From Apostichopus japonicus (Eukaryota > Echinodermata > Holothuroidea > Aspidochirotida > Stichopodidae): DNA of 64,000 nt. Under the pieces are notes generated by a model. That model saw nothing but the letters and a program-made list of their open reading frames with translations. It made no database searches and was not told the origin of the DNA. This document shows, in pieces, positions 1-64,000 of this stretch. The position numbers and the translations under genes were made by a program. The first letter of the stretch is position 1. Each line of letters opens with the position of its first letter. The stretch is from positions 9,025,713 to 9,089,712 of the forward strand of contig NC_092574.1 in the NCBI RefSeq assembly GCF_037975245.1, given 5' to 3'.

Positions 1-308
1 ACGAAATAGGTGGAGGCAGCAAAATAGAAGAAGGCAACGAAATCGAAGGAGTCAACGAAATAAAAGGAGGCAACAAAATAGAAGGAGGCAGCAAAATAGA
101 AGGAGACAACGAAATAGAACGAAGCAACGAAATAGAAGGAGGCAACGAAACCGAAGGAGTCAACGAAATAGAAGGAGGCAACGAAATAGAAGGAGGCAGC
201 AAAATAGAAAGAAGCAACGAAATAGAAGAAGGCAACGAAATAAAAGGAGGCAACGAAATAAAGGGAGGCAACGAAATAGAAGGAGGCGAAATCGATCGAG
301 GCAACGAA
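1..308. repeat. 18-bp minisatellite upstream of ZDHHC
   Basis: About 17 imperfect 18-bp units built on gaaggaggcaacgaaata run from the window edge to about 300 bp before the ZDHHC start codon. Because the unit is a multiple of three, one plus-strand frame stays open and reads as a Glu/Gly/Asn/Ile hexapeptide repeat. The array is cut by the window edge, so its full length is unknown. It is most simply a promoter-proximal minisatellite. Confidence 0.85.
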
Positions 309-403
309 ATGCGTTGCGCTTTTGGCGTTCCATATTTCTATGTGTTTACTTTGGAATGCCCCTTTGACCTATCGCGCAAGGATGGGCGAGGGATCTTTCG
401 CAA

Positions 404-411
404 TGACGTAA
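404..411 (+). promoter_or_regulatory. CRE/ATF-like site upstream of ZDHHC
   Basis: TGACGTAA, a CRE half-site variant, lies 93 bp before the ZDHHC start codon in non-repetitive sequence. The position suits a core promoter or 5' UTR. No TATA box is evident. The role is inferred from the motif only. Confidence 0.3.
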
Positions 412-503
412 TCTGGCAGAAACAACCGTACGTAGACTGGCAACACTTTTCTCTTATCAAAGGATAGAAACAGCTTAAACCGACCAAAGAAGTTCCGACT
501 ATT

Positions 504-3500
504 ATGGGGGCCTTGAAAACATGTTTACGAATAGTAGGATGGATTCCAGTGGTCTTCATCACAGCAGTTATTCTTTGGGCATATTTCGCATATGTTGTTG
601 AATTATGTTATCGTAAGTCGGCCGATTTTGACTTGTATGTTCTCACGAAATTTCACGCAATATTTTGTGCACTGTAGTGTAGGCTCAATGCCGTTCCCGG
701 ATGACTAACATTGGTGTTGTGAATACCGTTGTAATACTAGTAGTACCGTAGAAAAGTAGCCTATACAACTGCTCCGCTTAACTTTAGCATATAATTAGTA
801 AGCTAGAAGTTAGTTACCTTACTGTACCACCGGCCTATCTGATTGATATTGCGTGGAATAAGTGTATAGCGTAGGTAAGTTGGTAATTAAAGGTTAGGTA
901 CAATTATAGAATACAGGGCCATTCATTAACTCTTCCCAGCATCCGGATGCACGGTGTGTCTGTACATGTCCGTACACGTATGACGCCCTCTAAAATCCCA
1001 TCACGTATTTCATTTTGACTCCGCATCCGTGCATCCACCACGGGAGTACTAGGAAAGGACTTAAGAAGATTTTCGAAAAGTCTCCCCATATACCATCACA
1101 TATTTCGTTTTGACTCCGCATCCGCGCATCCACCCCGGGAGTACTAGGAATGGACTTCGATAATTTTTTTAGATAAGTTTCAACATATACCATCACGTAT
1201 TTCCAATACTGGAAGCCCCGCATGTACGAAGATTTTCCACATCAATAGTGTGTCGTTCTTAAAAGGCATCCGTACATGTGCAACGCCCTCTAAAATTCCA
1301 CCACAGAAGTACTAGGAAAGGACTTAGGAAATTTTTGACTCCGCATCCAAGCATCCGCGCATCCACTCAAATAGAAAGAACTTGGACTTTGACATTTTTA
1401 CTCACATATGTACTGGGGTGAGACTGAGCATCCGCGCATCCGGATGCTCAGATAGAATCGTCGAGTGGCCCTGCATTCTATAATTACTCCAAAGGTTACA
1501 TGTGACCTTAGTCAGTATTTTGATATGCCTTCATGACTCTCTTTTTATCACCCACGTTAACTAAACTGAAGTAAAATTGCCGAAAAGAAATGTGTTAGTG
1601 AAATGTTTTCTTCACAACCCGTACAATTATCGTTTGTCTTGTGTTTACTTTTAACGCTGTTCAAATTCGTGTTCTGAAAAAAAATATCACGGTCATCCCG
1701 ATCACCTGATGGTCTTGCAGCTAGAAAACTACTCTGATAATGACAGTATATGTAAATATTTACTTACAATCATCTAAGAATTTTTGTTAACTAAGGAAAA
1801 AGTTAAAGTTGGAAACATGTGTTCATCAATGTAAACGAAAAACCAACTGAGAGACGCCTTGTCTGATAACTGATAAGAAGAAATGTTGAAAGGAAACTTA
1901 CAAAGAAAATAAAATCTATTAGCATACAAAGAAGAATTGTCCAACAGCAACATCTGTAATTTCCAGCCATGTATGCAACATTTTAACTCCTTTAAATATT
2001 CCTTGACTCAAGCCTGACGCCAGGTGTATCTTGTGAATAGTGGACTGTGATTGGTCTAATGTTACCTGTTGCATATTCGTTGTTAAACTTACAGAGCCCT
2101 GCTCAAATGTTTTCTCACTGCATGATAGGCCTGTGTTCTGGGCCGGCTGCGTGCGGGGCTATACATGTCGTATGGTATTGTGGATTGCGCAATGTACCTT
2201 TCAAGTTTTAACGATCATTTTTTGAACACGAACTGTGCTTAATGTGTTTGAAAAGATTTTCTCCATATCCTCTACTGTTAAATGAAGTTAAATAATAAGA
2301 ACAACACGAAGAGGACAAGGTCACCTAACTGATTCACGCATATAAGAGCTGCATAGCCTAATGTTAGGCCTAGCTATCCACCCTCAACCACTGGTAATGG
2401 GGTGTGCCGATCGTAGCTGACAATGTCGTCTAGCAGAAAAGCTTTCTCTTGTTGCAATTTACTCTCATATTGCAAAAAGAACAGTAAATAGGAGAAACTG
2501 AAGTCAACAAATGATGGATGGAAGCTTTAACTTTTTTTTCCAGTATTTGCAATTCACATTTCAGTTTTGTTCGATTTTTTGTTTTTTTGTTTTTTTTTAA
2601 ATAAAAAATAGTACCAAAATTCGGAAAAACTGGTTTCGATACTAAAACCGGTTTACTGTGCAAGCCTTATGTAGGCATACATGCCTATGCATAGGAAAAG
2701 TTTTTTAACTTCAAACAAAGTGTCTTGATTCATAACAATTCACATATTAGCCCCAACTGTGTAGGCCTAACGTTAGGCATATTTGCATTTGTGCCTACTC
2801 AGCCTTAGGAACAGGTTGTAAGGCATTACAGTAGGTGATGATGTAATGAACATTTAAACTCAAGTGCCAATTTTAAAGTGATGACTGCATTTATTCCTGG
2901 TTTAATATTGATCAGGAGCAATATTCTAGCCTTAACTGTTGGATGACTCCTTACAAAGGGATTAATGGATTTGATACTTCTGGTTAAGTTATTAGGTTTT
3001 GTTCTATTCATTCACTGCCTTAGAAACATTTATTCTCCAGTACTGCATATTATGCTATTAAATTATGTGACTTAACCTTTGAAAGGATATCAGATGTTGA
3101 GAACTTTAATAAGTGGCCATCTTAGATGGAATGGGAGTCAAAATGAAGTTGAAGGTTTACTGTCATGTTTGAGGCCAAGGTCCCCCCACAGGACTTAACA
3201 ACTTAACCCCCGGTCTTCTTCTTCTTCTTCGTCATTGGTAACTTCTCACACCCACACACCAAAGTGTGCACAATGCAAACAGTCACCCAATTATATCTAC
3301 AAGTTACCTTGTAAGTCCCCATACACCTGGGTGAAGATAGGCAATGGAGATAAAGTGCCTTAACCATTGACACAACTCCCAATGATCTGGTCTTAGACCA
3401 CAAGTCCACTGCCTTAAAATCACTTCAGAATGGTTCCCAACTTGGCAAAAGAAGCAATACATTTGTGACAATGGTATTCAATTGTTCTACATCATTCAAT

Positions 3501-6500
3501 GCAGTAATGCATCCATGGGTACTGTTTATAATATAATATTTATAATGCTGAGAGAATTTACAGTACTACTTCACAATATCAGTGCTGACTAATATTGTTT
3601 AGAAATGGGGTACTGGTCATGTACACTAAAATAGTTTACTAGATAAATGTGTGTGGTGCAGTATGGTACAATTTGGTCATGAAAAACAGCATTTTGAGAA
3701 ACTTTTAGTCATATACAATAAATAGCTCCGGATAAGCTGTATGATGGATACTGCACCACACAGTGTTCAATATTGAGATATATATGTTGAAAAGATCTAT
3801 AGACCACGTGCATCAGAACCGTAAAGATCTACTGTACTGTTAGGACTGATAAGACGTCGCCTCTGGAGAAAAAAAAAACGCCATTGCTTGTTGAAGATTA
3901 TACAAGAGTGACCATTATTTTACTTCCTAGCAATGCAGAAACATCAACCTTCAAGTTTGAAGGACACCATTACAACTAATAGTGTTAATCTAGGCATGTA
4001 GCAATTAATGAAGTGAGATGAAAAGCATGGTAAACATGTTCTCCTTTGTTGTAAACCGAAACACTGTGCACAGTAATAAGTGTTTTGTTAGTTCAATAGA
4101 TTCCTGAAATCATAGTACATACCATGACATGTACTGTAATTATCATCAGTCATCACTTGATAATTGTTGTGATAATAGAGATCATCCTAAAAGAATCCTT
4201 ATTGTTCATAGAAAGTAAAAGCTGTCAGCACATGCATGCCACAGTTATTTTAATGAACAGTACCATACTACAGTACAAAGCATATTATTGCCCAAGCCTA
4301 GCATATTATGAAGAACGTCGGTGTTGCCCGAGTATAACGTATTGTTTAGTATGTTGGTGTTGCCCAAGCCTAACGTCTTGTAAAGTATGTTGGTGTTGCC
4401 TAAGCCTAACATATTATAAGGTATGTTGGTGTTGCGCAAGCCTAACGTGTTGTAAAGTATGTTGGTGTTGCCCAAGCCTAACGTGTTGTAAAATTGTTGG
4501 TGTTGCCGAAGCCTAACGTATTGTAAAGTATGTTGGTGTTGCCCAAGCCTAACATATTATAAGGTATGTTGGTGTTGCCCAAGCCTACCATATTGTAAAG
4601 TATGTTGGTGTTGCCCAAGCCTAATGTTTGTAAGGTGTCTTGGTGTTGCCAGAGCCTAACGTATTGTAAAGTATGTTGGTGTTGCCCAAGCCTAACGTAT
4701 TGTAAGGTATGCTGGTGTTACCCAAGCGTGATGTTTGTAAGGTATGTTGGGGCTGCCCAAGCCTAACGTATTGTAAAGGATGTTGGTGTTGCCCAAGCCT
4801 AATGTATTGTAAAGTATGTTGGTGTTGCCCAAGACTAATGTATCATAATTATGTTGGTGTTGCCCAAGCCTAACATATTGTAAAGCATGTTGGTGTTGCC
4901 CAAGCCTAACGTGTTGTAAAGTATGTTGGTGTTGCCCAAGCGTAACGTATTGCCCAAGCCCAACGTGTTGTAAAGTTTGTTCATGTTGCCCAAGCCTAAC
5001 ATATTGTTAAGTATGTTGGTGTTGCCCAAGCCTAACGTGTTGTAAAGTATGTTGGTGTTGCCCAAGCCTAACGTGTTGTAAAGTATGTTGGTGTTGCTCA
5101 AGCCTAACGTATTATAAAGTATGTTGGTGTTGCCCAAGCCCAACGTGTTGTAAAGTTTGTTCGTGTTGCCCAAGCCCAACGTGTTGTAAAGTATGTTGGT
5201 GTTGCTCAAACCCAACATGTTTTTTCTGTCTTTCAAATTAATTTGGATTTCCTTCATGCTGTGTTATTAAGTAAAGGACATTATGTTGAACTTTCGTTTT
5301 GATACAATTTTTTTATTTTCTCTCTGCCCATTCACAGTGACAGTGAGAGTTGCCAAGGGTCAACCTTTGCTGTGTGGTGAGTACTTTCAAGTTAATTCAA
5401 TGGCTTTAGTAGAGTAATTGCCAGTCTAAATTGCAAATGATACAATACCAGTGAACATGAGTGTAACTCATTTCGTTTCGATTTGTTTGTTTCAACAACA
5501 CGTGTTACATATAATACAGTCTAAATAGAAATGAATGCACAAACACGGTGTGAAGGAAGTAAACTGAACACTTTCATATTCTGTTGTTTCTATATATTGA
5601 ATGTGGAAAACTGCACATGTTCATATTATGAATGCAATCACATCTTTCAAAAGATATATATGTTAAGTAACTTGTACAATATGCAGGAGAGAGTCTTTAG
5701 GTATCGTTCAATTGGGGAATTCGGAAATCAAAGTTTATCTTTGATTCTTTGATTTAATTTCTCTGGGCAAATGAATGGACTATTCGATCTGTACAGTAGT
5801 TCTGTACAGTGGTTACCTCCTAACATTATAATGTAACTACTGACTTCACGTTTGTTTTCTTTCCCCTTCTAACTCTACTGTTTTCTTCTTGCTTTTACAG
5901 TATTGTACCTGCTGTTGTTTCACTTTTTCTTGTTTATGTTCCTATGGGCCTACTATCAAACAATATTCGGTAGTCACCCTGGAGTACCTGGAGAGGTTTG
6001 TGTGTTTTTCTCGTTTAAATGTTCATTTTGAAACAGTTAAATTCATTAACGGCATTAAGATCACTTTCACATGTAAGCCAAATATATGATCAAAAACCAT
6101 AAAAACTGCCTGGTCAGTGGAAACTGGAATCAAAACCCTGACCACCAAGTTATTTAAGCCATGTTGTGCATTGGTGTGTATCTTTGTGTCACTCTGACCG
6201 GGTTGTGTTATATATTGGGCATAAATTTGCTACTCTTTTGTAGATTAAAATTGGTCTACTGCTACTCAGTTATGAAGCATTTAAACCACATGCAGGAAAC
6301 TTTGTGTCCCACAAACTCAACGGAATGTATTATTTTTTGTTTGCAAATCTTGGAGCTTTGTAGTCATTTCCTTTGTTCATAGTGTGATTTTAGTTAGACC
6401 AAGTAATAGAATATTTTTAAGTATTTTTTTTTGGCTGGAGTAAATCAGATTGTGGCTTAGTGAACACATCTTGCTGTTTTAATATCAGCTTACCTCTGGG

Positions 6501-9500
6501 AACTCTGATATCTGACTGCTTTAGAAATATGTATATATCTGTTATGTTCTCAGTCAGCTCACTCAGTGCCAGGAACTACCTCCCCCCTAGGGCTCCATAC
6601 ATGCCCCCACCTTACACCCATAATTACAATTTAGAGGCACAACCCGACATAGAAGTGGGTATGTGTTGCCTGGAAGTGTCCATGGGGGCTCTTTGGCCTT
6701 GGGGTCCCATGATCCTAAGCTGCTCTTAGGTACTAATCTCATATGTCTATTGTATTTATCAAGCACCGAGTTGACTACTGTTGCATGTCATTAGTAATCT
6801 TACAAAATAGATGAACCGTGTAATAATTGTCTTGTTTGTTTAGTCTGCCAACATTAATTGTTTTCTTTCTTAAAGAAACAGTGAAATCGATGTAATTCCA
6901 AAATTTTTATTTCTCGCTCTTCCAGTTTTACTTATCAAGTGATGAGGTTCAAAGAATTGAATCAGAGGATCGATCCGGGGAACAACAAGAAATTTTGAAA
7001 GAAATCAGTAGAGATAAAGCCCTACCTGTCTATACGAGAACATACGGTGGCGGTAAGTGTTCCGAACGACTCATCATTTGATTGAATTTACACTGAATAC
7101 TGTTCAGATCATCGTTCATAGTATGTCATTGAGCACTGTGCAGCTATTAGAACATTTTCTGTCAAATTCAAAACTACTCTTGATCAAAAGGAAAGCTCAG
7201 TTGACAATGCTGAAGGTTTCAAATCATTTTATCTTTAATGTCACAGGGTTGGCAGGATTATGTTATCATTCTGTTCATCTCAAGACCCAATAATTGTACC
7301 GTTAGCTGTTGTACAAACTTACCCCCCCTCCACCTAATCTCTCAAATCACCAAATTTTGGAGTATGTTGTAGTTCGACCTCTTTTTAAAAATGACCAACT
7401 TTATTGTCTGCTTGGAGAGGATCCAGCAACAGCCATCCGTGTTTTGACATGGAATGACCACAAATATATATGTTTCTTTTTCGCTCTTTTCACTAGGAAT
7501 ACGCTACTGTCACATCTGCAAAATTATTAAGCCAGACAGATGCCACCATTGCTCAGTCTGTGATCGGTAAGCCATCAATTACTCGCCGTAATTTTTCAAA
7601 ACTTTTAAGATGTGATCGAAGGGATCATATGCACTACAGTATGTGAATATGTTCTGTCCCGTTGACAATTGTCAATGTGAATACTTCTTCCTGTCAGAAA
7701 TTGTTGTTTTGCTTGCTACAAAGCAGCTCTGCAGGTTTATGTGAGTTACAGATAACCTGTGTCATGTGCCTCAAGTCTTGATAAAGGTTCTAGTAAATAA
7801 TATCAGTTTGTACAAAGTTAGTTTAATAGTGAAATGAATATTGGCAATCAGTATACTATATAGTGTCATTGTTCCTGTAATCAACTGTACTATAATAACA
7901 AAGTGTTTTTGAGAGGTCTCCAAAGGAGGTGGATGCACAGTAAAGCATAGTGTTAAGGTCAATACTTACTGTGTGGTGCATGTATCACACTTGATATTCT
8001 GGGAACAAATTTCAACTTTTCATTTCTTCTGTTGATGCCTGTGGGCAAACTTATGAAGATGAGCATAAATAATCATAAAAATTCTTGAATTTTTATGATG
8101 ATAAAGCCAGTGCTCAGTCAGCATCAATGGATTGCCTAGAAATGCAGCTGTAGATAATGCTTGAAATGGATCAGCACTCCAACTTCAATTGTACAGAATG
8201 GAGTAATCTATGGCATTGTATTTAATAACATTCTTCTAATGGCGTCTCTGTATTATGTGATGTCATGGTATGGTGTATTTATAACACATTTTGTATTGAG
8301 TCTGTAATGTATTACACAGAGTATTTGAATGATATCATGGACTCTGATCTCCATGGTTACATGGTAAGGAGTCTGCATTGAATAATTTATCTGGTATCGC
8401 ATTGCAAAATGGACAAATTGCTATGCAAAATGGGCAAATTGCTCTACAAAAGTGCAAAGATGCATAGCAGTTATTGTACACAGAACGTCCACAGAAAGTT
8501 CATAGCCTTCATAATTGCAATTGAAAACGTTTACACTAAATTATTCCTTGGTCTGTATGATAGTATTGCATTTGTTGTCCCTAAAACAGACCTTTGACCT
8601 ATTCTATCTTAATACTTATTTTCTTTTCTCTCCCCCTGAACAGATGTATTCTCAAAATGGATCACCACTGCCCGTGGGTGAACAACTGTGTGGGCTACGG
8701 CAATTACAAGTTCTTTGTCTTATTTTTAATGTATGCCTTGCTTTTCTGCCTCTATGTTGCTATTACTACATTGCCATACTTTGTTCAATTTTGGCAGGTG
8801 AGTTCAAAGAGATTATTATAGCTATGTACTAAGAAATAAGCATTATGTGTGGCAATGATGACTGTCAACAAAGTTTTATCGCTTCAAATGTCCAAACTTC
8901 AGTAAAGTTGAATATGATACGAGAAGAATTACAATACTCCGGGTTTTTCAGAAAGTTACCTTCACAACATGTTTGGAATGCTCTATTATAACAGAATAAT
9001 TGATGATAATGAGGTTGGCACCTCATCTCAGGTTGTAATATTAATTCTTGTATTTCAACCAAAATGTATAATTTTTTATATCATCATGACACACTAGGAA
9101 AGTGTAAAACAAACAGTTGAATAAAACATAGGAATATTAGCTGAGAAAAAATAAAATAATTAGGGCCAAACAAGAAAGAAAATTCTTTGGGAGGGGAATA
9201 ATGTACCCCGACCAGGCATAAGAAGTGCACTGTTGCAGTATCAAATGATTTCGAGTTTTACTCTTTTGTAGTCTCGTTGTGACTGGTACGAGACCTTCAA
9301 CGGTAACAAAAAATAATGGGAAACTGTATAATAGATCTTTATGGAAGCTACTTCTTTTAAAATGGTCCGCATGGATGGTACAGTTTGTCAATGCCAACTT
9401 CTGATGTGTTTTCAGAGACTACAAAAGGTTTCAAAGAATATTCTGCAAAAAACTTTAATGACATAGCAGGATTTTAGCGTGTTGAAACTATCCATCTATG

Positions 9501-12500
9501 TGTCTTAATGCTCTTTCCTTAGTATCACAGGTTTGATTGTAGAGTGTTTCCTGTTGTCTACCTGTTGGTGCTTAAGTTGTATGGACAGGTACTCTTAGTG
9601 TTAACCCTAGTTATCTGAAATGTGATACTAAATATTTGCCATAAAGACAAGTTTATAGAACTGATATTGTTTGTAGCACTAATCCCTTTTTTTAATACTT
9701 TTTTTGTCATCAGATGATGAGAGATATATTTGGAGATATTAATCCATTGAATGTTAATCTTTTTCCATAGTTGCTATTTTTATGCAAGACTTCTTAAAAT
9801 TTGCACCTGTTAGTGATTTTGATCTAGCTAAGCCAGATTTCCACGGCTAGGTCGGATTAATGCTTTGATCTGTCAAATTTCCCATTACACCTCGGTTTTT
9901 GCCAAACTTGAGACTTGACCATTACAGAATTCAAACTTGGGTCGGTCACATATCCATGAATAGTCAGTCAATATTTAAGCCCCCCAAAAAATCTCCATGG
10001 CTGATCCCGCATAATATCCTGGTCAAATCACCATGGCTTTGCCTGTTTAATACCTGGGTCTGTCGTATTTTCGTTTATAGTCTCGCTTCATTCCATGGGT
10101 CTGTAAAATTTCTCTGATTCGTTGAAATTTTGTACCCCGGGTCGGCAATATATTCAGGACTTGGTCCACCATGTACAGTATGTCTGCCAAAGTTCCACAA
10201 CTAGACCTGTTTTGTAATTTAGTCTGCCAAATTATCCCTGTAGAGTTCCTCTTTTAATACCTGGCTCAGAACTTATTCGATACACCGTTTCATCCCCTAT
10301 TCTCCGAACCTATTTAGACCAACATTTTGTAAAAATCAATTTTAAACGAACACAGTCGTATAATTTTGAATGCTTTCTCTTACCCTGAACAGAAGGGCAT
10401 TGACAGCCACGGTGCTGGCGGCTTCCAAACGGTCTTTCTCTGTCTTCTAGCAGCTATGTTTAGTCTGAGTGTGTTAGCACTAACGTGCGTACACATTCGT
10501 TTGACTTTGACAAACCAGTCGACGATAGGTACAAAATAAACCTTGCGGCTCTCCTCTGCTTGTTTGACACCCTTCATCTCAAGCTTTCCTGCATGTCTTA
10601 CCACTCTGCCCATTTCACTTTTTACCCAAGCTGAACAATTGTACACAAAGCTGTACTTAATAACCATACCAAAAATAAAATCCCATTTTCATTTTCTTTG
10701 CAAAATGATGGATAAGAGAATAATATCTTTGTTTATGCAGACACAAATCTCAGTATAAAGACATAAACATTAATATTAATAAATACAAATACATAAACCA
10801 GTCTGGTATTAAACATTGTGATCTTAATCTTGGGATTAGTTGATTTACTAGATATAATATTTAAGTTTTCCATTCTGGTTTTGCATACGGAAATATTTTG
10901 TTAAACACTTGGTACAGTAGTCACTCTGTCCTTCCAAAGTTGAAGACAGCAAAACTTGCTTGAGCAATCAACATCTTCCATCCTCAAGACGTCTGATCCT
11001 TACAACCTCCATGCAAGAACTATAACTTCGATCCTCGGGTACTTATAATATATGTTATCTGTCACTATACACCAACTCTGCTAGTAATCTAACTCAGTTT
11101 CTTTGTCACCGTAAATCAACTGGTACTCAAAATGAAATCCTCATGTAACTTAAATCAAACCCTGGTAGTAGTTTAACAATCTCACAATCAGATCATATGG
11201 TACTCTGAATCAAATTATTGGGTTCCCTTAATCAAGGCCCTTTGTAACTCAAAATCACATCCTCTGGAACTCTAAAACAGACCCTCATGTAATCTATTTC
11301 AAAATTCTCAAGTACTCTTAGCTCAAATTCTCTGGTACACTTAATCTAGTCCTATGTCACTCCTCATCAAATTATCTTGTACTCCTATTTCAAATTCTCT
11401 CGTAATCTAAACCAAAATCGGCAGCTACTTTTAATCCAATTTAAAACAAGTTCTCTGGTACTCAAGATCGATTTCTTTCATATGCTTTTTTTTATTTCAA
11501 AATAAAATCTTCTGGTACTCAAATTCAAAATCCTCTATAATCTTGGAACAAGTTGTATCTTGTACTCTAAATAAGCCTGGTTGGTACTAACATCGCATTT
11601 CTGTTAGCCCGACCTCATGGTATGATATCGAAACAAGGGAATAGTAGTCAGTTATAGATCAAACATTTCTCCCATGTTGAAATATTTGTATATTCTTTGC
11701 AGCATAGCCAATCTTTATAGCCTTTCCAGTTGGAAAGCCTTGCTCCATGGCAGTGTTGGTCTTAACGCCAGCTTTCTCAATTGATCAATTAGCTTCATTC
11801 TCTGTCTTCCACGTAGGATATGCAAGACAGCGATGCCGCCCGTTTTCACATCCTCTTCCTCTTTTTGGCGTCGATAATGTTTGCAATCAGTGTCACAATT
11901 CTGTTCTGTATGCACATCAGACTGAGCTTGGTTAATCAGAGCACTTTAGGTATGTACACGACGATGCCTAAACAATCGTGATATTTGCTTCAAACAGATT
12001 CTTGGGAGGTTTTGAAAAAAAAAGAAAAACGACAAAAAGTAACCTGAAATTGATCTGGATGGTATTCTTTCTATGTCTAAAGCCTTAAATTGATGGCAAA
12101 AAAATGTCAATTTCTTATCATATTTAATAAAAAATTATGGTAAGGTGAAAAAAGGTTGAAATATCTGAAGTATCGATGAAAGAAAAAACAGAAAATAGAT
12201 TTCCCAAAACGAATGATAATCTAGCTAATGTGAATAGTGGTCATATGGTTGGAAAAAAATATTCAGGGAGAAAGTATAATATAGTCTATATTGTAAAGTG
12301 CGATGTCTTCTCCATTCTTGCGACAGGCATGAAAATCTATGCATTTCTGTTTTCTGCTTTTCTTTCGCATATTTGCAGTTTTCCATAAATGCTCACCAAA
12401 TATTCATTAATGTCCTATTGGAATTAGAGCCCATTTTTTTGGCATTAGTATTTCAATGCTTTGCATATTACAGCTATCCAGCCATCATTGCATTCATCTC

Positions 12501-15500
12501 CATTAGTCACTCATTGGTCGTCATAAACTTGTATTCTTAGTCTTTCTTGAATTTCGATTTTAATGCAAAGGAAGCAGTTGGTACTAAGAAGAGGGTTTCC
12601 CCTGGAATTCATTTTGTGAGGTAGCTGCCTCTCTGATTTTCGCTCCCACCTCGCAAAAATATTACCAACCTCACTGCTTCAGAGAAGGAATAAGAAACGC
12701 AATGATTGCAATCCTATATTTTATACTCATGCCATCATCTGACATTGAAAAAAACTTGTCGGTGAACACAAAATTATAGCAACAAGTAGATCTCCTAATT
12801 TAACATAGCATTTTGATCTAATTTATTAAGATGATTGACATTAGCATGGTTAACAACATTTTCCTGGCTATCATCCCCATCCCCCCCTCTTCCTCCTGGT
12901 ATACTCATATCCCTCCAGTGTAATAAACTAGTTACCGCCTCTCCCAGGAGGAATCCCAGAAGAAACCCTGTAAGAACTTACTAAAACAGGAGGCATGACA
13001 CCAACCATCATAATGGCCCATGTGGTATAGATATTGTGATGATCGAATTCCCCAAAAGTGCTATTAAAGAAAATTCTTCCATTTTGTGAGGTATCAAAGG
13101 TGTCATGTTCCTTAAAACACATGGCTGAAGACTTGAGCAAGTCTATATTTAACATCATTATGCCATCACATGTGCTTCAGTTTATATGTTTCCTGATGTA
13201 TTATGATGTTCACATTCTGGAATGTAGGTGGGTATTTTTCAAATGCTGTTCAGCCAAAATATTGAAGTTCATAGCATGACCTAAATGATGGCATTGGTCC
13301 AAAGTGTCAAGAACATTCTACCTTGAAAATATTACAAGAAGAATGAAACAGAATGAAAAAAAGAGATAGAGAATTTAAAAAACATTCCCAATACTAGTGG
13401 CAGTATTAAAGATCCACAAAATGACCCAGACACAACTCTAAAGCTACAATATCTCTTGAAAGTAGCAAGAGCTTTCTTTAGCTTCGTTTGGAGAGTTTTT
13501 CATCACATTATCTCCAAAGCTATGGTGGTAGTTTGGGAAATGGTTCTTCTGTAAGTTCTTGGTGTTGGTTTATTGTTCTTGATTTCAATATATTAATGTT
13601 ATTGGTTTATGGTATTATGATATATTATTGTAAAACTAAACATTTTACAAAGGAATTTGATCTAACCAGACAGAATCCCCCTGTTTTATGTTACTTGTAG
13701 TTCCATCTATGTGGTATCACGTTAACATTGGATGGCAGGACTAGAAGTTCCCTTTCCTCGTCAGTCTAAGGGGAAAGTATTTAAATCAGGAACTAAAGAT
13801 GATATTTCCAAGTTTTGAAAAAAGAACTATTTTTTTGTGCATTTTGATTATGTTGTGTTAGGTTTTGTTTCACATATTTTGATCTTTCTCTCTATTGTTG
13901 AACTTTAACCTTTGTACTCTTTATTCAGAGTCATTCCGTTCGCCCATATTCCGCCACGGACCTGACAAGGAAGGATTCAGCCGTGGTTCCGCCAGTGGCA
14001 ACTTCCACGACATATTTGGGAGCAGAAAGAGCCACTGGTTTCTACCGATGTTCACGAGGTGAGGGGCGATAGCCGACTCATTTTGGGATTTGTCTTTCAC
14101 TTTTGCATGGCAGGCCTTGAAATTCAGACTGTCTACTGGCTCGATGCCAGTGGATTTTGCTGTTTGCCAGTAGGAAAAAGGACAGAAACTGGCAATTGCC
14201 TGCAAGTAGACATTAAACACTTTAAACACATGGTAACCAAGTCAAGTGCTGGTCGTTGTTTTAAACGTCTTGGCTAATTTTAAAATGTCTAAAAAGTCTC
14301 ACCAATTCATGGAGAGTAAACTACTGGTTGTGATAATTAGCGAATACTGATATTGAAGATGTATCAACTTCTGATTGATGCTGACTGTGCATCCTAGTGT
14401 AAGCTTTATTACAGTGTTATGGTATTTTATTTGACAGGGTGAACTGCTGAATGCATGCTTGAAATCACGATTCAGACTTTACCTATATACAAGGTTTAAC
14501 TTAAGTGGATCATTGATATTAATGTTCTTGTATATCATGTCTAATATTAGTGCTGGTGACGGGGTGAACTGGCCAATGCAAGCCCGTGATCAAGACTCGG
14601 ATCGTCTCTTGGATGATGACCGAGATGAAGATCTAAGTCCTGGAGAAGAGTCTCCATCTCGAGGTAATAGCATCATCATGTTTCATACTAGTTCTCTGCC
14701 TTGTTTATATATATACTTCATATTTTTGTTAATTACTATATAATAAAATACATCACAAATCTATAGTTTATGTTCACATATACATATTAATTAATTAACA
14801 AGTAGAACAATAGTGAGGAAGAACAAAGATGAAATTTATGGATATAAGAGATTTATACAACTCAAGGTTAATGTCTCATCAGGTGTACAAACCAGTGGTC
14901 ATTAACACTCTGTACCTACTTCAAATTAACTATTTAATGAACTCAACAGCAAATAGAGCCGAATTGAGATCATCTTGCCTAACCCTTATTCTTGGTATTA
15001 CAAACAACTAGGTATAATCTTGTTGATTGCTTAAATTGTTGTCTATGGCCTCTATAAATCATTTCTAGCTGTCAGAAACACCGGAGGCTAGAGCTTGGGT
15101 ATCATGTCATTGATTCCTTAGGTCTTGTACTCTGTGCACTCTATATTTCCTGTGTTAGAAAAACAACCTATGCTATAGATGAGGGATCATTTCATTGGTT
15201 CCTTAGGTTTTTTCACTGTGCACTACATTTAGATTTCCTGTGTTACAACCTAGGCCAGAGCTCAGGTATCATCTCATTGGTTCCTTAGTTATTGTACTCT
15301 TTGCACTCTACAGTATTTATATTTCCTGTGTTACAAACAACCTAGGTTATAGCTGAGGGATCATCTCATTGGTTCCTTAGGTTTTGTTCACTGTGCGCTA
15401 CATTTAGATTTCCTGTGTTACAACCTAGGCCAGAGCTCAGGTATCATCTCATTGGTTCCTTAGTTATTGTACTCTTTGCACTCTACAGTATTTATATTTC

Positions 15501-18500
15501 CTGTGTTACAAACAACCTAGGCTATAGCTGAGGGATCATCTCATTGGTTCCTTAGGTTTTGTTCACTGTGCACTACATTTAGATTTCCTGTGTTACAACC
15601 TAGGCCAGAGCTCAGGTATCATCTCATATATTCCTTAGTTATTGTACTCTTTGCACTCTACAGTATTTATATTTCCTGTGTTCCAAACCACATCGGCTAT
15701 AGCTGAGGGATCATCTCATTGGTTCCTTAGGTATTTTTCACTGTGCACTACATTTAAATTTCCTGTGTTACAACCTAGGCCAGAGCTAAGGTATCATCTC
15801 ATATATTCCTTAGTTATTGTACTCTTTGCACTCTACAGTATTTATATTTCCTGTGTTCCAAACAACATAGGTTATAGCTGAGGGATCATCTCATTGGTTC
15901 CTTAGGTTTTGTTCACTGTGCACTACATTTAGATTTCCTGTGTTACAACCTAGGTCAGAGCTAAGGTATCATCTCATTGGTTCCTTAGTTATTGTACTCT
16001 TTGCACTCTACAGTATTTATATTTCCTGTGTTCCAAACAACATAGGTTATAGCTGAGGGATCATTTCATTGGCTCCTTAGGTTTTGTTCACTGTGCACTA
16101 CATTTAGATTTCCTGTGTTACAAACAACCTAGGCCAGAGCTCAGGTATCATCTCTTTGATTCCTTAGGTTTTGTACTCTTTGCACTTTATTTATATTTCC
16201 TGTGTTCCAAACAACATAGGCTATAGCTGAGGGATCATCTCATTGGTTCCTTAGGTTTTGTTCACTGTGCACTACATTTAGATTTCCTGTGTTACAACCT
16301 AAGCCAGAGCTCAGGTATCATCTCATTGATTCCATAGGTCTTGTACTCTGTGCACTCAAGTTACATTTCATGTGCTACAAACCTAGGCTAGAGCTGAGGG
16401 ATCATCTAGGTCTTGTGTTCTGTGCACTCCATCAAACCTTAGGAATCGTCTCAAAATATCATTATATACCTAAAACTTGTGCCCTATTCAAACATTCTTA
16501 CAGTATGTTACCAATACTGCCTTACAGCACGCTCTCAAATATTTCTTGTGTTAACAGCAATCTAGACCAGAGCTCAGGGACCCTGGTTGTTCAAATATTG
16601 TGCTCTATGAATTTATCAAACATGTTTATCTGATATATATCTCAGTTGACTCATGAATATTTTGTTTATTTATTTTAATTTTTGGTGCCTCTTTCAGATA
16701 CCCAACAATTCAAGAAGAGTATACAGGCTGGCACAAAGTACGACAGCACAAGTAACGATGTGGTAGTTCCTATTGAACCAAACACAGGTACCCAATAATG
16801 CTTGATGCTACAGCAACATGGTTACATGTAAGAGCTAAAGTGCAGTTTGCTTACCTATCTCATCCATACTAACAAATATACACATCTCTAACTTCCAAAT
16901 CTATGCTAATTATCTTCTCTTTTTCTCAAGGTCACTAAGATGTGATCTTTAAATTTTCTTAATAAACAAAAATTAAGAAAAATATATTTGCAGCTGCATC
17001 AGAAGTTATATTTGCCCTTTTTTGCTATCAAGAAGAATCTAAAACATCGGAAAGAACGGAAAGGATATTTGTAACTGAAACTGTAATTACTATACATAAA
17101 TAAAATACAAACTACACTAGTGATGGATAAATTTCTCTTGTTCCAAACATTTAGCTCATATGTTACCATTTGCTTGTGAGCCTATACTTGGTTACATTTT
17201 TTTGAAAATTATTTTCTTGGTTACATGTTGTACCATGAACATGGGACTAATACTCACAGTTGTTCTTGTTGTAAATGTCTCTCCATTGAACCTAGTAAGA
17301 TCCAACTAGTCGGTTGTAAGTTGCTTGAATTCCTTCAAGCAGTCTTTTACAGAGAAAGCATGACAGCTTTTGCTGCCATAAGTCACAGTCTTAAGTTTGA
17401 ATCCATTTTTCCTTATTTGTTCAGACTACGACTTACCGCAGTTAGTGCTTCTTTACCTTGAAAATGATGTGTAAACCTTGCCATGACAGAGTTAATCAGT
17501 CGAATGAGCCTGTGAATGAAGTAAATGGAGTAGAACTAGATTTGAGCAGCTTTTTAGGAGTCAAAAAGGAAGTTAAATGCCTGGCAAGCAAAATGTTTTG
17601 TAGATAAAAAGTTATGATTTCTTATTGTAACTGCTTTCTTTCACAGTATTGAAAGGAAAATCAGAGACAGTTAACTTCTTAATCAGGTTATCCCCAACAT
17701 CAGTTTGTTAAAGTTTATTCACAATTAACTGATCAGAGTGTGGGATGTTTACATTAAATACTCTCTTGTCTCCTTCTGTTTGTAACCAGTCTCCATTGGG
17801 GTGAGTTTTTCAGCGGGATAGGTGCATGTGCATTTGACGACTAGCAAAAATATTACGTAGGTGAATTTAATTTCCAAGGTATCTTACTTTTTGTTAAGCT
17901 TACAATGCTGGTTCCACCAATAATGTTCACTACGAACGAAACATGTTTGCTCCTCGTTTATGTAAAAGATTTTCTAATCCAAACTGATCTTCTTCATTAA
18001 AGGACTTCTTCACCAGATACTGTAGATGACTCCTATTGATATTTATGGTAATTGTATAAAAAATTGAAAATGGTACCAACATGGAACCTGCACTGGAAGT
18101 AATATTCAACTTCGCCATAACTCTTATTTTTAGGGGGCGAAAAAAGCACAACTTATCAACCTGTTGGGGTAGGACTTGAAAACAACAAAAGTCTTTTGCC
18201 ATCACTGCCACCTACAAGATTCATCGTTTAATTTCTTTCTCTTTTCATTTTCTTTCTTGATCTTTATTTCAATCAGTAGTAAATCTGCACCATTTACAGC
18301 TTCACCCAAGAATAGAATTAGCAAAATAAAAAAGCAACGCAATGGCTTTCCCAAATGTAATTTCTTTAGTAAAACAAAGGTTCTGTAGTTAGCAATGCCT
18401 GCCTTGGCAATGAAGTGGATCTAATCTTCACTCTAGGGGAATGGTCATTATTACGTTCATAAAATGGGATCCTGCAGGTTGTGGGCCGAGACATGTCGAT

Positions 18501-18663
18501 TGAAACGTAGTCACACAAATCTAGAACCACAGTCCACTGTGCTGCTCCTGATATGAATGGCCTTTTCTCCCATCTCTAATGGTGTTACAGATACAGAGAA
18601 AATGGTGTTCTTGGCAGGCTATTAATAGTGGTATCAGGGAGGTTATAAACAACATTATACTGT

Positions 18664-18716
<53 letters not shown>

Positions 18717-20338
18717 TACTTCCATGTCATGCTTCAAAGCACCTGTACTGACAGTTTTGAGTCGCATGACATATCCTGTTACTATCAGATGAAGGGTTCG
18801 TAAACCGTTCACAGTTAGCACAAGTGATTCAAAGCATTCTATGTGGGATAGAGTGGTATTAGCGTTGCCCCAACTGGTTGAAATTGCTAAGATTACAGAT
18901 GGTATTAAAGAAGCCTAATCTCTCAATATCATTGGTAGGGTCAGACAATCAGTCCCCTTTTACATATATGTTAATTCATATATGAACACTGGTGTTTGGT
19001 ACTAATTTGTTTGTTTTGTTATTTGATAATTTTAAAGTATCTCATCCTGGCCTTTGTTCCATGGACATATTATGGAATTTCAGGACTATTTTATGCATGA
19101 TGTAATTATACCAATGTCCAACATCTCAGGTAGTATGCTATAAAAGATTTCTCTCTTTTCGTATCTCAACTTTGCCGTAGAAAAACCTGCCTTCGTGCAG
19201 CTGTTCCTGATTTCAAGTCTCCCTTCATGCAAATACACAGTCATGCTGCACAAAAAGTATTTGATAGTTGGTGCATATGAAATGTCACACATGATTTTTG
19301 ACTACCATAAAGAAAATCTAAATAAAATAAAACTATTAGCAAACTGCTTATCCACTAGAGAGCCTGTGTAATAGAATGTGTAAAAGTAAGTTGGCCTGAC
19401 GTTTCGATCCTAGCAGGATCTTCTTCAGAGGCTAAAGAAGATCCTCTGAAGAAGATCCTGCTAGGATCGAAACGTCAGGCCAACCCACTTTTACACATAA
19501 AGAAAATCGGGCGTGACTTCAGACCCAATCATCAACAATTTAACCCTGGCTTACCAAACTGTCAAAGTAGATGCGCCTAGCCATACCCTGCAGTACTCTC
19601 CTCCTAACATCAACTGGTTTAACATTGGGCTATAATTCCTCTTTCTTCCATTTATCCTTGAAATGAACAAGTTTCAGCATGAACTTCAGTCTAAATGAAT
19701 TGAAATGTGCATTATTGATGTTTCATTGAGACAGTCAGCCCAAGACTTGATTTCCGAGGCAAGTGTCTGGCGGACAGTATGGAACGTAATAAAAATTTTA
19801 ACAGTTGTCCAAGACAACCACATTTCTTTTCGGACGACCAAAATCACCCTTGAACGTTGTCTGGCAGACGACTCGTTTTTAACATGAAATTCAGATTGCA
19901 TTATAACATATAATCCCAATCACCACTTTTTAGAGATATTGGAAGTTTGAAACAAAAATTAGTAGTAGGACTATGATCCACCTGAAGGGGGAATTTTACT
20001 GCTCCAAAGCTGCTGTTCAAATTATCAAACGTACACATCTCTACTCCAGCGTACACATAGATCATTCTCTTGTTAGTTTGCAACAGTTTTTGGACATGAA
20101 CCAAAATTAAGACCTGGTTTGTTTGAAGGACCACAGGAAAATCCCTTAAAAAAATTGCTCTTGGAAGGCCTTTTTATGGTGGTTACCCTAGTCGCAGTGG
20201 TAGAGCACAGCCAATTAAACATCGCATATATATTTATATTTCTACTGATATCTGCTTTTTTCATCTGTATTTTCTGTTTTGACAGGTGATAGAGTCCAAC
20301 TTGTCCTAGAGCCTGGTCACATTGCTGGAACCACTTAA
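504..20338 (+). CDS. ZDHHC20: Palmitoyltransferase ZDHHC2/15/20-type (11 coding exons)
   Basis: Protein S-acyltransferase that moves palmitate onto cysteines of membrane proteins. It is expected in Golgi or plasma membrane with four membrane spans. Exons: 504-612, 5338-5376, 5901-5995, 6926-7052, 7497-7566, 8644-8797, then 10393-10528 or 11817-11949, 13929-14058, 14551-14663, 16698-16787, 20286-20338. All junctions are GT-AG and in phase, giving 371 or 370 residues, the size of vertebrate ZDHHC2/20. Membrane segments 1 and 2 come from exons 1 and 3. The Cys-rich domain (about residues 126-175) has the zinc Cys/His pattern and the DHHC motif, with catalytic Cys156. After the last span come an S-T-x-E form of the TTxE motif and the aromatic/FG motif typical of the family (NFHDIFG). 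The tail is acidic. Assignment to ZDHHC20 rather than ZDHHC2 or ZDHHC15 is uncertain; this may be the single pre-duplication gene. Confidence 0.93.
897..1490. mobile_element. 594-bp MITE with 8-bp target duplication
   Basis: The ends are inverted repeats: GG plus three mismatched bases, then AATTATAGAAT-(A/G)-CAGGGCCA on the left, with the reverse complement on the right. AAAGGTTA flanks both sides exactly (889-896 and 1491-1498), so the element boundaries are secure. The inside holds two roughly 97-bp tandem copies (about 997-1190), each with gcatccrcgcatccac blocks, and a shorter third. There is no coding capacity. The 8-bp duplication fits hAT, P or Merlin type DNA transposons. The GG termini lean towards Merlin, but this is inference. 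Confidence 0.8.
1500..4285. other. ZDHHC intron 1, no gene seen
   Basis: A-T rich intronic DNA between the MITE and the 36-bp array. It holds scattered short ORFs on both strands without domain features and a short CTT-rich run near 3220. Nothing here is supported as a gene. Confidence 0.6.
4289..5222. repeat. 36-bp minisatellite in ZDHHC intron 1
   Basis: About 26 imperfect copies of a 36-bp unit with core gttggtgttgcccaagccta followed by acgtattgtaaagtat. The array ends about 115 bp before exon 2. Its 36-bp period gives a 12-residue repeat ([12 protein letters not shown]) on the minus strand and an open plus frame. These reading frames are by-products of the repeat, not genes. Confidence 0.93.
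5996..8643. other. ZDHHC introns 3-5, no extra gene
   Basis: Apart from exons 4 (6926-7052) and 5 (7497-7566) and the possible exon 3b, this stretch is ordinary A-T rich intron. Short ORFs are unremarkable, and I see no repeats longer than a few tens of bases. Confidence 0.5.
6554..6654 (+). other. Possible cryptic exon 3b of ZDHHC (PPPY motif)
   Basis: An open stretch in intron 3 follows ttatgttctcag and ends at gtgggtatg. It starts in phase 1 and ends in phase 0, the same as exon 3, so it could replace exon 3 without a frameshift. It would encode about 33 residues rich in Pro and Tyr, including [11 protein letters not shown], a PPxY-type WW-binding motif. Replacing exon 3 would remove the second membrane span, which argues against a normal enzyme isoform. 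It could be chance. Confidence 0.25.
8798..10392. other. ZDHHC intron 6 with degenerate repeat
   Basis: Intron between the DHHC exon and exon 7a. From about 9830 to 10280 there is a very degenerate repeat with recurring phrases such as gggtcggt, ccatggctt and aatacctgg. It looks like an eroded tandem array. No gene is seen. Confidence 0.4.
10393..10528 (+). CDS. ZDHHC20: ZDHHC alternative exon 7a (TM3-TM4 version A)
   Basis: This exon is 136 bp, enters in phase 0 and leaves in phase 1. It has an acceptor after ctcttaccctgaacag and the donor gtacaa. It encodes 45 residues: a short polar loop, a hydrophobic span and ...[12 protein letters not shown]. The split codon completes Glu with the next exon. 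It aligns with exon 7b at about 22 of 44 positions and replaces exactly the same piece. Version A is less like vertebrate paralogues than 7b, so it looks like the derived copy. Including both exons would break the frame. Confidence 0.85.
11080..11590. repeat. Degenerate tandem repeat between exons 7a and 7b
   Basis: Many variants of ctctggtactctaaatcaaa recur at roughly 25-35 bp spacing through the intron separating the two alternative exons. Copies are too diverged to give a fixed period by eye. It is probably an old minisatellite. A role in exon choice is possible but unsupported. Confidence 0.5.
11817..11949 (+). CDS. ZDHHC20: ZDHHC alternative exon 7b (TM3-TM4 version B)
   Basis: This exon is 133 bp, phase 0 to phase 1, with acceptor tcttccacgtag and donor gtatgt. 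It encodes 44 residues with ...[11 protein letters not shown]... at the start of the span and ...[12 protein letters not shown] before the split Glu codon. The FH-x-LFL pattern matches what is known of vertebrate ZDHHC15/20 in this segment, so 7b is probably the ancestral version. It lies 1288 bp after exon 7a. Confidence 0.88.
11950..13928. other. ZDHHC intron after exon 7b, nothing seen
   Basis: A-T rich intron of about 2 kb with no recognisable gene or strong repeat. A purine/pyrimidine-rich patch near 12880-12960 is low complexity. Confidence 0.45.
15063..16420. repeat. About 175-bp composite tandem repeat in ZDHHC intron 9
   Basis: Around seven copies of a roughly 175-bp unit. Each is made of two related halves of about 88 bp that share ggtatcatctcattggttcc and tttcctgtgttacaa but differ between them (ttgttcactgtgcactac versus ttgtactctttgcactct). 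Phrases starting ggccagagctcagg recur near 15253, 15428, 15603 and 15779. Edge copies are shorter and more diverged. This is a higher-order satellite-like array inside an intron. Confidence 0.9.
18664..18713. repeat. (TA)n microsatellite
   Basis: Uninterrupted TA dinucleotides of about 50 bp in ZDHHC intron 10. The Ile-Tyr repeat reading frames over it are artefacts. Confidence 0.97.
19378..19496. repeat. Near-perfect foldback, about 53-bp arms
   Basis: The left arm (19378-19430, starting gtgtaaaagtaagttggcct) is followed by a 13-bp spacer and its almost exact reverse complement (19444-19496). The only visible mismatch is in the outer third. It contains gacgtttcgatcctagcagg. Transcribed RNA would form a long hairpin. 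It is probably a small foldback transposon in ZDHHC intron 10. Confidence 0.9.
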
Positions 20339-20968
20339 AACGAAGAAGGACAGGGAGGCAGACATTGCCTTGGGTATGGGAACCCATTGCTAAGTGAAGG
20401 ATTCAGAATGCAAATGCAAAGCATTCCTGGATTTGTACTACTCATGCATCATCATCATTGGCAGCCATTGTTGTTTTTATATGTGTTTTTTGTCTAGCTG
20501 CTACCCAGGGTTATTTTTTTTTTGTTCTATGTAATTCCAGTTTTCCTGTATTTCCTGTCTTTGCTCTACAATTTAGAAGAAGAAATAGTCAGTCTGTTAA
20601 ATGCTTTTGCCTTGTTTTATATTCTTAGATAGATCTGTTATGTGTCAGTGTCGTCTAGTGTAGGGCTATTGTGAGATATATATTGTACAGTTTTAGGAAA
20701 CCAAATTAAAAGTCAGAATGGCTCACACAGACTTCAGAGTACATAATTTGTACTTGGAAATCAGTTGAACCGAAAGAATATTTGTACCCCAAAGGACTTC
20801 CCGACCCCTCAATTTATCTCACCACCTCCTCTTACTATATAACGTGCAATTGATTTCATTATCTCCATATGATGGAGTCAGAGTGGTCAGTCGTGATGTC
20901 TTTGCATTTATTTGCATATTATTTGCATTTATTTGCATTTCTTTGCACTGTTCTGTGGAGTGTCTTTC

Positions 20969-20974
20969 AATAAA
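20969..20974 (+). terminator. Possible poly(A) signal of ZDHHC
   Basis: AATAAA about 630 bp after the stop codon. It is the first canonical hexamer noticed downstream on this strand. A weaker AATTAAA is near 20703. True cleavage sites are unknown, and the transcript could run further, through the minisatellite. Confidence 0.35.
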
Positions 20975-21105
20975 ACAAATACACGGGGTTGTGTTCCAAC
21001 TGAATATAGGAAACTGGAGGAGAAATATGCACAATTCCAAATTTCAGTAGGATCAACTGTCTCACAATTCAAATATCTCTTTTGGAGTATGCAGCTGTTC
21101 ACTCT

Positions 21106-21735
21106 TGAGTATGTTATTTGCTGCTCACACAAAGTATGTATTTTGCTGCTCACACAGAGTATGTTATTTGCTGCTCACACAGAGTATGTTATTTGCTGCT
21201 CACACAGAGTGTCATTTGCTGCTCACACAGAGTACGTTATTTGCTGCTCACACAGAGTATGTTATTTGCTGCTCACACGGAGTATGTTATTTGCTGCTCA
21301 CACAGAGTATGCCATTTGCTGCTCACACAGAGTATGTTATTTGCTGCTCACACAGAGTATGTTATTTGCTGCTCACACAGAGTATGTTATTTGCTGCTCA
21401 CACAGAGTATGTTATTTGCTGCTCACAGTGTATGCCATTTGCTGCTCACACAGTGTATGCCATTTGCTGCTCACATGGAGTATGTCATTTGCTGCTCACA
21501 CAGAGTATGTCATTTGCTGCTCACACAGAGTATGTTATTTGCTGCTCACACAGAGTATGTCATTTGCTGCTCACACAGAGTATGTCATTTGCTGCTCACA
21601 CAGAGTATGTTCTTTGCTGCTCACACAGAGTATGTTCTTTGCTGCTCACACAGAGTATGCCATTTGCTGCTCACACAGAGTATGTTATTTGCTGCTCACA
21701 CTGAGTATACTATTTGCTACTAACACTGGGTATGA
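21106..21735. repeat. 25-bp minisatellite, open in three frames
   Basis: About 25 copies of a 25-bp unit, gagtatgttatttgctgctcacaca in slightly varied forms. Because 25 is not a multiple of three, each reading frame cycles through the same 25-residue repeat every 75 bp. None of the three plus frames meets a stop, giving overlapping ORFs of 293, 199 and 201 codons. It lies 0.8 kb after the ZDHHC stop. Nothing around it looks like a coding gene. Confidence 0.93.
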
Positions 21736-21799
21736 ACTACTTGGAGTTAAGCAAAGACATTGTATTAATGGAGGGTGGTCCGATGTGTTATAAGTCTAT

Positions 21800-24700
21800 T
21801 TGCTGAATGACTACTGAAATGGGTTTCATGACATAATAGCATCGAAAACATATTCAACTTATTTGTAGATCGTTTGTCGCACAAATTTGTAATGTTTATA
21901 TAAACTATTACCTAGATTTGATTTTGCGTACATCTGGGGTTTTTTTTGTCTTTTCCTTCTCTATGAAAAATCTGAATATTTTGGTTATCATCAGTTGACC
22001 TTTATGTTAACAAATTTGTCGTCAGCATTTTAGTACTCCCCTTATTTTATGTACGAGACTACGGTGTGAAAGGCTTGTTTGTACAAATCATTGTATAACT
22101 GTATGCGGTTTCCAATGATTTCTATATCATATCCACTGCTCCTTGTACTGGATAATGTTTCTTCACTTTGAGTCTGGGCAGATTTATTTTGGATGATAAC
22201 TTGTTTATATTTGCAATTATTTGTACTTCACAACAAATTATTTTTTTAAATTGCTACTGGGGAAATCCTTGTGAACAGTAGTGTTGTTTCCAGTATGATA
22301 AATTCTTACTCTGCAGTGAAAGTTACTAGGGTGAAACTCACTGGTAGTTTTTCTGGAATTATTATGCCGGTGGATGAAGCGTTCTTAAAAATAGTACTTC
22401 TGCAAACAAGGAATATTTGATGGGGAAAATATCAATTATAATTCCTTCACTCTGTTTATTATAATGATTTTTACACAAGACCATAATTTTGGTGTCCAAT
22501 ATAAAAGCAGCCCTCGGCCTTTGGTCTCCAATTTCATCAATACCCTGCCAAGTACCCACTGCAGCGTAAGATGGAGATTAATCAAACTAAAAGAGCCTCC
22601 AAGAAATTTTTTCGTCAAATTGAAACTTAAAAATTTGGATCGATTAGAGATTTTATCTTTTTGGTTTGTAAACATTTTCAGAAATTCTCAGTTGAAATTA
22701 TCCCAATGTTTTCTTCATTTTAGTTGAAAATAAACTTGACTCATCAAGCTTGTTAACTGCATTGTTAAGATATTTTGATATTGATGTTTAAGTTAAATCA
22801 TCTGTAAGTAGAATAGTCTGTCTGTGAATAAATTTCTGTCTTGACAGTGAAGGAAACAAGTTGCGATCATCGTGAGTACTTTAAACAGAAACATGCTGTA
22901 TTGAAACAGCCACACTCTGTTGGTACCTTGCTGAACCATAACACAAAATATAATTTACCCACCCCCCCTCCCCCCCCCCCAAAAAAAAAATCTGTCTAAG
23001 TTTGTAGTATGCAACCAGTTTTTGTGATGCAAGCACATACAGTAAACTTTTGTAGGTATTACTGAAATGTTTGTACTTTGTTTACTTTTTCTTTGTAGTT
23101 TTAATCATTTAATTACTGGTGTATGTGCATTATTTTGTACTATTGATTCATTTACAGCAACCAAAACATATTTTGATTATAATCAAGAAATATTTTCACT
23201 TCTGCTTTTTCTTCTTTTTGGGGGGCTAGAGTTCAGTACATGTGTTATAATCAAGCAAATATAGTGTGGAGAGGAAGTCAACTTTTTTTCTGAAGTCATT
23301 GCTTACAAAGATTTCTTCTGAATTTAAAAGCCAGATAGTAAATATCCACCATATATTCCAGACTTTTTTCATCATTTTTTCTTACCAATTTGTTTTGTTT
23401 TGTTTTCCAGTTTTGTACATACCTTAATTTTTTTTCTGTTTTGTAGTTGATTGCTAAATTTATCACAAAGTTTGGTACCAATACGGAAATTATTTCTTAT
23501 GTTTACTTCTTCAGAATGTACAACTTTGTTGAACAGTGAAGGATTTCACAACGATTTTAGATCAACATTTTCTTTGTGTAAGTTAGAGAAGTTTAATACA
23601 CAAATGTGTACACTTCATCAGAATGCTATACAGTACCTACATAAATTTAGTAAATTTGGAAGAAGCACTTATCTTATAAATGTCTTCCTCTATTTGAGGA
23701 CCAAGTCCTTTGTCACTTTTCACCCAGATGACTGGATTTTGAGGCAACTTAGTCTTAATTTTGTCACTTTCTGAAAAGGTTTCTTACAAACCCCACCCAT
23801 GTGATGTTGCTGAAAATACCATTATGATTGATCAAACATCCACCAAAATTTAATTTAATTTCTTTATCACATCATACACAGATATATGAAAAAGTATGTT
23901 TCAAAGAATATGTAAGGATGTATACATTCATATGCAAATGAGAATGATAAACAAAATTCTAAAATCTTTGGAGGCTTGTTTAGTAGGTCACTTCCTATAT
24001 AACACAGTATAACGAAATGCACACAAACAAACAGCAATGCTAAGAAGTAGGAAATATGTGGACCTAGAAACTTAATATAAGAGAGTAATTTCTTAGTTTT
24101 CTACTGAATTATGAAACAGCACTACATAATAAATTAGCAATGAATTTCTCAGACAATTTTGTGGCACTATTTCATCTGTTCTAAAACAGTACTGCCACCC
24201 AAGTTCGAATTGATTCTGAACATTTTACTTTTCTTAATACTTTTTCACGGTTTTTGTTACTATTGGAATCTGATCTCAACTTATGAACTACATTGCTGTG
24301 AAATCTTTAAAAACATTGAAAAGTGCCAATTAGTTGTATCAAAATCACCACATACAGCTACTGTAAAAAAAAATTATGATATAGGCTATGTTAAGGGTAA
24401 AATTTAACATACATTCACATACATTTACCCACAGTTAATACATGCAAGACTCATTAACATACATATTATCACTGCATTCGGAAACAGCCACAACCAGGCG
24501 TTGCCTCCCTTGTGTGACATTTTAACAGGTGCTTACAGCAGTGTGTTGAAAGTGTTAATGTATTTTTGAACACAACTGGGACATTCCTCAGCTCAAGATT
24601 GGTTGTTTATTTTGAGAATGCTTTCATTATTTTGTTGTTTATTCAATTATATTCTTCTGGATTCTTAATGTAAATGTTGCAATATAAGGTGACTGACTGT

Positions 24701-25030
24701 TGGTTGCTCGTTGTGATAATTCATAAGTTATGTAAAAGTCTTGAGTAAAAGCACTGTCAGTCTTTGTGTGCCAGAGAGGAGTACACAGTAATAAATGTAA
24801 TTGAGCCAATTTTGTTCATTGATTGTGTTTATTTCATCCTTTCCCCCTGTACACTCCAGGCTTTTTCTTGGACACTTTGAGCAAGTCAGTATAAAGAACA
24901 GTTTCCATGTTAGGTACTGCTTACTGTGGAACCGAATCCAACAAAGATTTTTTTTTTTAAGTTTCACACATAATTGTTGATCTGAAGAGCAAACACAGCT
25001 GAACGTAAAATTCCTTCCACTGTTGCATTT
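21800..25030. other. Intergenic DNA, no gene seen
   Basis: Space between convergent genes ZDHHC and the lectin gene. It is A-T rich, with a poly-C/poly-A run at about 22965-22990. ORFs are short and lack domain features. It may include distal 3' UTR of ZDHHC. Confidence 0.5.
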
Positions 25031-25037
25031 CCCCCGA

Positions 25038-25325
25038 CTGACAATGGGAGGAAGTGAGGGTGAATGCCCCTATTCCCTCTCTTTGTGTGGGAGGCAGTGA
25101 GGGTGAATGCCCCTATCCCCTCTCTTCGTGTGGGAGGTAGTGAGGGTGAATGCCCCTATCCCCTCTCTTCGTGTGGGAGGTAGTGAGGGTGAATGCCCCT
25201 ATCCCCTCTCTTCGTGTGGAAGGTAGTGAGGGTGAATGCCCCTATCTCCTCTCTTTGTGTGGGAGGTAGTGAGGGTGAATGCCCCTATCCCCTCTCTTTG
25301 TGTGGGAGGTAGTGAGGGTGCATGC
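25038..25325. repeat. 43-bp minisatellite
   Basis: Six to seven copies of a 43-bp unit (gtgtgggaggtagtgagggt then gaatgcccctatcccctctc then ttc), highly similar to each other, so probably young. It ends where a MITE-like element starts. Confidence 0.93.
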
Positions 25326-26680
25326 CAGTGGCGGCGGAATTGGGGGGCTCAGCCCCCCAATGAAAAAGTTGAGGGGGCAAATGCATGATAAGCCCCCCCA
25401 ATATTTACCTAGGCTCCGAAACGTGCATCTGCCCATTTGCATACTTGTCGATCTGCCCGATGCACACGTATACTATATAGGTGTAATAATTAAATATGAT
25501 AATTGATTGTCTGTATCATGCCTCATCGAATATTGGCGTTTAAAATAAGAGGGTAATAAGCTAAACGCTACACTCATCAACATTTGCGTTTACACTACGA
25601 GTACACGCATGGCGTGGAACATGGCTTTATGTTTAAACGCAATCAATAATTTAAACGAACAAAAACACAATAGGCCTATTAGCATTTCACCTGTACTGTA
25701 AAGGGTACATGCATTCATGACATGATGACAGTGCTAGGTCATAGAAATTTGTTGGCAACTGCACATGGTTTTGGAATTACCCATTTGTTGACACTAAGAT
25801 ATGCTTTCTGTTTTTTCTTATGACATTTATTTAATTCAGGGGCGTCGGAGCCGGTACGGGCAGGTCCGGCGAAAGCCGGACCAATATTCACGACGCAAAT
25901 AAAAGAGAAAAAAAGTAGGACTAAAAAATGGAAAAAAAAATCTCGGAGGTATATGTTTCATTTACAATGATGACGGCAAGTAGGCTAAATGTGACTACTC
26001 TGGCATGGCAGGGGTCTTGTTTTCAAGCTCTGGAAGTGCCATTTCCTGCAATCTGGGAGGCATATTTTCAAAATTTTCTCCATTACGCTACGCGCCAACC
26101 ATGGTGGCGCGTAGCCTAGTTTGACCTACCAAACGTCCCCCCGTTAATTATGATAGTTGGCCACACTCTGAACCGCCGTACCAATCAAAAATAGCTTCAG
26201 ACGCCCTTGTAATTATTGCATTTAATTGCAAGTAGTAATATACTACACTCAAAAACGTCTTTGCAAGTACACGTCGAGTAATAGCTACTCTCTTAAAACA
26301 CCATCGAATATACAAATTACAATGTTTTTACAGATTTTTACGTGCAATCTGAGAAATTGCAGGCTTGAGACCCATGTTTTAGGGCTAGGTATTCGCAGCA
26401 TAAAACACTCGGGAAGTGCCGTTTCCGGCCATCTGGGGGGTTTGAAAAACCCAAAATTTTCTTGTACGCTCCGCGCCAACCGATGGTGGCGCTCCGCTTA
26501 GATAGTCTCCACATATTAGCCCCCCCAATAATTTTCCCGTTCCGCCGCGCCTGTCTGAGGGCATTCAGCGATAGAAAATTTTCAAAAGGGGAGGGGTACC
26601 CTCTCCCTTTAGACCCCTCCCCCATATCACTCTAATGCCACTTGGCCCCTCCCAAACAAAGGCCCTGGATCCGCCAGTGG
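25326..26680. mobile_element. Nested MITE-like elements with CCAGTGGCGG ends
   Basis: The outer ends are inverted: ccagtggcggcgg at the left and ggatccgccagtgg at the right. Inside, 25838-26212 has its own inverted ends (caggggcgtcggagc and gcttcagacgcccttg) and possible TAATT flanks. Two copies of a GGAAGTGCC...GCGCCAACC...GGTGGCGC core lie at about 26030-26119 and 26410-26505. This looks like non-autonomous DNA transposons inserted into one another. No transposase is visible. Confidence 0.6.
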
Positions 26681-26820
26681 TTAGAATGCAGGTCTAATTC
26701 CCGCGAATTGCGGGTCAGTTGGGAGCTCTGCATTTAATTTTAAACCAGAAAACGAAAAGGTTTAGACTAGTCTACCACTGCTATTCCTCTCGATTTTTTA
26801 AATTTCCAATCATATGAAAT

Positions 26821-27108
26821 TTCCTTCTTGTCGCTACAAAATGCAGACAGTAATGAAACGTGATACCTTGTTATCTTTTATCTGGACCTGAGATGTCCAT
26901 TGCTGCTATGTACACTATGTTGTGGGTATTGACCGCAGCTGTATGTATGGACTGTACACTAGTGTCTAAATACCGACGGTAGCAAGCTGTGTGTGTGTAT
27001 TTTCTGGGATCGATGGTGGTGTCTAACACTTCTGTTACACCTCATTCGAAACTAGGTCAGATACCGGCATCAGAAGTTTCTTTGTGCGCGAGTCTTCACT
27101 CCCTTTAA
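26821..27108. repeat. Dispersed repeat, copy 1
   Basis: About 288 bp that recurs in the same orientation at 59165-59451 with only scattered differences. It starts near cttcttgtcgctacaaaatg and ends near tttctttgtgcgcgagt. No coding capacity or clear terminal repeats are seen. It is a family shared with RPL21 intron 3. Confidence 0.9.
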
Positions 27109-27550
27109 AAATACCATGGTCTATAGAATATATACAGTAGTTTTTGTTTATAATACGTCACAATAACTTCATATATAATGTAGAAAACACATCTGTTCTC
27201 AACAAGAACACAAAACAAAATCAGTTATAGTTGAACGTGTATTTACAGTTGGCCTATGTTTGGCCGTAAGAATAAAACAGGCAATTACCAATTTAATTTA
27301 CAAGATTACTGTCAATAAACATTGAATAATATTTTCTACTACTACTTATTACTTATTATATTTACAAACGTCACAACGCAACTAGTACAACGAAACCATT
27401 TTTTTTTTCCTGAAAAATATTAACCTGAGTCAAAATAGTCGTTCCTTAAATCGCTGCTAAACACAGAGATGGTCATTTCGCCTCACGTCCATTTCAGTTA
27501 TATAGAGAACTCGCCGGGAACTTCAGTTGTATGATGAACAACCGATCCTT

Positions 27551-30500
27551 TTAGAACCTGTCATGCATTTCTACAAGTCTGCTGGAGCCGAAACTCTCAT
27601 TTTCCAATCTTTTCACTTTGATCTGCGAACAAAAATGACAAAAGATGTGGAATGAAATAATTAAATGATCCCGTTTTGTATGATAAAGGGTGCAATGAGC
27701 CCAAAAATGTATTATTGCTTGGATAGTGTGAATTCTTCACAAGGTATCAAAAATAAGTTGACCAATAAAGGGAAAGGAATTATGAGTGAGGTCATCGGTG
27801 TAGCAGGAAAATTAGTCCTTCTTGTAAGATGTACCTGTCACACGATATACATTTTCTTTTATGGAATTAAGCCGACAAAATATCCCGAATTCCGTATCTC
27901 ACACGAAACAGTTAAATAGTAAGAACAGTCGGTCCACTACGTGGTAAGTTATTTTGTACATTAAGGTACTTCTATCCGGTTACATTAAATATTCTTATCA
28001 ATCCTTCAGTCCCCACCCCCACCCGGTACCAGACCCCGTTTTACAAATGTCTTCCTTCTGTCAGATTTTACCTCCATGGTCAGACTCAGTCCAATATTTG
28101 GTACATATATTAAGCCGTGTTTTTAATATAGCCTATACCCTTACCATAAGTCCGACAACTGCAACCAATAACAATGCTACCATCATAGCAAGTATCACAA
28201 TAGTAGCAGTCGCTCCTCGGCCACGATTGTAGCTGTTTTCGTTGAAGTGTTTTGCTGCTTTAGGATTCACTGAAAAGATAAACACAAATATCGTCCCAAT
28301 GTATTTTGATTTCGTGATTCTATATACAAAGTATACACGGTTACTCAGCGAGCACTTATACGGATAGCCTAATAACTGTATATATAGACCCGTTTATTAT
28401 GTAAAGTAATTCAACCGGGCTTGATGCATGCAAAAGAGAGAAACGTTTTCTACTCCCGTCAGGTTAAGTTACTCCAAGTTGTTTGTAAATCGGGATGTAC
28501 CAAAATCAGACGGTCCAATCCGATCCAGCAACATTTGTTTTCACAACAGTACTGGTTTCCTTATATCAATTAAAATGGTTCTTCGCGCAACGTCAGGTCA
28601 CACTAAACATACTTCAACTTTTTTAAGGTTATCTTACAGTATCTAAATAATCAACTTAAAAATTTACCCCTCTTCTCAGTGCCCTGCTACCCCTCTCGAT
28701 ACCCACAGCTCCCCATCCGACACCACCCAAGCGTCTTGTCCAGATTTACTGAAATAGTTTGTAACGAAAATACAATTTGACTTTCTACTCTATAACTTCA
28801 TAAAATCTTACCGTGTATTTATCTGATCACCTGTAGGCCTATGTGGTAAAGCCATTTTGTTAGGGGGGGGGGGTGGGCGGGGGCGGGGGGTTCCAAAAGT
28901 GGCGATGTTGATAATATTGGGATTTGTTAGGCCTTTTCGCTCATGTTCGTGAGACACATTTGCACTCGTCAATTATCTCTTACCTTTATTATCGACGTGT
29001 TTATTCTTGTCCTGGTTTCCTGTATATATTTGATAGTTATAACAAGAAAGAGACGGAAGAATAATTAAGTGTTCGCACAGATGTAATGCTGTCGCCGATA
29101 CAAATATGAAGCAATTCTACATTTTGTTCTATATATATATATATGTCCATGACAATACACATTTGGTCGACACCATACACAGATTCGTGATAGTATACTG
29201 TGTATATGGAAGGCATGGTTTATTGCTGGAGATAGGGCTATGACAGCCCGAGTCCACTTTTCAGTGGACTCGGACTCCGGGCTCAAGTTGTCTCGGACTC
29301 GTTTAGCTGGACTCGAGTGTTGATGCAGATGGTATAGTGGATTTGACTACATTGTTAAATAATTGCACTATATTATAAGATATATGATGCACATCTCGTA
29401 ATGAAAATATTCAATTAAAAACAAAAGACGTCTTGATGAACAAACCTTTATTTCCTGTAGTGATTCCATGGGATTTTGTTCTCGGTATTTCGTTACGACC
29501 ATTTTTCAATGTTGTTCTTTGTTCTATCAAAATAAAGATATACAAGTTGTTTACCTTTAACACACTTTTACTTCATATGCTGAAATATCGGTTGAAAGAT
29601 AGGCCTAAATATTGCCACTCCTCATCTTCGATATATCCCCCCACTTGCATCCACACCACCCATAAATGTATTAGAATAAAAAAGTGGTACTTTAAGCTTA
29701 GTAATATATCACATTTCTTATTGACTTACCATGGTCGGTGGAAGTGGGTGTATTGCGACCTGGTGAGTCGGTAGGCTTTGTGGGCGTGGTTATCGGTGTG
29801 GTTGTAGGCGTGGTTGTAGGCGTGGTTATAGGCGTGGTGGTAGCCATGGTCGTAGTGTCGTCTGGACGTGATTCAGTAGTCGTGACGCGAGTTGTAGGAA
29901 CTTGTGTGGTTGCTTCTGTAACAAGAAAGTAATATCGAAACACACACAAGATATTAGTAATAAAATAATAAAAGTATGGAAAAAATGGTTGAGCATGTCC
30001 TCAAATATATACCAGAATAGATTATTATTGTCAAAGGGACAAACAAGAATTTACCTGACGTGGCAAACCTTGTCGAATCTTAAAATACATCCTAGGAGAG
30101 GAGGATCAAGAAAAATAGGTACTGTCTCCTTTCGCCGCAGAATGTATGGAATTTGTAGTCACGTTTGTGAAAAATGGCGCCATGTACCGTGAAAACATCG
30201 TTCTCCGACCGCATAGCTAGAACAATAATGTGTACTATATCTGCATATGCTTATCACAATAGTGGTGTCACAGTAGATATACGACATCATAATGATCACA
30301 CGGTGGTCACATGTGGTCATGAAAAAAGGAGAAAATGAGGGAGGCTCATCCATCTTTCATTACGACATTCGTAGTCAACCATGCTTAAACATGATCATTC
30401 TCTTAAATTGTTCAGTCGAGAACAGACTGTTACAACGCAGGCCTATCGTACCCCCAACAGAGGTAAATATATCATAGGTGTGCCCATAACAATGATGGCT

Positions 30501-32537
30501 TATTAAATATGGTGCGGCATAGTGATACACTTACCTGATACCGTTACTACACCAGTAGAAACAGGACTATCCAGATAAACTGTGAGGCCATTGATAACAG
30601 CCACCACCCGACATGCATATTCTTGTGCATCTGAAAATTCGACTTCGGTTACATGTAACATCGAATAACCTTTGTAAAATACGTTATAGATATTAGTCCT
30701 GCTTTCGTCAAATTCTCCTCCGGCGACCTTTGACCATTCTAGGAGTGCAATGTGCTCTGCCGGCAAGTTCAGCCAGCAATACACGGTGAAGCTTCCTCCA
30801 ACTGTGGCGTTGATAATATTTGGTTCAATATTCATCCGCCAGTCAGCTGTCAGAACAAAGTAACAAGAAAATTACGATTGAAAGGTTATAGAGAGAAAAC
30901 AAATTGATGGCACCGTTGCGCAGTTATGGTGAATCATGACCAGGCAGTAGCAGGCGCGTAGCCAAGAATTTGCCAAAGGAGAGGCGAAAGTGTAGATTCG
31001 TCATTGTAAACTATCTAAGCGTAGCGCCACTATGTTGGCGCGAAGCGTACAAGAAAAATTTGGCCGAAAATGCCTACCAGATCGCAGGAAATGGCACTTC
31101 CCAGGCCTTGTAAGTTGCATCTTAGCATTTTCTCTTTTGAAAATACTAGCGATATCATAAAAACATTTAATTTAAAAAAAATATATGCTCAAGGGGGAGG
31201 GGCGGCTGCCCCCTTCGCCCCCCCCCCCTGGGCAGTAGGTTTATGGAGATGGTCACTTAACTTGAAATAGCTTCAACAAGGGATTTTACTGCCGCGGTCA
31301 TTGTATTTTCTCTAATTGAAATATATGATTTTCTCATTTAATTTTATCTTGAATGTCTTGAAATAAGGAGAAGATCAGAACCTTAGCAATCCAAATTGCT
31401 TTCGAAATTTTGACAATTATTAGTCTTTTTAAAATATGAGGCCAGTACTGACAACTCTTATAATAAAGTGACTGGCACTGGGTTAAAAAAAAATTAATCG
31501 AGAACTTCATTCCCCATATTGAGCAAAACTTTCAAAAGTGTTCGAAAACTGAGATAATCTATAGCCTATATAGACTAAATGTGCCAACACTGTATACCAG
31601 TCCACTTTCCCAGTTTTATGTACCGTCTCAAGGTGCGAGTTTTTTCAAACCTGTCACGGAATAAATGCTTAACACAAATAATTTGTTAGAATGCTGCGTT
31701 TTAGTTGAAGGTTTATGAAAATATCTCCGGGTATATCGGGCACCAATATCCAGGTATTTATTTTGAAGTCTCCAGGTATACTCCATTGAGGATGGGGAGG
31801 GTGTTTGACTGTCTGATACACTTGTAATGGGTTGCATGCACCAACTTGATTCTTTCTGTAAGTGTTGTGTACTACACACGTGTCGTTACCCACACAAATA
31901 TTGGTCAAGCAGTCCGATTTACCTGTGTCACACACCATATGTGGGAACTGTTTCACGCAGACACATTCATCATTAGTCCCGTTACAGACGCCCCCATCTA
32001 CACAGAGTCGCGTACATTCCGTTTCTAAGCATATTATGTCCTCATACAAGCTATCGTCGTCTGTAAATGATAAGCCGGAGTGTTCGTATGTCTCAAACTG
32101 AAAGCAGGCTGCGGGATAGGAAGACACAGTACATTCATCGTTAGTGATGTTATATAATGATGTAAACGTTACATATATATGAAATGATGAGACTGTGAAC
32201 CAGTTGGATATTGGACTAGAAAAGAACGAGTCGAAGACGGTTATTGACGAAAATAGGGGAATGTAAAACATGAAAGTGACCGTTTACAAGGTTTGATCAC
32301 CCATTTAACAATTTCCATAACTTGCTGATAGCCATTCTGGGTCACCATAACATCCACAAAGATCGAAACCCGTCGGTATTTCCGACATTTCTATTGCTTG
32401 ATAACTTCCTCCGCTGCTAAGATTTCAATCATCCTGAAGGACAGTGCGAACGATCGGAACTATATCATCCTACAATGTATAACAGGGTCACGAGGATTAG
32501 TAATACAAACTTCGTGTCTACCACGGATACAGATAAC

Positions 32538-32594
<57 letters not shown>

Positions 32595-33997
32595 GGCAAT
32601 GACGTCACTGGTACTTCCGTATACGAAGCTAACTTAAAAAATCCTTTTGTCGATCCCTTTGCAAAGAAGACTGCTACATACGGTATCATGAAGTTAAAAA
32701 AAAATTAACGTAAAGCATAACATTTTACTTGCGCTATATATTGTTACCTGTTTGAATGATTTTGAGGGAACATCTGCGACTTTATTAAACATGGCACACT
32801 GTCTGATTTTTATATCCTATACGGCGACCCCTGCCCCACCCCACCCCAACCCACCATCCAGCATATTCATCTACATAACGATGACATGATACAGATATTG
32901 ATATCATTTCGGCGCCTTAAGATGGCGTACGTGACTTGACTTACGAGGTACGGAACAAATGAATCTATTCGAGTTCTTTATGACGCTATTCCCGCATGGT
33001 TGGTCGTTCCAGCTTGCATCATCATAATGTAGAACAGCACAGTCCTCCTCTCCGACGTTGTTTGGTTCACCAACTCGCCAATTCCTACAAAGAAATGAAA
33101 AAATATATATATATTCATAGGCGAAGGGGCAGCTCTTCCCCCTCCTCTCCCTCCTCCCCCCAATAATTTCAAATTTATAGGACGGGAATACGTCTCTGCC
33201 CCCTCCCTTTTTCTTCTGCAGGGATGCACTCTCCGACAGTGCTATAAATCATTCATATACTTAGTACGAAACGGCTCGACAATAATTAGTTCGGCTTGAA
33301 GTCGAACGATCTTGATACAGCTGCTTTTTCAGGTTTTGCCCTATAGGCTATATAAGGTGATTTGTGGAAATATTTTATTGTCTTTCTTTGAAAGGAGGTT
33401 CATCACATTATTTAAATGATATATGTGGGCTTGTAGTTAGGAGTGAAACTTATTACTGCCTAAAATACGAAATTTGTGAGCGCAACACTCCATGTCATAG
33501 TTTTGCACATACTAAATGAGCTTTTCGAAAAATTTCAACAGATTTTGAATGTGATTTCCACACACAACATGTTATGAACGGAAGATGGGGCAAATTGGCT
33601 AGTACTTAAATGTAAGCTTACGTGTATTCTAATGGAGAACTGTCAATCCATTCCCATACACCTTCGCTGTGGCGGTCATGGAGCCCTAGCCATATACCAG
33701 GATAAACCAAGCGAGACAGAAACAACTGTTAAGTGACAAAATAAGAGAAAAGCAGTCATTACAAAATCCTGAAAATCAAAACAAAATAAAGGAATTACAT
33801 AACGTCTCTTTGGTAAACATATATATACGACCTTCCTTACCGGTTTCGAACCTCTGGACATACAATCAGCGTCCATAGCCTAGTGGTTAGGGTGTCCGCG
33901 CACAAAGCGGGATGCCCGGGTTCGAATCCCGGTGGAGGCTGGAAGTTTAGTCACTGTTCTTTATTTTCCAACCCATTACGATTTCAATTATATACCA

Positions 33998-34031
<34 letters not shown>

Positions 34032-37000
34032 GAAAATCGTAATGAGTTGGAAAAGTATATAATATATATATATGCGTTTTCTTCTTTAAAGCCACCAACT
34101 CTCCTAGGTATATAAGGATTGCTCAAGGTGGCATACTCAGAGTCTATATCCATCCGCCTTGTTCTCCTTCAGGAAAAGTGCCAAAAAGCAGCAGGAGAAC
34201 ATCTTTTTTGACTCCTGTTATCAATCAGGATCTGTTTTTTTTGTGGCTTGCATGTTAAAGAATATGAATGGAAGTACATGTGGTGCAAAAACTGGGTCAA
34301 TTGAGGCAATTTTAGGAGCAGTGTGGGAAAATTGTTTGCTACTGAGTGAATAGGTTTGTTTACAAGTGACGAAACCTTCAGGCTCTGATAGCAATATATC
34401 TGCTGGTTCATGATACAAAAACTCGATAGTGTCAATGGGGCTTTTAATTGGCGTATGCTACCTCAACACCTTCTAATTAGACCCTTTTTAAGATCACGAG
34501 GACTATTCGTTCTTTTACTAAGTACTAAGACACTCGCGGTACATTTTTGACGATGATGGCACAATCTCAATACGACGGGACTGTGGTTGGGGAGTGGATC
34601 AGTTAAGTTGATTGTTATTCGTTCTAACTAGGATCATGCATATGCATATGTATATGCATATGCAGTATTTGTAACATATCGAAGAGAGTCGTCGTATAAC
34701 ACTTGACTTGGTTACACTCCTGATATATGTAAGGGAACTGGTGGTCAGTGAGAGTGCATCAAGTTGCCTGAATTATCATAGATGACTTTTCTTAAAAACT
34801 TACTTCTGTTACGTAACAAAATCTTTTCAGCAATGTTGGCTAAGATGCATGTGCAGTATATATTCCGATATGTGATTATGTGCGTCGTTTAGACCGTATA
34901 TGTAACATGCTATCTTGGTGTGTCCCGCAGTAGAGGAAGTGTGGTCGAAAGAGTATTAAACTGTTCGGTTCTCGTGCATGCCCAGGCCCTACCTTGGGTG
35001 ATTTTTCATAACATATTCACAATAGTCTTATATATATATGGGAAAAGATGATCGTCCACTCGTACTAGCCACCATGAACAGTTATAGATATCTTCAGATA
35101 AACTTACGTTAACTTCGGCATCTTTTGAGGTTGTTATGTGGGTGTCAGGTCCGAAGTGCTCCCAGCAGTATTCTTCCGCTGCGTTAAATGGAAGTGATGG
35201 TTCCGCAGCCCAGTAACACCGATCACGAAAGTAAGTACCGCCATTTGGACACACGGGAGCAGACGCTATATATGTGTACAATAAGACAGACAGTCAATCG
35301 CGCTTGTAACAACACGGAACATAACGTGATCGTCAATTCAACCACCGTACTATATACTCTGACACTGTTCTTTCAGTATGTGCTTGTTTTTATGTAAATC
35401 TCCCGGGCCTTACGTGATTTCGGAATGCGCCGATATCAACATACGTAACAAGAAATAAACTATTTAATATTTCATCCTTCCTTATTCCCAGAAGATCATT
35501 TCAAGAATGTTTGTGAGTCCGCAAGTATAGTAATTCATGTAAAACATTTTTCTAACTATAGCCTTGTGGAATTCTTACAAGTTGTAAGTGAACAGCAGAC
35601 GGTTATATCAGTATATCCCACTTTTCCCAGCATAAGTATATAACAAAATGTGAGTACTAATCCCATTCTCCGCTCAATTCCCATCCCCGAGGCAGGCTAT
35701 GTCTAATCCCTACACCTCAAATTTAATCCGCTGTTAAAAGGAAAGTGAGTATACCAACTCAGTCATAGCACTATAGCACAGTGTATATAATGACTTACGT
35801 AATTCACTACAGACAAATCTGTACTTCTTTTTGCATCCAACATCCCTCCACTGGTCGCTTCCGCGATACATCGCGGCACAATTTTTCAATGTGGAGTCGG
35901 GTGTCGGAGCTGATGCCTCCCAGTTGCTGGAAATATAAAAAAATTTAAAAAAAGGTAAACTTAGGTAAAGGCTCTACAGTTTTTAATTCAACTTTGGAAT
36001 TGAAGAATTATACTGAATAAATAACTTGCGAAGAGCGAGCATGGAAATACTGCAAGTTTAATACATTCTCTCCTCAATATCTTAGCTCACTGTTTACCGT
36101 GGAACGCCGACTCGTTCTTGTCCTTTCTACCTTCACCTAGTACGCGTCAATTAAGGCACTTGTTCATACGGTATGAGCAGTATACGGTTTCTATGGATAA
36201 ATATTCGAAACTGACGCACTCAGTTACGATCGTTTTGAACTGGGACGTAAAAGAACCTCTGAGCATGACGGTAATTTAGCATATTTTAAAGGTGATTATC
36301 TTTAGAAAGAGACCAAGTATATACTAACAAACTAGCACAAAATATTACTTTCTTTTCTTGGACTATGATATGTCAAGACTAAAAAATCTGCCTAAAGTCA
36401 TCTTGGGAAGGGTCGTGTGGTAAAACGGAAGTTGTTGGTTCATGCTAGCTTCGAAAATAAGCAAGGTTAACCATGACGCATGAAGGAGATAATCCAAGTG
36501 TCGGCGAATTGACAGAAATAACGTCATTCTATTTGTGGACTATGATGCAATAACCTGGAAATGCGTTACGCGCATGCTCTTCACGTGCTATTTTCGTAAA
36601 TGTAACGTGTCTCAACGAGTACTTCTAAACATTTTAATATTTAAAATAATATGCTGTGTAGGCCTATACTCTTAGTCACAATTAATCCGACAGTCGTGTC
36701 ATGTTAATTCCTATCTTTGCTTTGGACCCATATTCCTCTTTATGTATGTCTACGAAAAGAAAGTATAAAATCTAGATTACAATATAGGCCGAGTTTCGGT
36801 ACCATTGTTCAACGAAATGTTGGCGTCAAGTTTCATCGATTCAATCTAGGATAAACGCAAAGATGAACGTACGGAAGACGATCTGTTTGTCGTCGGTTTA
36901 CGTCGTTAATACAAATACCTCCTCTTCATTGACCGAAAATTGTCCTTTAGTAGACTTGTGCCAATACACAAAACGATATAATATGCATATTCATATCTTG

Positions 37001-37740
37001 AGGTATCGTCTTTTCTCCACGTGGTTTCATCCTGCTTGGGATTTAAGACGATTGTTTTAAGGGTACATCAATTTGAATGACGACGGGCTTCTCTTTCTCG
37101 GATTGTAGTTAATGAGTGTTCATTATTTCAAGGTAAACGATTAACATCTTAAGCATTTCATTTCACTGATGCCTCAGTAAACATTACAAACGGTTTGTAG
37201 CTGTTTTTTGTATCTCGCAATTCTCCCCAAGTTCCATTATACAATAGTCATGGGTCAAAAACAACTCCATGCTATGACCAAACAAATCCGTAGTGAAGCG
37301 ACCAGATCAATCAACGGGGAAGGTATCTTACCTATAGACATGGGGTCCAGTGGACGCCAGGGAATGATCCACCCATCGCCATTCGCCCTCTCCGTGGGCT
37401 TCGTGTAAACCAATCCAAAGGGTAGAGTCACTTCCTAATCTAACGAAAGTCTGCGGCAGGAAACGTGGAAAGTAATCTTCATTAGATTTGTGGGAGTTTG
37501 GGAAGGGTGGGAGGGGATGGAAGGGGGAGGAGGAGGGGTGGTGGAAAGCAATCTTAATCATTAATGAACTTACGTTCGTAATTGCATCTTTAATAGTGGT
37601 TAATGTCACGTGATCACCAAAGAGTCGACTACACATAACGTTTGCGTCTGCCCACGATGCCTTAGTTTGCATAAACCAGAAGCATCGACCGTCGTGCTCT
37701 CTTCCATCCCCTCTACACCGATGACGTGGAACGGATGTAG
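27551..37740 (-). CDS. CTLD-CTLD-EGF-Ig-stalk-TM receptor (5' end missing)
   Basis: Predicted type I surface protein, 592 residues from the first exon found. Exons in reading order: 37740-37574, 37450-37332, 35926-35799 (lectin domain 1); 35265-35108, 33725-33622, 33084-32945 (lectin domain 2); 32192-31923 (EGF-like); 30846-30535 (Ig); 29915-29730 (Thr-rich stalk); 28269-28145 (membrane helix); 27622-27551 (tail and stop). Every junction is GT-AG and phases agree (1-0, 0-2, 2-1 twice, then 1-1, 1-1, 1-1, 1-0). Both lectin domains carry the WIGLH/WLGLH core. Domain 2 keeps EPN and WND, the mannose-type calcium site. Domain 1 has APT and WRD and is probably degenerate. The Ig exon has C...W...Y-x-C. 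The tail is 23 residues without Tyr. The signal-peptide exon was not found. A likely role is cell adhesion or pathogen recognition; that is inference. Confidence 0.85.
28145..29915 (-). CDS. Thr-rich stalk and membrane-helix exons
   Basis: Exon 29915-29730 (phase 1-1) encodes about 61 residues dominated by Thr and Pro ([12 protein letters not shown]), a likely O-glycosylated stalk. Exon 28269-28145 (phase 1-0) encodes a polar juxtamembrane piece, then [20 protein letters not shown], a clear membrane helix. The next exon adds IKVKR, a basic stop-transfer signal. The 1.46-kb intron between the two exons holds a G-run and (TA) tract but no gene. Confidence 0.82.
28861..28891 (+). other. G-rich run with quadruplex potential
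   Basis: An 11-G run followed by TGGG, CGGGGG and CGGGGGG on the plus strand, meeting the usual four-tract G-quadruplex pattern. It lies in an intron of the lectin receptor gene, on the non-template strand of neither known exon. Confidence 0.55.
29243..29284. repeat. Nested short hairpin, cccgagtccac
   Basis: agcccgagtccac, a 6-base loop, then gtggactcgg, with agtccg/cgggct echoes outside, give a compact stem in a lectin-gene intron. It is near repeated ggactc words. It may be a scrap of a foldback element. Confidence 0.5.
30535..30846 (-). CDS. Immunoglobulin-domain exon
   Basis: Phase 1-1 exon of 312 bp encoding one Ig domain. It has FTVYCW in the B strand, LLEWSKV for the core Trp, and DAQEYACRV for the Y-x-C of strand F. 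One N-x-T site (NAT) lies near the start. The single-exon, 1-1 layout is typical of extracellular Ig modules. Confidence 0.85.
30949..31245. mobile_element. MITE-like fragment (GCGCCA core family)
   Basis: Starts caggcgcgtagcc and carries tctaagcgtagcgccac...ttggcgcgaagcg (31013-31050) and ggaaatggcacttcccaggc. It shares these blocks with the elements at 26030-26505 and 44395-44560. It ends in a G/C-rich run near 31230. It lies in the intron between the EGF-like and Ig exons. Confidence 0.6.
31923..32192 (-). CDS. EGF-like exon of the lectin receptor
   Basis: A 270-bp, phase 1-1 exon starting after ggttcacag and ending at donor gtaaat. It encodes an N-terminal strand-rich stretch, then [29 protein letters not shown], the six-Cys spacing of an EGF-like module. 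The frame stays open past the donor to a stop at 31669, with four more Cys, so reading through would give a soluble form. The acceptor was chosen for phase. Another good one (ttcttttctag, 23 bases upstream) is out of phase. Confidence 0.75.
32541..32592. repeat. (TA)n microsatellite
   Basis: About 52 bp of pure TA repeats in the lectin-gene intron between domain 2 and the EGF-like exon. Confidence 0.96.
32945..35265 (-). CDS. Lectin domain 2 exons (EPN/WND intact)
   Basis: This domain has the same exon count and phases as domain 1. [14 protein letters not shown] opens it, [19 protein letters not shown] is in the middle exon, and [15 protein letters not shown] with SWNDQPC is in the last. EPN plus WND is the known signature for calcium-dependent binding of mannose/GlcNAc/fucose-type sugars. 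A SINE (about 33827-33990) and (TA)n lie in its first intron. Confidence 0.88.
33827..33990 (+). mobile_element. tRNA-derived SINE, copy 1
   Basis: A tRNA-like body (33869-33940) has box A tagcctagtgg and box B ggttcgaatcc with a good T stem. It is preceded by tacgaccttccttacyggtttcgaacctctgg and followed by ctggaagttt...ctgtt and a tail. The same head, body and tail occur at 39247-39412. The anticodon loop lacks the usual U33 and the acceptor stem has a mismatch, so it is not a working tRNA. Confidence 0.8.
35799..37740 (-). CDS. Lectin domain 1 exons (degenerate calcium site)
   Basis: Three exons give one long-form C-type lectin domain. Cys pair HRCRGD...GRCFWF is at its start, then [19 protein letters not shown] in the middle exon, then [12 protein letters not shown], a C...WRDVGC pair and the final C of RFVCSE. 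The residues that bind calcium and sugar in mannose-type domains (EPN, WND) are replaced here by APT and WRD. It may therefore bind protein or act structurally. Confidence 0.88.
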
Positions 37741-38649
37741 CTGCAGAAATAAAAGTATAAAAATGATGTATCACAGTATTCCATGCACACTCAATTTTTC
37801 CCTTCAATCCTCGAAATGAGACAGTTAGGATCTTCAGGCTCGCATTGAGGTTCGCCAGAAAGTTGGAAGCAGGGGAAGAGCGGGGTGGGGGGGGGTAGGG
37901 GAATAGATCTCGGATAATGCAAGAGCGGTGAAGTCCATGGGGCCTGACAGAGGGCACTGACATTGTGGGGTCAGGGACTGTGGTTTTCATTACTTTCAAT
38001 ACTTATACATCAGCTTAAAATCAACAGAATATTGAAGGGAGACGTCAGTAATATCAGTAGAAATCAAATAGTCGTTTTCTTCCAACTCCATGTCTATGTG
38101 TTCTCGGACATGGCCAGTTCATTGGGGAGCACAAAAAATGTATGTGTGTGGGGGCGGGTGGTGGGTGGGGGGGGGATGGTGAGACAATACTGACGCTATA
38201 CATTTTCCCTAAAATAAATGTTTGAGTGAAAGCAGTATGTACGTATAATGCGAAGGCCTGACGAGAGGGGGCCTGATGAGATAAAGATTAAAGAATTGTC
38301 ATAATAAAAATAAGATTAAATTACGATTTCCAAACCGGGACCCAATGACATAATTATCCCCAGGGTCCGACCTGGTTCGACTCCACTGATGTTACCAAGA
38401 AGCCATTAGACACGTTAACATTTATTTATTTATGTCATAAAGTTATAGTAAAAGGCAGTAATATGCGCACAATTTGAGCCAACCCACTTGAGTATAAGAA
38501 AATGTTATCAAATGGTCAGATGACTTTAGGCAAATCTGTAACTGTGTTACCTCAATATCATGAAACTTTATAGTTTACATGCATGTGGATACGTCTACAT
38601 TATTAAGAAAAACTAACATCTCCCTAAAATACTAATAAATATATATAAA

Positions 38650-38795
38650 AATATACATTTATATATATATGTATATGTATATATGTATATGTATATATAT
38701 ATATATGTGTTTGTGTGTGTGTGTATATGTATATATATATATATATATACATATATATATACTGCATATATATATATATATACTGTATATAATTA
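38650..38795. repeat. Compound TA/TG microsatellite
   Basis: Mixed (TA)n, (TATG)n and (TG)n stretches of about 145 bp between the lectin gene and the second SINE. Low complexity only. Confidence 0.9.
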
Positions 38796-39246
38796 TATAT
38801 ACTAACAACCGGCTGAATCCAAAAATCTCCCCACTGAACCATGCTCCCCCGACTGAGGTAGGGTCCATGCCCCTCGGCCTCCCATTTCCTTTGCTAACGC
38901 AACTGGTTAGACATGTCGCAGGCAAAATGCACTGCGGGTGGCAGTAATTGCTTGTTGAAAGTTGAACATTTATGACCATTATTTGTCTTCCTCGTCGGCC
39001 AACAAAGAGTGTTGCTGACTATGCCATACGGATTCTTAATTATATGTATATTATATTTATATATATTTTTTTTTTTCATTAAAAAAAGCCAGCTCAAAGT
39101 ATTTCTTTCGAGATTCGGCTTTACTGAGGAATCACAAATGATTTCGAGTTGGTTAGCATCATGTTTGATCTCTAGAGTAAGGCAAACATACCACCAAAAC
39201 AGAACAAGTATTGTTCGATACGGGTGATAAACGCCTACAGTGGAAT

Positions 39247-39412
39247 TACGACCTTCCTTACTGGTTTCGAACCTCTGGACCTTCAATCAGCGTCCATAGT
39301 CTAGTGGTTAGGATGCCCTCATAATAAGCGGGGGCCCCGGGTTCGAATCCCGGTGGAAGCTGGAAGTTTTTTTTACTGTTCTGGATTTTCTAACTCACTT
39401 CAATTTCAATAA
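39247..39412 (+). mobile_element. tRNA-derived SINE, copy 2
   Basis: The second copy of the same SINE family, with body 39290-39360. Box A (tagtctagtgg) and box B (ggttcgaatcc) are kept, while the anticodon arm is more decayed (cctcataataagcggg). The flanking head and tail match copy 1, which shows a mobile family rather than two tRNA genes. Confidence 0.8.
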
Positions 39413-40210
39413 CACAGTTAAGAAAGTATTACCGTCCGTGTTCAATTTTTTTTTTTTAAACTTTTATCCTATTAGTTTTACAAAGATCTATATACGTAAA
39501 GACTATGCCATAGATGGATGAACTCACCAGGACAGCAACTGAGGCTCCAGCAAATCAGCATAAGCGAGCCAAAAGTCCGAAAGAATATTGGACCAACTTC
39601 CATTTTCCGTCAGCAAAGTATAAAGATGTTATAACATGCCACTACAGCCCTTCGAATGAATATTCCAGAATTTCTAATGATGCGTTTTATATCTCAAAAC
39701 ACTTGTTATAAGGTCAATGAGGAAATCCATGCCCCGGTGTCTTATACAGAATCTACTCCTTCCTGATTTCCGATCTACAATAATCAGGAAGCAATGGATG
39801 TTTCCATGCATCTGTTCCTTTAGGAAACGACCTTAACTCCTATTTGCTTTCCCTTTCGCCGAAAATATTGTTCAGTTTCACAAAAGAAGAAAGAGATTGT
39901 AGAAAACGATTAAGTCAAGATATTTTTCCAATCATGGAAGCTATTTCCGCCGTTGTTCTGCCATCACGTTTCAATTCGTTTGACGGTATATATATAAGTA
40001 CAATAGTGGGGTCATAAAATAGAACTTGGTTTTTTGGGGGGGTTTTCAATTGAAGAAATTCGAGCTCTAAAACATTCCCTGCAGAGTGACCAAGTCATTA
40101 TATCCCTAATATAAGAAGAGGGTTCCACCTCTTCTGCATGTTTTTTTTTTGTATTAAAGGATAGTTTATTGCTAGAATAATTTTGCTCAAAACCAACGTA
40201 TCCATAGTGG

Positions 40211-40425
40211 AAACGATGATAATGCTTCGCACATGAGCATGCCTTACTTGTTGACCCTCGATTCATTATATAGACCGATATTGCGGAAGAACTTTCAGTA
40301 TCTTTCGATACTTTAAAACGATTATAATGCTTCGCACAGGAGCATGACTTACTTGTTGACCCTCGATTTATTACATATAGACCGATATTTCGGTAGTACT
40401 TTCAGTATCTAACGATACTTGTATC
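40211..40425. repeat. 105-bp tandem duplication
   Basis: Two adjacent copies start at 40211 and 40316 (aaacgatnataatgcttcgc). They are about 90% alike, with substitutions such as cacatgagc/cacaggagc and ttgcgg/ttcgg. No coding content. Confidence 0.85.
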
Positions 40426-41970
40426 TCAGGCCCACCTCTTCCACGAAATCCTGGATCCTAAACTGGATCTTACTCCTTACGTATATGTGATTGTATAACT
40501 TAAATAAGAAGCGTGCGCCTTTTACCCTTTTAGATGCATCTTAGAACAGTTTTTACCCGAATTTTGACCCAATTTTTAACCCCTCCCCCGAACAATAAAA
40601 AAATATCATTGTTTCAGTTGTAAGCAACTTTAACATTATAGTTCAACATTGATTTTTTGCTTTTCATCGATTTTTATTGGTTTTTTTTTTATCAATTGAG
40701 AGTGAAGTCACGAGATTGTACATGGCCCACGCCCGTTAAGAGTCACAGTTTAATCAACATATCAAATCAAGCCTTGATGTATAATGGAGGTGATGGAGTT
40801 GGACGGAGGGGGGGGGGTGGGGTAATGAAAACAGAAAGGTCTCCAGCGTTTGCATAGCAAGGTATGTTTTACATAGCAAGGTATCTTTTACATGGCAAGG
40901 TATGTTTCACTCACTTGTACTTCATAATACAAGAAGGCTCTCATAATCATGGCCCAATGTTGAATACGCTGAATCCTGGTAAACATGTTAAATTGAATAT
41001 ATTTCGAAGGAATATGCCAGGGCGAATTCGCAGGATGCACTGGGATAAGTTTCTGAATTGTTACGATCTTTGATACAAGATAGTTTACTTCTAATTGACT
41101 TCCGCAGTTTAGCTTCGTGTTCATCCTGTTTATATAAGGCTAAAAAGATCAAATCAGTGACCGGATATATCTCCCTGTGGCACAAATGCTAAGTTGTAAA
41201 GCCTTTCCAACTGCAGTAGAGGAAACTGAAGCCTTGGAGGAAACACTTATGTCATGCCGAACAGAACGGTGACAGGATGTTACTGCCACGGCAGATAATA
41301 CAAACCTACATAATTATAGTTGTATGCTTTACAAAAGGTCGACGATATTATATATTGAGATGCTCTAGGACATCAAAAGCAAAATTATTTTTTTGCAAAA
41401 TCGTATTTCTTTGTCAATTTAAGTTTTATTTAATTTTGTCATTGAAATTTTTAAAGTAATTTTTTTTCCCCCTCAAATAATTGATTTCTTCTTCGAATGT
41501 AATTGCTAAAAAGGCATTTTATGCATGAACCGTGTTTGAAATAAATTGATAAGATTGAATGGTCAAATTTAACCTTTGATCAAACAAACCATAAACATTT
41601 CATTTCAAAATGGAACATCACACAGTGAAGAAGTCATCAACTTTCGCTACTGACGACAATTGAAAACTTGGAAAGTGATGAATTTAGCTTTTAAGTCAAG
41701 GGAACAATTAATAAGTTAAATTTTATTACATTCAAGAGAATTTAGGAAAACAATAGGCGTCGTCCTTATCTGTTCTAAGGTCTATATGGAGCCAATTATC
41801 AATACGTTTCTCGGAAGACTATAGTCATTAGATTTTTAACGTGCTTGCCCTCGGAAGTGTAATGCTGCCACTAAAATAAACTATTTTAAATAGAACTTAC
41901 GAAAATGACTTTCGAAATTTCGCAATAAACGTTTCGTCATTTGGAATTTGTAAGTTTTTTTCGTTCGTAA

Positions 41971-42584
41971 CTTTTGTTTTTAAAGACGCAATAGATTGAC
42001 ATTTAAATTAGTTATCTTTCTATTAATATATCAGCAGATGAATTCTTTGAAAGCAAGATAAAGTGTAACAGATAGGCCTAATAACCGTTCTCATTGGTCA
42101 CGTACGCTACTTTGATATGATTTTGATTTATTTATTTGATATTCCACAGATAATAAATATATACATGTGGAGGGAAGTCCTCTAAAAAGCCAATTCAGGC
42201 TTAACAAGGTAAAGGACTCCCAAGAAAGAAAGAAAAAAATACACATGTACATAAATGTAAACATAATTAATGTTAAACTTTTGTTTTTAAAGACGCAATA
42301 GATTGACATTTAAATTAGTTACCTTTCTATTAATATATCAGCAGATGAATTCTTTGAAAGCAAGATAAAGTGTAACAGATAGGCCTAATAACCGTTCTCA
42401 TTGGTCACGTACGCTACTTTGATATGATTTTGATTTATTTATTTGATATTCCACAGATAATAAATATATACATGTGGAGGGAAGTCCTCTAAAAAGCCAA
42501 TTCAGGCTTAACAAGGTAAAGGACTCCCAAGAAAGAAAGAAAAAAATACACATGTACATAAATGTAAATATAATTAATGTCTTA
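41971..42584. repeat. 307-bp direct tandem duplication of a LINE 3' tail
   Basis: The sequence from cttttgtttttaaagacgca at 41971 repeats from 42278 with almost no differences. It includes gtggagggaagtcctctaaa and a run of ttgatttatttatttgat. On the minus strand this is LINE 3' UTR ending in short taaataaat repeats. The near identity points to a recent local duplication. Confidence 0.92.
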
Positions 42585-43030
42585 ATAAGGAATAATTAAA
42601 AACATACAATATAAACGATGTATCAATACTGAGAAAGTACTTACTTTTTTAGCGTTTTTCTAAATGTAACTTTAGATGGTTTAGATTTTATAGTAGCATT
42701 TAGAGAATTCCATGTCCTAATGGCACGATTCTTTAAACTTAACGTACAGAATGTTGTATTACATAAGTTGTGGTGTGCTTGACCGGCACTTCTAGTGTGG
42801 TGACTATGCATGGCGCTGTTGTTTATAGTAAAGAAGTAATGAAAGGATGCAGGGAGTAAGCCATTCCCAGCCTTGTAAAAGAATCATTCATTCAGCCTAA
42901 CAATATCGCTAAATTTTAATAAGTCGAGCAATTTGAGCTGGTGTGTTCACGATATTCAGAATGAGTTATATGACGAATGACTTTCTTTTGTAGGATTTCA
43001 AGAGGGTGAAGATAAGAAGCCTATGTACTT
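42110..43030 (-). mobile_element. CR1/L2-like LINE 3' fragment (decayed)
   Basis: On the minus strand, pieces in different frames match the C-terminal end of non-LTR reverse transcriptases: EILQKKVIRHITHSEYREHT near 43000, then HSHHTRSAG, then NRAIRTWNSLNATIKSK ending in a stop near 42630. Frameshifts and stops interrupt it, so it is dead. The 3' UTR and duplicated tail follow at 42584-41971. Confidence 0.75.
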
Positions 43031-43059
43031 TCGTACAATAGGCTTGTAGTGGAATGTAT

Positions 43060-44390
43060 TTTTTATTTTCGCGCTTCTAGTGGGGGCGTGCTTGAACTAA
43101 GGCGTCAGAACCGTATATTAGACATATAAGTTGCTTTGTGAGGCGTCAAATCTCTACAACAAATCTACGGCCTTGTATAACCTATTTCACTGATTTCAGC
43201 ATGGAATTCAAACAAGAAAGTAATTGTAGAATACGCTCAGTGAAAAAGATCAATGCTCTTTTACAACAACCAGTTGATTAGTCTAATTTAGTTTGTTATT
43301 CAGCAATAGGCCTATTTACTTAACTTTTTCCCCTTAATCGATATAATTTCGTTTGTGCATTTTGCAAGACATTATAACGCAAACAAACACACAAGCAAAG
43401 AATCGAACACGTTAAAGGGTCATAGACTAAGTTATTTATTCCAATAAAGATTATTTCCCATATATTGGAACAGCACACAATATTAAGGGATAGCATACAT
43501 AATACTAACAGTTTACATTTGAACTATGATTGCTTGAAGTGGATTTTTCAACTTTTTTTTATTTGCGCGCGCGTGTGTGTGCGTGTTTGTGAGGTAAACC
43601 AGAAAATCACAGACCTATAATAATCGATAGTATACCATCAGTTTCAAAGCTAAATTAGAACAGCCGGGGTGGGATCCTTTTACATATTGTAATACGAAAT
43701 TATAAATTTTACTTGCCATACTGATCCTTCTTGTAGTCAGTTCTGATGGAAGAAGGGGTTGGAGGCGTGGGGGGGGGGGGGACCCCACCAATGGTCCGGC
43801 TTCAATTGGAGGCTTCCGGGAAAAAAGGGATAAAGAATGTTGCAATTCTCATTGTTATAGTATACTTTAGGAAACCCGGCATAACGGTCATATACTTACG
43901 GTAACTATACGTACAACCCAATCTTCTCTCCAGTTTGACAGTCCCTGCCCATGCAACACGATCGTGACAAATTTATATACATGCATAAAGCCTATTTATA
44001 ATGAATCCGAAAGTTCAGGTTTCAATGTATTAAAAGGCCAATTAGCAACTAATTGAACTTCTATAGGCGAACAGAAAGGATTCCTTTAGTGTCGTTTTCG
44101 CTCATTTGGTTTATCACTTCACGTATAAACACATAGATTCAACATAACATAAATTGTAATCACAGAAAGTGTATATACATGAGGTGAAAGGAAGCGCACA
44201 GAAACCCGACAAGTGTTTGAAGATGTGCACTCCCGTTTATAATACACAAAACATCGAATAAATGAACTACGAAGACTAGCAGAAAAGAGACAGCTAGGTT
44301 TAAACCACAAAGTAGAAAAATGGAAAACACACCCCCAACCACCCGTTAAACCCCTCCCATTCCCGACCCATGATAACTTATTAACCAGTG
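43060..44390. other. Intergenic DNA, no gene seen
   Basis: Contains a (GT)-rich stretch near 43565-43590 and a G-run near 43770. A minus-strand stretch at about 43876-43930 has acceptor- and donor-like ends, but its product is unrecognised. Confidence 0.4.
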
Positions 44391-44394
44391 GCGG

Positions 44395-44560
44395 AGCTAG
44401 GGGTATTGGTCGGGGGGGGGGCGAAAATGGTCTGTAGGGGCGCTTTCGACACTATCTAAGCGGAGCGCCACCACAGGTTGGCGCGGAGCGTTCAGATTTC
44501 TTTTGAGTGAGACACTCCTTAGATCGCCGGAAATGACCCTTTCCAGGCCTTGCTAATTTG
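44395..44560. mobile_element. MITE-like fragment (GCGCCA core family)
   Basis: Starts cagtggcggagctaggg, followed by a G-run, tctaagcggagcgccacc...ttggcgcggagcg (44453-44492) and ggaaatgaccctttccaggc. It shares all three blocks with the fragments at 26030-26505 and 30949-31245. The right end is unclear. Confidence 0.65.
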
Positions 44561-44765
44561 CAGGTAAACGAAGAATAAATAATTGTCATCGCCATTTGTG
44601 ACAACTGCGCGTGGCGTATCGTCTAAAAATAGATCGAAAACCCCGTACAGTCCTTGGAAATAGTTTCATACAACGGAAGTGCCGATAAATTAAAGACCGC
44701 CGTTAGAGCATTTTGTAACAATTAAGCCTACATTCTACAAGATCAATCTTGATTGTGTCAGGGTT

Positions 44766-45098
44766 GTGTACGGTTTTGACAATTTATCCTTTACCGACTT
44801 TTTGTTTGCTAATTGTAGTTGTACCAGAGGTCATTGTCTTAAACTCCACAAGTCAAAACGTAGGATTAATATTCGGCATAACTTTTTTTCTAATAGGGTT
44901 GTGAATGAGTGGAACGGTTTGCCTGAAAAAGTTGTACTTGCTAGTAGTGCCAATGGGTTTAAGAATGCTTTGGACAAGCACTTTAAGCATTGTAATGGGG
45001 TCTCAGTGTTTTGGTCTTCAGTTTTTTTCCCCTCCCCCTATAGGGTCCTTGATGGGGACTTGAGTGTCCCACCTGATCCTTTTTTTTTACTAAACTAA
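44766..45098 (+). pseudogene. Non-LTR retrotransposon ORF2 C-terminal fragment
   Basis: A 110-codon open frame with RGHCLKLHKSKRRINIRHNF, FFSNRVVNEWNGLPEKVV and FKNALDKHF, the known tail of LINE reverse transcriptases. No polymerase or endonuclease domain lies upstream, so this is a 5'-truncated copy. It is on the opposite strand from the LINE at 42110-43030 and of different sequence type. It ends about 0.8 kb before the deubiquitinase start. Confidence 0.8.
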
Positions 45099-45873
45099 AC
45101 TATAAACTAACTAGGCTAAACTAATCCAAGTACAGCAATGAAAACAAGAATTGGGCTTATACTCAGCAGCTGTCAACAAAATAACGTAAGATGGTTCTTC
45201 TAAAAGATTTAATGCTTGGCTTAGTAGTTACAGAATAATGATGGGAATTCCAAAGCCTGCACGGTTTCGGAGAGTGTTATATTGTGAAGAAGAATGAATG
45301 GTGTGTTGATGCAGGAATGTAGACTGTCGAGTATTGTGGTCACGGATTGAGAAGTAGTGTGAAAAATTAGTTTGAAAATGAATCAAGTAAAAGGTCGTGA
45401 AGGGATCAGTGGGCTAAAGTAGAAATACTGGCGATTGGTATGTCAATAAGTTTCAGTAGGTTCAGTGACTAAGTTGAATAAATGATTTTTTTTTTTTTTT
45501 TGGTCACGAGGTTTGGTACAAGTGATCGTGTTTGCAAGGAACAGTCTACATGGTAGTCTCGAAAATGATGCAAATGTATGGAACACCAAGAGGGCAACAA
45601 TTCAGTTATACTATAATATATATAAAAAGTACGAGATGATTATAAACAGGACACCTTGGCAATGAAAATATGCACGATGGTCATGTAGAATAACATTGTA
45701 CAAGATAATAACATGAAAACACATGATCAGAGCGTTGGGTTCTTTCGGCGTTCCATATATTTCATGCGCAGTCAGGTAGTAAATATACGTACCGTACCTA
45801 GCCTAGGCTTGTATTTATACTCGATGAAATCGCAAAGAAGGTGGACCTTAGTTAACGTCCTGGCAGTCAAAGT

Positions 45874-48800
45874 ATGACATGTATGTCTTCGGAAACGAAA
45901 GAACAGAGTAAAACTTGTTTTTCTTTTCCCTTTAAAATGGTAAGTAGCTTAAAAAAGCTGATACAAGATCGGTTGATGCTGCAGGTTCTACATTTGTATT
46001 CTCATTCAGCTGAACTAAAACTAAGCGTCGTTGCAAGTTCGCAAATGTTACTTGTTACTGTTAGGCCTTACCTGGCAAATAGCATAGAAATATCATACAT
46101 GCCTAGCCTTTGCCTAACACCACCGTGTACTTATTTATGCTTAGCCCAATCTTCTTCGGAGGCTACAAGACTCGTTTTACTGGGCTATGCATAAATAGTT
46201 TCTCATGGTTGTAGCTTTTACGTTAAGTCCGAGTTCATGTGTTATCGTCTTGTAATATAAGCAAGCTTTATAAGAATAAGATGTAACTTCCAAGTTCCAG
46301 GTGAATATGATGTAACTTCCACTTCCAGGTTATGCTCACCAAACTTTACTGAAACAGTACTGGCAGTAGGCTAGGCTAGTCAAACTCTGAAGTTCTAAAA
46401 TCTAAGACCGATTCAATCACTAGTAATAATTCTTGCTGAATGACTCCTGACTTTGCTTGATATCATCTATTCTGCAATGTATTTATCCAAATAAAATGAG
46501 TAAATTTCTAGGCCTATATTTGATATCTGATCAATGGAACAGACTTGAATTTCGACCAATTGAATTGGGGTTTGTTACTTTGTTAATAAACAGTAGGAGT
46601 CCTGTATTCATTTGTATGCTTTAAAATGATTATATACCTTAATTTTTTTACCTTGTGTGAGCCATAAGACTTACAGCAGTGCTGTTTACATTGTAAAGGC
46701 ATTCTTCCATATTAAAAGAACAGGGAAACTTTCTTTATTTAAAAAAGGAACTTAAAATCTGACACATGTAGCAGCTTAAAACATGTTTTCTTGTCACAGG
46801 GAGTTGGACCTTCAGGACTTGTGAATGACATAGGACCAGAACATTTCCCACCCAATGAGAGATACTTTGCACTTGTCAATGTAAGTACTGTAGTGCAGAT
46901 GTGTGATTTGTATGTTTTAAAAATGTCAATAGGCAGATATGTGTGACTTTCTATTCTGGATATATGTAAGAGTTTTGTCAAGATAATTTTTAACATGCCA
47001 CCATGACAGGAACTGTATGGTACTGTATCTGTATTCATGTCTGTATGTGTGTATAAATGTGTGTGTGTGTCTTTCAATGTGCACAATGGATGCTAATTAT
47101 GTGACACTTTTGAACAGTTTGGATGAATTTCATGTACATATGGTATGTAGATAAACTGTAGTAAGTTTTCACTTGAGGTCCTCCTTTCTCAAAATCTGGG
47201 AACATTTTAAAACAAGCTAGTATTGTAACTCAAAGAAGAACGTGGAGAAAGTTTTGTCTGTAAAGCAGTGTTGGTGATATGTCACTTGTAAGATGGTCAT
47301 CAATGGTCATTGTGCATAAAGTGTAGAAGGGGAAACACTGCAGATCATCAAGTCATGTGTAACACAGAGTGGTACTAATTCAACTGTTTTATAGGTCTGC
47401 TTAACATATCGCTTTCCTTAAATCACAGTTTGGAAACACCTGCTACTGCAATTCAGTTCTTCAGGCTCTCTATTTCTGCAAACCTTTTCGGGACAAGATT
47501 CTAGGTTACAAAAGCCAACCTAAGAAGAAGGAGACTTTGCTCTCCTGCTTGGCAGATCTCTTCAATAATATTAACACACAGAAGAAGAAAACTGGTGTAA
47601 TTGCTCCTAAGAAATTTGTGGCCAAACTTAAGAAGGAAAATGGTAAGTTTCAGTTTTTAATCCCATAATTTGTAAGTTGCTGGTGCATTTTAAGCTGTGA
47701 AATTTATCTTTTTGTGGAAAATTTACAAAGGAAAATGCTGTTAATACTGTATATATATTGAAAGTTCTGTGGGACTATGATGTGAAGAACAATATTTAGA
47801 ACAGTAGTAGGTGCTACTTCACTTGAAATGTTTTGTTTAATGGAGACTTTAATGGAGGCATTTGAAGGGGAGCTATCAGTGTTTATCTTTGTTCCTTTCC
47901 TTTAGAACTATTTGACAATTTCCTTCAACAAGATGCTCATGAGTTCTTGATATACCTGTTAAACACTGTTGCAGATTTGTTACAAGGTAAGCTTCTGAAC
48001 TTATAATTTGTGACTGTCAACATACGTTTTCTCTCACTTTGGAAATACGGTCTCGTTGCTATTTCTAAGTTTGAAAATTGCCTTGGTACACTTTGAAAGT
48101 TGGAAAAATTGCCCCGTTGCCATCCTATTTCAATGAAAGTCTAAGGAATGCTCAATTTTGTAACTTATTACTAACATTTTGAACCATAAAATGGAATTCA
48201 TCTTCTTCTGGTTTCAAAAACATGTCAGCTTTCATTGGTGGAAAATATTTGAAGTACCACTTCTTTGTCATGTATTATGTGGAATCTACCGTTCATTCAT
48301 TTTTGCGTAGAAAACTGATATTCATCTTTACAATTGTATAGCAACTGGAGCATTTTTTTGTAGCCTTTCACAATGCATAAGTACTGGATAAGTTATTCCC
48401 TGTACAATATATATATATGCTTCTTTAACAGTGATGACCTTAGGCACGATATTAGTTATGTATATGATTTTATGACTTAAGACAATTGAAAGCCATGGAG
48501 GCACTGATATAATTTCTACACCCCTTTCCATGTTGGGGTAAAGTTTATCCTTTAAACAGCAGAGCCTGGTTAATTATTTTGAGGGATATTACTGGTGGCT
48601 TAAGTTGATTGCTTAATAAAAGTGCTGGATATCTTCAGCATCTGTAGGTCAAATCCACATCCTTATTTTTGCATTTGTATGGCCTAGACGTTTTTAAATT
48701 TTTGTTGTATTGTTTGTAAACTCAGGTATTCAACCAGCAGTGTGGATTTTATTTTTTCACTAGTAAGTGTCACATACTCTGCCCAGGAATGCCATATATA

Positions 48801-49272
48801 CTGGAGCAGGATTTTCAGTAGAAATTGGGAATTATTCTCAATCTTATTCATCTTTTCGGTGCTCCTCTTGACTTCAAAGGAGGTGGAATAGTTACTTGAC
48901 CAAGTAACAGGAATTGTTTGTGTCTGAAGAAGCTTGAAAGTGATTCACAATGTCCTACTGAGTTCTTCCTGATGTTCTGTGAAAATTAGACATTTCCTGT
49001 AAATTGAATTATTCTGGCTGTCACTGAATCACAATGTACATTCCAGCATCATTTGGGAAGTCTTTTTTATTTTCTTGGTCATGATTTCTTCCAGAGGAGA
49101 AACCCACAGACAAGAACACCTTAAAAGGAAAACAAGGACTGCCAAATGGAAAATATAATGGTAACAACAACGAAACAAAAACAGAGCCCACCTGGGTACA
49201 TGATATCTTCCAGGGTACTTTGACAAATGAAACACGATGTCTTTGCTGCGAGGGGGTTAGTATTATGCTCTC

Positions 49273-49319
<47 letters not shown>

Positions 49320-49678
49320 GGTTATAGCTAGGAGATTGTGAGTGCTGTTTAAATAAATTTGCGAAGCGTAGCGAGCGAAGCTCTCGCATCTCACGGCTGG
49401 GGGCCCAGGGGCCCGCTTAAGGGTGATTTTTGCTATTCAGATTTACAGTTGGTAAATAACATAAAAAGGTGACGTTATTATCATGTTTTATGGCAAGGGA
49501 AAGATAAATTTGTTACTTTTGTTGTATTTCACAAGCATTTTACTATTATTTTGTGCTGGCCGGTGGACTGTTTATTCACTTCCAATGCCGGCTGGCAGGC
49601 GTGAGTGGCGGTTACCACCGGCCGCTGCCGGCCGGCGTGGCTATGACCCTGTATATATATATATATATATATACATAT

Positions 49679-49741
<63 letters not shown>

Positions 49742-52700
49742 TTGAAGGATCTGTTTTTCACTTCCTTATCACTTCTATTCCTTAACAATTTAATGACTTT
49801 ATTTATATCTATAAGTAGAACATTGCAAATTATGTATATATAGTTTAATATTTCATACACCTGAACAACAGATACATAACCCTTGCAGTGAATAGTTATT
49901 TGCTAGTGTTAGTCTATTCCTGTTTATTATTCTGTGTATTCTATGAATCATGTGTATTATTCCTGCATGTTTGGGTGTTGGGTCGTGTTTATTTCATTTT
50001 TTTTATTTTTGAGTAAACAGAGACCTGTTTTGTGGGAAATTCTTAAAAAAGTACCACTGACTATTTAGTTCTCAATGACTCTTTTTGTATACAAGGTTAG
50101 CACAAGAGATGAAGACTTCCTAGATCTTTCAGTTGACGTTGAGCAGAATACGTCCATAACGCACTGCTTGAGGTAAGTACTGCCCTCTATAAAGAAAACT
50201 GTATCTTTCAAAAGATTGGTAGCTTATTGCCTTTGTTTCTTGTCAATAGATTGAATGAATGGAATTTAAACCTTGGTGTGCAAATGGAACTGAAAGGTGA
50301 GCCATGGTGCTGGATAAAATGATGGACTCATAGTGGGGAAAGCTGCTTTAAAGTTGCTTGCCTTCGTATTGAAGGATATTAATCCATACTAGCTCTGTGA
50401 TTGGTTCCAATGACAGTTGATAAATTTGAACTGCTAATGGTCCATCTATCTTTCCATCATAGGGAATTCAGCAACACAGAAACATTGTCACAAGAGTGCA
50501 AATACTACTGCGAGAACTGCTGCAGCAAGCAGGAAGCTCAGAAAAGGTAAAGACCAATGTTCATCACATCTTTATCCCAAGCAAACTACGATAATGTAGC
50601 TGGGTTTCGATTTTGGTCGTTAAGTTTATCCTCACAGTTTGTCCACTTGATGAGAATGAGAGTGAACAATGGTCAATTTTGCAACGAAAAAGTTGTAAAA
50701 AATATCACTTTTGTATGATACATAAACTACAGATGTAGTAATGAACACGTGACGGTATGCAACAGTTTGCGAGAAGCATGATACAATAATTTTCAATTTC
50801 AGCACACAGACATGATTGATGGCCATATGTTAGCTCTAAAAACTGTGTGACATAGCTTAATCAAGTGTTGACACAGACGTTAATTTAGATAATTTGCGAT
50901 ATCAGTACTTAAGTAATGTCAGGTTTAATTCTTTTTGGACCGTATGGTTAAACTAAGTCACTACAGACCATCTACTAGCTGTAATATCACACGGTGTCCC
51001 ACTTTTCGTCCAAAGAAATACGGATGATACAGAGTTATCGGCTAGGGAAGGGATAATTTGTTTTATGTGAAGGCTACTTGCATAGAGCTGAACACATCTG
51101 TTAGAATATGCATCCATTTGGGTGTTTAAATTTGGACAAGTGAACTTTTCTTTGAGTCCTTCAAGTGACGGATATATGCCGAGGACGTGGTGGTCTCTCA
51201 ATTATATTTTATAATTTTTTGCATAATTTGGAACTTTGAACTTAATTTGAACTTAATGACCAACCGCATGACAATGGTGATGTATTGAGGTTTTTCCGAC
51301 GTCCCACGACTTTCCGACTTCTTTTGTGTGCATACTAGTACATGCTTCTATGTATTGGTACATTGTAGAATATGATAGTTTCTTTTAATTTGGGAAAAGA
51401 ATAAAGCAACCACTGAACAGACTGCTAATGTGTTATCAATGATTCTATGAATGTATGACAGACAAACTAGATTTAATTGCTGTTTTGATCCTGTGTCATG
51501 CAGCCTTCCATTCAATACTGTACGTGATCCCTGGAGAATTTGTCTGTCATTACCCCATACTATTAATAACTGACAATTGATATCCATTGAAAAGTACAGT
51601 ACTCCTGGTTTATCTGGACATATCTGGACCAGAGATAGTGTGGATATGACAAAAATCTGGACTTTCCTACATGTTCTGCGGAATTTGCCATTTTTCAATT
51701 TATCCCCACATAGCATAATGCGTTTTACAATGTGAAATGCAGTACAGTTTTAATGTAGCCATTGTCATGGCTTTAAGTAATAAATAAACTCAACCAAATG
51801 GACCTTTTAATTTGTCAAAACTTGTTACATGTGTTAATGGTATCTGAAGAACTGGACTATGGTTATGATATATGTACAACATTATATAAATGATAGGATA
51901 TCAAGTTGGGATAATTCAGGATTAAAGGTGTTGGGATAATCCAGGATTAAAAGTGTTGGGTTATCCAGGTTAAGCTGTATAAGTAGTATACAGTGCAGTT
52001 TTCTCATGTAATAAATATATTAAAGCCTGTGTTGTTACTGAATGAATGTTCTATCGTATTTTCAGAATGCAAGTTAAGAAGCTGCCAATGATCTTAGCAC
52101 TCCATTTGAAGAGATTCAAATTTGTTGAGCAATACCAGAGGTACACCAAGCTCTCATACAGGGTCGTCTTCCCATTGGAGCTGAGGCTGTTGAACACAGT
52201 GAGTTTCTTAATGAGATGTTACAATGGTCTGAGGTTAATAACCTCTTGATTGATATCTTCTTGTTCCTGTTAGATAAAGTCTTTGTTAATCTCATAGTTG
52301 AATAGCATTAAAATGTAATGAGTCACTTGATTTAAAAAGTGATGCAACTGGTAGGAGTTAGTTAACCTCCCTTTCCTCTCCCCACCCCCCCCCCCCCCCC
52401 CAAAGAGATAGCACAGTCACTTGCAATCAAACCCAACCCGGAAATAAAGTGACTTGGTACAACTCTTTAGATGCCATTTAATTGGCTGCAACCTTTTTTC
52501 AGAGGGTTGGGGGGGGGTTTGATGGGTGGGGTGAGTGATGTCAAGATTTAGAGTAACATATGGCCAAAAATCTGTTAACTGCATGAATAAGGTAACTCAT
52601 ATCATGATTTTTGGGGGGTTATTTTTATTGCAATCTAGCCAAGGAACATGACATTTCTTTCACTTCATCCTGCTAATTAGTCTCAAAAGGCAGAGTAGTC

Positions 52701-54442
52701 TGCACCAGCCCTCATCAGTTGGTTGCTCTAACCATAGGTGTGTTATGTCCATATTACAGTGATAAGAGGCCAACTTTGTAAGAAAAACATTTTATTTTCT
52801 GAATCTACTTTTATTTTACAGAGTGATGGAGCGGAGAGTTCAGATAAGCTATATGATCTCGTTGCTGTTGTAGTTCACAGTGGAAGGTGAGTAACGATCT
52901 AATTGAGCTAATTGATATACAATTTGCATGAGCCTGCACAGACAGCTGTGTAGAAGCTTATCATTAAACGACAATAGACATTGCAACACAGGGTTGGCAT
53001 TTTTAATGTGATTAGTTGTGGAATTTTTGGTGTGATTAGTGGTGGCATTTTCGTGTGATCAGTGGCGGCATTTAATCATTCTCAGGATACACCCCGCACA
53101 ATACTGCTAATTGTAGTTTCTTGCGATTTCGCTATTGCTAAGGCCCTCCTGTAAAACAGAACTCACTTTAAAATCACACCAGATAAATTGGAACATGAAC
53201 CATTATTCATCAATTTAATTAATTAAAACTTATCTTTTGCTACAGTGGGCCGAATAGAGGACACTACATTACCATAGTGAAGAGTCACGGCTTCTGGTTA
53301 CTTTTTGACGATGATGTTGTAGAGGCGAGTCCTAATATTTGTGTTCAGTTTACAGACATATATTTATAATTGCTACAAGGTTCTTTTTCTTTTCTGGTTT
53401 AATCATGAAAGATTTACGTCTGTATTGCTTGCCCTTTAACCACAGTAATTCGCAATTTTCAGTTAAAGGTATGGGCTGATTGTAAGGAAACAATGGTAGA
53501 TATTTTGCGTACATGTAAGTCAACCTTTCAAACAATATCGAACCTGAATAGCCCAGGTACGTTTAATCATGATAGACCTACGTCTGTATTGCTTGCCGTT
53601 AAACCACAGTAATTCGACATGGTTGACTGAAGCCTTTCAGTCAAAGGTATGCGCTGATTTTAAGGAAACAATTCTAGGAATTTACATACATGTAAGTAAA
53701 CCGTTCAAACAATATCGAACCGGAATAGCCGAGGTATGTGATATGAATCCGTGCACTGTATATGCATAGACACAAACAAATGAGGGAAGCATTAAAGCAG
53801 ACCAGCTATGGAAGGTGTGTACTGTTAAACTCAATCCGCTGAACCTGAACAGCTACCCAACCTCTCCATCATAAAGGGAAAAAAAAAAGACAAAAACACC
53901 CCCAAATTCTTAAAATGCCAGGACAGCAGTATGTGAAGTCTTCCATTACTTTACTGAAATTCACATTGTGAGGAATAAGTCAATAGACTTTCCGTTCCCA
54001 CTGCCTAAGTTAAAGCTAAAGTAGGGACTGTATGTGCAGGGGTCTATAGAGTGTGCAATATATGTAAAGTGTTCTATACACTAGGGAGTGGTCAATGTTT
54101 TGGCAGACTTTCTTATTTTTCCCCATCTGATACTGTCTGGTTCTTCATGCAAGTATAACATCTGTCTAAAGAAAATGCCTGATAACTCAGACCATCACAA
54201 TAAGTATGAATTTTAAATGGCAATATGTTGCAACAATAGGTGAGTGGTTTAGTGTTTTGGTACAAGTCGCACAATAGAGGAGGAATTTTAGTCTTTTTTC
54301 TCAACATTTTTCTCATTTTTGTTTTTCTTTTATTCAGAAAATCGAAGTGTCTGCAATAGAAGAATTTTACGGTACAGCCACAGATGTACAGAGGTCTACA
54401 GAGTCGGGTTACATTCTCTTTTATCAAACCCGTGATATCTGA
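45874..54442 (+). CDS. USP12: Ubiquitin carboxyl-terminal hydrolase USP12/USP46 (11 exons)
   Basis: Cysteine protease that removes ubiquitin. In vertebrates its relatives work with WDR48 (UAF1) and WDR20. Exons: 45874-45939, 46800-46880, 47429-47642, 47906-47986, 49095-49255, 50096-50172, 50463-50546, 52066-52198, 52822-52886, 53246-53324, 54338-54442. All phases agree and give 381 residues (human USP12/46 are about 366-370). The Cys box is FGNTCYCNS with Cys54. QQDAHEF follows in exon 4. The zinc pairs are CLCC (196-199) and CENC (241-244). The His box is [20 protein letters not shown] with His327, and IEEFYG and GYILFYQ close the domain. Exon 1 is taken from the first Met. Its end (M|G) matches the family. 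The intron after exon 10 starts with GC. I name it USP12 for linkage with RPL21; it may predate the USP12/USP46 split. Confidence 0.96.
46881..49094. other. USP12/46 introns 2-4
   Basis: Ordinary A-T rich introns around exons 3 and 4. There is a short (TG) run near 47055 and a TA tract near 48408. No other gene is seen. Confidence 0.5.
49273..49738. mobile_element. hAT-like MITE inserted in a (TA)n tract
   Basis: A 335-bp element (49317-49651) with ends cagggttatagcta and, inverted, cagggtcatagcca, splits a TA microsatellite (49273-49316 and 49652-49738). Flanking TA repeats prevent reading the target duplication exactly. CAGGG termini are typical of hAT non-autonomous elements. It lies in USP12/46 intron 5. 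Confidence 0.7.
50547..52065. other. USP12/46 intron 7, no gene seen
   Basis: A 1.5-kb intron. Minus-strand ORFs of 82 and 122 codons (50953-51201, 51348-51716) show no motif or splice context and are probably chance. A short repeat ttgggataatccaggattaa is present near 51900-51970. Confidence 0.45.
53325..53330 (+). other. USP12: Non-canonical GC donor (gcgagt) in USP12/46
   Basis: Exon 10 ends ...GATGATGTTGTAGAG and the intron begins gcgagt. Family alignment requires VVE joined to KI at exon 11, and phase 0 is kept only with this cut. No GT donor gives the same protein. Reading on would add 10 residues and stop near 53366. Confidence 0.75.
53397..53739. repeat. 164-bp tandem duplication in USP12/46 intron 10
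   Basis: Two copies, starting gtttaatcatga at 53397 and 53561, are about 85% alike. Each carries an acgtctgtattgcttgcc block and an acatgtaagtmaacc donor-like block. The first copy begins only 72 bp after the GC donor. Confidence 0.85.
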
Positions 54443-57402
54443 GAAACTCCCTCCTAAAACACTGAGAAAGTAATCAATCGGAAATGGATTTAAAAGGAAG
54501 TACAAAGCCAACTAAAATGTGAAATATTAATCAAGAGACACTTGTATGGTGTAAAATGCATCCCTGGACCATCAACAAAAATAAGAATGCACCAATTTGT
54601 CCCATGCTGCATCACGATTTGTTTAGATGACATCAATGTAAGCTTTTGTAAAGTCACCACCGTCAAAAGTTGACCACCTAACTTTAAATCTTCAACATCA
54701 AATGACAGAATGAGATATAATACTTCCCAGAAACTTGACTGACAAGGACATTTTGTCTACTTCAACAATGTGTCAAGAGAACCACTTTGATTGGTAGAAA
54801 TCTCCAGGTATTTTGTTTACAACCAAAATCATGTGAGATAAATACTTTCAGCCAACTTTTCCAAATGTGAGGTCATTTGTAGTTATTTACTGGAATGTAT
54901 CTGCAGCTATTTCAAACTGCTAACTTTCTCACGGTACTGGTACAATTTATATTCACAAAGGAAAACATTGCCATTCACTGTTTTTCTGTACATATGGCAT
55001 GAGCCTAAGCTATAGCCTATTTTATGCAATAGTGTGTAGTGTCAACTTTATGACCTCTTCTGTCATAAGGTCGCAAGAGAAACTATTTGAAGAAGAATTT
55101 GTTTAAGTTTTCCCTAATGGATATTTCTACATATTCCATAGCCCATATTGACAATTCTAGGGATAAAGGTCAGAGGGTTATAATAGATATTAACATGTTG
55201 AAGTGGAGAGTTTTTGACAGTTTACATTACCTCTGTTTGAGGATGAACATATTCTTTTAGTATCCTTATACTTGTTTTTGCCCCAACTGTTGTAGCATTG
55301 TGGAATACTGGCTGATGCAAGCTTTGTTGAACAACTTGATACAGTCAAGGCTGCTTGTTTGTGTCAACAGTCTTTTTGAAGTAGAATTGAGTTTATTTTC
55401 TCATTGATTTGGTATTTTATCTTAATTGGGGCTTGTTTCTCTGCTGCCATTGTCGCGTAACTTTGTTCACCACCTGCATGTTCATTGCAGTGTGTTGAAC
55501 AGGGGCCTTTATCCTCGGTTAGTATTCCAGATAGTTGTGTGTACCTGGGAAATTTCTCATACATACAAATGGTTGTCTAGAGAGCATAGTCTATTGTAAT
55601 AATGTTTAATTTTCAAACAACAGCTAGTGATGTTTTGCAAGAGTTACTGTAACACAAAACTTTGCAAGTTACCCTAGCACATATTGTTTTATTGGGGGAG
55701 AAGTCATGCATCAATATTCGACCTGCTCTTGAACACTTTAATGGAAGAAAACTTTTTTCCTTTTTGGGCATGACCTTTTTGTATGTATGGAACATAATTT
55801 TTGTGTAGTCAGGTTACAGTATTTGAACACATACCAGTTGTCACCAGCATGGCATTTAACAGTTGTATAATTTAACATCAGATTCATGTTTAAGGTTCTC
55901 TTGTGGTTGCTATGGAAATCTTGTTGTTTTTAAAACAAAATAGTCATTAATGTCTCATAGTAATTAAAGATGGAATGTTCTTGATTAATGACAATCACAT
56001 AGATACTGTCAACGTTGTGTGATTCTACCAATGATCAGGGAGCATTTTCTGGGCCGAAGGATGATTTGATCAAATGTCAATAGCGAAGGCCCGAGCAGTT
56101 TGCATGGAAGGATCACTAGAATACTTTTGTTTTAAGAGGAAAGAAGGATTCTCAATCAGTTTTAATTTAAATGTTGTTCGAAATCATTACCGGTAGAATT
56201 TTGGTAAATTGTTAAGGACCTCCAAGCGGTAAGTAAGTTTACTTAGGCTTGGTAAAGTTGTGTTAGGCCTGTCTTAGTACTTCTTGTTTTGTTAATTTTT
56301 GAAATGAATTATGTACAAATGAAAAGGTATTTCAGATATTAATTATATATATAAGTATTCAAAACACAGCCTGCATGTTTTATTGTGTGTGGATTTAAAG
56401 GGGTGGGAAAGCGAAATAGTGATTTATGGGGAAATCCCTGATCAGCCTTCACAAACTTCTTCTCAAATGAGAGTCGGCATTAATGGCCTCAAGTGATGCA
56501 CCCATCCTATTCAATCGATGATTCGCCTTCCAGAAAGATACACCCTTACCTAAATCAGACAGCTGGGTAAGTGGAAATTTGTTCATTTGGCTCTCTTCCT
56601 GCATTTGGCTCTCTTCCTGCCCTCAACCCCCCCTTTCCTGCTTGAAATTCTGCACATTTCCAGTGATAAGTGTACCCTATTCCAGAGAACCATGGACAAA
56701 TGTCACTTTGATGCAGTAATAAAAGTACATTTAGTGATGAGAAAATTTAGGTTTTATTTTATGTCAAAAGAAGCATAATGATCACAAACCCAAGGTACTA
56801 GTGGGGTATCTATGATTGACATATGAAGCTAACATGTGATAGCAAGGATCGGGAAGAATAAAATCATCTTCTACGAGACTACTCCCAGTAGAGAAGAGAT
56901 TGTACCTTCGCATATATCAGGTATGTATGCTGGGGTTGACACAAAGTTCAATAGTAGTTATCAGCACAAGTTTGCATTTCAACCTCACTATAGTTGCACT
57001 TTATAGTCTTAATATGCCTCAGTGCCTACATTTGAACTTCTCAAGTTTCCAGGACCGCTTCCGCTACATGTGAGGCACATTCAATGACCCGAGGGCCACA
57101 CCCTCTCTCCAAAGTTCTGGATTGTCCCCTGCTAACAAAACTTAAACTACCCAATTTCTGAAGAGATTACATCATTGCCAGACATGTGAAGAGAACTTTC
57201 TCATGTCAACTATTCAATTCATAGCCATCTACTTAGTGGTTAAGTTTAAATTATATCATGGCTGAAATATAGCCCATTGAACTGCACTATTTATGTTTAA
57301 TTCATAACACTTTAGACCAATTATAACCATGACAACAAATGAAGAAACGAAGACAACTACAAATACACATGCTCAACGCATTTATTATGGTCTCAAATAG
57401 CT
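54443..57402. other. USP12/46 3' region, convergent with RPL21
   Basis: No further coding exon is seen. AATAAA hexamers at 56718 and 56857 are candidate poly(A) signals for the deubiquitinase, whose 3' UTR would then exceed 2 kb. On the minus strand, AATAAA at 57386-57381 is well placed for RPL21, 17 bp after its stop. Confidence 0.5.
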
Positions 57403-60400
57403 TTAGGCAATAAACTCATACGGTATAGGTTGAAGGGTCTCTGGGGTGATGTCCTTTCCTCTGACAAAGTGGCCCTCTCTTGGCTGGGTCGGCTGCAACA
57501 ATGAGAGAGAAAGAGAGATAAAAAGAGTGGTTACAAACCCAGGACAATGGAAGGTTGACTAGAAATCATTGATCAGATTGATGTAACAAATCTACCTTGT
57601 TGAGCTTTGAAAATTTTAGACTGCTAACATCTTAGCAAACTTCACTTTGTGCCAATCGTAATTTTCAGACCATGCATGGAAAATGGACAACTTGTTAAAC
57701 AAATACAAAGATGTCTTGTTATTTCTTTATATAGAACTTATGTAAAAATAGGCTTAACAGATGCAACACAACCTAATGAAGAGAAGACAAACAGAAATGC
57801 AACTGAAATGCAACATAAGTAACTGATTGGTCAGAATTATTCATGGCCATTGTGTATATACTTGAATATAGTTACAATACTTGTAATGCATGATACTAGG
57901 AGGCACACTTAGACAAAAACCAGTGACATAATACATCATACCCTACACAAGATAGGTAACATATGGATTTTTTTTTTACCATAGCTGGAACAGTATCGAG
58001 TCTTATGTCAAACAGAAGCAACTTATACATTGATACATTAATGCCTTAAAGTCTCAATACTTGTTGCTGATGAATTTGGGAAAACAATCTGCTGAAGCAG
58101 ATTCAATGTTTCTTATTCTAAATGCACTCTGACCAGGTGAGTTTAATGGAGAAAAGCTCTCGCAACCGAAAGAAATTTATTCTCTGTTGCCCTTATTGCG
58201 CGAACGATTTACCGTAAAATCATTGCACCACCCACATAAGTATGTTAATATACAAATGTAACCTAGATATACTCCTGTCGTCCACTTTTTTATCCAATTT
58301 CACAGAGGAAATGCTAAAAACGCCTGTTTTTCCCTTGCAATGGAAGGAAATGACACAATTTGGCAAGCTACATCGGTGAGACCGAAAAAAAGATACCGTT
58401 CAAGAGAAGGGAAATAAGAGCAAGCTATTTGTTAACATTGAGTCACACATAGTACAAGCTTGCTTTGATGCATTTTGATGCATCGATTTTGAAGGGTGGA
58501 GGGTCTGGTGGTGGGTTGTGGTTAATACCTCATGGAAGAACATGGGTCGTGGTCCCTTAAGTTTTCGGACTGCTGGACTACACAATATGCCGCTAAATCT
58601 GATGTCTAACTACATCCCCACAAATTGCTGGATCGAAATTGCAAGAAAACCAAACAAACCTGTCGCTTCAGATAGACTTTTATGCCCTTCTCCTTGGCTT
58701 CCTTTCGCAGCCTCTCGTTCTCCTTGACTCTCTTGACAAAGTTTTCCCTGCACTTGGAGTGCTTGACGTGCTCAACACGGACGTTGATACGCTTAGGAAT
58801 GATTTTATTCCTGTAATTGAAGCAAACAATTTTTTTGTTAAAAAAAATAGCAAGATTTTCATTGCAGTAATTGACAGACTGATGAAAAATTATGAGATTG
58901 GTGAAACATTTAAAAGTCAGAGATAGAATATAGAGCAGTTCTTACATAAAGAGATATCCAGTGTCCTTGGTTCTAGGAGTCACTACTCTGAAAGCAGTCA
59001 CAGCCTCAACGCCACTCAATGTAGTGATATCAAACAATATTTCAAAAAGTACATGATTGGTTGAGAGTGCGCCCTTTGCTAAACATTTAAAGGCATTGAA
59101 GACTCGCCCCAAGCCGCATGCCACGCTCTGAAAAAGTTAACTTTCCGTTGCTTGCAAGTGAAGTTTTCTTCTTGTCGCTACAAAATGCAGACAGTAATGA
59201 AACGTGATACCTTGTTATCTTTTATCTAGACCTGAGATGTCCAACACTGCTATGTACACTGTGTTGTGGGTATTGACCGTAGCTGTATGTATTGACTGTA
59301 CACTAGTGTCTAATTACCGATGGTAGCAAGCTGTGTGTGTATTTTCTGGGATCGATGGTGGGGTCTAAGACTTCTGTTACACCTTATTCGAAACTAGGTC
59401 AGATTACCGGCATGAGACGTTTCTTTGTGCGCGAGTATTCACACCCTTTTACGAGGTGGAACCTGGATATGCTGTTTTTCTGAGCTACTTAATTAAATCC
59501 ATGAACTAGTGACACAATAGCCTTCTACAACAGAAATGATTTATTTAGAGTTATAACCCACAGTTACAAATTAGGTGCAATTCTCTTGGAAACATTTTCA
59601 ATTGTAGAACATGTAACTGCAGAGGTAATTAGGCTTCATTGTGACATGGATAGCATCTGGTGATAACATTCATTTCTTAACAAAGAAAATCGGGTTTTGT
59701 GTCAAAAGAACAATACACTAAAAGTGCGGTGGGGTTATTATTTACTGAAAAACAAAGCATATTTCTAATTAAGAGGGAGTCGTTAGTAGATTTCGCAGCA
59801 GGAATTGAGATTCCCGCTTAAAAACTGTGGAGTTACATGCCCAAGCTTAGCTTTCGTCTCGACTTGTCTTATTCGGTTCTGCCCAATACAATTGGTGGAG
59901 GTTTGCACTAAGTGTAGACTGTAACCCCACACACTTACTTATCAGGCAACTTACCTCACTTGCTTGTTGACAATGACACCAACTGCATGCTGGGTGACAT
60001 TGAAGACCCTGCCTGTGCGTCCATGGTAAACCTTGTATGGCATACCTCGTTGAAAGGCTCCATTAGCCTGAATATTGTGAAAGAGAAGTAAGATTGCTAA
60101 TTAGTAGGTATTCAATTTAACAGTTCTAACCAAGCCCAGAAAATTTTAAGTTCATTATAACAAACAACATCAAACATGATGACAATTTATGGATTTTAAA
60201 GATTATATTGATCAATGCAACATCCTTAAATTTGACAAGTTGATCTTGGTTGGCCATTTCCTTTAACTATGTTCAAATAGTGCTAAAACTCCTACAACAT
60301 TAATTGAACTTGAGGCATTTCCTTTAAAATAATGAAGTAAAAGTCAAATTTTATTTTTCAAAAACCTTTTTCATTACATTACTACTAACATGAGAAGTGT

Positions 60401-60671
60401 CTGGGTATTAACATGTTGAAAATTATATCCAGTCCATTTATTACTCGCTCTTTAACCTTGGTGAAGTAATCTAGCAACGTGACTTGATGTCATCAACTGC
60501 AATCTTTTATTTTTAGTAAACACTAAGTAAGCTCACTTTGATGTCCACAATGTCGCCGATCTTGTACACTTTCATGAAGGTAGATAGAGGTTCTGCTCCA
60601 GCCTTCTTGAAAGGCTTAGAGAACATGTACCGTGTGCCCCTTCGGACACCATGAGTGTTGTTCTTCACCAT
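57403..60671 (-). CDS. RPL21: 60S ribosomal protein L21 (eL21)
   Basis: A component of the large ribosomal subunit. Coding exons: 60671-60537, 60067-59955, 58810-58660, 57492-57403; phases 0, 2, 0 agree and all introns are GT-AG. The product has 162 residues (human 160). It opens [20 protein letters not shown], has the [12 protein letters not shown] segment, [20 protein letters not shown] in the middle, then a basic [15 protein letters not shown] stretch, and ends PIPYEFIA. These match the known family along the whole length. The first coding exon starts with 10 bases of 5' UTR after an acceptor (tgctttcag), so a non-coding first exon lies upstream; I could not place it. The gene is tail-to-tail with USP12/46. 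Confidence 0.97.
59165..59451. repeat. Dispersed repeat, copy 2 (RPL21 intron 3)
   Basis: Matches 26821-27108 in the same orientation over its whole length, with small indels such as the loss of a gt unit near gtgtgtgtatttt. On the RPL21 transcript it is antisense. Family unknown. Confidence 0.9.
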
Positions 60672-61114
60672 TTTGATTCCTCTGAAAGCAAAATTCAACC
60701 ATAATGTAAAATGGAATATTAGAAGTGATTAAATTGATAACAAACAGATACGCATTTTTGAAGTTCTATGTGTCAAGGATTCTGCTTCCTTCACAAAACG
60801 CCAAACTGAAGGACTCTCTGACTATAACTCATTACCTACTGGAGAGTATTGAAGTGTGAAAAGGAAAATGATACTGCACACTGCTAAATGTCAAGTTCTG
60901 AAGCTGTGAGCAAGTGCTGAAGTAACAGCATCTGTAAAACAACTTGGGTTAAATTATTTGGCTGCATCCCTAACATATATAGTCAATGTCAAGCCAGCAT
61001 TTCATGATCTCTGACTGTTTGAAGCAAGCACTAATCAAGACTATTTAAAAAAATTTATCCTATCATAAAGATGTGTCTTTCTCAAAAGCATTTACAAAGT
61101 AATAAAATCCCCAA

Positions 61115-61322
61115 ATAAGTGCCCCCCCCCCTGGACCCAAGATTAATGATTTCTCCACTGCAACTCAGAGTCCATCTAAGCCAACCAAAAACTAGCGCAC
61201 CAATGGTGCAGAAGCTCATACCTTTTCGAGCTGAAAAATGTAGGGCCCACAAAACCAATTTTGGGCCCGTGAGGGATACCCCCCCCCCCCCTCCGTTAGC
61301 AGAATCCTGGCCACACCACTGG
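61115..61322. mobile_element. MITE-like element with C-runs
   Basis: Bounded by ccccctggacccaag at the left and atcctggccacaccactgg at the right. The reverse of the right end (ccagtggtgtggccaggat) resembles the ccagtggcgg ends of other elements here. Internal C-runs of 12-14 bases are present at both ends. No coding capacity. Confidence 0.45.
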
Positions 61323-61729
61323 CTATAATTCCTATTTTCCCCTTTAAATCCTATTTTACCCACTCTCTCAAACAATACCACTGACCTACCCTATTAAACT
61401 TTCTCCCCTCTACCTTAGCAGACATAACAAGCACTCCCTACAAGACATAACTTCACTAACTGCCTACATACCTCAGGCTAAAAGACTTCTAAGAATCGGC
61501 AAGTGCTGATTGGCTATAGGGCTCTCATGCTTACAGTTCAACAGTTAATAACAACTCCCAGTCCTGCTTTAATTCCACTAACTGCCTCTGCAGAGCTTAA
61601 CCACAAATGTAAACAAACACTGCAGAGACTGGGAGACAAATTAACGGAGCTTTGGCAAAAAGTGAAGGCTCAGATTTTTTTAAACAATGGGGATTAATTG
61701 TAATTAATTAACTTTTGACCAAAATTTTT

Positions 61730-62340
61730 TAGGCATCACCTTATTCATACACAATCCAACAATCATCAGTTCAACTTTGAATATGATCCATCAAAATCTT
61801 GAGGAGATTGAGATATTTGAAAATATTACAAAGAATGACCCCCGATGACCCCCTAAATGACCTTTGACCTCAATTTTCCGAACACCCCTCGTAACTCTCA
61901 TCCCGAGGAACATTGTGACCAAGTTTCATTATAATTGGCCATACACTGTACGAACAGGAGCAATTTGAAAATATAGGGCCGCGGCCCGGGCCACAAAAGA
62001 CCCCTAGTTGATCTTTGATCTCAAATTCATGAACACCCTGAAGGTAAAACTACCATAGTACTATCGTGACAAACCCTCAACATTGTACCATGGAATCTGT
62101 AGGAGAAGAAGCATTTTGCGTATTTCCACAAAATGGCCCATTACGGCCCACAGGTGACCTTTGACCCCAAATTTTAGACCATCTCTGATGGCCCTATACC
62201 CAATGGTCCTTGTGTCCAAGTTTCATGAAATTCCATCAAACACTGTGCGAGTGGGAGCGGTTTTACCAATTGTTGACGGATAGAGTGATAGACGCCGCAC
62301 TGTAACAATAGCTCACACCAGCATGCTGGTATGAGCTAAA
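61730..62340. mobile_element. Dispersed-type repeat with tgacctttgacc blocks
   Basis: Contains three tgacc/tgatctttga(c/t)c blocks, two accaagtttcat/tccaagtttcat blocks spaced through the unit, and ends gacgccgcactgtaac and a palindrome. The form is that of a common invertebrate non-autonomous repeat. The family name is not certain. Confidence 0.5.
62310..62337. repeat. 28-bp palindrome
   Basis: agctcacaccagcatgctgg then tatgagct is its own reverse complement except for one base pair. It lies at the right end of the tgacctttgacc repeat and is probably its terminal hairpin. Confidence 0.8.
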
Positions 62341-62344
62341 AACT

Positions 62345-64000
62345 TAATAGCAATGATTTCCCATGAGACTACTCAGTTTCTTTCACAAGTTGCCTTCATA
62401 CTGTGCTGAACATCATATATATTTTGGTATAGAGTAGGGTTGGGCGATATTTGCTTTTTAACGTCACGATAAATAGTTCAAAAATTATTGCGATATTTCG
62501 ATAATTACGTGAATTTTTTCTTGTTGTTTTAAGTGTGTTCGGGAACACCCTAAAAACAACTGCTGATTTCCCACCGGTGTTTTCGCGCAGCGAACACACC
62601 GAGCACGCGTCGCGTGCGAGCATAATGGCATAGGGTCCAGGGGCCCGCCTTAGGGCCCCGGTAGGGTCAAGGGGTGGAACCCCTTGTGGGGACTAGGGAG
62701 CGAAGTCCCCCGGAAAATTTTAGTATTTTGGGTGTCTGGCGATAAAAAATTCGCAGTTGAGGATTCAAATTACTGACAACTTTTTGAATTTAAATTGTCA
62801 CGAAACTGATGAAAATTTTAAAATGACAAGTTAGAGTAGCTATGTTTTGTGATAAAATGAAAAGAGATTTAATCTGTCTTACAATCTTTAAAAAGTTAAA
62901 CTTACAAAACTGTCAATTAGGATTATGAAACAAACTACGTTCGGCAAAGCCCCGTTTCTAGACTGCCTAAAAATGAACAGTGTGCACTATACGTACATCA
63001 GTTTACAACTGCAGTGTTTAACCCTACTTAAAGTAGAACGATAGTGACAGAAAAAAAATCTCTCATTTTCATATATAATGTAGTTTATATGTTACCAAGC
63101 AACATATTTTTTTAATTTTCCAAAAAGCACACCGGAAAGTCAAAAAAAGGGAATTAAAACATCGTTTTTTCGCCTCCGTAATTTAGGAATTTTCAAACGC
63201 TGCAACGACCTTGAACAGCCCTCAAGTCAGTGAATGACGTCACTGTGATGATCTTTTCTGTTGCGAACTGTTCAGTACGGAGCTGTGCGTGCATTTCGTG
63301 TCAGCATAACTGTTATTTTCCGGCGTAATGTTCAAGACATAAATAGATAATGAATATCATAGTGTTTCTTGATTTCTTCACCACGTGTTTACAAGTTTTT
63401 TTTACGAAATTTGCGGCGATTTCGCAACGATTTTCCAATATCTGAAGAGGTAACTCGCAAGCTGACCCAATTAAAGTAACGTAAATCTCAAGATCACGTT
63501 TTTGGCGGGTTTTATACAGAGTGATGTATGAATGTGCTCACTTACCAGTCAAACTGGCACAATAACAATAGTGATGATAGTCTCAAACGTAGATTAGTAT
63601 AACATCCGAAAGAAAATCCAAAGTTCTAAACAAAGTAGATTCGCTTGTATGCACTATAGGCCTACTGTAAAACATAAACGTTCCTTGTTCCGTGCGTCAT
63701 TAAATCCAACAGAATGGTTTCATTGAGCTTGAAATACAACCGCATTTGAACTCAATCGAGTTGTTAGTCTAGCTCGTACGATTTTCTCACTACATGCAAT
63801 GCCTATTGCGTTTATTCACATGCATGCCTCGTGGTTTGGGCTTCAGGAGGAATCGTATTCTAGCCCAACTTCACGTAGGTCCGCAAACGGTACTTTCACA
63901 CTGTGCAAACATAAGTGACAGTGTGCGCTAACGTAAGTAATACTTACACGATGTTTGTTTCGCTCGAGCATACACACATTTCCTATTTGTATTACATTTA
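62345..64000. other. Right-hand flank, no gene seen
   Basis: Contains a G/C-rich MITE-like patch at about 62580-62715 (gggcccgccttagggccccg, ggaaccccttgtggggacta). Otherwise it is unique-looking A-T rich DNA. It may hold the RPL21 promoter and first exon. Confidence 0.4.
63235..63242. promoter_or_regulatory. Perfect CRE palindrome TGACGTCA
   Basis: A full CRE site sits in a non-repetitive patch about 2.5 kb upstream of the first RPL21 coding exon. It could belong to the RPL21 promoter (non-coding first exon not located) or to a gene beyond the window. Motif evidence only. Confidence 0.3.

Follow-up and report, generated by a model that had tools for sequence, protein, structure and literature searches.

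The closest described systems are of two kinds. One comprises sets of mutually exclusive, tandem-duplicated exons, as catalogued in the main text of a human survey (PMC5740500) and captured by the WebScipio criteria for their prediction (PMC3228551). The other is alternative splicing in a gene for a DHHC enzyme: C. elegans dhhc-4 has a regulated, cell-specific cassette exon (alternative exon 10) that changes the C-terminal tail of the protein (PMC13247117). Alternative splicing receives a single, general mention in the available text of a review on how zDHHC enzymes are regulated (PMC7586229). In the titles and abstract beginnings surveyed from the open-licence literature, no DHHC enzyme was described as having mutually exclusive exons. 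DHHC, ZDHHC and palmitoyl terms were also absent from the main texts of the human landscape of mutually exclusive exons (PMC5740500), the survey of human tandem duplicated exons (PMC9741552) and the prediction study (PMC3228551). A preliminary reading of this locus from the sequence alone (the sequence-only reading) had known of no such arrangement in the ZDHHC2/15/20 group, and our searches, within the same titles and abstract beginnings, likewise gave none. The type of splicing is known, and its occurrence in a DHHC enzyme and in the TM4 helix appears to be new.

The locus described here shares features with both systems. As in dhhc-4, a DHHC enzyme gene would be alternatively spliced; there a cassette exon alters the tail (PMC13247117), whereas at this locus one membrane helix would be replaced by another through a pair of homologous exons. 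These exons, 7a and 7b, are like known mutually exclusive tandem-duplicated exons in length, phases, splice type and homology, and in that including both breaks the reading frame (PMC5740500, PMC3228551). In contrast to the human sets, the use of only one exon is here a prediction from the sequence. We consider it very likely that 7a and 7b arose by tandem duplication and are mutually exclusive, within what is apparently the sole ZDHHC2/15/20-type gene of the animal, with one exon per transcript and two resulting forms of the enzyme.

The gene and its two TM4 exons

We analyzed a 64-kb stretch of DNA (the window; C14:9025713-9089712) with a GC content of 37.5%. On its + strand is a ZDHHC2/15/20-type gene, delimited by similarity and reading frame. 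The form of the gene that uses exon 7b has eleven coding exons; exon 7a and a candidate alternative last exon are additional. The features of the gene, in window positions, are as follows.

504-20338, + strand: ZDHHC2/15/20-type gene
504..612, + strand: exon 1, with the start codon at 504 and TM1 (from frame and similarity to human DHHC20)
5338..5376, + strand: exon 2 (from GT-AG borders and frame)
5901..5995, + strand: exon 3, with TM2 (from GT-AG borders and frame)
6926..7052, + strand: exon 4 (from GT-AG borders and frame)
7497..7566, + strand: exon 5, where the cysteine-rich domain begins (from GT-AG borders and frame)
8644..8797, + strand: exon 6, encoding the DHHC motif and TM3, common to both isoforms
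10393..10528, + strand: exon 7a, alternative TM4 exon of 136 nt (133 nt if a second AG is used, with the start at 10396)
10529..11816, + strand: intron between 7a and 7b, 1288 nt, with a degenerate repeat array at about 11100-11590
11817..11949, + strand: exon 7b, canonical TM4 exon of 133 nt, the copy nearer to the human and zebrafish proteins
13929..14058, + strand: exon 8, encoding the second half of the TTxE-type motif and the PaCCT region
14551..14663, + strand: exon 9
16698..16787, + strand: exon 10
18134..18231, + strand: exon 11, a candidate alternative last exon that continues the frame of exon 10, with a stop codon at its end and AATAAA at 18325
20286..20338, + strand: exon 12, the last coding exon, with the stop codon

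The candidate exon 11 would end the protein with LPPTRFIV, and the usual last exon 12 ends it with PGHIAGTT. Combined with the choice between 7a and 7b, it could allow the gene to yield four isoforms. Elsewhere in the window there are minisatellites at 4288-5221 (intron 1), 15085-16407 (intron 9) and 21107-21734 (after the stop codon), with units of 36, 83/175 and 25 bp, respectively. On the - strand at about 27900-38000, open reading frames resemble, by eye, exons of a receptor-like gene with lectin-like, Ig-like, EGF-like and Thr-rich parts, and one on the + strand at 47405-47668 resembles a catalytic exon of what is presumably the ubiquitin-specific protease family.

Assignment to the ZDHHC2/15/20 subfamily comes from similarity across the whole core, the DHHC domain, the four TM segments and the C-terminal domain. 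Compared with solved structures, the core of the spliced protein matched human DHHC20 (6BML) with an E value of 3.9e-105 and 6BMS, which we take to be zebrafish DHHC15, with an E value of 2.6e-99. The matches of the same protein to ZDHHC9 (E 3e-24) and ZDHHC5 (E 1.4e-20) were far weaker. Both isoforms scored well above the cut-off of 28.7 bits for the Pfam DHHC family (PF01529), at 136.7 bits with 7b and 135.0 bits with 7a. The exon peptides alone scored below it (16.5 for 7b and 14.7 for 7a).

We searched the whole genome (671,581,487 bases in 35 contigs) with the 7a isoform and scored the best 30 candidates. Among these, the top match outside the window was 51% identical over 68 residues (57.8 bits) and none exceeded 59% identity, so the gene looks like the only member of its subfamily in this animal. 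The only separate exon-like matches to the swapped segment among the 30 were 7a and 7b themselves. A few other matches extended into that segment, including long alignments, at 30-36% identity, of two other DHHC genes. Within the window no third copy of the exon rose above noise (the next best tblastn match had an E value of 0.39), and genome-wide the best 30 candidates contained no additional exon-like match. By the same identity limit there was no recent retrocopy that would record a spliced form among these candidates, although an old one could escape such a search. DHHC domains in intronless open frames of 295 and 306 aa were present at C22:9140420-9140836 and C8:10402124-10402546; at about 30% identity to the protein, these are other DHHC genes, which may have arisen as old retrogenes. 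A bacterial and archaeal collection gave one match, a contig filed as a Verrucomicrobiaceae MAG. Its DHHC gene is of eukaryote type, with 41% identity over the best segment, and is probably contamination. No relative of the protein was found in a viral collection.

Exons 7a and 7b are both open, are bounded by GT-AG and run from phase 0 to phase 1, and each joins exon 6 (end 8797) to exon 8 (start 13929) in frame. The acceptor and donor are ccctgaacag and GTACAA for 7a, and ccacgtag and GTATGT for 7b. The 7a acceptor has the NAGNAG form (CAG/AAG), and splicing at its second AG would give 7a the same length as 7b. In a single BLASTP comparison the two peptides aligned without a gap, with 20 of 39 residues identical and 27 of 39 positive (E 6e-13). 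The sequence-only reading had described exons of 136 and 133 bp, both phase 0 to 1, and had seen HIRL and NQST in both peptides. The coordinates, splice borders, open frames and peptides agree with this description; its count of about 22 identities over 44 aligned residues is in fact 20 of 44.

We looked for other such pairs in the gene with a WebScipio-like scan of the introns neighboring each of the nine internal exons, collecting AG..GT stretches that had an open frame and suited the exon in length and phase (839 candidates and 530 antisense controls), with criteria modeled on those of PMC3228551. The 7b/7a pair had a BLOSUM score of 0.45 relative to the self-score, compared to 0.005 for the best antisense stretch. 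The runner-up was the 39-nt exon 2, at 0.19, equal to its own antisense control, and the remaining seven exons scored below 0.10. Exon 7b is alone among the nine internal exons in having a homologous partner clearly above the antisense control.

The pair could in principle be an assembly artefact or a recent local duplication, with haplotype copies placed side by side, and the introns are indeed rich in repeats. However, the two exons differ at 55 of 117 aligned bases, and the flanks that were compared share only short matches (E 0.09 or worse). We give this explanation a vanishingly small probability.

Probable retention and age of exon 7a

Exon 7a could instead be a dead duplicate. Two features by which it falls short of 7b would favor a pseudo-exon that is never spliced in: its donor, GTACAA, is weak, and it is the more diverged copy. 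Of 39 residues, 15 are identical between 7a and human DHHC20, 19 between 7b and human and 20 between 7a and 7b; a three-sequence distance estimate from these pairwise identities assigns about 11.5 replacements to the branch of 7a and about 7.5 to that of 7b. When used alone against the solved structures, the 7b peptide found DHHC20 with an E value of 3.4e-4, and the 7a peptide did so at E 1.9, behind a designed protein (E 0.18). Against a dead duplicate, 7a is open over 45 codons, has fitting phases and a strong acceptor, and has kept TM4 and TTxE residues even though synonymous sites look saturated. At the TTxE position, whose Thr and Glu contact the catalytic domain (PMC8059564), both isoforms read STxE; the second Thr and the Glu are kept and the first Thr is Ser, as in 6BMS.

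The appearance of saturation comes from the codons. Where 7a and 7b encode the same residue, 13 of the 20 codons differ (NG86 dN 0.51, with dS not computable). The base differences are distributed as 17, 13 and 25 at first, second and third codon positions over the 39 codons. Identical bases number 14 of 39 at third positions compared to 26 of 39 at second positions (Fisher p 0.008), a modest excess when taken alone.

We simulated neutral change over the 39 codons, counting runs that had 12 or fewer replacements and kept an open frame (20,000 runs per rate; one genome and a simple model). Runs passed in 70% of cases at 0.1 substitutions per site, in 20% at 0.2 and in 1.4% at 0.3, and in 0 of 20,000 at each of 0.5, 0.75 and 1.0. 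Given the saturated synonymous sites, the true neutral distance should sit in the upper part of the simulated range. Because neutral drift gave retention in none of the runs at 0.5 substitutions per site or above, 7a has probably been kept as protein, and we treat this as the chief argument on that point. In a cruder test, placing all of the DNA differences at random on 7a left 20 identities in 0 of 5000 runs. With half of them on 7a, 4383 of 5000 runs kept at least 20 identities and 2670 of these were also open; this similarity would survive in most runs on a dead duplicate, a case that is opposed only by the saturated synonymous sites. Taking these points together, we regard a dead duplicate as very unlikely, and we continue with the reading that 7a is a functional alternative to 7b.

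To place the duplication in time, we compared residues in human numbering, anchored on Cys156 (PMC9006032); helix limits were taken from alignment and hydrophobicity, not from coordinates. Seven residues (205, 215, 229, 232, 233, 236 and 239) are common to 7a and 7b and unlike both vertebrate proteins, human DHHC20 and zebrafish DHHC15. Within 204-242, 7a alone of the two copies agrees with human at three residues, and 7b alone does so at seven. Because of the seven shared residues that differ from the vertebrate proteins, the duplication is most likely an old one that took place in the animal's own lineage once this had separated from the chordates.

Proposed splicing of one exon per transcript

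Transcripts that depart from one-only use would be out of frame. The sequence-only reading had stated that including both exons shifts the frame, and this holds: together they comprise 269 nt, which is no multiple of 3. Inclusion of both gives a protein truncated at 282 aa, and skipping of both gives one truncated at 246 aa. From the exon lengths, the premature stops lie about 350 nt (both exons; stop in 7b) and about 190 nt (neither exon; stop in exon 9) upstream of the last junction. Stop codons farther than 50-55 nt upstream of the last junction are expected to trigger nonsense-mediated decay, so decay is expected for both classes of transcript.

The same arithmetic would suit a regulatory (poison) exon, in which 7a is added beside 7b to cause a frameshift and decay, tuning the level of the enzyme and yielding no second form. 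The both-exon frame, which stops inside 7b far upstream of the last junction, is a typical target of nonsense-mediated decay. But a poison exon would not need a homologous TM4 peptide, a matching phase and a nearly equal length, and 7a has all of these. We judge a poison exon to be highly improbable.

The splice sites of the two exons are unequal. We scored them with a small matrix made from the nine other donors and nine other acceptors of the gene. The 7a acceptor is strong, with only 0.7% of the 1050 AG sites in the gene scoring better, and its donor is weak, with 23.5% of the 1310 GT sites scoring as well. Exon 7b has the reverse combination, a weak acceptor and a strong donor. On this small matrix, some constitutive-looking exons are equally weak (donors 1 and 10; acceptors 8 and 9). 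A 15-nt pyrimidine stretch in 7a (10433-10447) is 93% identical to the tract just before 7b (11795-11809), which may be a shared site for a regulator or chance.

We considered several known ways of preventing joint inclusion and rejected them. The intron between 7a and 7b, at 1288 nt, speaks against a steric block. There was no U12-like donor among the 11, which gives no support to a U12 mismatch, and the AG-free zones upstream of the exons are only 35 nt (7a) and 22 nt (7b), which gives no sign of a distant branch point. Pairing between introns was set aside since, for all three intron pairs, the best duplex of the real sequence was weaker than that of a single mononucleotide shuffle (real -29.9, -28.7 and -30.0 kcal/mol; shuffled -32.5, -32.3 and -32.2 kcal/mol, respectively). 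Between the two outer introns, the real duplexes ranked second to sixth were stronger than their shuffled counterparts, to which we give no weight with a single shuffle. A TGCATG, presumably an Rbfox-type site, is located 62 nt after 7a; the + strand of the window has 30 copies of this motif, one of them equally near exon 8, and it was also given no weight.

The frame shift is the only mechanism of enforcement that has a sign in the sequence. We suggest that 7a is spliced into some transcripts and 7b into others, and that one-only use would be enforced by the frame and nonsense-mediated decay together with regulators, perhaps acting through the unequal splice sites. One exon per transcript, as the sequence-only reading had proposed, appears to be the best reading of the frame, the phases, the splice borders, the homology and the saturated synonymous sites with a retained protein.

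Predicted effect of the exchange on the enzyme

The two predicted forms would differ in residues 199-242 (human numbering), which span the lumenal loop, the TM4 helix and the first half of the TTxE motif, STxE in this protein. The DHHC catalytic domain, the helices TM1-TM3 and the C-terminal domain would be the same in both. The sequence-only reading had described the exchange as one of TM3-TM4, which is too wide, as TM3 is encoded in the common exon 6 and only the loop between TM3 and TM4 is swapped with TM4. It had further placed the swapped helices around the acyl-chain cavity. This stands for TM4, one of the four helices that form the cavity (PMC8059564 and PMC9105814); TM3 is not part of the swap.

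The cavity could be the site of the main effect. On this explanation the exons are mutually exclusive as proposed, and the swap alters the preferred chain length of acyl-CoA, not the choice of partner. Residues reported to close the cavity are Ser29, Tyr181, Val185 and Leu213 (PMC9006032), or Ser29, Val185 and Ser217 (PMC9105814). Only 213 and 217 lie in the swap. At residue 217, in the ceiling of the cavity, the 7b form has Ser and the 7a form Ala; residues 209, 210, 216 and 228, on the cavity side of an ideal helix wheel, also differ. The wheel was centered on 213 and 217, from the papers, and on 220, 224 and 227, assumed from helix periodicity. In addition, the 25 residues of TM4 (208-232) have a smaller side-chain volume in 7a (3510 cubic angstrom) than in 7b (3802 cubic angstrom).

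Two observations point away from chain length. Residues 213 (Leu), 220, 224, 227 and 231 are identical in both forms. In the simulations of PMC9105814, S217A, S29A and L213A did not lengthen the cavity singly, although V185G and V185G with S217A did. Independently of the swap, the shared parts of the protein differ from human DHHC20 at the tip of the cavity, with Phe at the position of Tyr181 and, by alignment, Ala at that of Ser29. The 7a form would therefore pair Ala at 29 with Ala at 217, a pair that the available text of PMC9105814 does not mention. We consider a change in chain-length preference to be rather unlikely as the main effect.

The sequence-only reading had offered either acyl-chain length or partner choice. 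The first is weakened by the residues at 213 and 217, and the second is the better guess because substrates have been proposed to dock on human TM4 at a hydrophilic ridge that faces the lipid (PMC9105814, section 2.6). Over residues 208-232, 7a has three aromatics and five S/T/N/Q residues, compared to five and three in 7b. We infer that the swap would mainly alter the membrane contacts of TM4, and with them the docking of substrates or partners, more than the length of the acyl chain. The differences between 7a and 7b had, however, no overall bias to one face of the ideal wheel: residues were identical at 5 of the 10 positions on the cavity side, 3 of the 6 at the sides and 4 of the 9 on the far side.

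If the proposal is right, the animal would have two natural enzymes that are alike except for a single loop and a single membrane helix. Such a pair would bear on how DHHC enzymes choose their substrates, since comparing the two could show whether it is substrates or acyl chains that TM4 selects. A lipid-transferase would also join a class of splicing that is enriched, according to the main text of PMC9741552, in channels and other membrane proteins. The diversity of such an enzyme would then have come by a route other than gene duplication.

Vertebrates have three genes in the ZDHHC2/15/20 group, which arose by gene duplication. We tentatively raise the possibility, with more doubt than confidence, that this animal makes two enzymes from its apparently sole ZDHHC2/15/20 gene by means of an interchangeable TM4, one canonical and one slimmer and more polar, which dock different membrane-protein substrates. 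A switch of helix, and not of tails, would then set the choice of substrate, and exon duplication would have taken the role that gene duplication has in vertebrates.
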